Of a stretch of 64,000 nt of DNA, positions 1-64,000 are shown one piece after another. The stretch comes from Parvibaculum sp. (lineage in GTDB: Bacteria > Pseudomonadota > Alphaproteobacteria > Parvibaculales > Parvibaculaceae), in the NCBI GenBank assembly GCA_030649335.1, contig JAUSLL010000119.1, forward strand, positions 1-64,000, given 5' to 3'. Under the pieces are notes generated by a model. It searched no databases, was not told the DNA's origin, and worked only from the letters and a program-made list of their open reading frames with translations. Made by a program: the position numbers and the translations under genes. Each line of letters begins with the position of its first letter. Within the stretch, counting starts at the first letter, position 1.

Positions 1-1062
1 GAGACCAAGCGAGATGCGACGCTTCACCGGATCGACTTCCAGCACAATCACTTCTACTTCCTGCGTGGTCGAAACTATTTTGCCTGGATGCACGTTCTTC
101 TTCGTCCAGCTCATTTCCGAAACATGGACCAGGCCTTCAACGCCCGGTTCCAGTTCGACGAATGCACCGTAGTCCGTGATGTTGGTGACGCGGCCCGTGA
201 ACTTCGCGCTCATGGGATATTTCTGGGCAACGCCTTCCCATGGATCAGCTTCAAGCTGCTTCATGCCAAGCGAGATACGCTGTGTGTCCTGATTGACTTT
301 GATGACCTGCACTTTGACCGACTGGCCGATGGTGAGGACTTCTGTCGGATGGTTCACACGACGCCATGCGATGTCTGTGACGTGGAGCAGACCGTCAACG
401 CCGCCGAGATCAACGAACGCACCGTAATCGGTGATGTTCTTGACGATGCCTTCCAGCACCTGACCTTCTTTGAGGTTCTCGACGAGTTCCTGACGCTGTT
501 CGGCGCGGGTTTCTTCGAGCACGGCACGACGCGAGACAACGATGTTGCCGCGACGCTTGTCCATTTTCAAAATCTGGAAAGGCTGGGCGATGTTCATCAG
601 CGGTGTGACGTCGCGCACGGGGCGGATGTCGACCTGCGAACCGGGCAAGAAAGCCACGGCGCCGTCGAGGTCGACCGTGAAGCCGCCTTTGACGCGACCG
701 AAGATCTGGCCTTCGACACGTTCCTGCTTTTCGAATGCGACTTCGAGACGGATCCAGCTTTCTTCGCGCTTGGCTTTTTCGCGCGACAGAACAGCTTCAC
801 CAGCCGAGTTTTCGATGCGTTCGAGATAGACTTCAACTTCATCGCCAACAACGAGATTGGCGGGGCGACCGGCGGTCGCAAATTCTTTCAGGGCAACGCG
901 GCCTTCAGTCTTGAGGCCGACGTCGATGATGGCGAGATCATTTTCAATGCCAACAACGATGCCTTTGATGACGGCACCTTCCTGCATGTCGTTCGCGCCA
1001 AACGAGGCTTCGAGCATGGCAGCAAAGTCGTCGCGCGTCGGGTTCAACGCAGCTTCATTCAT
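1..1062 (-). CDS. rpsA: 30S ribosomal protein S1, 3' end cut off by window edge
   Basis: RNA-binding ribosomal protein that helps the 30S subunit capture mRNA. It is not in the ORF track because it runs off position 1. Reading the minus strand from the ATG at 1062-1060 gives [20 protein letters not shown], then an uninterrupted frame of about 354 residues. Repeated S1/OB-fold signatures are visible (for example [21 protein letters not shown] near residue 35). Full-length S1 is about 560 residues, so the C-terminal domains lie outside the window. The gene follows cmk on the same strand with a 202-bp gap, the usual cmk-rpsA order in proteobacteria. Start chosen because the N-terminus matches alphaproteobacterial S1. 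The long plus-strand ORFs here are shadows. Confidence 0.95.
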
Positions 1063-1264
1063 AGCCAATGTGTTCAGTCTCCTGATCGTGCTTTTAATCC
1101 GGCCGACGGTTGTATCCGGCGGTCTTCTCTCTAGGTCGTAAAGCGCCCGAGAGCATGTGGATATTGGGCAGAGGTTTGAGGTTTCAAAAAACGGAGAAAC
1201 AAGCCGGAAACAGGCAAAGGCCAATGGCAAAACCCTCAAAGACCGAAAAACGGCTTCAAGTGGC

Positions 1265-3276
<2,012 letters not shown>

Positions 3277-3555
3277 TCACTTCCAATCGGCAGGGGCATC
3301 GGGCAGACAGCGGGTCGCGGGAAAAGTGCCGCGACCGTAAGGGTCGGCGAAGGCCCTCAAAGCGCCGCAAAGAGGCCCGCGCGCGAATAGGTTTTGACAG
3401 GAGCAACCGAACGTGGCAATGGGAAAAACCTTTTGAGTACCTGCGGTCTTTCGGGGAGAGAGCGCGGTGCGACGCGGGGCGCGGCTGAGGCCGCTCCGGC
3501 GGAGAACGACAGACGATTTACGTGACGCGGGAATGACCCGCAGGGAGTGCCAAAC

Positions 3556-3960
3556 TTGACGAAACCTGAACTGGGAACCAAGCGCGACTGCCCGAGCTGC
3601 GCCGCCAAGTTTTATGATCTGGGCAAGAACCCTTGTGTTTGCCCCAAGTGCAAACACGAGTTTGTGCCTGATCAGGTGAGCAAGACCAAACGGGCAAAGC
3701 CCGTTGAAAAGCCCAAGGAAAAGGCACCTGTGCGGCCCAAGGCCCGCGCTGTCGATCCTGATGAGGACGGCAATGTGTCCCTCGACGCGATGCGCGACGA
3801 GGAATTGGCGGATGACGCGGAAGAAGATCTGTTGGCTGGCATCGGCGACGATGTCGAAGACGACGATGATGAAGCCGATGACGCCTTCCTGCCCGACGAT
3901 GATGACGAAGATGATGACGTCTCATCGATCGTGCGCGGCGGCGACGACAAAGACGAATAA
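3556..3960 (+). CDS. TIGR02300 / FYDLN acid-domain zinc-ribbon protein
   Basis: Conserved alphaproteobacterial protein of unknown function, probably cytosolic. It begins TKPELGTKRDCPSCAAKFYDLG, with two CxxC pairs (CPSC and CPKC) forming a zinc-ribbon-like head around the family FYDL(N/G) motif. A lysine/proline linker follows, then a long Asp/Glu tail (DDVEDDDDEADD). The ORF track starts at GTG 3547, but an AGGGAG ribosome-binding site at 3542-3547 is correctly spaced for TTG at 3556. That gives the MTKPELGTKR start usual for the family. Its place between aroA and tRNA-Ala is conserved in many relatives. Function cannot be stated beyond this. Confidence 0.85.
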   Translation: MTKPELGTKRDCPSCAAKFYDLGKNPCVCPKCKHEFVPDQVSKTKRAKPVEKPKEKAPVRPKARAVDPDEDGNVSLDAMRDEELADDAEEDLLAGIGDDVEDDDDEADDAFLPDDDDEDDDVSSIVRGGDDKDE

Positions 3961-3976
3961 GGCGCAAAACGCCTGA

Positions 3977-4011
3977 CCTCATGTGCGGGGCGCGAGCCCC
4001 AGCACATGAGG
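3977..4011. terminator. Long hairpin after the FYDLN gene
   Basis: CCTCATGTGC + GGGGC, loop GCGA, GCCCC + A + GCACATGAGG gives a 15-bp stem with one bulged base, 17 bp after the stop codon. No T-run follows, so it may be a weak or Rho-assisted terminator or an mRNA-stabilising hairpin. Confidence 0.5.
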
Positions 4012-4181
4012 GTCAAACGGTCGCGGAACTATTTGCGTTTTGAGCAAGATTAAGTCGAAAACCGGCTTTCCCTTTGCCAGATCATGCTCTAAGTTCCGCC
4101 TCCATTGCGCAAGGCGCGCGGACGGTTTTCCGCCACGCCTTTGCCGGATCCGGGAGCCCCAAACTCCCGTTTGATATCAGT

Positions 4182-4500
<319 letters not shown>

Positions 4501-4586
4501 TACCAAAGAGTCACGTGCAAACCGAAGACCTCTTGCGAGAGGCATTTTGTAGTCTGATTGCTCCGCAAACAGTCACGAGACACAGA

Positions 4587-4623
4587 GAGGTCGGTCATTC
4601 GATTTCAGTTTCTCCCACCAATC
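4587..4623. repeat. Degenerate second copy of the tRNA-Ala 3' end
   Basis: GAGGTCGGTCATTCGATT-CAG-TTCTCCCACCAATC parallels the T-arm/acceptor end of tRNA-Ala (GAGGTCGTCGGTTCGATTCCG...CTCCACCAATC) with a handful of differences. It is best explained as an old attachment-site remnant from a further integration at the same tRNA. Apart from this and the repeat, 4258-4921 holds nothing I can call. Confidence 0.5.
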
Positions 4624-4921
4624 AATCACCAGCACCTTCAAGACCGCTTGGCCGATCACAGAAGTCTCCGTCGTTACGGGGACTTGCGGCGCATATGTGA
4701 ATCGCGTTGTCCTAAAATGTCTCTCTGTGGAGGGGCTCTTTACGCATTTCTGGGGTCTGTTCTCTGTGGGCCTCATAACAAGACCGCTCCAGCTTTATTC
4801 GATGCTCAATGATGCACGGCGATGCTGCTACTTTCTGGCCCTTTTGGTCTGGAACTTTGCGGGACGGATGAAGCCCGCGTGGAGCGCGGGCTTGCTGGCG
4901 CAGGCAGATTTGAGTGGACTT

Positions 4922-6577
4922 CTAGATGAACCCGAGCGCTTCTCGCTGTGCATTCCAGTCGGAAGGCAGCTTGGAGATTCTAACGAGCTTTTGGGAAGTG
5001 AGTCCTGAAGGCTCATTGCCGGTGAGTATGGCCTTCGTGATATCGGGCGCCAAAAATGCAAGCCGAATTGTGCGAGCTACCAAGCGCTCATCGATCCCAT
5101 CGCGAGAAGCGATCTCTTTGTAGCTCAGGCCAGTTTTCAGATCTTCGAACCAGCCGTGGGCGCGAGCGATCGCTTTGATAAGGGATGGATCAGCCCGAGG
5201 TCTGTCGCCATCTTTGATCTGTCCGATGATGAGCTTCTTGCCGTTTCCACACCGCTTCAATTGAAACGCCCTTGCAATGATGTGGGGTTGGTCTGTTTGG
5301 AGAGTGGTGGCGAGTTGTGCTTCTGCCGCAGGCACTAGAAGGTCACGCAGCCCATGTTGATTGACCTCTATCGTTATCCGTCTTTCAGCGATTATGATTT
5401 TATTGATGATGCGGACCATTAGGTCTCTGCGTGGTCGAGCCTTAAGGTCGGCGGCGTATTCCAGGGATCGAATACCTACAGCTTGCATCACATTCGGATT
5501 GTCGATGTGAATGATCTCGCAAAGTTCTCTCTGGTGTTGCAGCAGGCCGACTAACTCTGCCGTTACAAACTCGTCGATCTCGTGGGCAGGCAGGGTACGC
5601 GCTGGATGAAGGTAGTAATGCGTTCGAACGCCAGCCGTTTTCGTGTGGCGAGACGAGAACGGTTTCCCGTCTTCATGTGCGAGGAGCCCTGCGAGAAGGC
5701 ATGGTGATTTCGCATTCTTTTTCGTCCGGTGATCAAATCCATTTGCGGCGAGAAGATCCTGAACCTGTGCCCAGACATCAGGGCCGATGATCGCCTGATG
5801 CTGACCTTCATGGACAAGGTCCTTGTGTTTGATGCGGCCGATATAGATCGGGTTCTGCAGCAGGGTGTAGAGCGCGCCGCGCGTAAAATCACCGCCGCCG
5901 CTTGTTTTGCCTTTTTGAGTAGTCCAGCTCTTTGAGAGGAGTTTGCGACGTTTGAGGTCGTGCCGGAGTTTTATGACGGAGCGAACCTCGAGATACGTTT
6001 TGAATACTTCCCGCACCTCATCTGCCTCGGCTTCGTTGATCATCAGTTTGCGATGATCGACGTCATAGCCGAGCGGTGGCCTGCCTCCCATCCACATGCC
6101 CTTCTCTTTCGAAGCTCGGAACTTGTCCCTGATGCGCTCTGCCGTGACCTCACGCTCAAACTGGGCGAAGGAGAGGAGCACGTTGAGAGTGAGGCGTCCC
6201 ATAGAGGTGGTCGTATTGAACGCTTGGGTCACGGATACGAAGGAGACTTTGTGTTTGTCGAATATCTCGACAAGTTTGGCAAAGTCGGCAAGCGACCTCG
6301 TCAGGCGATCGACTTTGTAGACCACAACAATGTCGACTATGCCCTTTTCGATATCCTGCATGAGTGTTTGCATTGCCGGTCGGTCGAGGCTACCGCCGGA
6401 GAAGCCGCCATCATCATAGCGAGCGGGTAGAGCTTCCCAGCCTTCGTGCGTTTGGCTCATGCAATAGGCGGCGCAGGACTCTCGTTGAGCTTCGAGAGAG
6501 TTGAAGTCCTGGTCCAGTCCCTCATCCGTCGATTTGCGCGTGTAAATCGCACAACGAAGTTTGCCAGAGGTCTTCAT
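4922..6577 (-). CDS. Large serine recombinase / resolvase family protein
   Basis: DNA strand-exchange enzyme of the large serine recombinase family, 551 residues. The N-terminal resolvase domain shows AIYTRKSTDEG with the likely nucleophile Ser16, FSGGSLDRPAMQ, and the VVYKVDRLTRS arginine motif. The recombinase domain follows (GRPPLGYDV at about 175, then TLLQNPIYIGRIKHKD). The C-terminal part carries an HTH-like segment. It is the last gene of a DUF3489-DUF2924-recombinase cassette with 4-bp overlaps and lies 0.66 kb from tRNA-Ala. It is a candidate integration enzyme, although tRNA-targeted islands more often use tyrosine integrases, and none is present here. Confidence 0.9.
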   Translation of the reverse strand: MKTSGKLRCAIYTRKSTDEGLDQDFNSLEAQRESCAAYCMSQTHEGWEALPARYDDGGFSGGSLDRPAMQTLMQDIEKGIVDIVVVYKVDRLTRSLADFAKLVEIFDKHKVSFVSVTQAFNTTTSMGRLTLNVLLSFAQFEREVTAERIRDKFRASKEKGMWMGGRPPLGYDVDHRKLMINEAEADEVREVFKTYLEVRSVIKLRHDLKRRKLLSKSWTTQKGKTSGGGDFTRGALYTLLQNPIYIGRIKHKDLVHEGQHQAIIGPDVWAQVQDLLAANGFDHRTKKNAKSPCLLAGLLAHEDGKPFSSRHTKTAGVRTHYYLHPARTLPAHEIDEFVTAELVGLLQHQRELCEIIHIDNPNVMQAVGIRSLEYAADLKARPRRDLMVRIINKIIIAERRITIEVNQHGLRDLLVPAAEAQLATTLQTDQPHIIARAFQLKRCGNGKKLIIGQIKDGDRPRADPSLIKAIARAHGWFEDLKTGLSYKEIASRDGIDERLVARTIRLAFLAPDITKAILTGNEPSGLTSQKLVRISKLPSDWNAQREALGFI

Positions 6578-7020
6578 GCAGCCTCCTTCCGACGCGCGTT
6601 CTTTTTCTTGAGTCCGAAGAAGAGAGGTCCATTCCAGTGTGTGCCTGTGATCTCGCGAGCGATCTCGGAGAGACTTCGCCAGACTCGATTCTCAAAGACA
6701 TATCCCTTGTCGAGGACCTGCACCTGATAGGTCTTGCCACGCCACTCTCGGACAAGCGTTGCACCAGAGTTGATCTTCTGAGTCGGCTGTGAAGCGCCAG
6801 GTTCTTTGCCTGACCGAAGGTCAGTCATCAGAAGGGTAACGTGCTCACGGATCCCTCGATCATGTCCGCCGTGTGTCTTGCTCTGCTGTTGCCATCCGAC
6901 ACCGAGTTCGAGCAACTCGCGCCCCGCGCGCGGTGGTGGAGGGGTGCCGAAGGCGTTGGTCCAGAAGCTACGTAGGCTTGCGATGGTGAGGCCAGCTAAG
7001 TTGAGTCCCGCGTCCGTCAT
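6574..7020 (-). CDS. DUF2924 domain-containing protein
   Basis: 148-residue protein of unknown biochemical role. Core motifs include SLRSFWTNAFGTPPPP at about 15-30, GATLVREWRGKTYQVQVLDKGYVFENRVWRSLSEIAREITGTHWNGPLFFGL toward the C-terminus, and a basic end. These match the DUF2924 family, which recurs next to serine recombinases and DUF3489 proteins in alphaproteobacterial prophages and islands. It overlaps the recombinase start by 4 bp and the DUF3489 stop by 4 bp, so the three are almost certainly cotranscribed. A DNA-binding or recombination-directionality role is plausible by association only. Confidence 0.85.
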   Translation of the reverse strand: MTDAGLNLAGLTIASLRSFWTNAFGTPPPPRAGRELLELGVGWQQQSKTHGGHDRGIREHVTLLMTDLRSGKEPGASQPTQKINSGATLVREWRGKTYQVQVLDKGYVFENRVWRSLSEIAREITGTHWNGPLFFGLKKKNARRKEAA

Positions 7021-7289
7021 TGACGGCCACCCTCGGCAGCAACTTTGGAGAGGCGGTAGACCCGGCCACGATTTTCATCGGTTGCGGCGGTGATCGCCAG
7101 CCCATGCCGTTTCCGAAGCGATCCGCTTATTGCTCCTCGTACGGAGTGGGGCTGCCAACCTGTAGCCTTGATGAGATCGTCAAGCGTGGCGCCTTTTGTG
7201 CGTTGCAACAGGCGGATGATCTGTCCGAGCTTGGAATTTGAGGGAATTGTGGTTTGGGCGTTTGAATTGGGTTTTGCACGCGATGCCAT
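7017..7289 (-). CDS. DUF3489 domain-containing protein
   Basis: About 90 residues from MASRAKPNS. The body KLGQIIRLLQRTKGATLDDLIKATGWQPHSVRGAISGSLRK is a winged-helix-like DUF3489 domain, so DNA binding is likely. The ORF track starts 96 bases further upstream (7385), but the extra residues resemble no family member and the family starts close to the basic N-terminus used here. It is first gene of the recombinase cassette, overlapping DUF2924 by 4 bp. The CRISPR array begins 155 bp upstream on the other strand. Confidence 0.8.
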   Translation of the reverse strand: MASRAKPNSNAQTTIPSNSKLGQIIRLLQRTKGATLDDLIKATGWQPHSVRGAISGSLRKRHGLAITAATDENRGRVYRLSKVAAEGGRQ

Positions 7290-7444
7290 GTTTGGGCTCC
7301 ATTTCTGGCGGGCTCCTGCCGACCAGGCGCCCTCACCCCGAAAAGCCCTGGGTCTTATCCCGAAGGGCCTGTGCGGTGTCCGCACAAGGACATGGATGCT
7401 TCCTTTGCCGTGGAAGTCCAGTCTCGTCTCTCTCTTTGTGGAAT

Positions 7445-8469
7445 GTTGCGGCTGGTCAGCGATTTTCTATCGGCTAAACTCGTATCGGATATCGGGACCG
7501 GATCGGGCGCGTTGCGGCTGGTCCGCGATTTTCTATCGGCTAAACTGACGCCGCTCATTCACTTGCCCTCCTGTGGGTTGCGGCTGGTCCGCGATTTTCT
7601 ATCGGCTAAACTGCTCGGCCTGCGCGCGAGCGATCTGTTCATGTTGCGGCTGGTCCGCGATTTTCTATCGGCTAAACTCGGGCCGGTAATCGACCGGCGA
7701 CATCTTGGGTTGCGGCTGGTCCGCGATTTTCTATCGGCTAAACTCAAACTTACGAAGGACTGAACAATGACAGAGTTGCGGCTGGTCCGCGATTTTCTAT
7801 CGGCTAAACTAAGTGCCAGACACACAACTTATCAGGAGACGTTGCGGCTGGTCCGCGATTTTCTATCGGCTAAACTAGCGTGAAATAAAAACGCTATTCC
7901 GACGCAGTTGCGGCTGGTCCGCGATTTTCTATCGGCTAAACTTTACTGATGCTGTCCCATCTTTGCGAATAGTTGCGGCTGGTCCGCGATTTTCTATCGG
8001 CTAAACTTGGCGAATATGAGTGGCTGGTGATGCGTCAGTTGCGGCTGGTCCGCGATTTTCTATCGGCTAAACTCTCTGCTATCAAGGATGCCTTGTGCCC
8101 AAAGTTGCGGCTGGTCCGCGATTTTCTATCGGCTAAACTTGCAGCAACAAGAGTGAGCACTGCGGCGGCGTTGCGGCTGGTCCGCGATTTTCTATCGGCT
8201 AAACTTCAACAACGCAGCGGGATTAGCCCGCCGCAGTTGCGGCTGGTCCGCGATTTTCTATCGGCTAAACTATACATACTGATACATGCTGAGAGACATA
8301 CGTTGCGGCTGGTCCGCGATTTTCTATCGGCTAAACTAAACCCCGGCGCGGGCAACGGATCGGCAACGTTGCGGCTGGTCCGCGATTTTCTATCGGCTAA
8401 ACTGCACAAAGAGGATTGCATTGTGCCTAAGGCGTTGCGGCTGGTCCGCGATTTTCTATCGGCTAAACT
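7445..8469 (+). CRISPR. Type II-C CRISPR array: 16 repeats, 15 spacers
   Basis: The 36-bp repeat begins GTTGCGGCTGGTCCGCGATT and ends TCTATCGGCTAAACT. Repeat starts are 7445, 7511, 7577, 7643, 7709, 7775, 7841, 7907, 7972, 8038, 8104, 8170, 8236, 8302, 8368 and 8434. All spacers are 30 bp except one of 29 (7943-7971). The repeat at 7445 differs (GGTCAGC for GGTCCGC); the other 15 looked identical. The strand is taken as plus because the tracrRNA at 13.2 kb is complementary to the repeat read this way. The variant repeat is therefore at the transcriptional 5' end and the conserved end faces cas2. All spacers differ from each other. No target search was possible. Confidence 0.98.
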
Positions 8470-8495
8470 CGATGTTGTGCCAAGTCTCTGATTTA

Positions 8496-8521
8496 AAAGG
8501 AGATTTGGCGCAATTTCCTTT
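8496..8521 (-). terminator. Hairpin between cas2 and the CRISPR array
   Basis: On the minus strand AAAGGAAATT, a 6-base loop, then AATCTCCTTT form a 10-bp stem with one wobble, followed by TTTTAAAT. It lies just after the cas2 stop. It would end the cas operon transcript before it runs antisense through the array. Confidence 0.5.
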
Positions 8522-8543
8522 CAAAATCCGGTGATTTTGAGAG

Positions 8544-8882
8544 CTATAGCAGCACATATTGCTTCGGATTCTCATTGGCTTTCTCACGCGTTCGCCCGTC
8601 GAAGGATACAATGGTCTCATATTGGCGGTCGGTGAAACAGAGAATTTGGACCAATCCAGTCTTAGGGAGCGATTTTTCGATCCGTCGCGTGTAGGCCTCG
8701 ACCTGCTCTTTGCCACCGCAAAAGCGCATATAGACCGAAAATTGACTCATCCCGAAGCCTTGGTCGAGCAGGTCGTTTCGGAAGCGTGTCGCGCCACGCC
8801 GCTCTTTCTTTGTCCCGACGGGCAAATCGAAGATTACCATCATCCACATCAATCGGTATCCCGTGAGCATGGCTGTCGACAT
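8544..8882 (-). CDS. cas2: CRISPR-associated endonuclease Cas2
   Basis: Partner of Cas1 in the spacer-integration complex. The protein has 112 residues with the ferredoxin-like strand LMWMMVIFDLPVGTKKERR at about 12-30, carrying the conserved Asp of the Cas2 fold. FRNDLLDQGFGMSQFSVYMR follows at 34-53, and LVQILCFTDRQYETIVSF is near the C-terminus. It directly follows cas1 (the stop and next start abut), and is the last gene of the cas9-cas1-cas2 operon, 75 bp from the array. This order without csn2 or cas4 marks subtype II-C. Confidence 0.95.
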   Translation of the reverse strand: MSTAMLTGYRLMWMMVIFDLPVGTKKERRGATRFRNDLLDQGFGMSQFSVYMRFCGGKEQVEAYTRRIEKSLPKTGLVQILCFTDRQYETIVSFDGRTREKANENPKQYVLL

Positions 8883-9809
8883 CTAGCAGTCGAACTGTCC
8901 GCTGATGTTGGGCAGTTCGAGTGGCAGAAGTGTGCGCGGTAATATCAAGGTTGGTTTCCCTGCTTCAAATGACTGGGCAAGCGAATAGGTAAGACGTTCG
9001 GCGCAGGTTGAGACGGGTGTTGTGCCTTGCTCGGTCGCCATATCGAAGGCGAGGACCTCAGCCAGTACAGCTTTGGTTTCGGGTGACACGTCTGTGGCGC
9101 CGGCCGATTGAAGACGAGAGACGGTGTAGTCAACGATGGGGCGAAAGGGCTCCATCAGATCATCGACAAGACACATGGGATTGTTGCGATTGCTGTGATG
9201 CAGCCCGACAGAAGGGTGCAGCCCAGCGGTGGTGACAGCGCGCGCCACGCCAGCGCGCAATACTGTATAGCCATAATTGAGCATGGCATTGACGCCGCCG
9301 GCGTCACGGTCACGACGAAATGTTTCACCCATGAGCAATGGCCAATAGCGTCGGGCCGCCTGAGCTTCGATGTTTTCGGGGTCGCCGGATTTCACTTTGC
9401 GAGCGAGCAGGTCGAAAGCGCCGTCCGGCTTGCCAAGCCTTTCGAGCACCGCGCCCTGCTGTTCAATTTTCGCACGCACGATGACCTGCCATAGCCGTTT
9501 ACGCAGCGGGGCGCCGACTTCCAATTGATGTCTCATGCGCAGGCTCTGCACATGATGCCCATCAAGCGGCCAGAGCCAGGCAATGGGCATATGGTTTGGC
9601 CCGCATAACACAACGCAAGCGCCGCGCTTGGCCAGTTCGACCATTAGATTATTGGAGTAAGTCAAACCGTGCGCGTGGCAAAGCAGCACGCCAATATCAT
9701 CAAGCGGAATGCGGGCCACTTCTGTTCTGTCATGTGAGACAGTAAGAAAGCCGCGCGAAAGGGCCAGATGTCTGTCGTCGCTGGCAATTTCGACGACGCG
9801 GCCGATCAT
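8883..9809 (-). CDS. cas1: CRISPR-associated endonuclease/integrase Cas1
   Basis: Metal-dependent integrase that inserts new spacers. The 308 residues fit type II Cas1. The N-terminal beta domain (VVEIASDDRHLALSRGFLTV, IPLDDIGVLLCHAHGLTYSNNLM) is followed by an alpha-helical catalytic domain. Visible active-site motifs are AMLNYGYTVLRAGVARAV near residue 180-195, GLHPSVGLHHSNRNNPMCLVDDLMEPFRP at about 198-226 with its His and Asp/Glu metal ligands. The start overlaps the cas9 stop by 4 bp (ATGA). Confidence 0.96.
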   Translation of the reverse strand: MIGRVVEIASDDRHLALSRGFLTVSHDRTEVARIPLDDIGVLLCHAHGLTYSNNLMVELAKRGACVVLCGPNHMPIAWLWPLDGHHVQSLRMRHQLEVGAPLRKRLWQVIVRAKIEQQGAVLERLGKPDGAFDLLARKVKSGDPENIEAQAARRYWPLLMGETFRRDRDAGGVNAMLNYGYTVLRAGVARAVTTAGLHPSVGLHHSNRNNPMCLVDDLMEPFRPIVDYTVSRLQSAGATDVSPETKAVLAEVLAFDMATEQGTTPVSTCAERLTYSLAQSFEAGKPTLILPRTLLPLELPNISGQFDC

Positions 9810-12800
9810 GCCGCTCTCGGTCCGACGGGTGTGCGAGGTCCGGGGTCGGTCAATCTGCCGATTTCATCGACACCGACTTTACGGAAGTTCTTTTTTTGTA
9901 GCCCGCTACAACTTTCGGCTAGATATTTCAGTTCCTTATTTCGTACCCGCGCATCGACATTTCCCTCGTTGTGGTCGGCAAGATAGACGTACTCTTTGCC
10001 GCTCTGGGTGCTCATCTTACAGACGCGCACAATCCTTCGTTCGGGACCTTCACCGATGGCCCCCATGTCGTCAATGTGTAGCCGCATCAGTTTTTTTGCG
10101 GCCGGATGAGGGCGGAAATCGGCTGGATTGAATCCCCGCTGGTTGGCATCAAAACGGCGAACGATCACGGTTCTCCAGCCTCCGTCCGGCAAGGCCCAGA
10201 CTTCGGCAAATTCATTACCGTCCGGTTTATATGCCTTGTAGGGTTTTCCAGTCTTGCGATCCTTGATGGCGATGACACCAAGTTCATCGTATATCCTTAC
10301 GCGCCGTACTTTCTGGATGCGCCCGCTGATTTTTACGCCTTGGGTGGCAACCATTTCGGCGAAAGCGACGGCGAGGTTTTGAGGTTTTTTGCGGCTGTCC
10401 GGGTTGTCAGGATTTGTAGTGTCCGGCGGCGCGAGTTTGAAGGCTTCCCATGCTCCGGTGAGGGCCTCGCGCAGAGCTGCATCGCGGATCGCAGGAAGGC
10501 CATTGTCCATGTCTTTGGGCGTGGAAAACTTGGCAAGCGGCACGCGATAGACGACCTGCGTATTGCCCTTTTTGCCCGGCCCGACAATGCCATAGGCCGT
10601 GTCGTTGTGCAGCGCGCCAGTTGTCATGCCCTTTTTGCCCGGTGAACCGTGATCGGTCTTATGGGCCACCGTCAATCGCGCAAGCTGCGCACGCAGGACT
10701 TCGCGATCAAAATCTTCCCACGGATCGGGTATGGCGTCGATCAACCGCTTTCGGTCCGCATTGGCGTTAAGCTGTGAAATTAATTGCAACAACCGTTGAT
10801 CGGTCATGGCGACGACAAAGGCGTCCAGGGCGTGATGGCGGTGATCATCGCGGTTCTTGCGTGGCGGCGCATCCTCTGCGCCTACGCGGTTGTGACCAGG
10901 CAGCAAGGACGACAGGCCCCATTTGCCACGCAGCATGGCGGTAAGCTTGCCGGGAATGGCACGCACCCGCAGGCGACCTTCGTCTTTTTCATTATAGAGG
11001 TGCGCCAGATAGCTTCTTGCAATGCGTGAAAGATATTTTGTCTCGTTGAGCTGCCGGTCGAGGAACCCACGTTCCTCGTTTTCATAACGCTCCATCGCAT
11101 CGGCATGAAAGCGCCAGCGTTTGTTGCCCTCGAGCTTGTCGGTGCGGAACAATATATCGTCATAGACATATTTGCGGGGTCCGATAGTCGGGTCGTTCTG
11201 GAAGGCTTCAAAAGGGGCGCGATCCCGCTTGGCGCGGTTCGCTTCGCGCAGGCAGATCACCTTGTTGGCCATCGAGTCATCAAGCGTTTTTGAGAAGGGC
11301 AGAATGTGCTCGATCTCAGTCGCATCGGAAATCGCCATTTCGAAGGATATGGCATCACCGGTGAACGGGCAGAGATTGACGGTGCCGACTTTTTGCTCCT
11401 CCCAAAGCCGCAGCTTGCGCAAGAGATGGGGTGAGGGGGCAACGCCTGCGGCGCGGATTTTTTCATCGCGCGCGCGGTTGGCGGCCTCGTTCAGACTATT
11501 CTTTTTGCGCGCCTCGTCCTTTTGTTCCTTATTCATTTTGAGATCGCGGGCAAGCTCGACCACGATTTCCTCCGGTCTGCCGTGAACCTCGATGACACGA
11601 TTAACCGTACGGCGGATCTGATTGAGGCCGATATGAACCGTGGGGTTGGCGAGCCGCCCATAATGCCCCACCTCGTCTTCTTTGGGTTTGGAAGGATCGG
11701 CACCGACGCAATGGCGGGTCAGCACTTCGGCATAATAGGGCAGGTGGTCGCGGACTTTATCTGGCCGAAAGTCGGAGTGATGGCCATATTCCGGCACCTC
11801 GGCCACCGCCTCGGCATAGTTGAGACCTTGCCCCTCCATGATTGGCAACAGACGCGCAATCGCTTTTTCGCTGAGGCGCGCATAGCCCTCGGGCATAGCC
11901 TTGGCGGCAAGCTTTTTGGCGGCGGCTTCATTAAGTCCCCATTCGGCCATAGCGATACGCTCAATCTCTTCGGGTTTTTCCGTTTCGATCAGCTTACGCA
12001 CAATCTCGGTGCGGCGTTCGACCGGAAAGTCGAGCCAGCCTTTGCCGAATATATGATCGCTTTTCAGTCTGTCTGACGCCTCCTCGCCCTTGATAGTCGT
12101 CCGGTGGTCATCGAAAAGATTGACGGTCGATCCGGATGGAAGCTTGAGAAACTTCAGCATCTGCTCAAGTTTCAATTCTTTTCTTGTGCGCAAATGGTCG
12201 AGCACCTTGTCGCGCTCGATCATGGTCAGAGGTCGTGCGGGCTGGCCGGGACATTGAACGCGCAGATTGTTCGCCTCCTGCACCATGCGGAATTCCTGTG
12301 TGAGGGGCAGTGCGCGATGGGCGCGTCGCTCACCTTCCTCCATCAGACACCAACCCGGATCAACCGGCTTCAAGGGGCGCTGGAAAAAGATGATATCGCG
12401 TAAGGCATCCCATTGTTCGGGGCTGAGAGTCTGATGCGGCGCTTGCGTCTCATGGATCGCGGCGAATTCGTCTTCGTACATTTGCCGGTCGGGATAAAAA
12501 CCCGCTTCGGGTCGGGCACGCACCATGCGGCCTTTGACGTGTCGCTTGTGGAAATATTCGCCCAGCGTGCGCGCGCCGGTTTTCTCCATCAGCTTGCGAA
12601 GTTCGTTAATCCGTTCCTTGACGACACCTGTCTCCTTGTCTGCGTCACCACCATCAGTTTTGCGATTGCTCTTGAAACCACGACGCTGATTGAGGTGGAA
12701 GAGGGCGCGGCCCAATTCATGCGGCGCAAGCGGACGGTCAATTGCGGCCGCTCGGAGAATATAAGGATCAAGGTTCTCCAGCGCTTTGCGTTCGGCCTCG

Positions 12801-13060
12801 TCATCCGGCATCAGCCCGAAGGCGACCAGAAACTCCATCAGGCCGGAGCGGCGGTCGAGATAACGGTCGCGTCGCCGCCGCATGCCGCGCGGTACACGCC
12901 GCTGAACCGCCAGCGATGACTGGTCCTTGGGATTGCGGCCGTCGCCGAAAATGCGAGAGCCCCCACCGAGCGAGCTGCGGGGCACGCCGTCCTGATCGAG
13001 TTCCACCGCCCACCAGCCAATGGAATTTGTACCGAGGTCCAGTCCGAGCCTATAGCGCAT
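9806..13060 (-). CDS. cas9: CRISPR-associated endonuclease Cas9, subtype II-C
   Basis: RNA-guided DNA endonuclease, 1084 residues from MRYRLGLDLG. RuvC-I is LGLDLGTNSIGWW with Asp8. An Arg-rich bridge helix follows (RRVPRGMRRRRDRYLDRR, 54-71). RuvC-II is EEIVVELARDLKMN with Glu502. HNH is TEIEHILPFSKTLDDSMANK with His585 and Asn599. RuvC-III is DDHRHHALDAFVVA with His743 and Asp746. All catalytic residues are present, so both nuclease sites should be active. The ORF track adds 16 upstream residues (13108), but the ATG at 13060 has an AGGAAA site 8 bp upstream and puts RuvC-I at the usual position. The short REC region fits II-C. The PAM cannot be read from sequence. Confidence 0.97.
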   Translation of the reverse strand: MRYRLGLDLGTNSIGWWAVELDQDGVPRSSLGGGSRIFGDGRNPKDQSSLAVQRRVPRGMRRRRDRYLDRRSGLMEFLVAFGLMPDDEAERKALENLDPYILRAAAIDRPLAPHELGRALFHLNQRRGFKSNRKTDGGDADKETGVVKERINELRKLMEKTGARTLGEYFHKRHVKGRMVRARPEAGFYPDRQMYEDEFAAIHETQAPHQTLSPEQWDALRDIIFFQRPLKPVDPGWCLMEEGERRAHRALPLTQEFRMVQEANNLRVQCPGQPARPLTMIERDKVLDHLRTRKELKLEQMLKFLKLPSGSTVNLFDDHRTTIKGEEASDRLKSDHIFGKGWLDFPVERRTEIVRKLIETEKPEEIERIAMAEWGLNEAAAKKLAAKAMPEGYARLSEKAIARLLPIMEGQGLNYAEAVAEVPEYGHHSDFRPDKVRDHLPYYAEVLTRHCVGADPSKPKEDEVGHYGRLANPTVHIGLNQIRRTVNRVIEVHGRPEEIVVELARDLKMNKEQKDEARKKNSLNEAANRARDEKIRAAGVAPSPHLLRKLRLWEEQKVGTVNLCPFTGDAISFEMAISDATEIEHILPFSKTLDDSMANKVICLREANRAKRDRAPFEAFQNDPTIGPRKYVYDDILFRTDKLEGNKRWRFHADAMERYENEERGFLDRQLNETKYLSRIARSYLAHLYNEKDEGRLRVRAIPGKLTAMLRGKWGLSSLLPGHNRVGAEDAPPRKNRDDHRHHALDAFVVAMTDQRLLQLISQLNANADRKRLIDAIPDPWEDFDREVLRAQLARLTVAHKTDHGSPGKKGMTTGALHNDTAYGIVGPGKKGNTQVVYRVPLAKFSTPKDMDNGLPAIRDAALREALTGAWEAFKLAPPDTTNPDNPDSRKKPQNLAVAFAEMVATQGVKISGRIQKVRRVRIYDELGVIAIKDRKTGKPYKAYKPDGNEFAEVWALPDGGWRTVIVRRFDANQRGFNPADFRPHPAAKKLMRLHIDDMGAIGEGPERRIVRVCKMSTQSGKEYVYLADHNEGNVDARVRNKELKYLAESCSGLQKKNFRKVGVDEIGRLTDPGPRTPVGPRAA

Positions 13061-13170
13061 CGTGCGTTTCCTATTAAGAAGGCGGCATTTTGCTGATTGG
13101 CCGCACACTCCAACTCAATTGCCGTGATTTGCATTCAGTTCAAATTAGCCATTTTCTAGTCAAAAGGATC

Positions 13171-13199
13171 TTGTCTTGGCAATCAACCCTCACTAGACT
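13171..13199 (+). promoter_or_regulatory. Predicted tracrRNA promoter
   Basis: TTGTCT at 13171-13176, a 17-bp spacer, and TAGACT at 13194-13199 give a sigma-70-like promoter. Its start point would be near 13206, about 17 bp before the anti-repeat. It points away from cas9, whose ATG lies at 13060 on the other strand. Confidence 0.6.
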
Positions 13200-13205
13200 G
13201 ATGAT

Positions 13206-13336
13206 TGTCGATACGATTTATATTTAGCCGATAGAAAATCGCGGACCGTTAGCGAAAGCCTCCGGGCCTAGCAGCCGTTAACAAGCCCTTGGGGCATAAA
13301 ATCAAAGGGTAGGCCACGGCCTACCCTTTTGTTTTG
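13206..13336 (+). ncRNA. tracrRNA
   Basis: TTTAGCCGATAGAAAATCGC and the next five bases GGACC (13223-13247) are an exact 25-nt complement of the 3' two-thirds of the CRISPR repeat. After that come GTTAGCGAAAGC, which can continue pairing across a bulge, a small GCCC-TT-GGGC stem, and a strong terminator. The RNA would hybridise with each repeat and load Cas9. It lies upstream of cas9 and divergent from it. Its orientation sets the functional strand of the array as plus. The 5' end is inferred from the promoter and the 3' end from the terminator. With cas9's leader it fills the 13061-13495 gap. Confidence 0.88.
13304..13336 (+). terminator. Rho-independent terminator of the tracrRNA
   Basis: AAAGGGTAGGCC pairs perfectly with GGCCTACCCTTT (12 bp, minimal loop) and is followed by TTTTGTTTT. 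Confidence 0.85.
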
Positions 13337-13495
13337 ATTGCAAGGTCTTTGAGGCAATGTGGCTTTGGCGCAATGCGGCCATTCAATATCCGATAATATG
13401 CAGTATGGACAGTTGCCGTATTGGGCAGTTTTGTTTGTATGCTGAGTGAAATTAGTAAGCATGATCGGGAATCTAATTGTATCTACCAGTAGCCT

Positions 13496-14206
13496 CTAAT
13501 CGGGTATCGCCTTGGTAATCATTCTGAGAATCCGACGCTCACTTGCGATGCTATCCGCAATAGCCTTGTTCTTCGGATCCTTTGCCAGTAGCGCCTCCAA
13601 CGCAGCTATAGATTTCTTGAAGCTCTTCTTGCGTTTCCGCAATTCGTCCCAAATTTTCTTGTCTTCGGGTGTCATGGGACCCCTCACCTCTGCCCTGCCC
13701 GTATTCATATCGATAATAATGTCGTCTGGATGGGGGATCATTTCAGGAGCAGGGATACCCAATTTCTTGCAGCGCTCAATTTCTTTCATCCCATCAATTT
13801 TGTATTCGATCATGGTCTTGATGTACTCGTCGTGCAGCGCCTTCTTATCTTCCTCCACAACTCTCAAAAGATCGGTGAACGTTTTCTGTGCCTTTGCATT
13901 TCCCTTCGCAGCCGAGAGTGCTACACCGCGCAAAATAGCCTGAACAACTGGTATCTCGACGAGCTTTTCACCGTCACGCACGCTGATAGTGCGATAGGCC
14001 TCTTCCTGAACAATGTCCTTCATGCGCTCTTCGCTCATGTGTGGAACGCCTGTGGCTACGGCTTTCTTTTTTGGGCGCCCGTTTGGATTTCCAGATTGTC
14101 CAGGCTTGAATCTTGTCGCGGCGGGTGGCTTTCCGTAGCCCACTGCTTCGTCATCCGCATTATTTTCAGTATCAAGCTTTCTCGCTTCTGCTCGACGCAC
14201 ACTCAT
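13496..14206 (-). CDS. DUF5681 domain-containing protein
   Basis: 236-residue protein with the DUF5681 signature RFKPGQSGNPNGRPKK at about residues 32-47. Polar, helical sequence follows and then a charged region with RKRKKSFKKSIAALEALLAKDPKNKAI. The family is common in phages and islands, often beside DNA methyltransferases or terminases. Its function is not established, and small-terminase-like or DNA-binding roles are only suggested by context. It overlaps the methyltransferase stop by 4 bp and so is translationally coupled to it. Confidence 0.8.
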   Translation of the reverse strand: MSVRRAEARKLDTENNADDEAVGYGKPPAATRFKPGQSGNPNGRPKKKAVATGVPHMSEERMKDIVQEEAYRTISVRDGEKLVEIPVVQAILRGVALSAAKGNAKAQKTFTDLLRVVEEDKKALHDEYIKTMIEYKIDGMKEIERCKKLGIPAPEMIPHPDDIIIDMNTGRAEVRGPMTPEDKKIWDELRKRKKSFKKSIAALEALLAKDPKNKAIADSIASERRILRMITKAIPD

Positions 14207-15621
14207 GAGCCTTCTCCAAGATTAGTTGGAGTGAGAGTGTCTGTGGGTTCGTTTGAAATCCCCGAAATGTAAGTCTTACTCAGACCAGGCTGATTTTCGG
14301 GGTAGGGCGCTTGTCGAGCGTTGGTAGCTTGATTAAATGTCTCACCGGTCTCCACCAGTATCGCGTCGTCTTTCGCGAATGCTTCCCAACGCCGAATGAT
14401 CCGATCGACATAGATCGGATCAAGCTCAGCGAGATAGGCACGGCGGCTTGTCTTGTGCGCGGCGATCAGCGTCGAACCGCTGCCACCGAACGGGTCGAGC
14501 ACCACATCATTGCGTTTCGACACATCCTTGATGGCGTCAGCGATCATTGCGACTGGCTTGACGGTGGGATGGAGGGCAAGTTCTTCCATGCGTCCTGCCC
14601 GTAATGTGTTGACGCCTTTGTATTCCCAGACATTGGTCCGGTACCGACCATGTTGGCCGAGTTCGAAACTGTTTAGGTGAGGCGCAGTGCCGTTCTTGAA
14701 AGCAAAGACCAATTCATGACGGGATCGATAGAAAGTGCCCATTCCCCCATTGTCCTTTGCCCAGATACATAAGTTTTTGAGTTCACTGAAGACTGTCTCG
14801 CCCGCCGCGAGCATTTCAGACATATGGCGCCAGTCCATGCAGATGAAATGGATCGATCCATCGAGGCTGAAGTTAGCCAAATGCCGGAAGGCCGAACGGA
14901 GAAAGGTTGTAAACTCTTCGTGCGACATCTCGCCGGATGCCATCGCGAACTCGCGATGCTTGATGGCGCCGAGCCCACCAACGTTGCCATCAATCACGAC
15001 ATTGTAGGGCGGGTCAGTGAAGACCATTCTGGCTTTGGTTCGTCCAAGCAAACGCTCGTAGGTGTCGGCTTCGAGCGCGTTGCCGCAAATCAGACGGTGC
15101 GGACCTAATTGCCAAATGTCGCCGGGCTGCGAAATTGCGCTTCCGTCTTCAACCACAGGCAATTGATCCTCTAATGGATCGCCAACTTCCTCTGGGTTAA
15201 GCCCTTCGATCAAATTGTCGATCTCGGGGATCGAAAACCCTAAGACTCCAATGTCGAAGTCGAGATCAATCTCGAGCAAGTGTTGTAGTTCTTCTGCGAG
15301 CAATTCTTCGTCCCAGCCAGCGTTGAGCGCCAGCTTGTTGTCCGCTAGCACGTAGGCTCGTTTCTGGGCAGGTGTCATGCTCTCGAGCCTGATGCAAGGG
15401 ACACAATTCATTTGAAGTTGTCGCGCCGCTTCCACGCGTCCGTGGCCCGCGAGAATTGTGTTCTCGCCATCGATCAGAACCGGATTGGTGAAGCCAAAGG
15501 TCCGCATGCTATCGGCCAGCTGATTGATCTGCTTCTTGGAGTGGGTACGGGCATTGCGCGCCCAGGGCCTGAGCGCCGTGATCGCTATCTTTTCCAGGAC
15601 CAGTTCATTGCTCGTGATCAT
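14203..15621 (-). CDS. ParB-like N-terminal domain / site-specific DNA methyltransferase
   Basis: 472-residue two-domain protein. Residues about 1-100 resemble ParB/Srx nuclease-like domains (ILAGHGRVEAARQLQMNCVPCI, RAYVLADNKLALNAGWDEE). The C-terminal part is an N6-adenine/N4-cytosine methyltransferase of DNA_methylase N6/N4 type, with catalytic MVFTDPPYNVVIDG near 220 and SAM-binding VVLDPFGGSGSTLIAAHKTSRRAYLAELDP near 400. The DPPY-before-FGGSGST order is the beta arrangement. This fusion is typical of prophage and mobile-element orphan methyltransferases. No restriction enzyme gene adjoins. Probable role: self-modification or regulation of the element. Confidence 0.88.
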   Translation of the reverse strand: MITSNELVLEKIAITALRPWARNARTHSKKQINQLADSMRTFGFTNPVLIDGENTILAGHGRVEAARQLQMNCVPCIRLESMTPAQKRAYVLADNKLALNAGWDEELLAEELQHLLEIDLDFDIGVLGFSIPEIDNLIEGLNPEEVGDPLEDQLPVVEDGSAISQPGDIWQLGPHRLICGNALEADTYERLLGRTKARMVFTDPPYNVVIDGNVGGLGAIKHREFAMASGEMSHEEFTTFLRSAFRHLANFSLDGSIHFICMDWRHMSEMLAAGETVFSELKNLCIWAKDNGGMGTFYRSRHELVFAFKNGTAPHLNSFELGQHGRYRTNVWEYKGVNTLRAGRMEELALHPTVKPVAMIADAIKDVSKRNDVVLDPFGGSGSTLIAAHKTSRRAYLAELDPIYVDRIIRRWEAFAKDDAILVETGETFNQATNARQAPYPENQPGLSKTYISGISNEPTDTLTPTNLGEGS

Positions 15622-15664
15622 CGTTCACCCCCTCAGGCACAGATTCGATTTGTCTTCCATATTC

Positions 15665-15735
15665 GTAAGATCATAAAAACGATGCTGCTTGTCAACCCTC
15701 ATGCTATGATTCAGTAAGACCAAAAAAACAAAATG
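15665..15735. promoter_or_regulatory. Divergent promoter region with a direct repeat
   Basis: Between the methyltransferase and XRE genes, GTAAGATCATAAAAACGATG (15665) and GTAAGACCAAAAAAACA (15714) are similar elements 49 bp apart. GACC/GGTC half-sites flank 13 A-rich bases at 15717-15739. This is a reasonable binding region for the adjacent XRE regulator. Confidence 0.35.
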
Positions 15736-15757
15736 GTCATAAAGATGGGGTTTGCAC

Positions 15758-16093
15758 ATGGGATTAGGATGGAAGATAGGCCAGCTCAGGCTGGAGAATA
15801 ATCAATCACTTCAAGAGGTTGCTGATGCCGTGAAAGTATCAAAAGCCCATATTTGGGAGCTAGAGAAAGAACGCACCGACAACCCGTCAATGGCGCTGGT
15901 AACGCGGCTTGCCGACCACTTTGGGGTCTCCGTCGGCTATCTGATCGACGAGGATCTCACATCGCCTGAAGCCGATGACACGCTTATCCGCATGTTCAGG
16001 CAGGCGAAGGAACTCGATCCGGGGGATCTGATGGTCATCGATGATATGATGCAGTCCTTATTGAAACGTCGAAGGGAGAGGCATGGGACTTGA
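15758..16093 (+). CDS. XRE-family transcriptional regulator
   Basis: 111-residue DNA-binding protein. The HTH_XRE fold spans about residues 6-62: IGQLRLENNQSLQEVADAVKVSKAHIWELEKE, then NPSMALVTRLADHFGVSVGYL. A short helical tail follows. The ORF track starts at TTG 15752; ATG 15758 is preferred, with a GGGG run 8-11 bp upstream. It overlaps the ImmA/IrrE gene by 11 bp. XRE-ImmA pairs control mobile-element or stress genes, the metalloprotease relieving repression by cleaving the regulator. That is family knowledge; the target genes here are not known. Confidence 0.88.
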   Translation: MGLGWKIGQLRLENNQSLQEVADAVKVSKAHIWELEKERTDNPSMALVTRLADHFGVSVGYLIDEDLTSPEADDTLIRMFRQAKELDPGDLMVIDDMMQSLLKRRRERHGT

Positions 16094-16904
16094 GCTTGAT
16101 CGGATCGCTCTGGATGACTTCAGCGCCCACCCGGAAGGCTTGGCGCGTGCAATCCATGCGCAATTGCCCGGCCATCAAACAGGTGCTGTTCCGGTCTATG
16201 AAATCGCCCGTGCGCTTGATATTGAAGAAATCCGTGAAGAGCGTTTGAGCAAAATCGAAGGTGCTCTAATCACCACGCCTGAAAAAAGCTTTGGGTCCAT
16301 TCTCGTTAACGCGAACTCCTCTTTCAAACGTCGTCGCTTCACGGTTGGCCATGAGCTCTGCCACTTTCTGGATCTGACGCATCAAGCGACAGCGTCCACC
16401 GGATTCCAGTGTGCAAAAGTCAGCTTCGTCATTCCTGAATATATGGTTCGCCATATGAGGCAGGAGAATGAGGCAGATCGTTTTGCTATCGAGCTGCTAG
16501 CGCCCGAAGCTCGCGTGGCTGCTTTTCTCAAATCGACTCCTGATTTGGAGCAAATTATCGCGCTCTCGGAGGGGCTTTGGATCAGCAAGACAGCCGCCGC
16601 TCGCCGCTACGTTGAACTCCACCCGGAACCGCTCGCCGTCGTGTTAAGCCAGCATGGTGTCATTAGCAGCATAGTGCGTCCGCCAAAGTTTCCGTATCTG
16701 CGAGTTTGGAACAATCACGCGCTACCGGCCACTCCTGCGAGGAGCGGCAATGAGATTAGCGATTGGCATGAGGTCCGCGCGACAAGCTGGCTTAGCAGTC
16801 CCTCTCGCAGTTTAGTTCGCACACAGACGCTCTATCAGAGAGACGGTTATGCCATGACGCTTATGCATGCGGATTTACAGCCGAGCCCGCTAATCGTTAG
16901 CTAA
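16083..16904 (+). CDS. ImmA/IrrE family metallo-endopeptidase
   Basis: 273-residue predicted zinc protease. The HExxH motif is in RRFTVGHELCHFLDLTHQ at about residues 80-97, and the third ligand is likely in QENEADRFAIELLAPE near 128-143. It normally cleaves a cognate XRE repressor, here the overlapping upstream gene. A decayed homologue lies at 43.30-43.89 kb, nearly identical over long stretches but with several internal deletions, and the two share 3' flanking sequence to about 17011. The 343 bp after the stop contain the AATTCCTA inverted repeat and nothing else recognisable. Confidence 0.9.
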   Translation: MGLELDRIALDDFSAHPEGLARAIHAQLPGHQTGAVPVYEIARALDIEEIREERLSKIEGALITTPEKSFGSILVNANSSFKRRRFTVGHELCHFLDLTHQATASTGFQCAKVSFVIPEYMVRHMRQENEADRFAIELLAPEARVAAFLKSTPDLEQIIALSEGLWISKTAAARRYVELHPEPLAVVLSQHGVISSIVRPPKFPYLRVWNNHALPATPARSGNEISDWHEVRATSWLSSPSRSLVRTQTLYQRDGYAMTLMHADLQPSPLIVS

Positions 16905-16987
16905 CGAAATTTGCGTCGCACGGAATTAGCCGCCGCTGGGAGAGTGCGCGATGAAGGCACAGGTACACCTCTATGTCAGTGAAACAT

Positions 16988-17011
16988 AATTCCTAGTTAT
17001 CGATAGGAGTT
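16988..17011. promoter_or_regulatory. AATTCCTA-N8-TAGGAGTT inverted repeat, copy 1
   Basis: AATTCCTAGTTATCGA followed by TAGGAGTT, a near-palindrome that recurs at 43974 and, in perfect form, at 54239. Operator-like. In the surrounding gap 16905-17247 no gene is visible. Confidence 0.45.
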
Positions 17012-17247
17012 TTCGAATTCGGGCTGGTTCGCTCAACCCATGAGGCGATCTCAATTTAAAGCCAGAGGAATCTGCTGGATTTAGATCGCAGATTATACAT
17101 ACCTACCTTGATCGGCGAGGTTCGTCGTTCGCACTCTCCTTCGGGAGGCATCGTGTTCATGATGGCAAGCTATGTCCGCTCGTGGCGCAATGCAGAGTTC
17201 AGTCAGCAAAGACGTTTGTCTCGCTGATGATGTAAATCGGTTTTCGT

Positions 17248-18039
17248 TTAAGCAAAGCTCATCTTCACATCGCCAAGGCCTTGATCGAAGCGGCAGAGGA
17301 TGTTGTCGCCTGCTTTGACCGGAAAGGCGCGCACGAAGGAGCCGGTCAGGATGACGTGGCCCGGTTCAAAGGCGACGCCGAATTCGCCGAGTTTGTTGGC
17401 GAGCCAAGCGACTGACGTCACGGGATTGCCGAGGACCGCTGATGCTTCACCTTTTTGCTCTTCTTTTTCATTGCAAATGATCGAGCCGATGACGCGGCGG
17501 ATATCGATCTGATCGAGACGGCGCGGATTTGCACCAAGCACAACAGCACCGCAGGCGGCAAGGTCGGCAACCGTGTCGATGAGGTTCATGCCTGGCGCGC
17601 GGGCGATACGGAAATCGACGATCTCGATGGCGGGCACGACGAAGTCGGTTGCGCGGATCACATCCATCGGCAGGATGCCCGGACCTTGCAGGCGTTCCTT
17701 CATCACAAAAGCGATTTCAATTTCGATCATCGGATCGAAGAAATGGGATGCTGCGATGGGTGTGTCTTCGGGAAAGAAGAGGTCATCCGTCATGGCACTG
17801 AAGTCAGGCTCTTTCGATCCGGACATTTCCTGCATGGCCTTTGACGTGAGACCGACTTTGTAGCCTTTGATCCGGCGTCCGGCTGCGAGCTGACGCGCGA
17901 CGAACATTTCCTGTATGCGATAGGAGTCTTCGACCTCGATGCATGGATAGGTTTTGGTGAGGAGCGGCATGGGCTTTCGCGTTTCGTAAACACCAACGAG
18001 ATCGTTGACGATTTTCTCGCGGGTTTTCTGATCAAGCAT
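17248..18039 (-). CDS. 2-oxo-hepta-3-ene-1,7-dioate / 2-oxopent-4-enoate hydratase family protein
   Basis: Hydratase of the MhpD/HpaH family that adds water to a 2-hydroxy-dienoate after meta-cleavage, giving the aldolase substrate. 263 residues from [10 protein letters not shown]. Signatures: [34 protein letters not shown] with acidic metal ligands, [45 protein letters not shown]. The start was moved to 18039, where GGAGG lies 5 bp upstream; it overlaps the aldolase stop by 8 bp. It pairs with that aldolase and probably acts on the product of the divergent hpa-like genes, hence an HpaH-like role (inferred). Confidence 0.88.
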
Positions 18040-18811
18040 TGCTGCCTCCGTTTTTCTGTGCCGCACGCACGGTTTGCAAATCGCTGCGTGTCGCCATCTG
18101 GAGTGCGGCGATGTCGGTGGTAACGGAAATCATCTGAAAGCCCTGCTCGATGCGCAGAGGTGCCACTTTCGAATTGGAAAGAACGGCGGTCGCGATCTTT
18201 GCGTCCTTGGCGGCCTTGCTCACCTTCGCGATGGCAGCATCAAAGACGGGCTTGCCGTCATTATCGCCCGGCGGAAGACCCAGCGCGATGGACAGGTCGA
18301 ACGGGCCGACAAACAGCGCGTCAACGCCCGGAACATTGGCGATCTCTTCGACAGCGGCTAAAGCCTCTTTCGTTTCGATCATCGGGATGACGGCAACGCG
18401 CGCATTGGCTTCCATGAAATAGCCTTGTCCGTCTCGCAAGCTCACGCGCACGGGGCCGAAGCTGCGTCGACCATGCGGCGGATAGAGACATGCCTCGACG
18501 GCGCGTTGCGCGTCTTCAACGGTCTGGATCATGGGGATGACAATGCCGAGTGCGCCTGCGTCGAGCACACGACCGATGATGCCCGGATCGTTCCACGGCA
18601 CACGTACAATCGGCACGGCGGATGTGAGGTCAATGGCGCGGATCATGGCGAGGGCGGTCTCGTAATCCATACAGCCATGCTGCATGTCGATGAGAATCCA
18701 ATCGAAGCCGCCGCGGGCGAGCGCTTCTGCACCAAGAGCGCCCGGCATCATGGCCCAGGCGCCGAGCGTGACCTCGTCATTGCTCCAGCGTGATTTGAGA
18801 CTTTCCGTCAT
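18032..18811 (-). CDS. HpcH/HpaI family aldolase (4-hydroxy-2-oxo-heptanedioate aldolase-like)
   Basis: Class II, divalent-metal pyruvate aldolase that splits a 4-hydroxy-2-oxo acid into pyruvate and an aldehyde or semialdehyde. 259 residues from MTESLKSRW. Family motifs are [20 protein letters not shown] (base His), [65 protein letters not shown]. The track's earlier start adds eight residues; ATG 18811 has GGAA upstream. It is first gene of a two-gene operon with the hydratase, downstream of a 19-bp element also found before the HpaB homologue. Confidence 0.88.
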
Positions 18812-18850
18812 TGTGTTTCCTTCCCTGACGCCCATTGCTTTGACGCGGGC

Positions 18851-18869
18851 TTGTCTAATAAATGACTGT
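18851..18869 (-). promoter_or_regulatory. Shared 19-bp element upstream of the aldolase-hydratase operon
   Basis: Minus strand ACAGTCATTTATTAGACAA, almost the same as ACAGTCATTATTGAGACAA at 19785-19803 before the HpaB homologue. The two sites flank the TetR gene on either side. Likely a common operator. Confidence 0.6.
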
Positions 18870-18923
18870 CATCATAATTGATTAAAGTCAATAAATTGTC
18901 TGTCAGGGAGGGCGTGGAAAGTG

Positions 18924-19646
18924 TCAGGCCTTGCGGGATGTCTTTTTTGCGGGCGAAGGGCGCGATGCCTTTGCCTGATCGATCAGACCTTCAACGCCGA
19001 TGGCAAGTTTGATGCGAAGTCTTTTGAGGAGGCGTGCTTTTGAGCCGACGCCGCTGATCCAATTGAGCAGGCTCAGATAATAGATTCCGAAAAGCGCCTC
19101 GGCCGCCATCAGGGGGTCGACGCTTTGGCGAATATCTCCGGCAGCCTGTCCGGCGATAATGACATCGCCGATGCCTTTGTAGATGCCGCGCATCAGGCGT
19201 GCGAGATCCTCGCTCGGTGTTCCGTCTGCGCGCACCGAAACTTCCTTCAGCAGCGGTCTTGTGAGTTCCCTGTCCTGATCGTGATATTCGATCATCGAGT
19301 TGAAGACGAGCATCAGCTTGTCGAGCAGAGCAGCGGAAGGGGGCAGGTGTCTGAAGGCGTTTTGTGCCTCTTCAAGCATGTCGCCGCTGAAGACCATGAC
19401 CAGCAGTTCTTCCTTGGATTTGGCATAGAGGAAGAGTGTGCCCGTTCCGATATCGGCTTTCTCGGCGATTTCCTGAGTCGTCGTATCGGCGAATCCCTTA
19501 GTGGCGAAAAGCTCTTTTGCGGCAGCAATAATCCGGTCGCGCTTTTCCTGTTTGTTGCGTTCGCGACGACCGGTTTCCGGCGTGGTTTCAACGCGCGAAT
19601 CCTTCGTTTGTTTGCTTGCGGGCTTTTTCGCCAAATTCTTCGCCAC
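18924..19646 (-). CDS. TetR-family transcriptional regulator
   Basis: 240-residue regulator. A basic N-terminal extension (about 30 residues, Lys/Arg/Thr-rich) precedes the HTH: IIAAAKELFATKGFADTTTQEIAEKADIGTGTLFLYAKSKEELL at about 40-83. The ligand-binding half ends in a basic tail (SRPSPAKKTSRKA). It sits between the aldolase-hydratase operon and the divergent hpaB-like operon, both of which carry the same 19-bp element. It is the likely local repressor; the effector is probably the aromatic substrate or its CoA ester, which cannot be read from sequence. Confidence 0.9.
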   Translation of the reverse strand: MAKNLAKKPASKQTKDSRVETTPETGRRERNKQEKRDRIIAAAKELFATKGFADTTTQEIAEKADIGTGTLFLYAKSKEELLVMVFSGDMLEEAQNAFRHLPPSAALLDKLMLVFNSMIEYHDQDRELTRPLLKEVSVRADGTPSEDLARLMRGIYKGIGDVIIAGQAAGDIRQSVDPLMAAEALFGIYYLSLLNWISGVGSKARLLKRLRIKLAIGVEGLIDQAKASRPSPAKKTSRKA

Positions 19647-19752
19647 GAATTGTCTCTTTCTTGAAAATAAAGAAGCACCAACAAATCAACGCGTTAGTGG
19701 TCCTAATGTCCAACGGCTGCCGCGCCAAGTCCAGCTTTGCGGCATTGGCCGC

Positions 19753-19780
19753 TTGACAGTCTGCACTTTGGCAATAAACT
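19753..19780 (+). promoter_or_regulatory. Predicted promoter of the hpaB-like operon
   Basis: TTGACA (19753-19758), 16-bp spacer, TAAACT (19775-19780). The start point would be near 19787, at the edge of the operator-like element. Confidence 0.55.
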
Positions 19781-19784
19781 GAGT

Positions 19785-19822
19785 ACAGTCATTATTGAGA
19801 CAAATCATAAAATAAGTCTCAA
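19785..19822 (+). promoter_or_regulatory. Operator-like element before the hpaB-like operon
   Basis: Contains ACAGTCATTATTGAGACAA, shared with the aldolase operon, and a perfect 7-bp inverted repeat TTGAGAC (19795-19801) / GTCTCAA (19816-19822) with a 14-bp gap. Placed over and after the predicted transcription start, where a TetR repressor would block transcription. Confidence 0.55.
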
Positions 19823-19890
19823 CAGGGTCCAGCCGCAGCGCGCATGTCGTGCCCGACGGGGGACCTGCTCAAAAACGGAGGGAACGCGAG

Positions 19891-21390
19891 ATGGCTGCAC
19901 GTACGGGTGAGCAATTTCTAAAAGGTCTGGTTGATGGTCGCGAGGTCTGGGTCGGCAACGAAAAAGTATCCGATGTGACTGAGCATCCGGCCTTTGCCGG
20001 CGCGGCGCGCGGTCTCGCCGCCACATTCGACTTGCAGCATGAGTTTGCCGACGATTGCCTGATGGCAGATTCGGAAACCGGCGAGCAGATCAATGTCAGC
20101 CACATGATCCCGCGCTCCAAGGAAGACCTGAAGACGCGTCACAAGGGTTTGCAGCGGACAGCCGAATATACGGTCGGTGTTATGGGGCGCTCGCCTGACT
20201 ACATGAATGTGACCTATGCAGGCTTTGCCGGACGTTCCGACGAATGGAGCGCAAACGGCAATGAAGAAGGCGGCGAAAACCTGGTCAAATATCAGAAGTT
20301 CTTGCGCCGTGACGACATCTCGCTGACCCACACCATCATCCAGCCGACCATCGACAAGGCGGAAGGCGATGCGCCGAAGCCCGGTAATAAGGTTTCGTTG
20401 CGTAAGGTGGGCGAAACCGAACATGGCATCATCGTGCGCGGTGCGCGCATTCTGGCGACGCTTGCGCCTTTTGCTGACGAGATTGCCGTCTATCCCGGTG
20501 CGCCGCTCCTGCCGGGCACCGACGATTACGCGCTCGCCTTCTGCATTCCGATGAATACACCCGGCTTGAAATTCATTTGCCGCGATAGCTGTGCAGGCTC
20601 GCGCAATGCTTTCGATCATCCGCTGTCATCGCGCTTCGATGAGCAGGACGCCTATGTGATTTTCGATGATGTCGAAGTACCGTGGGATCGTCTGCACATC
20701 AACTGCAACATGGCCGTTTACAATCAGGTCATGCGCACGGGCTGGTTCCCCAACATCATGCAGCAGACCATGATCCGCGCGCAGACCAAGCTCGAATTTG
20801 CTTGGGGCATGGCCGCGCGCATGGCGGAATCGATCAATGCGGTGCAGCCGATCAACGCGCAAATGCTCGGCGAAATCTGGACCTTTGCCGAACTCGCTCG
20901 TTCGACCATTCAAACTGCCGAAGACAATGCGCATGAGCATGGCAACGGGGTGTGGTTTCCTCAAGGGGCACCATTGGTAGCGCTGCGTGCCTCACTGCCG
21001 CATTGGTTTCCGCGCGTGAACGAAATCGTCCGTCTGATCGGCTCGCATAATCTGTTGGCCGCTCCGACTGCCGCTCAATTTGCGGACCCCAAACTGCGGC
21101 CTCTGATTGAAGAGTTCATGCACGGGGCAGGTGATGTGAGTGCCGAAGCGCGCGCACGCATTTTCCGTCTGGCGTGGGACTTCTCCGGCAGCGCACTTGC
21201 CAGCCGCAACGAACAATATGAGCGTTTCTATCTGGCGTCCGGTGCGCGCAATCAACAATTGGCTCACATGATGGGCGACCGCGCACGGGCCGACCGTCTC
21301 GTTGATCGCTTCATGACGGAACCTTACGGCGAAGCGGACGCTTCCAATGGCGCTTCAAAGAAAAGCAAAAAAGTAGGACAGGCAGCATGA
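19891..21390 (+). CDS. 4-hydroxyphenylacetate 3-hydroxylase (HpaB) family protein, FADH2-dependent oxygenase
   Basis: Large component of a two-component aromatic hydroxylase that uses FADH2 from a separate reductase to ortho-hydroxylate a phenol. 499 residues from MAARTGEQFL; family length is about 480-520. Motifs: RSPDYMNVTYAGFAGRSDEW, RRDDISLTHTIIQPTIDK, DDVEVPWDRLHINCNMAVYN, and a C-terminal helix pair. The C-terminus is Lys/Ser-rich (SKKSKKVGQAA). ATG 19891 has GGAGGG upstream and is preferred over 19849. It is first gene of the operon and overlaps the dehydrogenase by 4 bp. No HpaC-type flavin reductase lies nearby. The exact phenolic substrate is not known. Confidence 0.88.
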   Translation: MAARTGEQFLKGLVDGREVWVGNEKVSDVTEHPAFAGAARGLAATFDLQHEFADDCLMADSETGEQINVSHMIPRSKEDLKTRHKGLQRTAEYTVGVMGRSPDYMNVTYAGFAGRSDEWSANGNEEGGENLVKYQKFLRRDDISLTHTIIQPTIDKAEGDAPKPGNKVSLRKVGETEHGIIVRGARILATLAPFADEIAVYPGAPLLPGTDDYALAFCIPMNTPGLKFICRDSCAGSRNAFDHPLSSRFDEQDAYVIFDDVEVPWDRLHINCNMAVYNQVMRTGWFPNIMQQTMIRAQTKLEFAWGMAARMAESINAVQPINAQMLGEIWTFAELARSTIQTAEDNAHEHGNGVWFPQGAPLVALRASLPHWFPRVNEIVRLIGSHNLLAAPTAAQFADPKLRPLIEEFMHGAGDVSAEARARIFRLAWDFSGSALASRNEQYERFYLASGARNQQLAHMMGDRARADRLVDRFMTEPYGEADASNGASKKSKKVGQAA

Positions 21391-22847
21391 GCAACAACAC
21401 AGTCACCGTTGCAGGAGTAGAAATCTCGACAGACCACTTTATCGGTGGAAAGCGTGTCGCCTCAGCCAATCGCTTTGCCAATATTTCGCCGGTCGATGGA
21501 TCGCATCTCGGCGATTTGTCGGCGGGTGGCAAGATCGAAGCCAATGCCGCCGTTGAAGCTGCTCGCAAAGCTTTTCCCGCTTGGGCAGCTCTTGGCCCCA
21601 AAGGGCGGTTGCCGATCCTGAAAAAATTTGCTGAAGGCATTCTCGCCCGCGCCAATGAGCTCGCCGCGGTTGAAACGATGGACAATGGCTCGCTCCTCAC
21701 GGGCAATGTCCATCGCGTCATTCCGCGCGCGGCCCACAACATTGATTTCTTTGCCGAATGGGCGCTGACCCTCGAAGGGCATACGATCGACTCGCCCGAA
21801 GTTGTCAATCACGTCAAATATGATCCTTCCGGCGTTGCCATTCTCATCACGCCGTGGAACGCGCCCTTCATGCTGACGACTTGGAAGGTTGGACCGGCTC
21901 TGGCAGCAGGTAACACCATCGTCATCAAACCGCCGGAGTGGGCACCGCTCACATGCTCGCTCATGGCCGATATTGCCAAAGCGGCGGGTGTGCCCGATGG
22001 CGTGCTCAATGTGGTGCAAGGTATCGGTGAGGACGCGGGCGACGCGCTCGTCAATCATCCGGATGTTGATCGCATCAGTTTCACGGGCTCGACCGACACC
22101 GCCAAGATCATCGGACAGGCGGCAGCCCGCTCGATCACGCCGATGAGCTCGGAGCTTGGTGGTAAATCACCTTTCATTATTTGTGCGGATGCCGATCTAG
22201 ATGCGGCCGCCCAAACAGTGGCCGCCCAATACATGAATGCCGGACAGGTCTGCCTTGCGGGCACGCGCATCATGGTGGAAAAAAAGATCGAGGAACAATT
22301 CCTCGAAAAAGTGCGCGGAGCATCGAGCCACATGATTGTTGGCGACCCCCGCGATAAGGACACCCGCGTCGGACCGCTGATCCACAAAGAGCATTTTGAT
22401 CGCGTTGCCGGTTTTGTCGAGCGTGCCAAGGCGGACGGTGCCGTTCCGGTCTGGGGTGGCGGGAGGTCAAATTTCGGCGACCTCTATTTTGAGCCCACGC
22501 TCTTTGCGGACGTCAACCCGACGCTCGAAATCTCGCAGCGTGAAGTCTTCGGGCCCGTGCTCACCTGGCAGAGTTTCAGCAGCGACGATGAAGTCGTGAC
22601 GCTTGCTAACAACACGAAGTATGGACTTGCGGGCACCTTGTTCAGCCGCAACGAAAAGCGGGCAATGGACATTGCCTCGCAGGTGGCAGCCGGAACGCTG
22701 TGGGTCAACTGTTTCTTTGTCCGTGATCTGGCGGCACCCTTCGGTGGCTCGAGAGATTCCGGCATCGGTCGTGAGGGCGGCAGCTGGAGCTTCGATTTCT
22801 ATTCCGACATAAAAAATATTTCGGTCCGCAAAGGATCGTTCGCTTGA
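21387..22847 (+). CDS. Aldehyde dehydrogenase, semialdehyde dehydrogenase of a meta-cleavage pathway (HpaE-like)
   Basis: NAD(P)-dependent oxidation of a ring-cleavage semialdehyde to the acid. 486 residues. ALDH landmarks: ITPWNAPFMLTTWKVGPALAAGNTIVIKP, FTGSTDTAKIIGQAAA, MSSELGGKSPFIICADADLD with the general-base Glu, and the nucleophile Cys in AGQVCLAGTR near residue 290. Terminal FDFYSDIKNISVRKG resembles HpaE (5-carboxymethyl-2-hydroxymuconate semialdehyde dehydrogenases). It overlaps the hydroxylase by 4 bp and precedes the extradiol dioxygenase by 35 bp, which supports that assignment. Confidence 0.88.
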   Translation: MSNNTVTVAGVEISTDHFIGGKRVASANRFANISPVDGSHLGDLSAGGKIEANAAVEAARKAFPAWAALGPKGRLPILKKFAEGILARANELAAVETMDNGSLLTGNVHRVIPRAAHNIDFFAEWALTLEGHTIDSPEVVNHVKYDPSGVAILITPWNAPFMLTTWKVGPALAAGNTIVIKPPEWAPLTCSLMADIAKAAGVPDGVLNVVQGIGEDAGDALVNHPDVDRISFTGSTDTAKIIGQAAARSITPMSSELGGKSPFIICADADLDAAAQTVAAQYMNAGQVCLAGTRIMVEKKIEEQFLEKVRGASSHMIVGDPRDKDTRVGPLIHKEHFDRVAGFVERAKADGAVPVWGGGRSNFGDLYFEPTLFADVNPTLEISQREVFGPVLTWQSFSSDDEVVTLANNTKYGLAGTLFSRNEKRAMDIASQVAAGTLWVNCFFVRDLAAPFGGSRDSGIGREGGSWSFDFYSDIKNISVRKGSFA

Positions 22848-22882
22848 GGCATCAGTCTACGGCGAAAGAAGGGGAAAACGAA

Positions 22883-23785
22883 ATGGTTCAGGTAACAGAG
22901 CTTGGCTATATGGGGCTTGGCGTTAAGAGTCTGGATGCGTGGAAGGACTACGCGGCCAAGATATTGGGTCTTGAAGTCGTCGATGAAGGTGAGCCCGGCC
23001 GTTGCTATCTGCGGATGGACAATTGGCATCACCGTTTCATTCTTGATGAAGACGGTGCGGACGATCTGAACTATCTCGGTTTTCGCGTTGCCGGCCTTGT
23101 CGAGTTTCGTGAGATGCACAAGCACCTCAAAGACAATGGCATTGAAGTGCGCATTGGTTCGGAAGCGGAAGCGGCGGAGCGTCGTGTGCTTGAAGTGATG
23201 AAGCTGAAGGACTCGAGCGGCTTTCCGATTGAGATTTTTCACGGGCCGCAAGTGCAAGCCGATAAACCCTTTTATCCCGGCCGCCGTATGCACGGGAAAT
23301 TCTTGACGGGAGATGGCGGGCTCGGACATCTGATTCAAAAAGAGACCGTCGGTTTTGAAAAGACCCATGCGTTCTACAGCCTTCTCGGCATGCGCGGTGG
23401 CGTCGAATATCGCATTCCGCTCCCCGGTGCGCCGGCACCATTCGATCTTATGTTCATGCATTGCAATACGCGCGACCACACGGTCGCTTTCGGGCCACCC
23501 GGCGAAAAGCGCATTAACCACCTGATGATCGAGGTGGAAAATTTAGATGACGTCGGCATGGCCTATGAGATTGTGAAACAGGCGGGCATCCCCGTCACCA
23601 TGATGCCGGGACGTCATGCGAATGATCACATGTATTCGTTCTACTTCATGAACCCGTCAGGTTGGATGTGCGAGATCGGCTGGGGTGCGCGCGAGGCGAC
23701 GCATCAGTCTGAGTATTACCAACGTGACACTTATGGCCATGAGCCAAATCAGGAAGTGATGAAGGGCGGCTTGATGGAGGTCTGA
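22883..23785 (+). CDS. Extradiol ring-cleavage dioxygenase, type I (vicinal oxygen chelate)
   Basis: Fe(II) dioxygenase that opens a catechol next to the hydroxyls. 300 residues from MVQVTELGYMG. It has two VOC repeats, the second catalytic, with ligands His149 (GLGHLIQ), His213 (INHLMIEV) and Glu264 (WMCEIGWG), plus the second-sphere HANDHMYSFYF. This is the BphC/HsaC-like type I fold, not the LigB-type HpaD of E. coli. The start was moved 39 bases downstream of the track, to an ATG after a GAAAACGAA stretch. Neighbouring genes suggest a homoprotocatechuate-like catechol, which is inference. Confidence 0.88.
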   Translation: MVQVTELGYMGLGVKSLDAWKDYAAKILGLEVVDEGEPGRCYLRMDNWHHRFILDEDGADDLNYLGFRVAGLVEFREMHKHLKDNGIEVRIGSEAEAAERRVLEVMKLKDSSGFPIEIFHGPQVQADKPFYPGRRMHGKFLTGDGGLGHLIQKETVGFEKTHAFYSLLGMRGGVEYRIPLPGAPAPFDLMFMHCNTRDHTVAFGPPGEKRINHLMIEVENLDDVGMAYEIVKQAGIPVTMMPGRHANDHMYSFYFMNPSGWMCEIGWGAREATHQSEYYQRDTYGHEPNQEVMKGGLMEV

Positions 23786-23840
23786 ACGACCCGACCAAGC
23801 TTATTCAACATCTTTCACAAAATTCATCAGGGAGAAAGTA

Positions 23841-24695
23841 ATGTCCGTACTCAAAGGTCCGCGCGAAGAATGGCGGCGCATTTTTTATCAAGGCACGCAG
23901 CAATGGGTGCAGCTGGAGGGCGACGAATTGCGTCTGCCTGACGGTCGCCGCCTTGCCGAAAAAGAGGCGACCTATATGGCGCCATGCGAGCCGAGCAAGA
24001 TTATTTGCATTCACTTGAACTATGATTCACGTCGTGTCGAGTTTCACGCGCCCGAGCTTGTGACGCCGACTTACTTTCAGAAGCCGTTGACGACGCTCAA
24101 CGCGCATCGAGGTTTTGTCAGCCGTCCGGCCGATTGCCAATATCTCAACTATGAAGGCGAAATTGCTGCCATCGTCGGCAAGCCCATGCGCAATGTCGCG
24201 CGCGAAGATGTTTGGGATCATCTGGCTGGTTTTGCGCCCGCCAATGACGTTGGCGCGCAGGACTTCCGTGACACTGACGCAGGCTCAATGCTGCGCGTGA
24301 AGGGTATGGATGGCTTCTGCCCGATTGGGCCTGGTATCGTTCGCGGTGTTGATATTCGTGAGCAGTCGGTGAGGACCTATATCAACGGCAAAGTCGTGCA
24401 GGACGGCCCGGTCAGCGATATGAATTTCCCGATCGACTACATCTTCGCGGATTTGTCGCGCCACATCACGTTCTTGCCGGGCGACGTGGTACTCACCGGC
24501 ACGCCCGCAAACTCGCGTCCCATGAATATCGGCGATGTCGTTGAAGTGGAAGTGACCGGCGTTGGCCGCCTGACGAATACGGTGCAGGAAATTCCGGCTC
24601 CCGCACACAAGGTTGGCCATGAACCCACTGACACTGAAACCGTGCGCCGGGTAGCGCTTGGTCAGTTTCCACCGCGCGGCAACGCCGCTCAGTAA
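23841..24695 (+). CDS. Fumarylacetoacetate hydrolase family protein (HpaG-like isomerase/decarboxylase)
   Basis: FAH-fold enzyme of 284 residues. EPSKIICIHLNYDSRRVEF at about 48-66 is followed by metal-site acids in LNYEGEIAAIVGKPMRNV, then ANDVGAQDFRDTDAG, RVKGMDGFCPIGPGIV, and LTGTPANSRPMNIGDVVEVEVTGVG. In the homoprotocatechuate route such proteins decarboxylate 5-oxopent-3-ene-1,2,5-tricarboxylate. E. coli HpaG is a tandem of two such domains; this one is a single domain. It is the last gene of the hydroxylase operon, 55 bp after the dioxygenase. A separate CHM isomerase (HpaF) is not present. Confidence 0.85.
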   Translation: MSVLKGPREEWRRIFYQGTQQWVQLEGDELRLPDGRRLAEKEATYMAPCEPSKIICIHLNYDSRRVEFHAPELVTPTYFQKPLTTLNAHRGFVSRPADCQYLNYEGEIAAIVGKPMRNVAREDVWDHLAGFAPANDVGAQDFRDTDAGSMLRVKGMDGFCPIGPGIVRGVDIREQSVRTYINGKVVQDGPVSDMNFPIDYIFADLSRHITFLPGDVVLTGTPANSRPMNIGDVVEVEVTGVGRLTNTVQEIPAPAHKVGHEPTDTETVRRVALGQFPPRGNAAQ

Positions 24696-24798
24696 TGGTT
24701 GAGCGATCAATACCTGCCGTTTGATGAGTGGCATGCGTTGATCGTCTCCGGTCTGCTCGTCAGGCGAAATCAAAAATATCGAGGAGCAGGAGAAAAAG

Positions 24799-26034
24799 AT
24801 GCCCCGGACTGCGACTTATACGAACATCCTTGATGCCGACATTTTCCCGATGGAAAGAGGCGCTCCGCACGGCCTCTTTGATAGGTGGCGTGAGACAGAT
24901 CCAGTTCACTGGAATCCTGTAGTTCCGACTTATGTCGCGACACAACCTGACTCGACGATGACAAAAGGATTTTGGGTGCTCACCCGATATCAGGATGTGT
25001 TCGATGTCTCGCGCGATCAGGATAGATTTAGCTCTTACGAAGACGGCTTCGTCATTTGGGATCCGGGTCAGGAAGAACTAGCCCGGCAGCGCGCCAATAT
25101 GATGGGGATGTTACCAGCCGATCACAGCGAAACCAAACAAGTCGTACTTCCCGCTTTCGCACCCAAGGCATTGAATACTCTTGGGCCCGAGATCGACAAG
25201 CTGGCGCAAGAGATCGTGGATGAAGTTGTCGGGCAGGGCACGTGTGAGTTCGTGTTCGATGTTGCCTCGAAGCTTCCGGTCTATACATTTTGCGAACTTA
25301 TGGGTATTCCCGAGGAGATGAGGTCCAGAGTTGTTGATTTGGGCAACGCGATGGCTGACGTGGAAACGCCCAGACCGTTGACGTTTAATCCGACCCTGGA
25401 ACTTTTTGCGATCTCCGAGAAGGTCTGCGAACAGAAGCGCCAGCATCCAGACGGGTCGCTTCTGAGCACGCTTGTCCACGATAAGTCCGCAAGCCTTGAT
25501 CAGATGAACATCAACTTACTTTTTCTTGTCTTTGCGATAGCCGGTCACGAGACGACACGAAGCACCGCCGCGCATTTTATGTACCTGATGAAGAGCCATC
25601 CCGAGCAATATCAGTTGCTGCTGAGTGATATCGACAAACATCTCGAAAACGCGATCGAGGAAGTTCTGCGTTATACCTCAACGACAACCAACTTCGCGCG
25701 CACCGCAACAGTCGACACTGAGATCGGGGGGCAGCATGTGAAGAAAGGCGACAAGATTTATTTGTCCTATGCTGCTGCAAACAGAGACCCGGCGGTGTTT
25801 GACGAACCGCATGTTTTCGACATCATGCGCAGCAACGCACGTAAGCACCTTGCATTCGGCACCGGTCCTCATGTTTGCATTGGGGCGCGTCTGGCCAGAA
25901 TGGAACTCAACGCCCTATTGAAACAGGTCGTGACCCGCATCCCGGATTTCCAAATGGCAGGCGAGCCTCAGTGGCTTCGCTCAATCTGGTTTAATGCGAT
26001 AACGCAGCTCCCGATCACGTTTACGCCCGCATAG
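24799..26034 (+). CDS. Cytochrome P450
   Basis: Soluble bacterial class I P450, 411 residues, no membrane anchor. The I-helix oxygen-activation motif is AIAGHETTRSTAAH, the K-helix ExxR is in AIEEVLRYTSTTTNFAR, and the heme loop is LAFGTGPHVCIGARLARME with the cysteine thiolate. It needs a ferredoxin and reductase, neither of which is encoded in the window. It lies 104 bp after the HpaG homologue, same strand, with a GAGGAGCAGGAG Shine-Dalgarno region, so it may belong to the same unit. It could carry out an initial hydroxylation of the substrate; the actual substrate is unknown. The 324 bp after it show no gene. Confidence 0.9.
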   Translation: MPRTATYTNILDADIFPMERGAPHGLFDRWRETDPVHWNPVVPTYVATQPDSTMTKGFWVLTRYQDVFDVSRDQDRFSSYEDGFVIWDPGQEELARQRANMMGMLPADHSETKQVVLPAFAPKALNTLGPEIDKLAQEIVDEVVGQGTCEFVFDVASKLPVYTFCELMGIPEEMRSRVVDLGNAMADVETPRPLTFNPTLELFAISEKVCEQKRQHPDGSLLSTLVHDKSASLDQMNINLLFLVFAIAGHETTRSTAAHFMYLMKSHPEQYQLLLSDIDKHLENAIEEVLRYTSTTTNFARTATVDTEIGGQHVKKGDKIYLSYAAANRDPAVFDEPHVFDIMRSNARKHLAFGTGPHVCIGARLARMELNALLKQVVTRIPDFQMAGEPQWLRSIWFNAITQLPITFTPA

Positions 26035-26358
26035 GTGAATGCATAACAGAAGAGCGTTCGCACCCCCTCCGGTGGCGACGCGGCGATAGCTTGTGGTTGA
26101 GCTACCATTATTCGCCTGTAGTTCTTGCGCGGGATCCGAAAATACTCTTGGTGGGTATATCATGCCCGCTATTGGCGCAAAGTAGGCAGGCAAGCCACGG
26201 GCTGCGAGCGTGTCGTGCTTTTAATACGTGCCGCTGAGGTCAAATTTTCCATACTTGAGCTTTATCAGATTCCTATCCAATGGAATCATGTCAAGCGGTC
26301 TAATGCGGCTCATGGGCCTGCCGCCCTACTAAAACGAATTGCCTTTGATGTTGGTAGA

Positions 26359-29300
26359 TCATCTGTTGATAAGCCGTTCGCTCAATTCCTCCAACGCGGA
26401 AAATGCGATAGGCATCGCAAGCAAAACCAGTGGTATCTGTACGATGAGGCCTGAGATAATGGCGATCGCAAGAGGTTGCTGCATAGCGGCGCCTTGTCCA
26501 AGTCCGAGCGCGAGTGGCATTAAGGCTAGAATTGCGGCGAGAGTTGTCATGGCAATAGGTCGAAGACGATTGAGGCCCGCCTTCAAAAGGGCATCCTCTT
26601 TCTCAACACCTGATGCAATCAAAGCCTCATATTCAGAGAAATAGAAGATCGCGATTTCTGTGACAATGCCGACTACCATCGTCATCCCCATCATGGCGGT
26701 GATGTTCAGCTCGATTCCTGTAATCCAAAGGCCGACAAAGACGGCAGACATCGCGGCAAGCGGCATGGCGATGATGGAAACAGCTAGAGAAACGCGCTCG
26801 TATAGAAACAGCAGAAGAAGAAAGACCAGGGCAAAGGCGGCGACAATTACGCGAATGAGTCCCTGAAAGGCCGTTTGCTGCTGCTCATAGAGACCGCCGA
26901 GTTGATAATATGACCCCGGTGGAAAGAGATTTGATTGGTCCAGAAGCGCCTTCACATCGGCGACGGTGCTGCCTAGATCCCGACCTTCAATGCGCGCGGT
27001 CACGGCTACCATTGGTTTCAAATTGTCGCGTGTGATCTGTGGCTGGCCCGTTTCAAGGTCGATCGATGCCACCCGTCCCAGCGCAACCTTGTGGCCGTCT
27101 GGTGCGATGATACGAAGTTGCCTGATATTTTCAGGCGTTGATCTTTGGGCTTCCGGCACCCAGACACGCAGGTCAATCGTCCTATCACCGCGTTGAATTT
27201 TGGTTGCGACAGTGCCTGACAGATAGGCGTTCACTTGTTGATTGATCTGATCAGGGGTTAACCCTTCAAGGCCGGCTTTCACGCGATCAATTTTAATGCT
27301 CAGCGCATCGCCGGCAATGACGACGCCATCTCGGATTTCAGTCACGCCCTGGACGCTTTCAATCGCTTTGGCAACCTGAGGCGCAATGTTCCTCAATTGG
27401 TCTTCGTCATCACCGAAAATTTTAATTTCAATGGGCTGAGGAACCGAGGTGAGATCCCCGATCATGTCTTCCATCAATTGCGCGGTATCGATATCCAGGC
27501 CGGGCACTTGGTCGGCAACCTTGCGGCGTACCTCCGCAGTTATTTCATCGATGGGACGGCGCGGCAGCGACTTGAGTTTGACAAACAGGTCGCCTGTATT
27601 TGTTTCAGTAAGACCGCCGCCTAGTTGGGCGCCAGCGCGCAGAGAATAAGTAGCCACCTCCGGTGTTTCGTTCAGTACCTTTTCGACTTTGCCAAGCAGC
27701 ATCTTCATATCAGGAAGAGACGTGCCGGGCGGAGCGATATAATCGAGAATAAAGCCGCCTTCATCCATGATCGGCATAAAGCCAGAACCGACATTGCGAT
27801 ATGAAAAATATCCCCCCGCCATCAGAACGAACATGCCCGCCACTAGGAGCAGGGGTTTTACCTGAAGATGAGTGAAGGCTCTGCGATACCCCGATGTGAT
27901 ACGTGCAAAAACACGTCCCTCATGCTCAATGTCAGCGTCCTTCTCCGAGATAAGAACATCTGCCAATAGCGGGATGACAAAGAAAGCGACAAAGAACGAA
28001 ACGATCAGCGAGCTAGCCATCGTGAGAGATAGTGCCTTGAAAAAAGCACCCGTCACGCCTGATAGAAAGGCCAGAGGCACAAATATCACCACAGTCGCCG
28101 AGGATGATCCAAGAAGTGGCTTCCAGAACTCTCGCGCCGCCCTACGAATTTTTTCGTGCAGGGTTTTTTCACTACCACCGAGATGGCGCACAATTTGTTC
28201 GATCATGACGATAGCATCATCGATGATCAATCCGATCGCTGCCGCCATGCCGCCCAGAGTCATGATGTTGAAGCTCATGCCAAGCGCATAGAGCAACAAC
28301 ACAGTCGCCGACAGAACCGCTGGCACCACCACTAGTGTGATGATTGTCACTTTCAGATTTCGCAAAAATAGGAAGAGAACGACAGCGGCCAAACCGATGC
28401 CGATCATGATCGCATCGAAAACGGTTTTAGCTGATTCAATAATCAGGTCGCTCTGATTGTACCAATTGGAAACTTTCACGCTGGGTGGAAGCTTTGGTTC
28501 ATAGCTTGCCAATGCCGCTGTCACGTCATTGATAATCTGAACCGTATTACCGCCCGGCTGTTGAAAGATTTGGAACAGTACTGCTGGCTTCCCGTTTGCT
28601 TGGATAATTGTCCAATTGGGCGCCGTAGCCCGAAGTATTTTTGCAACATCAGACAGGCGCACGTTGCCCATAGGGCTAGAGCGAACGACAACGCTTCTAA
28701 TGTCATCAAGATTTGTCAGCTTGGTGTCCGTCAGCGCAAAAAGAAGCTTGTGACGATCTTCAACTCGCCCGGTGACTTGGAGCACATTTGCAGCGGCCAG
28801 TGATTTGGATACGTCATCCATCGTCAAGGCATAGGCAGCCAATTGTCCAGCATCTACGTCTATGCGGATTTCAGGGACATCCCCACCCATCACATTGACA
28901 TTGGCGACGCCGTTGATGGACGAAAGGATCGGCAGCAGTTGATATTGCGCGATTTCCCGCAAATGCACAGGGCTGACGCTCTTAGACGTTAAGCTGTAGG
29001 CGGCAACAGGAAATACAGTCGGGTCCATTCGCCTTACTTCAAAGGCCGTTCCTGACGGTAGGGTCGGCAAGATGCGGCTGATGGCCGACTGCACCTGCAA
29101 AGTGCGCGTCGCCATATTCTCACCCCAAGCAAAATTGAGTGAGAGCTCGGCATTGCCTCTGCTTGACGTGGAGCGCGTTTCCAAAAGTCCAGGAACGCTT
29201 TTGACAGCACTTTCGATCGGGCGCGTCACCTCGGCCACCATCTGCGAAGCAGGGCGATCTCCAGCGTCCACTGAGACTGAGATGCGGGGGAAGCTGACTT

Positions 29301-29415
29301 GAGGAAAGAGCGCCACCGGTAGGCTGAAGCCGTTTGCAATGCCGCCAATCGCGGCGACAAGAAGCAAAAAGAGAATCGAATATCTGTGGCTCGCCGCCCA
29401 CTGCGCGATATTCAT
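26359..29415 (-). CDS. RND-family efflux permease
   Basis: Inner-membrane proton antiporter of a tripartite pump, 1018 residues, the usual size. An N-terminal TM segment (RYSILFLLLVAAIGGIANGF) is followed by a porter domain, TM2-6, a second porter domain and TM7-12. The proton-relay pair is Asp399-Asp400 in AAAIGLIIDDAIVMIEQIV, and GMTMVVGIVTEIAIFYFSEYE marks the second repeat. The double Asp resembles drug/hydrophobe pumps more than heavy-metal exporters, but substrate cannot be assigned. It is last in an operon after the OMF and adaptor genes, overlapping the adaptor by 4 bp. Confidence 0.92.
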   Translation of the reverse strand: MNIAQWAASHRYSILFLLLVAAIGGIANGFSLPVALFPQVSFPRISVSVDAGDRPASQMVAEVTRPIESAVKSVPGLLETRSTSSRGNAELSLNFAWGENMATRTLQVQSAISRILPTLPSGTAFEVRRMDPTVFPVAAYSLTSKSVSPVHLREIAQYQLLPILSSINGVANVNVMGGDVPEIRIDVDAGQLAAYALTMDDVSKSLAAANVLQVTGRVEDRHKLLFALTDTKLTNLDDIRSVVVRSSPMGNVRLSDVAKILRATAPNWTIIQANGKPAVLFQIFQQPGGNTVQIINDVTAALASYEPKLPPSVKVSNWYNQSDLIIESAKTVFDAIMIGIGLAAVVLFLFLRNLKVTIITLVVVPAVLSATVLLLYALGMSFNIMTLGGMAAAIGLIIDDAIVMIEQIVRHLGGSEKTLHEKIRRAAREFWKPLLGSSSATVVIFVPLAFLSGVTGAFFKALSLTMASSLIVSFFVAFFVIPLLADVLISEKDADIEHEGRVFARITSGYRRAFTHLQVKPLLLVAGMFVLMAGGYFSYRNVGSGFMPIMDEGGFILDYIAPPGTSLPDMKMLLGKVEKVLNETPEVATYSLRAGAQLGGGLTETNTGDLFVKLKSLPRRPIDEITAEVRRKVADQVPGLDIDTAQLMEDMIGDLTSVPQPIEIKIFGDDEDQLRNIAPQVAKAIESVQGVTEIRDGVVIAGDALSIKIDRVKAGLEGLTPDQINQQVNAYLSGTVATKIQRGDRTIDLRVWVPEAQRSTPENIRQLRIIAPDGHKVALGRVASIDLETGQPQITRDNLKPMVAVTARIEGRDLGSTVADVKALLDQSNLFPPGSYYQLGGLYEQQQTAFQGLIRVIVAAFALVFLLLLFLYERVSLAVSIIAMPLAAMSAVFVGLWITGIELNITAMMGMTMVVGIVTEIAIFYFSEYEALIASGVEKEDALLKAGLNRLRPIAMTTLAAILALMPLALGLGQGAAMQQPLAIAIISGLIVQIPLVLLAMPIAFSALEELSERLINR

Positions 29416-30461
29416 TGGCCTACCTCATGAACCGAAACGCCGTCATCAAGCGCGGCATTGCCGGTCGTAATGACCCGATCACCTTCGGTGATGCCACTTG
29501 CAATCAATGAAAATTTGTCTGTTTCAACCGCGATCACGACATTCTTGCGTTGCGCTTTTCCGCCTTCGTTGACGAAAAGGTATGTGCCCTCTGCATCTTC
29601 CAAGATCGCGGTGCGCGGCACCAGAACACCATCGACGGGCGGCAGGAAAATATGCGCGACCATTGTCGATCCGAGAACAGGCGCAGGCGACATGTCGTCA
29701 TCCATTGAAGCGACGGCGGTCACAAGGCGGCTCTGTGGATCAATCATACCGCCAATAGACGAAAGAGAGCCCGATATCGAGGCGCTATCGTCCAAAGGAA
29801 ATGCCAGCGTAAGTTTGGCGTGTTTCTTCACCTTCATGGCGTCTTCGGGTTCGAGGCCCAGATTGGCAATCAGCCTCGAACGCCCACCAATCGTCGCAAG
29901 CACGCTGCCGGAGGTTTTCATGTCGCCCGGTGTCGCCATGATGGAGGTAATGACACCGGCAAAGGGGGCTTTGATGACGGTCGAATTTTGCGCCGATCCC
30001 ATTTGCCGTTGAGCGCGCAACTGGGCCGCCGCATCGTTCAGCGTTTTTTCGGCGATCGAGAGCTGATCGTTTGAGGCAAGGCCGGAGGTCTTCAGCCGCT
30101 TGAGACGCGCAAGGTCTTTACGCGCCAAAGCATAAGAGCTCTCCGTTTGTGCAAATTGAGCGGCGGCCAGCGGCGTGGAAGATATCTGCAATAAGGGTGC
30201 GTCCTTGTCCACCGCCTCACCGGCATGGACAAGCACATCTTCGATGACGCCGTCCTGTTGCAGGATGATGCTGCGCGTATCGGATGGTTTTGAATCGAGC
30301 GTGCCATAAGCCACCACTGTCTCCGCGAGCGAACCTTGCTTGGCAATTGTCGTTTGAACCTCCGCGCTTGGTTCTGCCCTAGCAACCGAAATACCACCTA
30401 GGGTCAAAGCCGAAAGGAGCAGGAAATTCGATGCAAGAGTTCTGATTTGGCACTTTCTCAT
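29412..30461 (-). CDS. Periplasmic adaptor (HlyD/RND membrane-fusion protein)
   Basis: Links the RND permease to the outer-membrane channel. About 349 residues from MRKCQIRTLASNFLL. Signal peptide to about residue 29 (SALTLGGISVARA). Split lipoyl/barrel-sandwich halves are GVIEDVLVHAGEAVDKDAPLLQI and IKAPFAGVITSIMATPGDMKTSGS, with an alpha-hairpin between. Beta-barrel (LTLAFPLDDS) and membrane-proximal domains follow. The track start at 30542 is too early; ATG 30461 overlaps the preceding stop by 4 bp (ATGA) and leaves a clean signal peptide. Confidence 0.9.
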   Translation of the reverse strand: MRKCQIRTLASNFLLLSALTLGGISVARAEPSAEVQTTIAKQGSLAETVVAYGTLDSKPSDTRSIILQQDGVIEDVLVHAGEAVDKDAPLLQISSTPLAAAQFAQTESSYALARKDLARLKRLKTSGLASNDQLSIAEKTLNDAAAQLRAQRQMGSAQNSTVIKAPFAGVITSIMATPGDMKTSGSVLATIGGRSRLIANLGLEPEDAMKVKKHAKLTLAFPLDDSASISGSLSSIGGMIDPQSRLVTAVASMDDDMSPAPVLGSTMVAHIFLPPVDGVLVPRTAILEDAEGTYLFVNEGGKAQRKNVVIAVETDKFSLIASGITEGDRVITTGNAALDDGVSVHEVGQ

Positions 30462-31777
30462 TGTGGAGCGTCCTTGTCGGAAGAGGAGGTATCTTGCATG
30501 GGGGAGGCTAGGAGCGTGTCGAGGGCAATTACATTCGTCCAAAGCGCCTCTCTGAGATCAATCTGTTCATTCTGTCGGTTCAGCCAAGACTGGATAAATT
30601 GCATTTCCGAGGCGGCAGAAAGGTCACCGGATCGCGCGGCTTTGGCGGCATTGAGCGCGCGCGCTTGCAGTAACGCGATTTCAGGTTCTAGGATTTTGAT
30701 GCGATCTGCGATGACAGTGTTCTCGGACCGAAGCTGCGCGGCGCTGCCTTCTGTTTGATTGATCCGGTTCTGATATTCAGCGCGCAATTGTTCACGCGTC
30801 GCGCGTTCAATGGCGATTTGCCCCTGACCACGATCAAAAATGGGCAGGTTCATCGTCACACCAAAGCTGGTGGTATGGACGTTGCTCGTATCGCTGGCCT
30901 TGGTGAACCCGATTTGCAGGTTCGGAAATTGGGAGAGCACGGCTTTGAAGACAGCTTCTTCCTGTGCGTCGTAGCCATCACGCAAGGCAATGAGGTCTGG
31001 GCGGTGAGCGACGACCTGTTTGAGAGCCTGTTTTGTGGCCGCCTCGCTGAGCACCTCCGGTGCCCCCAAACCTTGCAAATCAAGCGGGGCATCGGGCGCC
31101 AAATTCACCAAGGCCCTCAGATCGCCGAGAGATCTCAGCTCCTTGCGCTGCGCTGCGCCAAGTAGGCTCTGGATATCCAGCAAAACCGAAATATCGCCAT
31201 CTGCCTGATCCGGCGCGAGGTCTCCGTTTCTCATCGCGGCATTGATGGAATTCATGTCGAAGTTGAGCGAGGTCCGGGCTTTCGACAGAAGCGACACACG
31301 CAAGCCTGCCATTTGTGATTGCACAAAGAGCAGGCGGGCTCTGGCCACTGTCTGCAACTCTTGCCAAAGCAAATCTTCCTTTGCTTGTTTGGCCTTCGCC
31401 TCAGCAATAGCCGCATTTGCTGGATGCGTAATCAGCGCGAGAAGGTCGAATGTCAGCCCGTAGCTATAGCCGTTAAAGAGGCCCGGACCGTTGTCCGTCG
31501 GGTGATCAATGGTTGCGCTGAATTGTGGGTTTGGCAAAAGACCAGCCTGAAAGGCTTGCGTCTGGGAAACGTTCTTCTTTTTTCTCTCAATCTCCAGGTC
31601 TAGGTTGAAGAGAACAGCACGCTGCGCCACCTCGACCATCGTTAGAGGATGGCTCTCTTTCGCGTGGGTGGGCGTTATGAAATGGGCAGCCTGTGGCAAG
31701 GGGTGCGGAGAATAGACCGCACAACCACCGAGGGCCAACAAGGTGGCAGTTAACAACAGGCCTTTGAATTTCTGCAT
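30458..31777 (-). CDS. TolC-like outer membrane efflux lipoprotein
   Basis: Outer-membrane channel of the tripartite pump, about 439 residues from MQKFKGLLLTATLLALGGC. The lipobox LALGGC puts the lipidated Cys near residue 19. Two OEP repeats with long helices can be seen: LTMVEVAQRAVLFNLDLEIERKKKN and, in the second half, VVAHRPDLIALRDGYDAQEEAVFKAVLSQFPNLQIG. It is first gene of the OMF-adaptor-permease operon. The start was moved 78 bases inward to give the lipoprotein signal. The 341-bp gap to the divergent PepSY gene holds both promoters but no gene. Confidence 0.88.
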   Translation of the reverse strand: MQKFKGLLLTATLLALGGCAVYSPHPLPQAAHFITPTHAKESHPLTMVEVAQRAVLFNLDLEIERKKKNVSQTQAFQAGLLPNPQFSATIDHPTDNGPGLFNGYSYGLTFDLLALITHPANAAIAEAKAKQAKEDLLWQELQTVARARLLFVQSQMAGLRVSLLSKARTSLNFDMNSINAAMRNGDLAPDQADGDISVLLDIQSLLGAAQRKELRSLGDLRALVNLAPDAPLDLQGLGAPEVLSEAATKQALKQVVAHRPDLIALRDGYDAQEEAVFKAVLSQFPNLQIGFTKASDTSNVHTTSFGVTMNLPIFDRGQGQIAIERATREQLRAEYQNRINQTEGSAAQLRSENTVIADRIKILEPEIALLQARALNAAKAARSGDLSAASEMQFIQSWLNRQNEQIDLREALWTNVIALDTLLASPMQDTSSSDKDAPQ

Positions 31778-32118
31778 TGAATTTGGGGCTTGGATGGTTC
31801 TCTGAGACGTCCGGAACCCGAATGATTGCGGATTGCAGAACCGTCTATGCCACAAACAAGATTGCCCTGAGGTTGGGCGTAGATTGGGATTGGGTAATCT
31901 TTGAATCTCGAAAGACGCGGCTATCTACTTGCTAGGTACGACATATGTCCTGTTGCCCATAAAACTGAACATTTAGTGCGTCTCGCGTTGCCACGGTGGG
32001 AACGGTCGTGCGCTATTCCGACAAAACTGTATAGCCTGACCAACCGTACGGCATCCTTCGCGCGTATATGTTTCAACGCGCTGGGGTCATTGAGATGACA
32101 CGAAAAGGATACGACGGA

Positions 32119-32454
32119 ATGAATAGATATATCCCAACGAACAGGGTCCTGAAAAAATCGGCAATGGCGCTTATGTGCGCTGGCTCGTTGATTGCTGTCT
32201 CCCTCCCTGCGCTCGCTTATACCGGTGAGGCTATGGCCAAGGATGCAAAGATCAGCCTGCCTGAAGCACAGGCGATTGCCCTCAAGGCGCAGCCCGGCAC
32301 AATTGTCGACACAGAGCTGGAGAAAGAATCCGGCGGCAGTGGCTTGCGTTACTCGTTTGATGTGAAAAACAGAACAACAACTTATGAAGTTGGTGTCGAC
32401 GCTGAAACGGGCAAGTTGCTTGAGAGCGTTCCTGAAGGAAAAAATCCGGACTAA
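32119..32454 (+). CDS. PepSY domain-containing exported protein
   Basis: 111 residues from MNRYIPTNRVLKKSAMALM. Signal peptide with hydrophobic core ALMCAGSLIAVSLPALAY, then a single PepSY domain: KISLPEAQAIALKAQPGTIVDTELEKESGGSGLRYSFDVKNRTTTYEVGVDAETGKLL. Such small periplasmic proteins often sit beside two-component systems and are induced by metals or membrane stress. ATG 32119 is chosen because AAGGA lies 10 bp upstream and it gives the cleanest signal; 32095 is possible. It is first of four same-strand genes ending in the sensor kinase. Confidence 0.82.
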   Translation: MNRYIPTNRVLKKSAMALMCAGSLIAVSLPALAYTGEAMAKDAKISLPEAQAIALKAQPGTIVDTELEKESGGSGLRYSFDVKNRTTTYEVGVDAETGKLLESVPEGKNPD

Positions 32455-32567
32455 ACATTGTGAGGGATGGCAGGAACATACCTGTCATCCCCCCTATGCT
32501 TCGCTTCTGTCTCTGCACGGTAATCGGTTCAAGTTTGTCTGATAACTTCAATCGGAAGGTCGAGAAT

Positions 32568-32879
32568 ATGAAAAATCTGAAAATAGCGCGTTTGGGGTTA
32601 GCACTCGTTGCTACCTTCATTGCGACATCAATGGCACCGGCGTTTGCAGGCTTGCCAACGCCGCACATCTACAATCGTGGCGTTCAGGGACATATGGATC
32701 TGGCAGGAGCTGAGCAACTGCTTGTGCGTTGCCCGGGGCGTGAATTTGGTCAGCTCTATCTTGGCAATGTCCAAAGCAAGAATGAACATTTCAAGCAAAC
32801 AGGCATTGTCCCAGGTGGTTACTACGGTCGCCAAGATCGCGCACGCTTGGAAAGATGTGCGCACCGAAATCACCAGTAA
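32568..32879 (+). CDS. Small secreted protein of unknown function
   Basis: 103 residues from MKNLKIARLGLALVATFIA with signal cleavage expected after APAFA. The mature part (GLPTPHIYNRGVQGHMDLAGAEQLLVRCPG...) has two cysteines and a His/Arg-rich end. I recognise no family. ATG 32568 has GGAAGG 8 bp upstream; the track start 108 bases earlier would bury the signal peptide. It lies between the PepSY gene and the response regulator, suggesting a shared envelope-stress regulon. Confidence 0.6.
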   Translation: MKNLKIARLGLALVATFIATSMAPAFAGLPTPHIYNRGVQGHMDLAGAEQLLVRCPGREFGQLYLGNVQSKNEHFKQTGIVPGGYYGRQDRARLERCAHRNHQ

Positions 32880-32962
32880 AGCCGGGTGAATAGATTGGCG
32901 CGGCAGCGTTAGAGCAATCCACAAATTCCAGAACGGATTCCCTATGGAGAAGATTCGCCCCG

Positions 32963-33658
32963 ATGTCCTATGATCAGTTTATGAAAATTCTGGTCGTAGA
33001 GGACGATACCCAAACTGCAGCCTATATCGCCCGGGCCTTGCGGGAGATGGGCCATGTCGTTGACCTTGCTGAGAATGGCCGCGACGGCCTGTTTGTGGCG
33101 ACGGAGGCGCAACACGATGTTCTCGTTGTCGATCGTATGTTGCCGGGAATGGACGGACTTTCAATCGTGAAGGCCCTCAGGGCGGCTCAAATCACGACTC
33201 CGGTTCTGTTCCTGACAACTATGGGCAATATCGAAGATAGGGTCGAAGGTCTGGAAGCCGGCGCCGATGACTATCTGGTGAAGCCGTTTGCCTTTAGCGA
33301 ACTGAATGCCCGCATAAATGCGTTGGCGCGTCGTCCCGTTCTGAATACAAGCGAGACGGCTCTCAAGGTTGGCGACCTCGAGCTGGATATTCTCAAACGC
33401 GCTGTCGAGCGCGGAGGAAAGAGAATTGATCTACAGCCACAGGAATTTCGTCTGTTGGAATTTTTGATGCGCCATGTGGATCAGGTCGTCACCCGGACCA
33501 TGTTGTTGGAAAATGTCTGGGACTTTCATTTTGACCCTCAAACAAACATCGTTGAGACAAACATCAGTCGATTGAGATCGAAGGTCGACAAGGCATTTGA
33601 TGTTGAGCTCATTCACACCGTACGCGGGGCTGGATATGCGCTCAGATCGCCTGACTAG
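32963..33658 (+). CDS. OmpR/PhoB-family response regulator
   Basis: 231 residues. The receiver domain has the acidic pocket VVEDDTQ, phospho-acceptor Asp in VLVVDRMLPGMDG, Thr in LFLTTMG and Lys in YLVKPF. The winged-helix effector includes IDLQPQEFRLLEFLMRHVDQVVTRTMLLENVW and the recognition-helix region TNIVETNISRLRSKVD. It overlaps the kinase gene by 23 bp. The divergent RND operon and adjacent PepSY gene are the obvious candidate targets (inference). Confidence 0.93.
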   Translation: MSYDQFMKILVVEDDTQTAAYIARALREMGHVVDLAENGRDGLFVATEAQHDVLVVDRMLPGMDGLSIVKALRAAQITTPVLFLTTMGNIEDRVEGLEAGADDYLVKPFAFSELNARINALARRPVLNTSETALKVGDLELDILKRAVERGGKRIDLQPQEFRLLEFLMRHVDQVVTRTMLLENVWDFHFDPQTNIVETNISRLRSKVDKAFDVELIHTVRGAGYALRSPD

Positions 33659-35026
33659 AACACTTCGATCGACAGCCTTTCGTCTTGCAGCGGCTTCGAC
33701 GTCTCTTTTTATCGCCTCCTATGTCGTGGTTTTTGCGATCACCTTCTGGGTGGCGAGCGACGCGCTTGAATCTCAGAGGCGGGGAGCGATCGAACAAGAA
33801 CTGGCAACAATGGAGATCCGCTTCACACATGGCGGGCTTTCTGAATTGAAGCAGGCCATCCGCGAAGAAAATACTGCAGTCTCGGGATTTCCGATCTTTG
33901 CTCTTCTGCAGACACCCGCTGGTTCGACCTTTGGAAACATTCCACCGCTAAATGTGAAAATGGGCTGGAGCGACTACCCCGATGCGGACATCTCAACCTC
34001 TCCATTGGAGGATGTCGACGAACGCATACTGACCGGGTTCGCGAAAAAACTCGGAGACGGAAGCATATTGCTGGTGGGGTTTGACCGCTTCAATATTATT
34101 GAAACTCAGGAAGCTATTGTCTCCGCTTTTGGCTGGAGCGCCTTCGCCATACTTTTTTTGCCATCGGTGGAGGCATTTTGATCGGGTGGCGTGCATTTTA
34201 CAGGATCGACTCCTTCAACGGCCAGCTTCATGCTTTTGGAGGGGGGCAACTTGGTAGCCGCTTATCTGTGAATGGAAACGGCGACGAGCTCGATGAGTTA
34301 GCGAAAGGCGTAAATGATACGCTCGAAAGGGTCGAGCAACTCATGGCCAGCCTTAAGCAAGTTTCTAGCGACATAGCGCATGACTTGAGGACGCCGCTTG
34401 CACGGTTGCGCCAAAGATTGGAAGAGGCATCTTTAGACTCAATCTCACGCGAAGATTTTACTCTGGTTTTGGATGACGCTCGCGAGAGGGTCGACAACAT
34501 CCTCTCAACGTTCACTGCACTGTTGGGCATCGCTCAGATTGAATCCGGTACCTTGAGAGAAAAATTCACGTCAATTGATCTAAGTGAACTTTGTCAATCC
34601 GTCGTTGAAGCCTATCGTGCAGCCTTCGAAAATGAAGGACGACACATCAATGTTGCGATTGAATCCGGCGTCAAAATATACGGCGATCGCAACTTGATAA
34701 CCCAAGTGCTAGCCAATCTGCTGGAGAACGTGCTTCGGCACACTTCTACGGGTACTTCGATGAGTCTCAGGCTATTTGCCGAAGGGCAGACAGCGACGCT
34801 CAAAATCAGGGACAACGGTCCCGGCATTCCTGAAGCAGAAAAAGAAAAGATATTTCGGCGTTTTTATCGCCTAGAGAGAAGCCGAACGTCACCCGGTAAT
34901 GGTTTAGGTCTTTCGCTGGTTAAAGCTGTGGTCGACCTCCATTCGGCATATATTCGCCTTGATGCACCGAGTTCGGGATTGGAAACGACAATTCAATTTC
35001 CAGCGCTGTCGCCTCCGGCATCCTGA
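33636..35026 (+). pseudogene. Sensor histidine kinase, frameshifted in a poly-T tract
   Basis: The first half (ORF to 34181) has TM1 (AASTSLFIASYVVVFAITFW), a periplasmic sensor and the start of TM2 (FGWSAFAILFL). The second (ORF from 34178) has HAMP, the H-box SSDIAHDLRTPLARLRQ, N-box (QVLANLLENVLRHT), and G boxes (IRDNGPGIPEAEKEKIF, GNGLGLSLVKAVVDLH). They are in different frames. Adding one T to the seven-T run at 34153-34159 gives FAILFFAIGGGILIGWRAFYRID, a continuous TM2-HAMP. Either a recent mutation, a sequencing error, or slippage-dependent expression. Its 3' end overlaps the convergent JmjC gene by 34 bp. Start at 33636 by overlap with the regulator and N-terminal fit. Confidence 0.85.
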
Positions 35027-36213
35027 TGATCGATCGCCATTAACAATCCTTCTTCAATCAAGCGACGCGCCAATGTCAGTTTCCCTGATGCATCCAAGTT
35101 CCCTTCGACGTCGACGACACGCAAGCGGTTACCTGAGAGCAGGCATCGAAGACTGACGCTAACGTGCGATGGAAATTCGATTGTCGTGTTCAAATGCTTA
35201 ATGACGATGCGTTCTTCACTTTCCTCGATGAGTTGTATCCTGCTGTCACGCGCGATGACTACGCTGCCGAGAGATAGTTTCTGGAGTTCGACTATTTGGA
35301 AAAGCTGTCCAGACAATCTGCTGTCTCGTGACTGCAAAAATTCGTTCTGAAAACCGTCCGCCGTTTTCAGAAAACTTGCCTCCTCAGTGAGCTTTGCAAT
35401 AAGCATTCGAAACGCGGCTTCTGTGGTCGACCGGTCGAATCGCCCCGTCCCGAAACCGATAGGAAGTGAGCGACGAAATGCGACGTCGCGAAGGCTCAAC
35501 TCCGAAACCGCTTCGATGATCAGTTCCGACCACGTGCGAAGCATTGCCCCCAGGGTGATATGTAGAGATGCATCCGAGCTTGCACGTGCCTTGTGATAAT
35601 ATCCTCGTGGAATATAGGCCATATCGCCCGCGCTCAATGTAAATCGCTGTGTAACCGCGCCGGGTTCGACGCCTGCTGTTTCGTGATTTTGTCCCGGCAT
35701 AGGAAGTTCGATCGGGCTGTCACAGATTTCCCATTCTTTAGAGCCGGCGACCTGCAGGACGAATACGTCATGCGTATCGTAGTGCACTTTGAAACCGCCC
35801 CCGTTTGGGGGAGTAAGGTAGATGTTTGCCTGAAATGGACCGCCAAACTCCGCCTCCATGCCGCCGCAGAGATTGGCGAGTGTTGGGAGGCGTCGTTGCA
35901 TTTGATCAAGGACAATGGTGGCGCCCTTGCTGAAGAGTTTGGTTACCGCGAGAACATCGATGCGGCCGTCGCGCAGCGTGTAGTCATCCGAATTTGGCAT
36001 GTCTTCAGATTGCGCCAAGCGTATTACTGGATGACGGAGATTGAGATCGGTTAGAACTTTGTCGATGCTTTCGATCGAAAGAAGACAGCGGTAGAAGTTT
36101 GGGTCATCCCGATGGATGAATAGTGGTCGTCGCTCCCAAAAATTCTCAAAAAAATCACTTGTGTCGATCGGGGAGATCAACATTCCAAGATGCTTCAGAG
36201 ATTTCGACGCCAC
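34993..36213 (-). CDS. JmjC/cupin-4 domain 2-oxoglutarate-dependent oxygenase
   Basis: 406-residue cytosolic Fe(II)/2OG oxygenase of the cupin_4 family (ribosomal-oxygenase-like fold). FFENFWERRPLFIHRDD at about 22-38 is the typical N-terminal motif. The iron triad is His-x-Asp in GFKVHYDTHDVFVLQ and distal His in MAYIPRGYYHKA. A C-terminal winged-helix-like part follows. Relatives hydroxylate His or Arg of ribosomal proteins or other peptides. It is transcribed after two genes for Asp-rich exported proteins, 30 bp from the nearer one, so they could be one unit. No substrate can be assigned from sequence. Confidence 0.82.
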   Translation of the reverse strand: MASKSLKHLGMLISPIDTSDFFENFWERRPLFIHRDDPNFYRCLLSIESIDKVLTDLNLRHPVIRLAQSEDMPNSDDYTLRDGRIDVLAVTKLFSKGATIVLDQMQRRLPTLANLCGGMEAEFGGPFQANIYLTPPNGGGFKVHYDTHDVFVLQVAGSKEWEICDSPIELPMPGQNHETAGVEPGAVTQRFTLSAGDMAYIPRGYYHKARASSDASLHITLGAMLRTWSELIIEAVSELSLRDVAFRRSLPIGFGTGRFDRSTTEAAFRMLIAKLTEEASFLKTADGFQNEFLQSRDSRLSGQLFQIVELQKLSLGSVVIARDSRIQLIEESEERIVIKHLNTTIEFPSHVSVSLRCLLSGNRLRVVDVEGNLDASGKLTLARRLIEEGLLMAIDHQDAGGDSAGN

Positions 36214-36243
36214 AGGCGCAATTCCCAGTGAGCTTTTATGACC

Positions 36244-36642
36244 TCAGTCAGAATCCGATGAACCTTTCGCGTCTCGAAGTCGGCTCTCGTCGGAATCTGT
36301 GTATTTAGAATCGTTACTGTCGCTATCTGTATTTTTCAGATCAGCATTCGACGTTTCGTCGCCATCATTTTCTTTCTTTGGAAAATCATGATGTGTTGGC
36401 GGCTCTCCGCCGCCATCTTGGTCATCGCTGTCTCCACCCGAGTCATTTTCATCGCTGTCTGCGGCGCGCGCTCGAGATATTGTTTGAGATGCACCTATTG
36501 CGGTGATTCCGAGAAGGCCGACGCCGAGCTTGCGCAAGAATGAACGCCGACCAGTCAAACGTTCGGTCTTTATGTCGTCGTCGGAAAGCGTTGCTGGTGT
36601 TTGAGATACTTCGTCTTTCTTGTCATCGTTCTTGTTGGTCAT
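36244..36642 (-). CDS. Tat-exported Asp/Ser-rich low-complexity protein
   Basis: 132 residues from MTNKNDDKKD. A twin-arginine signal LTGRRSFLRKLGVGLLGITAIGASQTISRARA at about 34-65 precedes an extremely acidic, low-complexity tail (DSDENDSGGDSDDQDGGG, then DSDSNDSKYTDSDES). There is no fold I recognise. Calcium- or metal-binding by the Asp-rich tail is possible. ATG 36642 has GGAG 6 bp upstream; the track start 21 bases earlier is less likely. Neighbours: JmjC oxygenase downstream, another Asp-rich secreted protein upstream. Confidence 0.65.
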   Translation of the reverse strand: MTNKNDDKKDEVSQTPATLSDDDIKTERLTGRRSFLRKLGVGLLGITAIGASQTISRARAADSDENDSGGDSDDQDGGGEPPTHHDFPKKENDGDETSNADLKNTDSDSNDSKYTDSDESRLRDAKGSSDSD

Positions 36643-36704
36643 CTGCCACTCCAAGATTGCCAATCGGTAAGATCAACCGTCTCAAGCTGTCATAACCAGT
36701 TCTG

Positions 36705-36968
36705 TTAGTTATTCCCGTCAAAAACCGACCCGGCTTCATCGTGAGCCTTCTCTTCAGACGGTTCTTGAACAGCTTGCTGTGAAGTATCGTCCGCATCATT
36801 GAGCTGTTGTCCCGCATCTTCATCCTGTCCGGATTGATCAGATGCATCGCTTGAATCATCGCCTTGTTGGCTTGTGTCTTGGTCATCTTCTGCGTGGGCA
36901 AGAATAGGAAATGCGAACGCAAGCGAAGCGCCGAGCACCAGCGTAGTCATGCTGAATTTCTTATTCAT
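36705..36968 (-). CDS. Sec-exported Asp/Gln-rich small protein
   Basis: 87 residues from MNKKFSMTTLVLGASLAFA. Signal peptide ends at AHAED. The mature part is acidic and repetitive (DDQDTSQQGDDSSDASDQSGQDEDAGQQ), no cysteines, no recognisable domain. The ATG at 36968 follows GAGGGAGA at ideal spacing and is preferred over the track start. Probably cotranscribed with the Tat-exported Asp-rich protein 62 bp downstream. Confidence 0.65.
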   Translation of the reverse strand: MNKKFSMTTLVLGASLAFAFPILAHAEDDQDTSQQGDDSSDASDQSGQDEDAGQQLNDADDTSQQAVQEPSEEKAHDEAGSVFDGNN

Positions 36969-37143
36969 CGGGTATCTCCCTCTGGGTGCGACGATGCCGA
37001 GCCCAGTGACAGCCCTCACCGTCGTCAGTATTGACTGCCTAACCGCTAATTTTTGCAATCACGAAAGTTCCTAAGCTGATGAATTCGTTTCTAACCATTA
37101 TTCTCCATAGCGAGGGAGTGTCGTTGGGGCTAGGTCGTTGGGA

Positions 37144-37398
37144 CTAAGAAGTGACCGATTTGTGAACTTTGTGCTTTGCTTTTGAACCTGGAACTCGCTG
37201 GGGACCTGATGTACTCGTGGGTTCTTTCGCTGGGTAAAAGACCATCACTACGAATTCACCGGAAACGGGTGCATTGTTCTGGCCGGAGAAATTGAAGTCC
37301 GCCAACGGGCGGCGGAAGTAAGCGCCGACAAGTTGTGAATGGCGTTTCAAGTATAGTGAATAACGTTGCCCGTCCAACGGGCTGGTCAGCTGCCCCAT
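37144..37398 (-). CDS. Hypothetical protein, 84 residues
   Basis: Unrecognised ORF with no signal peptide or membrane segment. GEFVVMVFYPAKEPTSTSGP is the most structured part and the C-terminus is basic. It lies 52 bp downstream of the DsbA gene, on the same strand, at the end of the five-gene operon. Could be a real small gene or chance. Confidence 0.3.
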   Translation of the reverse strand: MGQLTSPLDGQRYSLYLKRHSQLVGAYFRRPLADFNFSGQNNAPVSGEFVVMVFYPAKEPTSTSGPQRVPGSKAKHKVHKSVTS

Positions 37399-37450
37399 TT
37401 AAAATCAGAATCTTCTTACGGATTCTGAACGAGTCTGAAAAGGCGTCAGT

Positions 37451-38272
37451 CTATCGCAGCAGGGCTATACGTTCCTTGAGGGCTTCAATGCCAACGGCGC
37501 CGGAGAGCACGTCGCTCCCTAGAACATAACTTGGTGTGCCGCCAATATTAAGGGCTTGTGCAAGTTGCGACGACTCATCAAGTGTTGCCGTCACTTCAGC
37601 ACTCGACAGGTCCGCTTCAAGCCGCGTCATATCCAGACCTAGACCTTTGGCAACCACCTTCGCGCGCTCACCATCCGCTGGGCCATGGCCTTCAAGAAGT
37701 TGGCGATGAAACGCCAGATAGAGTTTTCCATCCTTATCCTGCATGCGCACAGCTATCGCGACACGAGATGCTGCCAGCGAGTCAGGGCCAAGGATGGGAT
37801 ATTCTTTCAGAACGATGCGGAGATTCGGATCCGTTTTTAGTAGACCCAGCATGTCGGGCAACGCCCGTTTGCAGTAACCGCAGTTATAGTCAAAAAACTC
37901 CACCAGCGTGATCTGGCCTTCAGGGTCACCCAAAGTCACCTGATGCGGTGAGTGAAGCAGGGCTTGCTCATTCTGTGCGATGGCGACAGCGGGACTGAGT
38001 GACGGCTGTGCTTGCGCTGAGCCGCTTTCCTTTTTCAACAGACTTGAAATCATGTCGGTCAATGCTTCGGGATGCGCTTGCATGTACTTTGAAATGGCAG
38101 GCTGCAACGCATCCGGGTTCGCGGCAAGATAGTTGCCGAACGCATCCTCATCACTGGCGGTTGTTGATGTGGTATGTTGGCCAGCCCAATAGCCAAATCC
38201 ACCGGCGGCCAGCATCAACAATCCCACGATAGTCCAAAGGCGCGGTTGAATAACCAGTGTGATGGGTTTCAC
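37451..38272 (-). CDS. DsbA-family thiol:disulfide oxidoreductase, membrane-anchored
   Basis: 273 residues. N-terminal anchor or uncleaved signal (LWTIVGLLMLAAGGFGYWAG, 12-31), a helical ScsC/DsbA-type N-terminal segment, then a thioredoxin fold with Cys131-Gly-Tyr-Cys134 (FFDYNCGYCKRALP) and cis-Pro in NIGGTPSYVLGS. It acts in the periplasm, making or shuffling disulfides. It is encoded directly after two Cys-rich exported proteins with 4-bp overlaps, which suggests it is dedicated to folding them. Confidence 0.9.
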   Translation of the reverse strand: MKPITLVIQPRLWTIVGLLMLAAGGFGYWAGQHTTSTTASDEDAFGNYLAANPDALQPAISKYMQAHPEALTDMISSLLKKESGSAQAQPSLSPAVAIAQNEQALLHSPHQVTLGDPEGQITLVEFFDYNCGYCKRALPDMLGLLKTDPNLRIVLKEYPILGPDSLAASRVAIAVRMQDKDGKLYLAFHRQLLEGHGPADGERAKVVAKGLGLDMTRLEADLSSAEVTATLDESSQLAQALNIGGTPSYVLGSDVLSGAVGIEALKERIALLR

Positions 38273-38607
38273 TGCTCACTACCTGACTTGGCGCAGAGGC
38301 AGCGCGACCCCTGCAATTGCCATTTGCAATGTGCGACTTCCTCAATATTGGGGACGAGTTCTGTGATGTCTTTGACATCGGCGCGCCCACAATACCAGCG
38401 CCCGCACCCGTCTTGTTTGACGACACCGGGAATGGCGTCGGTTTTACGTTCGCATTTGTCGCCTGTCCGAGCGGCCGCCTGTCGTTCATCTGCACCATAG
38501 GCAGGCGGCAGAGAGACAGAGAGGGTGAGCATGACGAAAGCGAGACACGCAACGAGGCGTGATGGTGTGACGCTGAAAAAATCGCGCAATGAGATGAACG
38601 GCATCAT
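38269..38607 (-). CDS. Small Cys-rich exported protein
   Basis: 112 residues. Signal peptide LVACLAFVMLTLSVSLPPAYG to about residue 39. The mature part has seven cysteines (DKCERK, GCGRWYCGR, HCKW, RCLCAK), enough for several disulfides. No known domain recognised. It overlaps the DsbA start and the large Cys-rich protein stop by 4 bp each, so it is tightly coupled to both. Confidence 0.7.
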   Translation of the reverse strand: MMPFISLRDFFSVTPSRLVACLAFVMLTLSVSLPPAYGADERQAAARTGDKCERKTDAIPGVVKQDGCGRWYCGRADVKDITELVPNIEEVAHCKWQLQGSRCLCAKSGSEQ

Positions 38608-40436
38608 GGTTTACCTGTACTGGGCGGCGCGGTGCGGTAGGAGTTTGGATCATAGCCGGTGCCAGAACCGCCGCTGCGGATACCAGGGTCGGTGGGGTCC
38701 GGCGCGGAACGCTGAGGTGTTGGGGTCGACATGCGCAGGCCCGGCAGGCATTTCTTTTTTGCGGCCGACCAATGCCATCCCATTTTGCACGGCTGCGGTG
38801 GTGTTTCGATTTCGGAGGGCACAGTCACATCAAGATTGCCATTCGGCTTGGGTGTCGAGATGGGCGCGTTGCTGACGCAATTCGCGCCTTGGCGGTTTGT
38901 GCCTTCCGGACACATGCATTGACCGACGCCCGCGCTATTCTTGCCCCACGTCATTGTGCCCGGGCAGCTAGAACACTGGTTGGATGAGGCAACATATTCC
39001 GTTCCCTGAGGGCATGGGGTGCATTTCTGGCTCGTGGCGCTTGCCCCAGAAGTTGCCGTTTCGCTCCAACTCATGCCAGCTGGGCATTTCGCTTTACATG
39101 TCTTCGTCGGGGCGTCCCAGAAATCCCAAGCCCTTGAGCAGAGCGACGTGCAGGAAGCAGCCCCCGCCTTTGAAACGGACCCAGCGGGGCAAACGGTACA
39201 GATGCCATTGAGACTGTAAGTGTTCTCACCACAGGTCGAGCAACTACCGAATTCGCCTTGAATGGCCCAGCCAGAACCCGGCTTGCAAAGCGGCTTGCAG
39301 CTTGCCGTTGCTGTGTCCCAAGCTTCACTTTCCTTACATTTGGAAAAGCAGCTTGAAGAACCCGCAGCCGAGGTCTTACCCACCGGACATTTCTGGCAGC
39401 TGCCGACACTCGTTCCATATGCTGTGCTGGCATAAGTGTTGGCGCTACATTGCAGACATGCGGTCCCAATCATAATCGAGCCTGAAGCGCAGGCGGCGAC
39501 GCATGTTTTGCCATTTGGCGACGCTTTTTGTCCCGCCGCGCAAGGCGTGCAGGTGCCGTCATTTCCCGGAATGGCGCTGGACGGGCAAGCCTTGCATTGA
39601 CCGTTTTTGTATCCCAGCCCAGACGGGCAGCGACAGGCAAATTTGGTACCGTCAGAGTTGCTCACTTGCACGCTTGGCTCAGGGCACCAACAACTCGAAA
39701 GATAATGTGGGCCACCCTGCTGATACTGCTGGCCTGGCACCCAGCCGCCTTCGCAAGGATAAATAGTGACAGTACTTTCTTGCTCTTCCTGAATGCCAGG
39801 TGTGAGGCCCGTGCCTTGCACGAGTTCGCCCCAGCTGTAAAAGAAATTGCCAATGGCGTCGGTGCCGCTTTCCAGAATGCCTCCCGTGCAAGACAGCGTG
39901 TCTTCGACAATTTTGGCGAGTGTTTCGGCGATGCCGCTATAGCGTACAGCGCAGGCGCAGCTCCAATTATTCGAGATGACATTCAAGCCAGGCGTCGAAT
40001 TCATAAACGTTATGAGCCCCTTTGCACCTTCTTCACTTGCATAGGAGGTCAGCTCGTTCTTAACGCTGTCGGGAAGGCCAAGCGCTGAGGCCAGAGCTGC
40101 CAATGCCGCTGCAATGGGTTTGCCAGCAACTCCGCCCAACGCCGCTTCGCAGCTATTGCCATTGTTGTAGGCCCCCGTCGACGCCTCGATGATGACGACG
40201 GCCGCAACAACGGCAAGGAAAGACGGGTTTGTTAAGTCACCCAGACATTGCCCGTGATCGGCAACGAAACTTGCCGCTTTGGCAACGTCACTTAGTCCAA
40301 AATCTGTTGCCAGCGCAACGCAGGCGTCGAGACCGGCCTGCGCTGGAGTGGGGGCTGCAATGGTCGCAGGAATGAGTGTTGCCAGAAAAAATGCAGCAAG
40401 CGTGACAAAACGAATGACCACGCGCGGCATTTTCAT
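38604..40436 (-). CDS. Large secreted Cys-rich repeat protein (GCC2/GCC3, ephrin-receptor-like repeats)
   Basis: 610 residues with a signal peptide (FVTLAAFFLATLIPATIAAPTPAQA). Residues about 35-200 form an Ala-rich helical N-terminal domain with a few cysteines. From about 230 on, repeated Cys modules of the type C-x2-C-x-AGx(S/T)-x-C run to about 520, for example CPAGSVSKAGAASC and CPVGKTSAAGSSSC. These resemble GCC2/GCC3 or ephrin-receptor-like repeats. A Pro/Ser/Thr-rich tail ends the protein. It is probably surface-exposed or periplasmic and disulfide-rich. It lies between two small exported proteins in an operon with a DsbA and a beta-barrel, all overlapping by 4 bp. Function unknown. 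Confidence 0.78.
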   Translation of the reverse strand: MKMPRVVIRFVTLAAFFLATLIPATIAAPTPAQAGLDACVALATDFGLSDVAKAASFVADHGQCLGDLTNPSFLAVVAAVVIIEASTGAYNNGNSCEAALGGVAGKPIAAALAALASALGLPDSVKNELTSYASEEGAKGLITFMNSTPGLNVISNNWSCACAVRYSGIAETLAKIVEDTLSCTGGILESGTDAIGNFFYSWGELVQGTGLTPGIQEEQESTVTIYPCEGGWVPGQQYQQGGPHYLSSCWCPEPSVQVSNSDGTKFACRCPSGLGYKNGQCKACPSSAIPGNDGTCTPCAAGQKASPNGKTCVAACASGSIMIGTACLQCSANTYASTAYGTSVGSCQKCPVGKTSAAGSSSCFSKCKESEAWDTATASCKPLCKPGSGWAIQGEFGSCSTCGENTYSLNGICTVCPAGSVSKAGAASCTSLCSRAWDFWDAPTKTCKAKCPAGMSWSETATSGASATSQKCTPCPQGTEYVASSNQCSSCPGTMTWGKNSAGVGQCMCPEGTNRQGANCVSNAPISTPKPNGNLDVTVPSEIETPPQPCKMGWHWSAAKKKCLPGLRMSTPTPQRSAPDPTDPGIRSGGSGTGYDPNSYRTAPPSTGKP

Positions 40437-40720
40437 CTAAATCTCCTGCCGCCCGGTGCCTGGATGCTGAGGATTTCGATGAGTTGGCGCGGCGGTTCAA
40501 TCACATCCTTATCGCCCGGCATGATCAGGGGCGCAGTATATGAAAGTTTGGGCTGCGTCATGAGGATAGACTGGTGACGCATCATGCGTGCGAGATGCGG
40601 ATTGATGCATTTTCCTGAAACCGTTTTCCCCTCACTGCAATCCTTACCCGCAGCGGCCGTGCTGGCGGAGGTCGATGTGAGAAGCAATGCAAGCGACAGA
40701 GCGAAGAAAATGGGGCGCAT
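40433..40720 (-). CDS. Small exported protein
   Basis: 95 residues from MRPIFFALSLALLL. Signal peptide ends near STAAA. The mature part has two cysteines (GKDCSEGKTVSGKCINPHLAR) then a Met/Pro-rich stretch. No family recognised. GAGAGA upstream of ATG 40720 supports this start. Its stop overlaps the start of the large Cys-rich protein by 4 bp, and it lies 11 bp after the beta-barrel gene. Confidence 0.65.
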   Translation of the reverse strand: MRPIFFALSLALLLTSTSASTAAAGKDCSEGKTVSGKCINPHLARMMRHQSILMTQPKLSYTAPLIMPGDKDVIEPPRQLIEILSIQAPGGRRFR

Positions 40721-40731
40721 GAACATCTCTC

Positions 40732-41994
40732 TCAAAACTGCCAACTGGTGCCGATGGTGGCTTGCCATGCATCGGTGTCAATTTCAGGAATGGCGGAGCC
40801 GGGTCCTAGCAACGTTTTGTCGGGGGTTTGATCCTGCTTCATCCAGATGCGCGCGACGTCCAAGCTTAACGACAGCGCAGGGTTCAGAGCATATTGCCCC
40901 GTGACCCCCACCGACCATTTCGTTTTGGCCGACAGGAATTGCAAATCGGTCGGGCTCCAAGCGTTGTGGTCGCGATAGAGAAAGCCGAGCGTCGGCCCAA
41001 TGATGTAATTCTCGCCGCTATAGGTCACATTGGAATCGAGCTGGATTACATTGCTGTTGGAGTTGAACGCTTCACTCACAAGCGAAGTTGTTCCAACGGG
41101 GAGGATCCTGTTTTTTTCAATATGCGAGAAGGACGCGTTGAGACGCGACGCTATCGCATCGTCCCACGCATAGGATAGGGCAAGCGTTGAGACGATGGTG
41201 CCACCACTTTGGTAATAGGGAGCGCCATTGACGGTTGTCTCAGTCTCCCCGGTATAGGAAAGCTGAGCCTGTGTTGTCAGACTATCGCCCTCATAGCCAA
41301 TGCCGATATTGACGCTATAGGTGTCGCCTGGATCAAGATTGCCCAATGTGGCTCGGTCATATGAGCCGCGGTAGGTGTAGCCGATGCCGAGAGAAGCGAG
41401 CAAATTCTCTGTTAACGGAATATTTGCACCGACTGATGCGCCGCCATTAAAACCTTCACCATACGTGTCGGCCGCAACGATATCCGAATCGCTGCTGGTA
41501 TTGGCCGCGCTCGACGAGCTTGAGTCACCCGTTGGCAAATTTGTGCTGAGAGAGAGAAAGGGCTGGAAGCTGCTGAAGCCGGTATAGGACAAGCTGGTGC
41601 TAAGCGATGTGTCTGTCGTGCCTTTGGTGGAGGAACTCACGCCATTATTTGACTGCCGCGAATAGACATAGCCCGAACGGATCTGGAGCTCGATGTTGAA
41701 GACATCTGCCGCCTGATGCGATAGCTGCAGCGCGATCGGGACATAGACCTGACTGCCGCTGCCGTCTGTGGACGCGGGTGCGGCGGGATAACCCGAAGTG
41801 CTTTCCCAAGAATAATATTGAACCTGTGAACTGAACGAGGCGGCCCATTGACCGGAGGCCTCATCCGTTACGGCAATTGCAGACAAATCATCCGCTAGGG
41901 CCTGTCGGCCCATAGGCAAGCCTAGTGAAGCCGCCAACAAAAAGGCGACGCCCGTTCGGTGCGTCACACATCTTGAATATAAATGCTGCCGCAT
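40732..41994 (-). CDS. Outer-membrane beta-barrel protein
   Basis: About 420 residues from MRQHLYSRCVTHRTG. Signal peptide AFLLAASLGLPMGRQALA. The rest alternates polar and aromatic residues in many predicted amphipathic strands (for example YSVNIGIGYEGDSLTTQAQLSYTGE) and ends in the outer-membrane signature SWQF with terminal Phe. It is similar in style to porin or phenol-MetA-type barrels. It could be a pore or an exporter for the downstream secreted proteins. First gene of the five-gene operon. A G7 tract lies directly before its start codon. Confidence 0.8.
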   Translation of the reverse strand: MRQHLYSRCVTHRTGVAFLLAASLGLPMGRQALADDLSAIAVTDEASGQWAASFSSQVQYYSWESTSGYPAAPASTDGSGSQVYVPIALQLSHQAADVFNIELQIRSGYVYSRQSNNGVSSSTKGTTDTSLSTSLSYTGFSSFQPFLSLSTNLPTGDSSSSSAANTSSDSDIVAADTYGEGFNGGASVGANIPLTENLLASLGIGYTYRGSYDRATLGNLDPGDTYSVNIGIGYEGDSLTTQAQLSYTGETETTVNGAPYYQSGGTIVSTLALSYAWDDAIASRLNASFSHIEKNRILPVGTTSLVSEAFNSNSNVIQLDSNVTYSGENYIIGPTLGFLYRDHNAWSPTDLQFLSAKTKWSVGVTGQYALNPALSLSLDVARIWMKQDQTPDKTLLGPGSAIPEIDTDAWQATIGTSWQF

Positions 41995-42298
41995 AACCCC
42001 CCCGGGAAAAGCAGGCACCTGTGGCTCGCATCGGAATTTCAAAAATTGCCGATTGACCTTCGCTAATCTATCCCAAGCAAAAAGAAATGCTATTTGATTT
42101 TATGGGCTGTTTCTGACGAGCTTCCCGGACCTGAAGCCATAAGAGATGCAAAGGTCCAAATTTGTGCCCACGGGCGGGCAAGGGGGGGGGTATATGATGG
42201 CTATCGGCCCGGCAACCGCTTCCCGTCTTCTGTTTTGTGCCGCGCGGGGCCGGCCCGGCGGGCCAATAAGGCACCTGCGAGGTTACGGCTTTGCTCCT

Positions 42299-42739
42299 TC
42301 ACGTTGGAAGGTTTTGTTCAATCCACTGCTTCAGCATAGGTGCGCTCATCGCGCCGCTGTGACGAGCAATTTCCTTGTTGCCGCGCATTAAGATCAGAGT
42401 TGGGATTGCCCGAATGCCAAATTTGGCGGCAATGTCCTGATTGGCTTCAGTGTCCAGTTTGCCAAAGCGCAGGCGAGGTTCGAATTCGGCCGCTGCCGCC
42501 TCGAAGACAGGGGCCATCGCGCGGCATGGGCCGCACCAGGAAGCCCAGCAATCAATGAGTAGTGGTAAGTCTTCGGAGCGTGCATGTTTTTCGAAGTTCG
42601 CGGTCGTAAGCGTCACCGGATGGCCCGTAAAAAGGGCTGACTTGCACTTGCCGCAAACCGGATGAGCGCTCAAGCGATCTTCCGGCAGGCGGTTCGTTGC
42701 GTCGCATTGAGGGCAGGTAATATGAAGCGTCTTGGGCAT
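42299..42739 (-). CDS. trxC: Thioredoxin 2 (TrxC)
   Basis: Cytosolic thiol-disulfide reductase with an N-terminal zinc finger. 146 residues from MPKTLHITCPQC. Zinc ligands Cys9/Cys12 and Cys29/Cys32. Active site CWASWCGPCRAMAP with Cys69 and Cys72. Substrate-side cis-Pro in IRAIPTLIL. GAGGA upstream of ATG 42739 favours that start over 42763. It stands alone, 300 bp upstream of the beta-barrel operon, same direction. Downstream GC-rich palindrome GGCCCGCCGGGCC may help end its transcript. Confidence 0.93.
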   Translation of the reverse strand: MPKTLHITCPQCDATNRLPEDRLSAHPVCGKCKSALFTGHPVTLTTANFEKHARSEDLPLLIDCWASWCGPCRAMAPVFEAAAAEFEPRLRFGKLDTEANQDIAAKFGIRAIPTLILMRGNKEIARHSGAMSAPMLKQWIEQNLPT

Positions 42740-42860
42740 TTGATCCTCATCAGGTCGAGACATTTGACGCTAATATGACGTTGCCGATTGTCCACCCCAT
42801 CCCGACTGAGTTGGCGGATTGCTGGGTGCGAACATCACGCAGTCGTTCCCTGTTATCGGC

Positions 42861-43015
42861 TAGAAATTCCCTGATCCCCTAGTAAATATTCCCTGTTACT
42901 GTAGTAAGGGAATTGCAGGCTAAGTATTTGAATTTACGCCGACATTCAGGTATATTTGATGCTTCTGATGCCGTATTTCAGAGAAGTTCCCTGTATTTTC
43001 CCTGTTAACAGGGAA
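42861..43015. repeat. Cluster of TTCCCTG / CAGGGAA elements
   Basis: At least five TTCCCTG-type motifs and their complements lie here (near 42874, 42890, 42908, 42987 and 42998), including a perfect 18-bp palindrome TTCCCTGTTAACAGGGAA at 42998-43015. They end just before the right-hand direct repeat. No gene is seen in 42740-43052. Possibly the end of a lost element or a binding-site cluster. Confidence 0.5.
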
Positions 43016-43052
43016 TTTTGGGTGAGGCGGGGCGTCTTAGGACTGCGCACAC

Positions 43053-43299
43053 CACCAATCTACACCCTTATATCTAGGCATATTATCTACATTCAGAATG
43101 TATCAAACTTTTCCGTTGGTTAGCGGGTGGTTGTGCGTCGTATTTGCGTCTCTGGCGGACTAGAGAGAGGGCAATACGGCCCCTTAAATGCCTTTATCTC
43201 TGATGGCCTCAAAAGAAGACCTCTTCACGGAAATGAGCATCCTTAGTGCATCAGATTTGTATCTTTGAAATTCATCAGTTTGCAGATGACTGATCGCTC
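43053..43299. repeat. Right copy of the 248-bp direct repeat
   Basis: CACCAATCTACACCCTTATA to TGATCGCTC, matching 4253-4500. There is no tRNA body here, only the CACCAATC core. At 43299 it joins directly to ImmA/IrrE-derived sequence, whereas the left copy continues into unrelated DNA. Confidence 0.85.
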
Positions 43300-43890
43300 A
43301 GGATGACTTCAGCGCAAACCCAGAAGGCTTGGCGCGTGAGATCCATGTGCAATTGCCCGGGCGCTTGATATTGAGGAAATCTGTGAAGAGCGTCTGAGCA
43401 AAATCGAAGGTGCCTTAATCACGACGCCTGAAAAAATCTTTGGGTCCATTCTCGTTAACGCAAACTCCTCTTTCAAACTCGCCGCTTCACGGTTGGTCAC
43501 GAGCTCTGTCACTTTCTGGATCCGTCATGTCACGCGACAGTGCCAACGAGTTCCAGTGTGCAAAAGTCGGCTTCGTCATTCCTGAGTATATGGTTTGCCA
43601 TATGAAGCAAGAGAACGAGGCAGATCGTTTTGCTGTCGAGCTACTCGCGCCTGAAGCTCGTATGGTTGCTTTTCTCAAGCAGGCCCCCGATTTGGAACAA
43701 TCACGCGCTACCGGCCACTCCTGCGAGGAGCGGCAATGAGATTAGCGATTGGTATGAGGTCCGCGAGACAAGCTGGCTTAGCAATCCCCCTCGCAGTTTA
43801 GTTTGTACAAAGACACTGTATCAGCGAGACGGTTACGCCATGACGCTTATGCATGCGGATATACTGCCGAGCCCACTAATCGTTAGCTAA
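43300..43890 (+). pseudogene. Decayed ImmA/IrrE metallopeptidase gene
   Basis: Copy of the gene at 16083-16904, lacking the first codons. AGGATGACTTCAGCGC matches 16109 onward. Internal deletions include one between GCCCGG and GCGCTTGAT near 43362, a short indel within the HExxH-coding stretch, and loss of 161 bp between TTTGGAGCAA-type short repeats (43690 region; intact sites at 16544 and 16705). The reading frame is broken in several places although blocks such as FVIPEYMV-HM-QENEADRFA and the end HADILPSPLIVS survive. Stop at 43888-43890. Flanking homology continues to 43997. Confidence 0.85.
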
Positions 43891-43973
43891 CGAAATTTGT
43901 GACGCACGGAATTAGCCGCCGCCGAGAGAGTGCGCGGTAAGCGCCTCTGGTCATTTCTTTGTCAGGGACTCAT

Positions 43974-43997
43974 AATTCCTAGTTATCGATAGGTGTT
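43974..43997. promoter_or_regulatory. AATTCCTA-N8-TAGGTGTT inverted repeat, copy 2
   Basis: AATTCCTAGTTATCGATAGG then TGTT. Same site as 16988, carried along with the ImmA/IrrE homology; about 520 bp upstream of the molybdenum-hydroxylase operon. Confidence 0.45.
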
Positions 43998-44029
43998 CAA
44001 CGTAAGTATCTGCGAGGTAGAATTGAGGC

Positions 44030-44230
44030 TTAGTCAAAGGAGGGTTTGGTCTCGTCAAATTGACTAATAAAAGAAGTTGAGAACCAAATCCCGGCGTCTA
44101 AGGCCCGGCTGAGCGACACGCAAACACTATCGCCAAAGATAAGATCGGGATTGTCGTTGATCGACTTCGTGGCGAAAGCAGCATAGTCGAGTTGCTCCGC
44201 TATATGGCTTAGCGCGGCGCTGACCATCAT
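44030..44230 (-). CDS. Possible small hypothetical protein
   Basis: 66-residue ORF starting MMVSAALSHIAEQLDYAAF. The composition looks protein-like, but there is no strong ribosome-binding site, no family and no partner. May be a truncated gene or chance. Otherwise 43998-44417 holds nothing I can support. Confidence 0.22.
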   Translation of the reverse strand: MMVSAALSHIAEQLDYAAFATKSINDNPDLIFGDSVCVSLSRALDAGIWFSTSFISQFDETKPSFD

Positions 44231-44417
44231 CTGAAATCCGATCAGCTTACATACTATCGATATCTGGTTTCAGCGATTTCTTCGAGCAAGCCAGCACGGT
44301 AGCCTGTTCTTTCAAATGACGATCTGCGAGCTCCCGCACGTTCGGTGGCCAACGCGTCTGCTCTCGTTAGACTATCGGATCGCGGGCCTGACTAATTTGC
44401 GCTTCAGAAAACCCGTG

Positions 44418-44447
44418 TTGACAAACTGCAACCGGCGGGCTTATGTA
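44418..44447 (+). promoter_or_regulatory. Predicted promoter of the molybdenum-hydroxylase operon
   Basis: Consensus -35 TTGACA (44418-44423), 18-bp spacer, TATGTA (44442-44447). The start point is expected near 44454, inside the following palindrome. Confidence 0.55.
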
Positions 44448-44450
44448 GGC

Positions 44451-44472
44451 TTTGATGATGATCATCATCAAA
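44451..44472. promoter_or_regulatory. Perfect 22-bp palindrome, likely operator
   Basis: Half-site TTTGATGATGA followed by its exact complement TCATCATCAAA, no spacer. It overlaps the predicted transcription start of the coxS-like gene, 47 bp before the ATG. Which regulator binds is not known; the nearest regulator gene is the TetR gene at 53.7 kb. Confidence 0.6.
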
Positions 44473-44518
44473 ATAGATTTTTTGATTTACCCGTTGCTGC
44501 CGAACACGGAGAAAGCCA

Positions 44519-45043
44519 ATGCAGAGTGAACAATCCGCAAGTGCTGAGATGCAGATCTCAATCTCGGTGGACGGTGCCTTACGTAAGCTTGATGTCGAAC
44601 CGAGAATGCTGCTCGTTCAGGCACTCCGGGAGAAATTGAAGGTCACGGGCCCTCACATCGGATGCGAGTCCGGCCGCTGCGGCGCATGTGCCGTGATTGT
44701 GGACGGGCATGCTGTGAAGGCTTGCATGATGCTGGCAGTGCAAGCCGACGGAAAATCCGTCATCACCGCTGCAAGCTTGAGCGACAACAAGCTCGGGAAA
44801 GTTCTGCAGAACAAATTCCATGAACATCACGCATTGCAATGCGGCTACTGCACGCCCGGCATGCTCAGCGCTGCGGTTGACCTCTTAGCCAACAACGCCC
44901 GACCAAATGAAGAAGACGTGCGTCAGGCACTTCGCGGAAACCTGTGCCGGTGCACCGGATATCAGCACATTGTCGACGCCGTGCTTGATGCCGCCACTTC
45001 ACTAAACACGGCGGATAGCCGCGAACATGGAGTTGAGTCATGA
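44519..45043 (+). CDS. Molybdenum hydroxylase small subunit, [2Fe-2S] protein (CoxS-like)
   Basis: Electron-transfer subunit of a xanthine-dehydrogenase-family enzyme, 174 residues. Plant-type [2Fe-2S] cluster in GPHIGCESGRCGACAVIVDG at about 46-65, second cluster in LQCGYCTPGMLSA and RGNLCRCTGYQHIVDAV. Some 10 extra residues at the N-terminus. GGAGAAAG precedes ATG 44519. First gene of an operon with overlapping large and medium subunits (4 bp). Confidence 0.93.
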   Translation: MQSEQSASAEMQISISVDGALRKLDVEPRMLLVQALREKLKVTGPHIGCESGRCGACAVIVDGHAVKACMMLAVQADGKSVITAASLSDNKLGKVLQNKFHEHHALQCGYCTPGMLSAAVDLLANNARPNEEDVRQALRGNLCRCTGYQHIVDAVLDAATSLNTADSREHGVES

Positions 45044-47436
45044 GCGCCATTTCCGAAAGCTCCGCTGCCTCAACAGACACAGGCAAAGAGACAACGTGGA
45101 TTGGAAGACCGCTTCCCAGAATGGAAGACCAGAGATTTCTGGTCGGTAAGGGGAGATATGTCGATGACATCGTGCTGCCAAATCAGCTCTTTGCTGCATT
45201 TGTTCGAAGCCCGCACGGGCATGCGCGTGTTTCGAAGCTCGATCTGTCGAAGGCAAGGAGCGCAAGCGGCGTCGTTGCGGCATATGGCGGATCAGACATT
45301 CAGGGCCTGAAGGACGTTCCCCCCAATTGGGTCTTGCCGGGATCCCACGTCAAAGGGCGTCCTCCGTTGGTGCGGGAAACGGTGCGGCATGTGGGTGAGG
45401 CCGTCGCCGTCATTATCGCGGAAACGCAAGCCGAGGCAGTAGACGCGGCAGCTTTGGTCGATGTGACTTACGAGGTTTATCCCGCGCTGATCGATCAAAA
45501 TTTGGCGTTGGAAGAGGGTGCCCCTCGTGTCCATGCCGACATAAAAAACAACACGGCAACGATCATGCCTGCGGGTGCCGGTGGGTTTGATGCCGCCGCC
45601 GCCGAGGCGTATCTGAACATCAAACTGACCGTGAAAAATCAAAGGCTCATTCCCTTTCCGATTGAGCCACGGGCGGTCAATGCGGATTTCGATGCGGCAA
45701 CCAGTCGGCTCACGTTCTATTCGAGCAATCAAATACCGCACATGTTGCGCCGAATGCTTGCAGCGGCGCTTGAGTTCCCTGAGCATAAATTGAGGGTCAT
45801 TTCTCCCGACGTGGGAGGTGGCTTTGGTCCGAAAATGCACTTCTATCCTGAAGAGCTCCTCCTTGCCTGGCTCACAACCCAATTGGCTCGTCCGGTAAAA
45901 TGGACCGAGACGCGATCTGAAAACAATGTGGCGACAACACACGGTCGCGATCACAATATGGTGGCCGATATCGCGGCGGACGCCGACGGAAAAATTCTCG
46001 CATTGAGAGTAAGAGGTGTGGCCAATATCGGCGCATATCTCTCGTCGATGGGAACCGGTGTTCCGACAATCAATGTCGCTCTGTTTCTTCTCGGTGTTTA
46101 TGCGATCCCCGTTTCTGAAGCCCTGATCACATGCGTGTACACAAACACCACGCCGGTTGATGCCTATCGTGGAGCGGGACGCCCGGAGGCGGCCTATCTG
46201 ATTGAGCGGGCAATTGATCGTGTCGCACTTGAGCTGGGGCTGGACCCCGCTGAAGTGCGTTTTCGAAATTTCATTCAGCCGGAACAACTCCCCTATCGGC
46301 AAGGCGTGGGTACGAAGATTGACAGCGGACAATTTGCAAATACGCTCAATCTTGCTCTCGAAAAAATAAACTACAAAGCGCTGCGCAGGGAACAAGAAGC
46401 AGCGCGAGCTGAGGGTCGCCTTTTTGGCGTCGGCGTAAGCAATTACACCGAGACTTGCGCCATGGGTTTCGGTCCTCTGCTCGGCGCCATCGGCTTCGAC
46501 AGAGGCGGATATGAAAGCGCGCTGGTCCGCGTTCACCCCGACGGGCATGTCTCGGTATTCTCTGGGTCCCATAGCCACGGTCAGGGGCACGTCACGACGT
46601 TCGCGCAGATCGCTGCGGATTCATTGGGGATCACGCCGGATGAAATCGAAGTCATTCAAGGAGATACGGATCAGGTTCCATTTGGAACGGGAACATTCAA
46701 TTCCCGGTCAGTAGCGGTTGGTGGCAGCGCCATAAAAATTGCTGCTGACCGGATTGCGCAGAAAATGAAAAAGATTGCGGGTCATCTCCTGCAATCATCA
46801 CCAGAGAAAATTTTCGTCTCTCAGGGCGTGTTCGGGACAGAAGACGGGCAAGCAACAATAAGGGCTCGCGACGTCGCAAAAGCTGCCTGGACCGGTCACA
46901 ATATTCCGTATGATTTTGGCATCGGGCTCGAAGAAACTGAATTCTATCACCCCGTCGATATGTCCTCTCCCTATGGTGCGCATATCGCCGTCGTAGAGAT
47001 CGACCGCGAGACCGGTGAAGTTGACCTGAAGCGTTACCTCGCCGTGGATGATTGCGGCGTGATCATCAACCCGCTTCTGGCGCGCGGTCAGGTGCATGGC
47101 GGCTTGGCGCAGGGCATCGGGCAGGCACTATACGAAACGGCCGCGCTGGATTCCGATGGCCGCCCGACCGCTGAGCCGTCAATTCCTCGCTCGGACATGC
47201 TTCCGCGGTTCGAAACCGATCATACGATCTCGCCGTCAAACACAAACCCTCTGGGGGCCAAAGGCATTGGCGAAGCGGGAGCTGTGGGCGCACCGCCAGC
47301 TATTGCCAATGCGATCATCGATGCTCTGTGGCCGCTCGGTGTGAAGGAAGTGGATATGCCTTTCACACCCGAGCGTGTGCTGAACGCGATCGAAGAAGCT
47401 GTTGGCCGTGATGCGAAGAAGGTAGCCGCACAATGA
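45040..47436 (+). CDS. Molybdenum hydroxylase large subunit, molybdopterin-binding (CoxL form II-like)
   Basis: Catalytic subunit, 798 residues. Mo-cofactor regions GGGFGPKMHFYPEE, SGSHSHGQGHVTTFAQIAAD, and the catalytic Glu near the C-terminus in GAKGIGEAGAVGAPPAIANAI. The active-site loop reads AYRGAGRPEA, the form II signature, instead of AYxCSFR of true CO dehydrogenase. It therefore hydroxylates an organic substrate, probably an aromatic, heterocycle or acyl compound, and not CO. The identity of that compound is not visible. Co-encoded with small and medium subunits (4-bp overlaps). Confidence 0.93.
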   Translation: MSAISESSAASTDTGKETTWIGRPLPRMEDQRFLVGKGRYVDDIVLPNQLFAAFVRSPHGHARVSKLDLSKARSASGVVAAYGGSDIQGLKDVPPNWVLPGSHVKGRPPLVRETVRHVGEAVAVIIAETQAEAVDAAALVDVTYEVYPALIDQNLALEEGAPRVHADIKNNTATIMPAGAGGFDAAAAEAYLNIKLTVKNQRLIPFPIEPRAVNADFDAATSRLTFYSSNQIPHMLRRMLAAALEFPEHKLRVISPDVGGGFGPKMHFYPEELLLAWLTTQLARPVKWTETRSENNVATTHGRDHNMVADIAADADGKILALRVRGVANIGAYLSSMGTGVPTINVALFLLGVYAIPVSEALITCVYTNTTPVDAYRGAGRPEAAYLIERAIDRVALELGLDPAEVRFRNFIQPEQLPYRQGVGTKIDSGQFANTLNLALEKINYKALRREQEAARAEGRLFGVGVSNYTETCAMGFGPLLGAIGFDRGGYESALVRVHPDGHVSVFSGSHSHGQGHVTTFAQIAADSLGITPDEIEVIQGDTDQVPFGTGTFNSRSVAVGGSAIKIAADRIAQKMKKIAGHLLQSSPEKIFVSQGVFGTEDGQATIRARDVAKAAWTGHNIPYDFGIGLEETEFYHPVDMSSPYGAHIAVVEIDRETGEVDLKRYLAVDDCGVIINPLLARGQVHGGLAQGIGQALYETAALDSDGRPTAEPSIPRSDMLPRFETDHTISPSNTNPLGAKGIGEAGAVGAPPAIANAIIDALWPLGVKEVDMPFTPERVLNAIEEAVGRDAKKVAAQ

Positions 47437-48302
47437 TCCCTCATTCATTTGACTATATGCGTCCTCAGACTCTGAATGACGCGCTCAAAGAAATCGAGAA
47501 TCTGACGCCGCAAACCGAAGTGGCGATTTTGGCTGGCGGCCAGAGCTTGCTATCGGCGCTGAAGCAGCGTCGCATCAATCCAAATTTAATCGTGGACCTT
47601 GGCGCAATTTCAGATCTGAGCACGACGCGCGAAGTGTCAGACGGTCTGGAGGTCGGAGCGATGGTGCGGCAGGTGGAATTTGTCGGACATCGTTTTGTCA
47701 GCGCGCATGCCCCGATATTTCAGGATGTCGCCGCCGCTGCCGGTGATCCCATGATCCGTCGAAATGGCACTTTGGTTGGCGCGTTTTGTGAGGTTGACCC
47801 GCGCGGCGATTGGGTCGCTGCGGGTCTGGTGCACGATGCAGTGCTGGAAATTTCAAGTCTCTCGGAGACACGTCGCGAGCCACTGGAATCTTTCGCGGGC
47901 AAACCAAAAGAGAGCCGCCTTAAGAGCAACGAGCTTGTTACCAAATGCATCCTGAACGCCGCGCCTGAGAATTCAATATCTGCCTACAGAAAATGTAAGC
48001 ACAACGCGGTCGGATGGAGCATCGCCGGTGTCGCGGTGGTGCTTGAGCTGGACAAAGAACGAAAATGCAGGGCGATCAAGCTTGCTGTCGCCGGTGCCAC
48101 GACCTTCCCTCAACGGTTGAGAGCGCTCGAGCTTGAGCTGCAAGGTGTCGATCTGTCCGATGAAGACAATCTGGATCAACTTATACGCCCCCATCTGGCC
48201 GCGTTGGAATTTTTTGGCGATAGCTACGCTTCCGCCGGCTACCGCGAAAAACGTCTGGCTATTCAAATCCGCCGAACACTGGCGGAACTCTCCAAAAGCT
48301 AA
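47433..48302 (+). CDS. Molybdenum hydroxylase medium subunit, FAD-binding (CoxM-like)
   Basis: 289 residues. FAD-binding loop ILAGGQSLLSALKQRRINPNLIVDLGAI at about 33-60 and the second loop MIRRNGTLVGAFCEVDPRGDWVAAGL. The C-terminal CODH_FlavC domain follows. It transfers electrons from the [2Fe-2S] clusters to an acceptor. ATG overlaps the large subunit stop by 4 bp. The S-L-M gene order differs from the classic M-S-L of carboxydotrophs. Confidence 0.92.
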   Translation: MIPHSFDYMRPQTLNDALKEIENLTPQTEVAILAGGQSLLSALKQRRINPNLIVDLGAISDLSTTREVSDGLEVGAMVRQVEFVGHRFVSAHAPIFQDVAAAAGDPMIRRNGTLVGAFCEVDPRGDWVAAGLVHDAVLEISSLSETRREPLESFAGKPKESRLKSNELVTKCILNAAPENSISAYRKCKHNAVGWSIAGVAVVLELDKERKCRAIKLAVAGATTFPQRLRALELELQGVDLSDEDNLDQLIRPHLAALEFFGDSYASAGYREKRLAIQIRRTLAELSKS

Positions 48303-48335
48303 TCATACAGTCTGCTGAAGCTCCGCTGCGGGAAA

Positions 48336-49154
48336 ATGAAAATGACCGAAACGATAGTCGAAAGAGAACACAACCGTGACGTCGCCATTTTGACGATGGT
48401 TTACCGACCTCACAATCTGCTTGGGCCAAAGTTGATGAGTGCGCTGAGCCGCGAGATCAAAGCGGCACAGGAAGCGGGCGCGCGCGCCATCGTCTTGCGA
48501 AGCGGCTTGCGCCATTTTTCGGCGGGTGCGGACCTGGACATTTTCGTCTCTGCGATCAGCAAACGCGAGGGTGATAAAGAACCTGCAAGCCAGCCGGTTA
48601 AAGAGAGAGAATATACACCGACAGTTGAGTTTCTTCGCCGGTTCGAACTTCTGCCGATCCCGATCATTGCCAGTATCCACGGGGTCTGTCTCGGTGGTGG
48701 ATTGGAGCTGGCCTTGGCCTGCGATTATGTCATCGCCGCCTCTTCGGCGAAAATCGGTTCCGTCGAAGCTTCATTGGGGTTGCACCCGCTCATGGGCGGG
48801 ATACAGCGCCAAGTGCAGCGCATTGGCGTGGCGCGCGCAAAAGAAATGTCGATGCTGGCCCGTCGTTATGACGCCGAGACCCTAGCACGGTGGGGGCTCA
48901 TCAATCTTGCGGTTCCCGACGACAATCTCCAGGCGGTCACCATGAGTTTAGCCGAGGAGTTCGCGAGTGGCCCGACAGTGGCACACGCCGCCACAAAACG
49001 GCTTGCCTACATCGCCGCAAACGAAGGTGTATTGGCGGCCGACGTCGCCATGGAAGAGATCCAGAAACCTGTCTGGGCCTCGGAAGACCTCAAGATAGGC
49101 TTAGGTTCGTTCCAGAAGAACGGTCCTGGCCTCGCCAAGTTCAAGGGGAACTAG
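48336..49154 (+). CDS. Enoyl-CoA hydratase/isomerase family protein
   Basis: Crotonase-fold enzyme, 272 residues. Oxyanion-hole segments HFSAGADLDIF at about 66-76 and HGVCLGGGLELALACDYVIAA at about 111-131; candidate catalytic Glu in IGSVEASLGLHPLMGG. It acts on a CoA thioester by hydration, isomerisation or ring hydrolysis. It follows CoxM by 33 bp and precedes the CoA-transferase by 2 bp, implying that the hydroxylated compound is degraded as a CoA ester. Confidence 0.88.
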   Translation: MKMTETIVEREHNRDVAILTMVYRPHNLLGPKLMSALSREIKAAQEAGARAIVLRSGLRHFSAGADLDIFVSAISKREGDKEPASQPVKEREYTPTVEFLRRFELLPIPIIASIHGVCLGGGLELALACDYVIAASSAKIGSVEASLGLHPLMGGIQRQVQRIGVARAKEMSMLARRYDAETLARWGLINLAVPDDNLQAVTMSLAEEFASGPTVAHAATKRLAYIAANEGVLAADVAMEEIQKPVWASEDLKIGLGSFQKNGPGLAKFKGN

Positions 49155-49156
49155 AC

Positions 49157-50380
49157 ATGCCCGGACCCCTGCACGGATTGAAAGTTATCGATTTCTCCCG
49201 AGTGCTCGCGGGCCCCTTATGCGCACGCACCTTGCTGGACCTCGGTGCGGATGTTTTGAAGGTAGAACCGCCGCGCCCGGATGTTTCCCGTTTCTCACCA
49301 CCCTCCAACGGTGAAATCTCTGGTTATTACGCCCAGCAGAATGCCGGCAAACGAAATGTCAGCATTGATCTGAACAAACCCGGCGCACGTGAACTGGTCC
49401 TCCGCTTTTGTGAAGACGCAGATATCATTGTCGAGAATTTTCGAGCGGGCGCACTCGGTTTCTTCGGATTGGGATATGAGGAGATTGCGAAGGTCAATCC
49501 ACGTGTGATCTACGCGTCCATCACCGGATACGGCCAAAAAGGTCCGTGGCAGGGCCGAATGGCATATGCGCCGACAGTTCAGGCCGAGACAGGATTTACG
49601 CAAAATAGCCACTCGCACTATGGCGCGGAGACTGCATGGCAAACCGACAGTCTGTCCCACGCAGATGTGTATTCAGGCCTGCAGGCGACGATCGCGCTAC
49701 TTGCCGCTCTTCACGAGAGAGAGAAAACCGGCAAGGGGCAATATATCGACGTCGCAATGGCCGCCACATTGATCGCGATCAATGAAAAAGCGCATCTCGA
49801 ATTGAATGATATTGATTTGGGAGACGAGCCGGGGGTTCTCGGGGCGACCGATTGTCCTTTTTTCAGAGGACCGGATGATGAACTTTTCACGGTGGCAACA
49901 AGCCTGGTAAGCAGCCTTACCTTCCGCCAATATCTTGCTGCTATGCACCGGCCAGACTTGGCCAAGGACGAGCGGTTTTCGTCGGCGTCAGCGCGACGCA
50001 CAAATTTCGACGCACTTCATCGGATCATTCAGGACTGGATGTTGTCTTTTGCCGATATGAAGTCGCTTGAGGCGCAACTGGACGAGTCAAAAATTGCGAT
50101 GGGTGAAGTAAAGTCCCTTCGTGATCTTCGGGAAAGCGAATGGGCGGAGTATTGGGGCGCGGTTCAAGTCGTATCGGATCGCAACGGCGGCGAGATCAAG
50201 TTGCCGGGACGCCCGTGGAAGTTTTCCAGAAGCGAGTTGGAGCCGATCGGCGATCCGGCGCTGCAAGGCGAGCATAATTACGATGTGTTTGCCGAATTGG
50301 GTTTCTCCGCAAAAGAAATTGAAGACTATCACGCGACCGGCGTGCTTGTCGGCCGTGTGAGCGCGTCGCGGTCGGTTTGA
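49157..50380 (+). CDS. CaiB/BaiF (class III) CoA-transferase
   Basis: Transfers CoA between acids, 407 residues from MPGPLHGLKVIDF. Typical N-terminal VIDFSRVLAGPLCARTLLDLGADVLKVEPP, KRNVSIDLNKPGARELVLRF, and the catalytic Asp in SHADVYSGLQATIALLAAL near residue 170. The ORF track gives a false upstream start at 48890 running through the hydratase in another frame; ATG 49157 follows directly after the hydratase stop. Probably activates the substrate or recycles CoA within this pathway. Confidence 0.9.
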   Translation: MPGPLHGLKVIDFSRVLAGPLCARTLLDLGADVLKVEPPRPDVSRFSPPSNGEISGYYAQQNAGKRNVSIDLNKPGARELVLRFCEDADIIVENFRAGALGFFGLGYEEIAKVNPRVIYASITGYGQKGPWQGRMAYAPTVQAETGFTQNSHSHYGAETAWQTDSLSHADVYSGLQATIALLAALHEREKTGKGQYIDVAMAATLIAINEKAHLELNDIDLGDEPGVLGATDCPFFRGPDDELFTVATSLVSSLTFRQYLAAMHRPDLAKDERFSSASARRTNFDALHRIIQDWMLSFADMKSLEAQLDESKIAMGEVKSLRDLRESEWAEYWGAVQVVSDRNGGEIKLPGRPWKFSRSELEPIGDPALQGEHNYDVFAELGFSAKEIEDYHATGVLVGRVSASRSV

Positions 50381-51630
50381 TGAGCGAACCAAAAAACAAA
50401 TTGGCTTCGTGGGTCCCCGGCGCTGACGGTTCAGGATTTTCTCTGTCGAACCTTTGTTACGGTGTCGCAAAGGTTGGAGACGGAAGCTCGGTCGTCGTTG
50501 CGATCGGTCCCTATGCCCTCAATCTCGGCTCATGCGCCACCGCGGGCCTGTTGGACGCCATAGATATCTCCCAGAATGTCTGGAGCAGTCCTTCGCTAAA
50601 CATGTTTCTCGGTCTGGACCGGTCAAAGCATGCGGCCGTGAGGGTGCGATTGAGAGACCTCCTGTCAGATGCGGTTTGGCGGGAAGCCGTGGAACCTTAT
50701 TTGACACGGGTGGATCAACTCACACTCATGCCGCCGGTCAAGCCGGGCGATTTCGTCGATTTTTATGCCAGCCTGCATCACGCGAAACGGTCGATGAAAG
50801 CCTTTGGCGCGACGGACGGACCAGGTGAGAACTGGTACGCCATGCCAATTGGCTATCACAGCCGGACCGGAACGATTGTCGGCAGCGGCGCACAAATTCG
50901 CCGACCGCGCGGGCAGGTTGCGAAGAAGACGGGTGCCATCCTCTCCAAAACACAGTCTTTGGATTTTGAAGTTGAAATCGGATTTGTCATCTGTGGTTCG
51001 AAGGAATTGGGAGATTCTGTCTCGGTCGGAGAGTTTGCCGGGAACGTGTTTGGTCTCGTGCTGCTGAATGACTGGAGCGCCCGTGACATTCAAGCATGGG
51101 AGGGAAAGCCGCTCGGTCCCCTGCTGGGTAAATCATTTGCGACGCAGATTGGATCATGGGTGGTGCCACTAGAGGCGCTCGACGCCGCGCGACACTCAAC
51201 ACCGGCCCAGCACTCGGCATTGGAATATTTGAGGCATGACGAGGATTGGGGTTTTGATATTCGTCTCACAGTCGGTCTTCAAACATCCGACATGGTGAGC
51301 AAGGCGCAACCACCCGCCATGATCACGGACACCAATATGAAGCACATGCATTGGAGCGGCGCACAGATGCTGGCCCATATGACAGTCAATGGTGCTTCCG
51401 TCAGACCGGGTGATTTATTCGGGTCGGGAACAGTGTCGGGTCCCGAATTGGAAAGTGCGGGATGTCTTTTGGAGCGCACAAACGCGGGGCGCGATCCGAT
51501 CGCCCTGTCCAATGGCGAAGTGAGAGGTTGGGTAGAGGATGGGGATCGCCTGATCATCGAAGGTCGCGCGTTTGCGTCCAACGGCGACCATGTGAGTTTA
51601 GGTCAGCTTTGGGGGGAGGTTTGTGAATGA
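50380..51630 (+). CDS. Fumarylacetoacetase-like hydrolase
   Basis: 416 residues, the length of full FAH enzymes with an N-terminal SH3-like domain plus catalytic domain. Motifs: DFYASLHHAKRSMKAFG (His base region), NWYAMPIGYHSRTGTIVGSG, SLDFEVEIGFVICG with metal-binding acids, LLNDWSARDIQAWEGKPLGPLLGKSFATQIGSWVVPLEAL. This pattern strongly resembles true fumarylacetoacetases that cut a C-C bond in a beta-diketo acid. ATG at 50380 overlaps the previous stop by one base (TGATG). No homogentisate dioxygenase is present, so its substrate here may be different. Confidence 0.85.
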   Translation: MSEPKNKLASWVPGADGSGFSLSNLCYGVAKVGDGSSVVVAIGPYALNLGSCATAGLLDAIDISQNVWSSPSLNMFLGLDRSKHAAVRVRLRDLLSDAVWREAVEPYLTRVDQLTLMPPVKPGDFVDFYASLHHAKRSMKAFGATDGPGENWYAMPIGYHSRTGTIVGSGAQIRRPRGQVAKKTGAILSKTQSLDFEVEIGFVICGSKELGDSVSVGEFAGNVFGLVLLNDWSARDIQAWEGKPLGPLLGKSFATQIGSWVVPLEALDAARHSTPAQHSALEYLRHDEDWGFDIRLTVGLQTSDMVSKAQPPAMITDTNMKHMHWSGAQMLAHMTVNGASVRPGDLFGSGTVSGPELESAGCLLERTNAGRDPIALSNGEVRGWVEDGDRLIIEGRAFASNGDHVSLGQLWGEVCE

Positions 51631-52364
51631 ATGACTTATTGGACATGGCCGTCGAAGCGCATGGCGGCATAGATCGCTGGGATCGCGCCCGATCGCTTAC
51701 CGTGGATGCACAGATAAGTGGTTCGCTGTTTGAATTGAAAGGTCAGCCTGACATCTTCAAGCAGGTGGAAGTGGAGATCAGTTGCACGGACCCCTATACC
51801 GTCTACAGGTCCTTGGGCGGTGCCAAAGAGAGGCATGGCTCGTTTGAACCCGGGCGTGTCGCAATTTTTCATGGCGAAGAGCTACAGGAAGAATTGATCA
51901 ATCCCCGTGCCGCTCTTCATGCTTTGTCGCTTGCGGAGCCGTGGCAAGAACTGCATGCGCTGTATTTTGGGGGTTATGCAATATGGCATTATCTCGCCGC
52001 TCCCTTTGTGTTTACTCGTCAGGGATTTCAGGCCGAAGAGATTGCCCCTTGGAATGAAGGCGACGAGATCTGGCGTCGCCTTGAAGTCACCTTTCCTAAA
52101 AGCGTTCCTTCAAACTGCCCCACTCAAACTTACCATTTCGATCAAAATGGTTTGCTGAGGCGAATGGACTATCACGTCGAAATTCTGAACGTCGAAATCC
52201 CGGTGGCTCACTATTGCGACGACCACAGATCCGTAGATGGAATTATCGTGCCGCACCGTCGGCGCGCGGTGCCCCGGCGCAACGACGGAACCGCTGATTT
52301 TGGCGCTCTGTATGTTGGAATTGATCTGCAGAATGTCGTAATTCAAACCGCTTTCTCCTTGTAA
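51627..52364 (+). CDS. Conserved-looking protein of unknown function
   Basis: 245 residues, soluble, no signal peptide. It starts MNDLLDMAVEAHGGIDRWDRARSLTVDAQISG, reminiscent of lipoprotein-localisation-like beta folds that bind hydrophobic ligands. Later it has YHFDQNGLLRRMDYHVEILN and VDGIIVPHRRRAVPRRNDGT. It overlaps the fumarylacetoacetase-like gene by 4 bp, so it belongs to the operon. I cannot name its role; a ligand-handling protein is one option. Confidence 0.75.
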   Translation: MNDLLDMAVEAHGGIDRWDRARSLTVDAQISGSLFELKGQPDIFKQVEVEISCTDPYTVYRSLGGAKERHGSFEPGRVAIFHGEELQEELINPRAALHALSLAEPWQELHALYFGGYAIWHYLAAPFVFTRQGFQAEEIAPWNEGDEIWRRLEVTFPKSVPSNCPTQTYHFDQNGLLRRMDYHVEILNVEIPVAHYCDDHRSVDGIIVPHRRRAVPRRNDGTADFGALYVGIDLQNVVIQTAFSL

Positions 52365-52384
52365 CGCCGATAGTCTCCCCTCAT

Positions 52385-52408
52385 ATTACCTTGATATGTC
52401 AAGGTAAT
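52385..52408. promoter_or_regulatory. 24-bp inverted repeat before the alpha/beta hydrolase gene
   Basis: ATTACCTTGA, TATG, TCAAGGTAAT: perfect 10-bp arms with a 4-bp gap, ending 6 bp before the ATG at 52415. Operator-like for a TetR-type dimer; as RNA it would form a hairpin next to the ribosome-binding site. Confidence 0.6.
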
Positions 52409-52414
52409 GGAAAC

Positions 52415-53158
52415 ATGCAAAGAGAAACCGCGCGTTGTAACGGTATCGACATCGTCTATGACGGTCTTGGTCGGGGCCAGTCGGCGTTACTGCTCCACGC
52501 CGGTGGAGAGCGAAGGCGTGTCTGGTATCCGGTGATGGAATATCTCGACAAGAAGGGATTGCGCAGTATCGCATGCGACCAGCGAGGCCATGGCGACAGC
52601 GGCGGAACCACGGCGGATGGCGTCATCGCCTTTGCAGCGGATACGGCATTGATGGTGGCGCACCTGCGCGGGTGTCCTGTCATTGTCGGCGCGTCACTCG
52701 GCGGATTTGCCGCAATGCTCGCACTCGCGGATTTGAAACTTCAATCCGATGTCGCCGGATTAATATTGGTTGATGTAATCCCGGATCCAGATCCGTCACG
52801 CGTCTGCACATATCTCGCGGGCGAGGAACGACAAGCATTGGGCCGCTCGCCGCTGGTTTCCGATATTCTGGACAGAGCGGAACAATTTCTGGGGGCCACC
52901 GCAAGCCTTCATATCCCTGTTCTGCTGGTGCGTTCCGGAAAAGGCAGTGCAATCACAGATGAAGAAGTCGCCAGACTGAGCATGCTCGTCCCACAACTTC
53001 AAACGACCATTGTCGAAAATGCGGGGCATTTGATTGCCCGCGATGCCCCGACTGAGTTGGCAGAATTAATCGCAGAATTTATGCAAAGCGACAAAGTGCG
53101 GGCGCGCCATATTCAATGGATTGGCAAGTATGCTCATCCGATTCAGGCGAAGAGCTAA
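52415..53158 (+). CDS. Alpha/beta-hydrolase
   Basis: 247 residues from MQRETARCNGIDIVYDG. Oxyanion region LLLHAGGERRRVWYPV, nucleophile elbow VGASLGGFAAM near residue 100, general His in VENAGHLIARDAPTELAELIAEF near 215. Could be an esterase, enol-lactonase or thioesterase of the preceding pathway. The track start is a TTG lying inside the inverted repeat; ATG 52415 with GGAA upstream is preferred. Convergent with the TetR gene, whose stop overlaps by 4 bases. Confidence 0.85.
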   Translation: MQRETARCNGIDIVYDGLGRGQSALLLHAGGERRRVWYPVMEYLDKKGLRSIACDQRGHGDSGGTTADGVIAFAADTALMVAHLRGCPVIVGASLGGFAAMLALADLKLQSDVAGLILVDVIPDPDPSRVCTYLAGEERQALGRSPLVSDILDRAEQFLGATASLHIPVLLVRSGKGSAITDEEVARLSMLVPQLQTTIVENAGHLIARDAPTELAELIAEFMQSDKVRARHIQWIGKYAHPIQAKS

Positions 53159-53751
53159 GTATTTTTGCTCGCAGATATAGCGGCCGCCGCCTCTTTGAGG
53201 GCGCCTTTAAGGCCCGTCTCCAGTATCTCGCTCCTGAGCTTGTGGTTTGCGGGGACAGCCCGCGCGAGCCCGATCGTGCCTGTCATTTTCGTCAGTAGCG
53301 TAATGGCCAATTGACGCCGCGTTCGTGGCGCTCTCATGCCTTCCGATTGCAGCCGCTTCTCAAGGGATACGATCATTGCCTCAATTCCATCTGCAAATAT
53401 GGACTTAAGTTCGGGAGACGCTCTGGCTGCGTCACTTGACAACGCAGCCGCAGGACATCCTTCATCTGGTCGGTCAATGTGAAGGTCACTGATATACAGA
53501 CGCAAGTGACCTTCTAGGTCTTCTGCCTTCGCCATAGCGGTGGCTCGTTTCTGAAAGGCGTTGACGGTGGCAGCGCGGGCGAGGGTTTCTTTGGAGTTAA
53601 AGTGGTTATAAAAGCCGCCATGTGTGAACCCCGCCGCCTGCATAAGTTCCGCGACAGCGATCCCGTCGTACCCTTTTTCGAGAAAGAGTTTGGTCGCCGT
53701 GTTGAGTACTTGCGCGCGATTTTCCTCTGCCTGCTCTTTAGTAATTCGCAA
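53155..53751 (-). CDS. TetR/AcrR-family transcriptional regulator
   Basis: About 198 residues beginning at TTG 53751 (reads MRITKEQAEENRAQVLNTA), which has AAGGGA 7 bp upstream. The track's ATG at 53838 adds an unlikely 29 residues. HTH: VLNTATKLFLEKGYDGIAVAELMQAAGFTHGGFYNHFNSKETLARA. The C-terminal part has RPDEGCPAAALSSDAAR, common in AcrR/NemR-like regulators sensing electrophiles or acyl compounds. Likely controls the hydrolase and perhaps the Mo-hydroxylase operon. TATACGTATA at 53784-53793 is a candidate autoregulatory site. Confidence 0.85.
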   Translation of the reverse strand: MRITKEQAEENRAQVLNTATKLFLEKGYDGIAVAELMQAAGFTHGGFYNHFNSKETLARAATVNAFQKRATAMAKAEDLEGHLRLYISDLHIDRPDEGCPAAALSSDAARASPELKSIFADGIEAMIVSLEKRLQSEGMRAPRTRRQLAITLLTKMTGTIGLARAVPANHKLRSEILETGLKGALKEAAAAISASKNT

Positions 53752-53783
53752 TGCTTTGTCCCTTCGCAAGTCCTGTTGTCTAC

Positions 53784-53793
53784 TATACGTATA
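53784..53793. promoter_or_regulatory. TATACGTATA palindrome upstream of the TetR gene
   Basis: Perfect 10-bp palindrome 33 bp before the proposed TetR start codon, in the promoter zone. Short, so only moderately supported. Confidence 0.35.
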
Positions 53794-53913
53794 AGCGTCA
53801 TTATAGGTTGGACTTCGCGAAAAAAACAGCAAATGCATCTTTTGGCGAGCAGAGAGGTGTTGCCCGCGAACGGACTGACGAAAGCCAGATCGTGAAGCGG
53901 TTATTAGCCAGGG

Positions 53914-54069
53914 CTACAGGGAGCCGTAGTCGCGTTCGTTGAGGTAAATAGATTCAGGCTGCCGGTCACCTGCAACGCGCTTGATTTCGACGAGTTTGGC
54001 CGATTCAAAGAATTGCCGCGCTTCCGCCGGACTTCGCCAACGAGAGAAATGCACAATTCGATTTGCATC
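53914..54069 (-). pseudogene. C-terminal remnant of a small protein gene
   Basis: Minus strand reads ...NRIVHFSRWRSPAEARQFF, then ESAKLVEIKRVAGDRQ, PESIYLNERDYGSL and stop TAG at 53916-53914. An in-frame TAA lies about nine codons before this stretch and there is no good start, so only the 3' end remains. The sequence has the look of the end of a dimeric alpha/beta-barrel (antibiotic-biosynthesis-monooxygenase-like) protein, a tentative match from memory. Too short for the ORF track. The rest of 53794-54738 shows only the inverted repeat at 54239. Confidence 0.5.
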
Positions 54070-54238
54070 ATATTGTTAGGCGCTACCGTCTATGAAACGA
54101 AATTAATTTCGACGGGAAAATTGAAACTGGGCTTATGCGAGCTGTTGTTCGACATTTTTCTTAGAAAGGTAATTTGCAAACTCGCCAGGCAAAGATCACG
54201 ATTCATTTCATATAGAAGACGATATTCGTCGTTACTAA

Positions 54239-54262
54239 AATTCCTAGTTGACGATAGGAATT
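54239..54262. promoter_or_regulatory. AATTCCTA-N8-TAGGAATT perfect inverted repeat, copy 3
   Basis: AATTCCTA (54239-54246), GTTGACGA, TAGGAATT (54255-54262). Perfect 8-bp arms; consensus with the sites at 16988 and 43974. About 480 bp upstream of the ring-hydroxylating dioxygenase operon. Confidence 0.55.
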
Positions 54263-54738
54263 CTCCATACCTGATCTACCGAGTTCATAAAATCCATTAT
54301 CAGTCGGCTAAACCCAAATCAAAGATCAAAAAAAGTAGGTATCGCATTTTGCCAAATTGATTCTCGGAAAGTATGTTCCGTGCGGTAACTCTGCAAGCTG
54401 TTGCTTTGCGTTCAGCTTAGTATGGATACTTTTAAACTTACCGGCGCGGCGCTGCGGTTCGAGTTTGGCCAAAAAATTCGACGTTGGTCGATGCGACGAC
54501 TCCCGATTCTCTGGCATTTGGTCGTAGTATACGGCTATGCGATCAAGATCGGCTGAATGTTTAAGCCCGCCTGGCCGATCGAAAACCGCTTGGGGCATAG
54601 CCTCCCGCTCCAAGTTATGCGGACGATCTGCAAATTTTTTGGTACGGCCTGATCTGGCAGCACAGTTTCTACCCACCTAAGCTTTTTCCAGAGACGCAGG
54701 AAAAAGCGTCGAGAGATATGGGTGGAGGACTGAAATCA

Positions 54739-56139
54739 ATGGATATTCAGGACGAGGGCGGTCGCGCCAATGGCGCGGATCGCACCTGTAACAAAGAGAC
54801 AATCGCATCCTGCTTCGATGAGGAGAGCGGATTGCTTGATCGCCGCATCTTCGCAGATCAAGAAATCTACGATCAGGAAATGAGAAACATCTTCGCGCGC
54901 GCATGGAACTTCATGTGCCACGAAAGCCAGATCCCGAATGTCGGCGATTATTTTATCAATCATATCGGTGAAGATCAGGTCATCGTCGTGCGCGACAAGC
55001 AAGGCGAGGTGCAGGTTCTACTCAACACCTGCCGTCATCGCGGCAACGCGCTCTGTCGCGCTGAGGAAGGCAATGTCAAATCCTTCGTATGCTCCTATCA
55101 CGGATGGAATTATGATCTGAACGGCGACCTCATCGGTGTGCCGGGCATTACGCCCTATTACCGCAAGGATTTTGACAAATCGACCTTGGGCCTCGTCAAA
55201 GCCGCGCAGGTGGACAATCTTCACGGCTTCTATTTTGCAACGCTTGATGCCGACGCGCCATCTTTGCATGACTATCTCGGTGAGGTCGGGCGGATCGGGC
55301 TCGGAATGATGGCGACCAACGGCGAGGTCGCAATCGTCGATGGCATTCAGAAAAATGTGATCGACTGCAACTGGAAGATCGCCGTCGATAATCTCTACGA
55401 CTGGTATCACGTTCAATATAGCCATGCCTCTGCGGGTATTGCCGGTTTCATGGATATCGCGGCGATCCTGCATCCGCAGAACCAAATGATCATGATGGGC
55501 GATTATGGTCACGCGATTAGCGGCCCCGCCATTCCAGAAGACATGCAAGCCGCGATTGACGCCATGTCCGACGAAGAACGTAAAGCCATTGCGGACGAAA
55601 GTTTTGTCGATGGCGAGGCGCCAAGGCTTTTGCCGCGCCTCAAGGTGGCCAGAGAACTCCTTGGGCCGGTTGGTGTGCGCAGCATGGGCCACCCTAATAT
55701 TTTCCCCAATCTCTGGGTGGCGACAAACGGAACGCAGCTGAGTTTGCGTTTACCGCGGGGGCCTTACAAAACGGAGATTTGGTGGTTCACATTTCTGCCC
55801 AAGGATATGCCGGAAGACAAGAGAAAGAGGGCGATCGCGTTCAATTCCCACCTCTTTGGTCCGGCGGGCATGCTTGAACAGGACGATGGTGAAAACTGGA
55901 GCCAGAGCACACGCGCCTCGCGCGGCGTCAAGGCCCGCACCTTCCCACATCATGTCGCGATGGGGCTCGGACATGACGAGGTGCAAACCGACGCAGCCTC
56001 AGGCCAGTCGCGCGTTGAAACGACAATCAGCGAGCACGCCCAACGGTGGCACTACAAATCCTGGACGGATTGGATGCTGGCCGACAGCTGGGTGGACCTG
56101 AAGGCAAACCACACGCCTGCGCCTAAAGGGAGGGTGTGA
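54739..56139 (+). CDS. Aromatic-ring-hydroxylating dioxygenase, alpha subunit (Rieske)
   Basis: Catalytic subunit adding both atoms of O2 to an arene to give a cis-dihydrodiol. 466 residues from MDIQDEGGRANG. Rieske cluster Cys98-x-His100 and Cys118-x2-His121 (NTCRHRGNALC ... VCSYHGW). Bridging Asp217 and iron ligands His224 and His229 in AVDNLYDWYHVQYSH, third ligand Asp in LEQDDGENW. ATG 54739 has GGAGGA 9 bp upstream; ATG 54718 in the track is the alternative. First of eight coupled genes. Naphthalene/biphenyl-type architecture with a beta subunit; ferredoxin and reductase are not in the operon. Substrate not determined. Confidence 0.93.
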   Translation: MDIQDEGGRANGADRTCNKETIASCFDEESGLLDRRIFADQEIYDQEMRNIFARAWNFMCHESQIPNVGDYFINHIGEDQVIVVRDKQGEVQVLLNTCRHRGNALCRAEEGNVKSFVCSYHGWNYDLNGDLIGVPGITPYYRKDFDKSTLGLVKAAQVDNLHGFYFATLDADAPSLHDYLGEVGRIGLGMMATNGEVAIVDGIQKNVIDCNWKIAVDNLYDWYHVQYSHASAGIAGFMDIAAILHPQNQMIMMGDYGHAISGPAIPEDMQAAIDAMSDEERKAIADESFVDGEAPRLLPRLKVARELLGPVGVRSMGHPNIFPNLWVATNGTQLSLRLPRGPYKTEIWWFTFLPKDMPEDKRKRAIAFNSHLFGPAGMLEQDDGENWSQSTRASRGVKARTFPHHVAMGLGHDEVQTDAASGQSRVETTISEHAQRWHYKSWTDWMLADSWVDLKANHTPAPKGRV

Positions 56140-56702
56140 TGCCGCAAGCTCAGGAAGCGTCGGCCGTCGATACAGGTCTCAGCCGCCTTTCACTGCAACA
56201 GCGCTTGGAACTGCAATTCGAGATCGAGCAGTTCTTCTATGTCGAGGCCGCGCTGCTGGATGCCCGTGAGTATCGCGCATGGCTTGACCTCTGGACGCAA
56301 GATTGCAGTTACTGGATGCCCATTCGCCGAACCGTGGCGCTCGCCGACATCGACCGCGAATTCACCAAACGTGGCGACATGTCGTTTTATGACGACGACA
56401 AGAAAATGCTCGCCATGCGCATTGCCAAGATGGAATCAGGCTCGTCATGGTCGGAAGACCCGCCCTCCCGCAGCCGTCACTTCGTCAGCAATGTCCGCAT
56501 CGTCAGCATCGAAGGCGACGAGACTTCCGTCGAACTTGCCTTTGCACTTTATCGCAGTCGCCTCAATGACGACGAAAGTATTTGGGTGGGGCGTCGGGTC
56601 GACAGGCTGCGGCGTGTAGGCGGTGATCTGAAATTATGTGATCGCGAAATCTATCTGGATCAAACGCTGATCAGCGCCACCAACATGAGCACCTTGTTCT
56701 AA
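56139..56702 (+). CDS. Aromatic-ring-hydroxylating dioxygenase, beta subunit
   Basis: Structural partner of the alpha subunit in an alpha3beta3 hexamer. 187 residues, cystatin/NTF2-like fold: LQFEIEQFFYVEAALLDAREYRAWLDLWTQDCSYWMPIRR, then SRSRHFVSNVRI and WVGRRVDRLRRVGGDLKLCDREIYLDQTLI. ATG 56139 overlaps the alpha stop by one base (TGATG), better than the GTG in the track. Confidence 0.93.
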   Translation: MPQAQEASAVDTGLSRLSLQQRLELQFEIEQFFYVEAALLDAREYRAWLDLWTQDCSYWMPIRRTVALADIDREFTKRGDMSFYDDDKKMLAMRIAKMESGSSWSEDPPSRSRHFVSNVRIVSIEGDETSVELAFALYRSRLNDDESIWVGRRVDRLRRVGGDLKLCDREIYLDQTLISATNMSTLF

Positions 56703-56727
56703 GTGATCGGTTGCAGGGAGGGGATTT

Positions 56728-57576
56728 ATGGCAGCGCTTGAAGGGCAGGTGGTCCTGATAACCGGCGGTGGCTCTGGGTTGGGACGCGCGATTGTTGATC
56801 GCTTTGTGGAAGAAGGCGCGCGTGTTGCCGTCTTTGATCGTGATGCGGACAAATTGGCCGCCGTCGACAAAGCCCATGGCGACAAGATCGTCACGGTGTG
56901 CGGCGATGTGCGCTCCGCTGACGACACGGCACGCGCCGTTGAGCTGACGCTGGAACGCTTTGGTGTGCTCGATTGCGCCATCGGCAATGCGGGCATCTGG
57001 GACTATCAGACATCGCTCGACGATATTCCCGCCGACCAACTCGACAAGGCGTTCGACGAACTCTTCAGCGTCAATGTCAAAGGTTATATGCATCTTGCAA
57101 AAGCCTGTTTGCCCGCGCTGGTGCGCTCGCGCGGCAGTCTGCTCTTTACCGTGTCGAACGCAGGGTTTGATCCCAATGGTGGCGGGCCGCTCTACACCGC
57201 GTCCAAACATGCCGTGGTCGGGCTCATTCGGCAGCTTGCATTTGAATTTGCGCCGGTGGTGCGCGTCAACGGTGTCGCGCCGGGCCCGATTGACAGCGAT
57301 CTGCGTGGGCCCGACGCGATGGGCCTTGCCGACACGGCGATCAACACATTCGATCTGGTGGCCAAAGCGGCCCCCATCATGCCTTTGGGTTTGGTCCCCA
57401 CGCCGGAGCAATACGCAGGTGCCTATGTTTTCTACGCCTCGCGTCGCGACAATGTAGCGGCCACCGGCGGTGTTCTTCTGTGTGAAACGGGCATCGGCAT
57501 TCGCGGCATCGGCACGGTGAACGGCGGCACAGGTCTTACCGACAAATATGGATCGGACGGGAGGAATAAAGCATGA
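56728..57576 (+). CDS. cis-Dihydrodiol dehydrogenase, SDR family (BphB-like)
   Basis: NAD-dependent re-aromatisation of the dihydrodiol to a catechol. 282 residues. Cofactor loop LITGGGSGLGRAI (10-22), NAGIWDY at 87-93, catalytic Ser143, Tyr156 and Lys160 (TVSNAGFDPNGGGPLYTASK). NAGIWDYQTSLDDIPADQLDKAFDELF is characteristic of BphB/HcaB-type enzymes. GGGAGGGGA upstream. Overlaps the next gene by 4 bp. Confidence 0.92.
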   Translation: MAALEGQVVLITGGGSGLGRAIVDRFVEEGARVAVFDRDADKLAAVDKAHGDKIVTVCGDVRSADDTARAVELTLERFGVLDCAIGNAGIWDYQTSLDDIPADQLDKAFDELFSVNVKGYMHLAKACLPALVRSRGSLLFTVSNAGFDPNGGGPLYTASKHAVVGLIRQLAFEFAPVVRVNGVAPGPIDSDLRGPDAMGLADTAINTFDLVAKAAPIMPLGLVPTPEQYAGAYVFYASRRDNVAATGGVLLCETGIGIRGIGTVNGGTGLTDKYGSDGRNKA

Positions 57577-58451
57577 GTATTGCATCGCTCGGCTATATCG
57601 GATTTGAGGTCAGCGACATTGGAACCTGGCAAAGCTACATGGAAAATTTCCTCGGCCTCATGCGCGGCGCCGAAGGCAATGGGTGTGAGGCCTATCGCAT
57701 GGACGATCGCGCCGCCCGCATTTTTCTGCTGCACGGAGAGCGCGATGATGTTGCCGTGCTGGGGCTGGAAGTGCAGACCGCAACCGCGCTCGAAACGGTG
57801 AAGGCAAATCTTGAAAAAAAGAAAATCGCCTATACGCAAGGCGACGCTGCGCTGAAAATCCGTCGCCATGTGGTGGATCTGATCTGCCTGCAAGACCCCG
57901 CAGGTCTTGATGTTGAAATTTATTACGGCGCGACGGAGCTCACCAACCAGCCTTTCAATTCACCGGCCGGTGTCTCGCGCTTTTGCACAGGCGATCAAGG
58001 GGCGGGCCATGTTGTGCTGGCTTCGCCTGACATGGACCGCATTCGCGCCTTCTATGTGGAGGCGCTCGGCTTTTCGCTCTCCGACACGATCGGTATGAAG
58101 CTTGGGCCGGATTTTTCGATCACGCTGGAATTTTATCACTGCAATCAGCGTCACCACACTCTGGCGCTTGCTGGCATGCCAGCGTCAAGGCGGCTGCATC
58201 ACTTCATGGTCGAGATGGCGACACTGGATGATGTGGGCTTTGCGCTGGATCGTATCGGCGCGTGCGGTGTCCGGCAGAAGACGACGCTCGGCAAGCACAC
58301 CAACGACCAGATGATTTCCTTTTATGCCGAGACACCTTCGGGCTTCGACGTCGAAGTCGGTTACGCAGGTATTCCGGTGCATGACGAAAGCTGGCGTGTG
58401 ACGCATCACGAAGCAGCGAGCATGTGGGGACACAAGCCGGTCAGCACCTGA
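57573..58451 (+). CDS. 2,3-Dihydroxybiphenyl 1,2-dioxygenase-like extradiol dioxygenase (BphC-like)
   Basis: Type I extradiol dioxygenase opening the catechol made by the dehydrogenase. 292 residues, two VOC modules. Iron ligands His146 (GAGHVVLASP), His210 (RLHHFMVEMA) and Glu261 (GFDVEVGYAG), with the KHTNDQMISFYAETPSG active-site stretch. Homologous to, but clearly different from, the enzyme at 22.9 kb. ATG overlaps the dehydrogenase stop by 4 bp. Substrate is a catechol with a side chain, judged from the following C-C hydrolase. Confidence 0.92.
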   Translation: MSIASLGYIGFEVSDIGTWQSYMENFLGLMRGAEGNGCEAYRMDDRAARIFLLHGERDDVAVLGLEVQTATALETVKANLEKKKIAYTQGDAALKIRRHVVDLICLQDPAGLDVEIYYGATELTNQPFNSPAGVSRFCTGDQGAGHVVLASPDMDRIRAFYVEALGFSLSDTIGMKLGPDFSITLEFYHCNQRHHTLALAGMPASRRLHHFMVEMATLDDVGFALDRIGACGVRQKTTLGKHTNDQMISFYAETPSGFDVEVGYAGIPVHDESWRVTHHEAASMWGHKPVST

Positions 58452-58507
58452 ACCGCTGTCTGCCGCGATCCTTTTCTTTTTCGTTCAACAATTTCAAGCG
58501 GGTTTTC

Positions 58508-59359
58508 ATGTCCAAGGTCACCGAACAATCAACCAGTCGTTTCGTCACCGTCGATGGCGTCAAGATGCATTACAATGAAGCCGGTGAAGGCCCCGTGCTT
58601 GTATTGCTGCATGGCTCAGGACCGGGCGCTTATGGCTGGTCCAATTATGCCCGCAACGTCGAACCGCTTTCCAAGCGCTTCCGTGTGATCGTGCCCGACC
58701 TTCCGGGTTGGGGCCAATCAGATGTGAAGCCAGTCGGCAGCCCCATTCCTGAATGGTGGTCAACCAAGGTTGGCCGCTTCTTAGATGCACTCGGCATCGC
58801 GAAAGCGCATTTCGTCGGCAATTCGCTCGGCGGCATGATTACCATGCGTCTGGCGATGGACCGCCCGGACAAGGTGGACCGGATGATCCTGATGGGGCCG
58901 GGCGGCGGCATCCCCATGTTCAGTATTTTTCCAACACCCGCCATCAAATCCATTTTCGGTTTTTATGAAGGTGAAGGACCGAGCTTTGCAAAGCTCAAAG
59001 CCTTCGCGGACCAGTTCACTTACGACCAGTCCGAAATCACTGACGAGTTGCTTCAGGGCCGTCTTGCAAAGGCGATGGAGCCGAAGTTCATCGAAACACC
59101 ACCCATGCGCCAGTCGCCCGACACCAAAGTCGAGCCGGTCTGGAACGACCCGCGCCTTGGCCAGTTGCCGCATGAAACGATGATCGTGTGGGGCCGCGAA
59201 GATCGCGTGATGCCGCTCGACATGGCTTTTACCTTTCTTAAGGTGATCCCCAGAGCGCGCCTCTTCGTGTTGCCGCGCTGTGGTCACTGGGCACAGTGGG
59301 AGCACGCCGACGAGTTCAATCGCATGACCATCTCCTTCCTTGATGGCCACAATGAGTAA
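58508..59359 (+). CDS. Meta-cleavage product C-C hydrolase (BphD/MhpC-like)
   Basis: Alpha/beta-hydrolase splitting the ring-opened product into a carboxylic acid and 2-hydroxypenta-2,4-dienoate. 283 residues from MSKVTEQSTSRF. HGSGPGAYGWSNYARN oxyanion loop at 35-50, nucleophile Ser106 in FVGNSLGGMITMR, Asp in VWGREDRVMPLDMA and His in PRCGHWAQWEHADEFN. The track start at 58424 overlaps bphC; ATG 58508 gives the family N-terminus. Its presence means the substrate ring carries an acyl, aryl or alkyl-carboxyl substituent released as an acid. Confidence 0.92.
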   Translation: MSKVTEQSTSRFVTVDGVKMHYNEAGEGPVLVLLHGSGPGAYGWSNYARNVEPLSKRFRVIVPDLPGWGQSDVKPVGSPIPEWWSTKVGRFLDALGIAKAHFVGNSLGGMITMRLAMDRPDKVDRMILMGPGGGIPMFSIFPTPAIKSIFGFYEGEGPSFAKLKAFADQFTYDQSEITDELLQGRLAKAMEPKFIETPPMRQSPDTKVEPVWNDPRLGQLPHETMIVWGREDRVMPLDMAFTFLKVIPRARLFVLPRCGHWAQWEHADEFNRMTISFLDGHNE

Positions 59360-60164
59360 GGCGGGGAGTAGTGCGGGCTTCATGCAGGCGATAGACCACA
59401 CAGCATTGGCGGATGCTTTGGCGCAGGCGCGCAAAACCCGCCAGCCGATTGCGCCGATCACCGGCACATGTCCCGGCTTTACCGCTGAGGACGCCTATGC
59501 TGTACAGGAGATCGCCACCACCAGACGTTTGGCAAAGGGCGAGCGCATCGTCGGCCGCAAGATCGGCCTGACCTCGCCTGCCGTGCAAGCGCAACTGGGT
59601 GTGTCGGAGCCTGACTTCGGCATGCTGTTTGATGTGGATCAGGTGCGCGAAGGCGAGCCTGTACGGATGAGTGAGTTGATCCAGCCCAAGGTCGAGGCGG
59701 AGATCGCTTTCGTTTTGAAAGCAGACCTTGCCACCGGCCCCGTGGGCAATGACATGGCGGCCAGTGCCATCGACTATGCAGTGGTCGCCGTTGAAATCGT
59801 CGATAGTGCGATTGCTGATTGGAAGATCACACTTGCCGATACTGTGGCCGATAATGCTTCGGGGGCAAAATTTGTCCTTGGGCGTGATCGCTTGCCGCTT
59901 GATCGGGTTGACCTACATCTGGCGGGCATGGAGCTGATCCACAATGGCCGTCAGGCTTCGGTGGGCATTGCGGCAGCGTGCCTTGGCAATCCGCTCAATG
60001 CTGTCAGCTGGCTTGCCAATAAGATGATTGAAGTCGGCCGTCCGCTTGTCGCGGGTGATATTGTCTTGTCGGGTGCCCTTGGCCCGATGGTTACAGTGGC
60101 AAGCGGCGATGACATCACGGTGCATGTGCTGGGTTTCAAGCCTCTCGATCTGTCATTCAGGTGA
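59352..60164 (+). CDS. 2-Hydroxypenta-2,4-dienoate hydratase (BphE/MhpD-like)
   Basis: Hydrates 2-hydroxypentadienoate to 4-hydroxy-2-oxovalerate. About 270 residues from [55 protein letters not shown] with the metal-binding Glu pair, [30 protein letters not shown]. Paralogous to the hydratase at 17.2 kb. Start uncertain: ATG 59352 overlaps the hydrolase stop by 8 bp; 59382 also possible, neither with a strong ribosome-binding site. Confidence 0.9.
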
Positions 60165-60174
60165 GGGTATGAAA

Positions 60175-61122
60175 ATGGACCAAGCAAACAAGCAGCGTGT
60201 GAAAACGGCCATTCTGGGGTCCGGCAATATCGGCACGGACCTGATGATGAAAATCACCACCCTGTCGCAGACGCTTGAACTGGCGGCGATGGTGGGTGTT
60301 GATCCAATGTCTGATGGTCTGGCGAGGGCGAGCGCGCTCGGCATTGTAACCACGGCGAAGGGCATTGACGGGCTGGTCGAACTGCCCGTCTTCAAGGATA
60401 TCGAAATTGTCTTCGATGCCACTTCAGCCGGTGCCCATAAAAAACATGACGCGATTTTACGCGCGCATGGCAAACGCATCATCGATCTAACGCCTGCCGC
60501 CATCGGCCCTTATGTTGTGCCAAGCGTCAACATGAACGCGCATATGCAAGCGCCCAATATCAACATGGTGACATGCGGCGGTCAGGCCACCATCCCGATT
60601 GTTGCGGCCATTGGCTCGGTGGCTTCTGTGCGCTACGGCGAAATTGTTGCGTCCATCGCGTCGAAATCAGCAGGGCCGGGCACACGCGCCAATATTGATG
60701 AATTCACAGAGACAACTTCGCGCGCCATTGAACTGGTCGGTGGCGCACGAACCGGCAAGGCAATCATCATTCTTAATCCGGCCGAACCCCCACTCATCAT
60801 GCGCGATACGGTTCATTGCCTGTGCGCGGAGGCCGACCCCGAAACTGTGGCAGCCGCTGTCGCGGCCAAAGTCGCAGAGGTGCAAGCCTATGTGCCAGGA
60901 TACCGCTTGAAACAGGCCGTGCAGATCGAGCGCATCGGCGCGAATAATCCGATCTACCTGCCCGATGTTGATGAAAAATTTACGGGCCTCAAAGTCAGCG
61001 TCTATCTCGAAGTCGAAGGTGCCGGACATTACCTGCCGGCTTATGCAGGCAATCTCGACATCATGACCTCGGCGGCCATGCGAACCGCCGAACATCTGGT
61101 CAGGTTGCAGGGGCGCGCCTGA
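60175..61122 (+). CDS. Acetaldehyde dehydrogenase (acylating)
   Basis: Oxidises acetaldehyde with CoA to acetyl-CoA, in a channelling complex with the aldolase. 315 residues from [26 protein letters not shown] loop GSGNIG, acyl-cysteine in [18 protein letters not shown]-terminal dimerisation domain ending in [21 protein letters not shown] 60175 has GAGGG 7 bp upstream; 60169 is an alternative, and the track start inside the hydratase is false. BphJ/MhpF family. Confidence 0.93.
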
Positions 61123-62129
61123 TGACAAAGCAAAAACTTTATATCCAAGACGTGACCTTGCGCGACGGCATGCATGCCATTCGCCATCAATATAGTATCG
61201 AGCATGTTCGCAAGATCGCCAGAGCCCTTGATAGGGCAGGTGTCGATGCCATCGAGATTGCCCATGGCGATGGCTTGTCAGGCTCAAGTCTCAATTACGG
61301 GTTTGGTGCCTGCACGGATTGGGCATGGATCGAAGCGGTTTGCGACGAAGTAAAAAATGCCGTCGTGACAACGCTTCTTCTGCCCGGCATCGGCACCATC
61401 GAGGATTTGCGGCGCGCCCATGAACTGGGTGTCCGCTCGGTGCGGATTGCCACGCATTGCACCGAGGCCGATGTATCCGCCCAGCACATCGCCTTTGCGC
61501 GCGAATTGGGCATGGATGTTTCGGGTTTTCTGATGATGAGCCACATGTCACCGCCCGAAGCATTGGCGCGACAAGCCAAGCTCATGGAATCTTATGGCGC
61601 GCATTGTGTCTATGTGACCGACAGCGGTGGTGCCATGACGATGGATGACACGGTTGCGCGCTTCAGGGCCTACGACGAGGTTTTGAAACCCGAAACCCAG
61701 CGTGGCATTCACGCCCATCACAATCTGAGCCTCGGCGTCGCCAATTCGGTGGTGGCGGTTCAGAACGGGGCGATCCGCGTGGACGCTTCACTGACCGGCA
61801 TGGGGGCAGGCGCGGGCAATGCGCCGCTGGAAGTCTTTATTGCTGTCGCCGACCGCTATGGCTGGCAGCATGGCACAGACATATTCGCTCTGATGGATGC
61901 CGCCGAAGAATTGGTGCGCCCGCTTCAGGACAGGCCGGTTCAGGTGGATCGCGAGACGCTCAGTCTGGGCTATGCCGGTGTATATTCGAGTTTCCTGCGC
62001 CATGCTGAAACGGCCTCGGAGCGCTATGGGGTGGATGTGCGTGATATTTTGATGGAAGCTGGTCGCCGGAAAATGGTTGGCGGCCAAGAGGACATGATCG
62101 TCGATATAGCGCTCGATCTATCGAAGTAA
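61122..62129 (+). CDS. 4-Hydroxy-2-oxovalerate aldolase
   Basis: Class II aldolase cleaving 4-hydroxy-2-oxovalerate to pyruvate and acetaldehyde, the latter passed to the partner dehydrogenase. 335 residues. DmpG/BphI motifs: [17 protein letters not shown] with Arg/Asp/His of the active site, [49 protein letters not shown] (metal-binding His pair), and the C-terminal communication domain. ATG overlaps the previous stop by one base. Last enzyme of the eight-gene operon, completing conversion to central metabolites. Confidence 0.95.
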
Positions 62130-62189
62130 GAAGACGAACCTGCGTGCAGAAAAATCGGAGATACATTCGGCTCATGTGAGATGACCTAA

Positions 62190-63155
62190 GTGCAAAACAA
62201 GAAATCAACAGTAGGCGAAGAATTTCTCTCTTCTGCCCCGGATGCGTCGTTCAATGTCGATATGGACGGTGTCTATTTCATGCGCGCCGCACCAAAGCTG
62301 CCCTTCCGGATTTCGCTGCCAGCCGGTAATTTTTCATATGGAATCATGGTCAAGGCGGGCACGCTTCGTCTTTGCGTCGACTTTCCATTTTCAAGTGAGA
62401 TCGTACTGCGGCCCGGTGACGTCGTTGGTGTGAGCGGCCTGGTGCCTCATATACTGGAATCGGATGGTTGCCCTGCGACGGTGAAAGCCGGCGCACTCGA
62501 TATGTTCGACATGTCGATCACCGACGATCTTGCCGAACCCGTCAGGCTGATTGTGGGTATTGCACCACAAGAAACGATGGCCTTATCCAATATGATCGTA
62601 GGGCCGGTTTATGTGCCTTTTGACGCCGCAGCAGAACACAGCCGCCGCATATGGAATGCTCTTCGGCTGTTGGATGATGAGGTAGTCGTATCAAGTCCGG
62701 ATTTTCATCATCCGCTTATTGTACGTCGGATTGCCGAAATCATATCGCTGAACATGACGCGCAGCCTTTTAGCGCGCCCCGACGACAACGAACAAAATAA
62801 TGTTGGCTTTGCCGCAAGCACGGCCATCCTGCGCGCACTGCGGGCTTTCATGAATGAGCCTTACAAACCCTGGACAGTAGAACGGCTTGCGCACGTTGCG
62901 GGCATGTCGCGCACGCGTTTTTCCGAGGAGTTTCGGCGTTTGATCGGGCATGCGCCAATCGAAACTATTTCCCGCATCCGTCTGACTATGATTGCGCGGC
63001 AGATGATGGTGAATAATTTTAGTATTGAAGATGCCGCCTTCAGGTTCGGCTATAGCTCTTCGGCTGCATTCGTCCGATCGTTCCAGAAGCAATTTGGTGT
63101 AAGTCCTGCGCGCTGGAAAAAGCAGCAGAATGGGAAGAAGAACCCGATTAGCTGA
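62190..63155 (+). CDS. AraC-family transcriptional regulator (cupin_6/HTH_18)
   Basis: 321 residues from GTG 62190. N-terminal cupin-like sensor domain (LPAGNFSYGIMVKAGTLRLCVDFP, VLRPGDVVGVSGLVPHIL) and C-terminal double HTH: WTVERLAHVAGMSRTRFSEEFRRLIGHAPIETISRIRLTMIARQMM, then SIEDAAFRFGYSSSAAFVRSFQKQFGVSPARWKK. It follows the aldolase by 60 bp, same strand, so it is a likely activator of the bph-type operon. No AraC binding site was identified. Confidence 0.9.
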   Translation: MQNKKSTVGEEFLSSAPDASFNVDMDGVYFMRAAPKLPFRISLPAGNFSYGIMVKAGTLRLCVDFPFSSEIVLRPGDVVGVSGLVPHILESDGCPATVKAGALDMFDMSITDDLAEPVRLIVGIAPQETMALSNMIVGPVYVPFDAAAEHSRRIWNALRLLDDEVVVSSPDFHHPLIVRRIAEIISLNMTRSLLARPDDNEQNNVGFAASTAILRALRAFMNEPYKPWTVERLAHVAGMSRTRFSEEFRRLIGHAPIETISRIRLTMIARQMMVNNFSIEDAAFRFGYSSSAAFVRSFQKQFGVSPARWKKQQNGKKNPIS

Positions 63156-64000
63156 CAGTTCGTTGATACCTCTGATTTTGCTACAGGCGAAAATTCCAAG
63201 CGTAAAAAAATCCGTGAGAAAAGGCTCAGGCAGCAACTATTCCATCTCCAGACGGTTCCTCAATTTGTAAGCAGATTCGATGACGGGGATTGGCAGTGAC
63301 CTGCCCCGTAGAACTGGACCATTTAAAGCTGGAAAATTCCGATTTGACGTCTATAGAGGAGCGAGGGAATTTCCATACTTGAACATTATCGGGCGGATGG
63401 CCCCCGAGATTGCGACCGAAATTTCCGAATTTCATTGAGCTTGAACTCACCGTCGGTGGTTTGGGTTTAATTGATCCGTTTCCGGATAAACACATCCGCA
63501 GTCTGATCTACTTATTGCGTAATTAGCCAAAAAAGCTGAGAAAACGTCAATAGACTGTATGGGCAATACGGATTGTTGACGTTTGAATTGTCGCCCCTCA
63601 TTTTTATCGCGTGCGATCCTTAGCTCTCCGAACCTCAGAGATTTTTCGATTGTTCCCTGTAATCTGAGCGCGCTTCACTATCCGTCTTCTTCTTGAGACG
63701 AGATCAGCCCAAATCTGGTGGAGTTTGCGGGGCTCAGGTCACACCGGCTCTATTCGGTGTTCAACCCGTCGTCTGAGATAGTTATGAATTTGTTCTGCCT
63801 TATGGGGCGGGAAGACAGAACTGATTCGACGTTGAGTGTAGTCGTCCATTATTTTTATGAGAATGTGATCACGCATTGCTGTCTCCAATCTTCAATTTGA
63901 GGGAAGCTCAATGAGATCTTCTGTATGTCATTGAAATGCGTCAGGCTCTTTTAGCGGGAGGCTATAACGAAGACCATTTCGTCCGCTCCCTGTGCTGTCG
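63156..64000. other. 845 bp without a recognised gene
   Basis: Short ORFs on both strands show no family features. TGACCTGCCCCGTAGAACTGG at about 63297 recalls the ends of IS3-family elements, and the region is AT-richer than its neighbours, so insertion-sequence debris is possible. No transposase domain was seen. Confidence 0.3.

Follow-up and report, generated by a model that had tools for sequence, protein, structure and literature searches.

An operon joining an outer-membrane beta-barrel, a cysteine-rich exported protein and a ScsC-type disulfide enzyme in Parvibaculum

Gene layout and surroundings

We analysed a stretch of 64,000 nucleotides (hereafter the window) from contig C15 of a Parvibaculum sp. 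genome of 3.54 Mb in 135 contigs. Five genes lie in a row on its minus strand and are followed by a hairpin:

40732-41994, minus strand: outer-membrane beta-barrel, 420 aa, with a signal peptide and a C-terminal Phe
40433-40720, minus strand: P2, small exported protein, 95 aa, with two conserved Cys
38604-40436, minus strand: Cys-rich exported protein, 610 aa, with a signal peptide and 42 Cys
38269-38607, minus strand: P4, small exported Cys-containing protein, 112 aa
37451-38272, minus strand: DsbA-superfamily enzyme of the ScsC/Com1 type, 273 aa, GTG start
37428-37405, minus strand: terminator-like hairpin 3' of the DsbA stop, an 8-bp stem followed by TTTT

All five reading frames are present, and the preliminary description of a minus-strand operon with three exact 4-bp overlaps and the barrel gene 11 bp upstream was correct in its coordinates. 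By these coordinates, the overlaps fall at the P2/Cys-rich, Cys-rich/P4 and P4/DsbA junctions, and the 11 bp separate the barrel stop from the P2 ATG, with an alternative in-frame ATG at 5 bp. The hairpin is a consensus match only, of a kind frequent in the surrounding region.

Searches of Pfam, NCBIfam, PHROGs and PADLOC gave zero matches for the barrel, P2 and P4 and a sub-threshold match only for the Cys-rich protein, and none of the papers found by a text search of the literature describes the operon. The earlier remark that it had no obvious description thus stands: so far as the searched libraries and papers show, the unit is undescribed, and each part corresponds to a known kind of molecule.

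Other gene groups were observed in the window. Between 32068 and 37058 are genes for a PepSY protein, a response regulator and a histidine kinase and then, on the minus strand, for a JmjC/cupin oxygenase and two small exported proteins, acidic and rich in Asp and Ser, one of them with a Tat-like signal; this group may comprise an oxygenase and the exported proteins on which it acts. A CRISPR array of 16 copies of a repeat of about 36 nt at 66-nt spacing lies beside genes for Cas1 and a 1100-aa Cas9 (RuvC_III, HNH_4 and Cas9_a; PADLOC Cas9, 7e-90), the region occupying 7428-8470, 8883-9809 and 9806-13108.

A conserved barrel-P2 pair with variable additional genes

The barrel has the marks of an outer-membrane protein, namely a signal peptide, amphipathic strands, a C-terminal aromatic residue and a barrel fold. 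Its AlphaFold model, built on an 11-sequence alignment, was all-beta, with a single-domain outer-membrane barrel of about 14-16 strands as counted by eye (pLDDT 76.6). Structure prediction, one of the checks proposed beforehand, thus gave a plain barrel fold here and a poor model for the Cys-rich protein (pLDDT 43). Foldseek matched the barrel to OmpG, FadL, CymA and the PelB barrel with E down to 1.4e-10 and rmsd of mostly 8-17 Å, so that the structure matches settle class and not function; a profile search gave a weak match to the FadL homologue 3dwo (E 0.007). The protein shares with these barrels a single-domain fold, but it belongs to no sequence family, superposes poorly on them and is always followed by P2. 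Features of two-partner or autotransporter systems were absent: there was no Pfam match, no POTRA or passenger and no non-barrel domain in the 420-aa model.

To follow the operon beyond the window, we searched related and unrelated genomes. Neither the barrel nor the Cys-rich protein had a match among 24 other species of the host genus, and single-sequence searches with the Cys-rich protein (40 relatives, a class sample, GTDB patterns and plasmids) did not find the operon. The first true relative was reached through P2, on an 8-kb contig (L053) of genome G349, with the same gene order as the window and identities of 39% for the barrel, 48% for P2, 24% for the Cys-rich protein (924 aa) and 48% for DsbA. 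A GTDB-wide scan with two short patterns from the barrel pair then gave at least 10 further barrel loci. The ten other loci examined are titled Pseudolabrys, Xanthobacteraceae, Methylobacterium, Microvirga, Rhizobiales, Rhodospirillales or Proteobacteria, and their barrels are 31-41% identical to that of the window. P2, with the motif C-x-E-G-x-T-x-x-G-x-C-(V/I)-N-P ... Q-x-K-(L/I)-S, lies directly downstream of the barrel in all eleven loci, mostly 8-11 bp away, and among 385 sampled genomes of the class the barrel was present in two, the same two that gave clear P2 matches. This constant adjacency identifies the barrel and P2 as a core.

The order barrel, P2, Cys-rich protein and disulfide enzyme is common to the window, L053/L059 and L058, with varying intervening genes; compared with the window, the proteins of the latter loci are 39-41% (barrel), 45-48% (P2) and 48-49% (enzyme) identical. 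Of the eleven loci, four carry the Cys-rich gene: those of the window, of a Pseudolabrys and of a 'Rhodospirillales' MAG, and L062, where a contig end interrupts the gene. This makes three complete known copies and one truncated, most of them from MAGs. In all three complete loci the Cys-rich gene goes with a DsbA-like gene. A profile of the Cys-rich protein, run on the ten barrel genomes, matched only where the barrel locus carries the gene and in none of the seven others. Since seven loci have the barrel and P2 and lack the Cys-rich gene, we regard the Cys-rich protein and the disulfide enzyme as an extension of the core.

These results bear on whether the genes belong together at all. A chance or decaying cluster of unrelated envelope genes, adjacent with no joint function, would fit the absence of the operon from the 24 other species of the genus, the variation in additional genes between loci and the nature of P4, which had no relatives in our searches and is not conserved in the other loci. 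Against it stand the intact frames, the 4-bp overlaps, the co-occurrence of the genes and the order kept in distantly related genomes. The survey of neighbourhood conservation proposed at the outset found this order in three further loci from distant Alphaproteobacteria, two of them complete and one truncated; such recurrence already largely excludes a chance cluster, which we consider highly improbable.

The preliminary description had suggested that the barrel could export the Cys-rich protein. A role as its dedicated exporter is not supported: seven loci, together with their whole genomes, have the barrel and P2 and no detectable Cys-rich gene, and the barrel fold is a plain one. A broader secretion or display system, in which the barrel with P2 is a pore carrying the Cys-rich and other passengers across the outer membrane, gains from the constant small partner and from the large exported gene that follows the pair in several loci (Cys-rich in four, Cys-free and 862 aa in L061). 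Yet POTRA, passenger and plug domains are all missing from the barrel, whose fold is closest to small-molecule channels, no passenger is obvious in most barrel-P2 loci (L060, L063, L065 and L066), and a pore of 14-16 strands would be hard to thread with a disulfide-folded rod; we hold a system of this type to be rather unlikely. Translocation of the Cys-rich protein through the barrel itself has no direct support; it is unproven because the fold is plainly FadL/OmpG/CymA-like, and we find it doubtful. Quite unlikely, too, is a scheme in which barrel and P2 form an undescribed gate or anchor for interchangeable large passengers, the isomerase of the Cys-rich version folding a eukaryote-like rod in the periplasm for surface display.

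Further exported proteins were observed at these loci. The 862-aa protein of L061 (9542-12130), whose gene follows barrel and P2 in the passenger position, consists of Pro-rich repeats and then a long Gly/Ala/Val-rich hydrophobic stretch. Adjoining the DsbA gene in L053 (6477-7766) and L058 (6892-8376), and missing from the window operon, is a gene for an exported protein of 430-490 aa that belongs to no known family and is 22% identical between the two.

The Microvirga locus L067 differs in its neighbours: P2 is fused C-terminally to a FecR domain (9443-10462), and a gene for a TIR-nSTAND-CHASE2-adenylate cyclase (3387-7562) is divergent from the barrel. Sinorhizobium NsrA is a beta-barrel receptor that acts with CHASE2 adenylate cyclases (PMC7529298, PMC13001267), and L067 resembles that system in that its barrel is accompanied by a FecR domain and a CHASE2 cyclase. 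By analogy, the barrel and P2 could be an outer-membrane receptor that signals inward, with the rod as an optional ligand-binding extension. We judge such a role decidedly unlikely, as this context occurs in one of the eleven loci, the window operon has neither a FecR nor a cyclase gene, and NsrA is far larger, its barrel being described as residues 600-1200. The likeness is one of neighbourhood.

The Cys-rich protein and the disulfide enzyme

The Cys-rich protein comprises an Ala/Gly-rich N-domain (residues about 35-225) that is predicted to be helical and contains a CxCA motif, an array (residues about 228-565) of C-x2/3-C pairs 10-16 residues apart, and a Pro/Gly-rich tail. Cys counts are even in the window protein (42) and in those of L053 (50) and L058 (48), with a similar ladder-like layout. 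Strict C-x2-C-P-x-G...C-x2/3-C modules occur three times in the window protein, where shuffles predict 0.002, and C-x2-C-[PA]-x-G four times, where they predict 0.07. These modules had been called GCC2/GCC3-like, which stands for the layout and not for family membership: the HMM search proposed as a check scored the window protein at 14.6 bits against Ephrin_rec_like/GCC2_GCC3 (PF07699), below the curated cut-off of 23.1, and gave no match for the Cys-rich proteins of L058 and L053. A plain Pfam scan returned TNFR_ELAPOR1_6th alone (15.4 bits against a cut-off of 33.2). The test itself works, since a 1830-aa protein from the same class (G214:C32), used as a positive control, had many PF07699 modules above the cut-off, the best at 40.6 bits. 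Foldseek with the model of the Cys-rich protein listed mastigoneme, meckelin, 4-1BB and CaSR chains; such Cys-rich rods fit the idea of a disulfide rod, with weak support at a pLDDT of 43. The window protein is thus like GCC2/GCC3 repeat proteins in its serial modules and its export, and unlike them, and the control, in falling short of the family cut-off; it is GCC/TNFR-like in layout and not a member of PF07699.

The control deserves mention as a genuine bacterial case of such repeats. Its alphaproteobacterial genome of 2.1 Mb carries ORFs of 1830 and 767 aa (18700-22460 and 13900-14150; L057) with about 30 tandem Ephrin_rec_like matches, many of them above the Pfam cut-off.

The Cys-rich proteins of L053, L058 and L062 clearly share the N-domain. 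The window protein scored 3.7-5 SD above shuffles with fixed Cys positions when compared with those of L053 and L058, and its N-domain alone was not significant by composition-corrected BLASTP. The sequence similarity being weak, layout, operon slot and co-occurrence also carry the tentative assignment of the window gene and its L053 and L058 counterparts as the same gene.

The enzyme matched Pfam DSBA (PF01323) with 87.9 bits (9e-25; cut-off 25.6), and CGYC and TP are visible in the alignment. The label DsbA therefore holds at the Pfam level, and the nearest full-length solved relatives are Caulobacter and Proteus ScsC: residues 55-269 align to residues 10-213 of 7rgv (CcScsC; 128.8 bits) and residues 58-266 to 4xvw (PmScsC; 77.5 bits), the solved relatives being 3gyk, 7rgv, 4xvw and 5id4. 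An N-terminal helix of the oligomerisation type completes the sequence features of ScsC, and the N-terminal anchor is probably uncleaved. CcScsC and PmScsC are disulfide isomerases trimerised by their N-terminal helix; CcScsC is a Cu(I)-binding protein, and PmScsC has been linked to copper resistance (PMC8900818, PMC5524982). Such isomerases would be well matched to a protein in which about 21 disulfides are expected. The window enzyme resembles the ScsC proteins (7rgv, 4xvw/5id4) over its full length, in the N-terminal helix, CGYC and the Thr-cisPro loop, the isomerase likeness being one of sequence. It differs in probably keeping its anchor and in being encoded with an outer-membrane barrel and a Cys-rich protein and not with an adjoining ScsB partner; no scsB-like gene was seen within the operon or in adjoining window genes. 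Operon-encoded disulfide enzymes have a precedent in a Salmonella fimbrial operon with the gene for BcfH, which is DsbA-like and trimeric.

With relatives that bind Cu(I) or are tied to copper resistance, and with eight CxxC motifs in the window Cys-rich protein, the operon might be read as one for metal handling, the barrel being a solute porin, the Cys-rich protein binding copper or another metal via CxxC and the enzyme being a copper-tolerance protein. The even Cys counts and the spacing are of the disulfide-ladder type, however, CxxC motifs number only five among the 50 Cys of the L053 protein, and neither ScsB nor a copper-transport gene was seen beside the operon, which makes this very unlikely.

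The genome has its own DsbA of the same broad type (C37:11910, near accB/accC- and thiG-like genes), and the operon copy is therefore extra. The suggestion of a dedicated DsbA was borne out in that the operon enzyme is distinct from this one and travels with the Cys-rich gene. Its ancestry was examined in trees of increasing scope. In a 14-row tree the operon DsbAs came out as a single clade with a long stem (99/98), and the addition of Rhizobiales housekeeping DsbAs exposed the stem as a sampling effect and the enzymes as Rhizobiales-type. A 34-row tree that included the enzymes of barrel-bearing genomes placed them within a mainly Rhizobiales group (99/99); with long-branch paralogues in it, this tree did not recover them as one group. 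When these paralogues were removed (25 rows), the three operon enzymes and the partial L088, from a gene cut short where G412:C71 begins, grouped at 92/97. This group lies within a Rhizobiales clade (99/98) and neighbours housekeeping enzymes of Xanthobacteraceae. Grouping of the window enzyme with the DsbAs of the host genus was rejected (p-AU 3.6e-6). Because the 34-row tree leaves the operon group unresolved, a single origin of the operon enzymes is likely and not proven. The enzyme branches with Rhizobiales, apart from host-genus DsbA, and the host thus probably acquired the operon horizontally. A duplicated Rhizobiales housekeeping enzyme may have been recruited into the operon, which would then have spread to at least two other lineages.

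A phage or plasmid origin had no support, no such carrier being found. The second DsbA genes of the congeners G018 and G014 lie beside a CcdA-like redox gene and not a barrel. An empty-site comparison via the flanking trxC found this gene only in G005, in a different context. Elsewhere in the window, a tRNA-Ala (4182-4257) precedes a gene for a large serine recombinase with Resolvase and Recombinase domains (4922-6577), a possible integration site or island boundary.

A proposed envelope assembly

Taken as a whole, we propose that the operon encodes an envelope assembly made of the barrel-P2 core, a disulfide-rich rod and a dedicated ScsC-type foldase, a reading to which we give a probability of about one half. 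As judged from the signal sequences or anchor in the reading frames, all five products would enter the envelope via Sec. The barrel would insert into the outer membrane, and P2 would be its small partner, either in the periplasm or at the outer membrane. To this core a few lineages would add a large protein, exported by Sec and bearing about 21 disulfides, and a periplasmic isomerase/oxidase of the ScsC type, which would form and reshuffle the disulfides of the Cys-rich protein, and also the small one of P2, so that folding would depend on it. Co-occurrence and ancestry make this enzyme-substrate step the best supported of the mechanism. We regard a stiff rod, receptor- or adhesin-like, as the most likely form of the Cys-rich protein, and the barrel-P2 core would keep the finished rod at the outer membrane or outside it. 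We infer its contact with barrel and P2 from their common operon, and it may be displayed on the surface.

Few bacterial proteins contain some twenty disulfides, and little is understood of their folding and placement in the envelope. In this operon such a presumed substrate is encoded together with its own ScsC-type enzyme and a barrel core, which makes enzyme-substrate specificity directly testable. Beyond the host, the barrel-P2 pair is an undescribed module of two genes, with a partner gene that differs among lineages.
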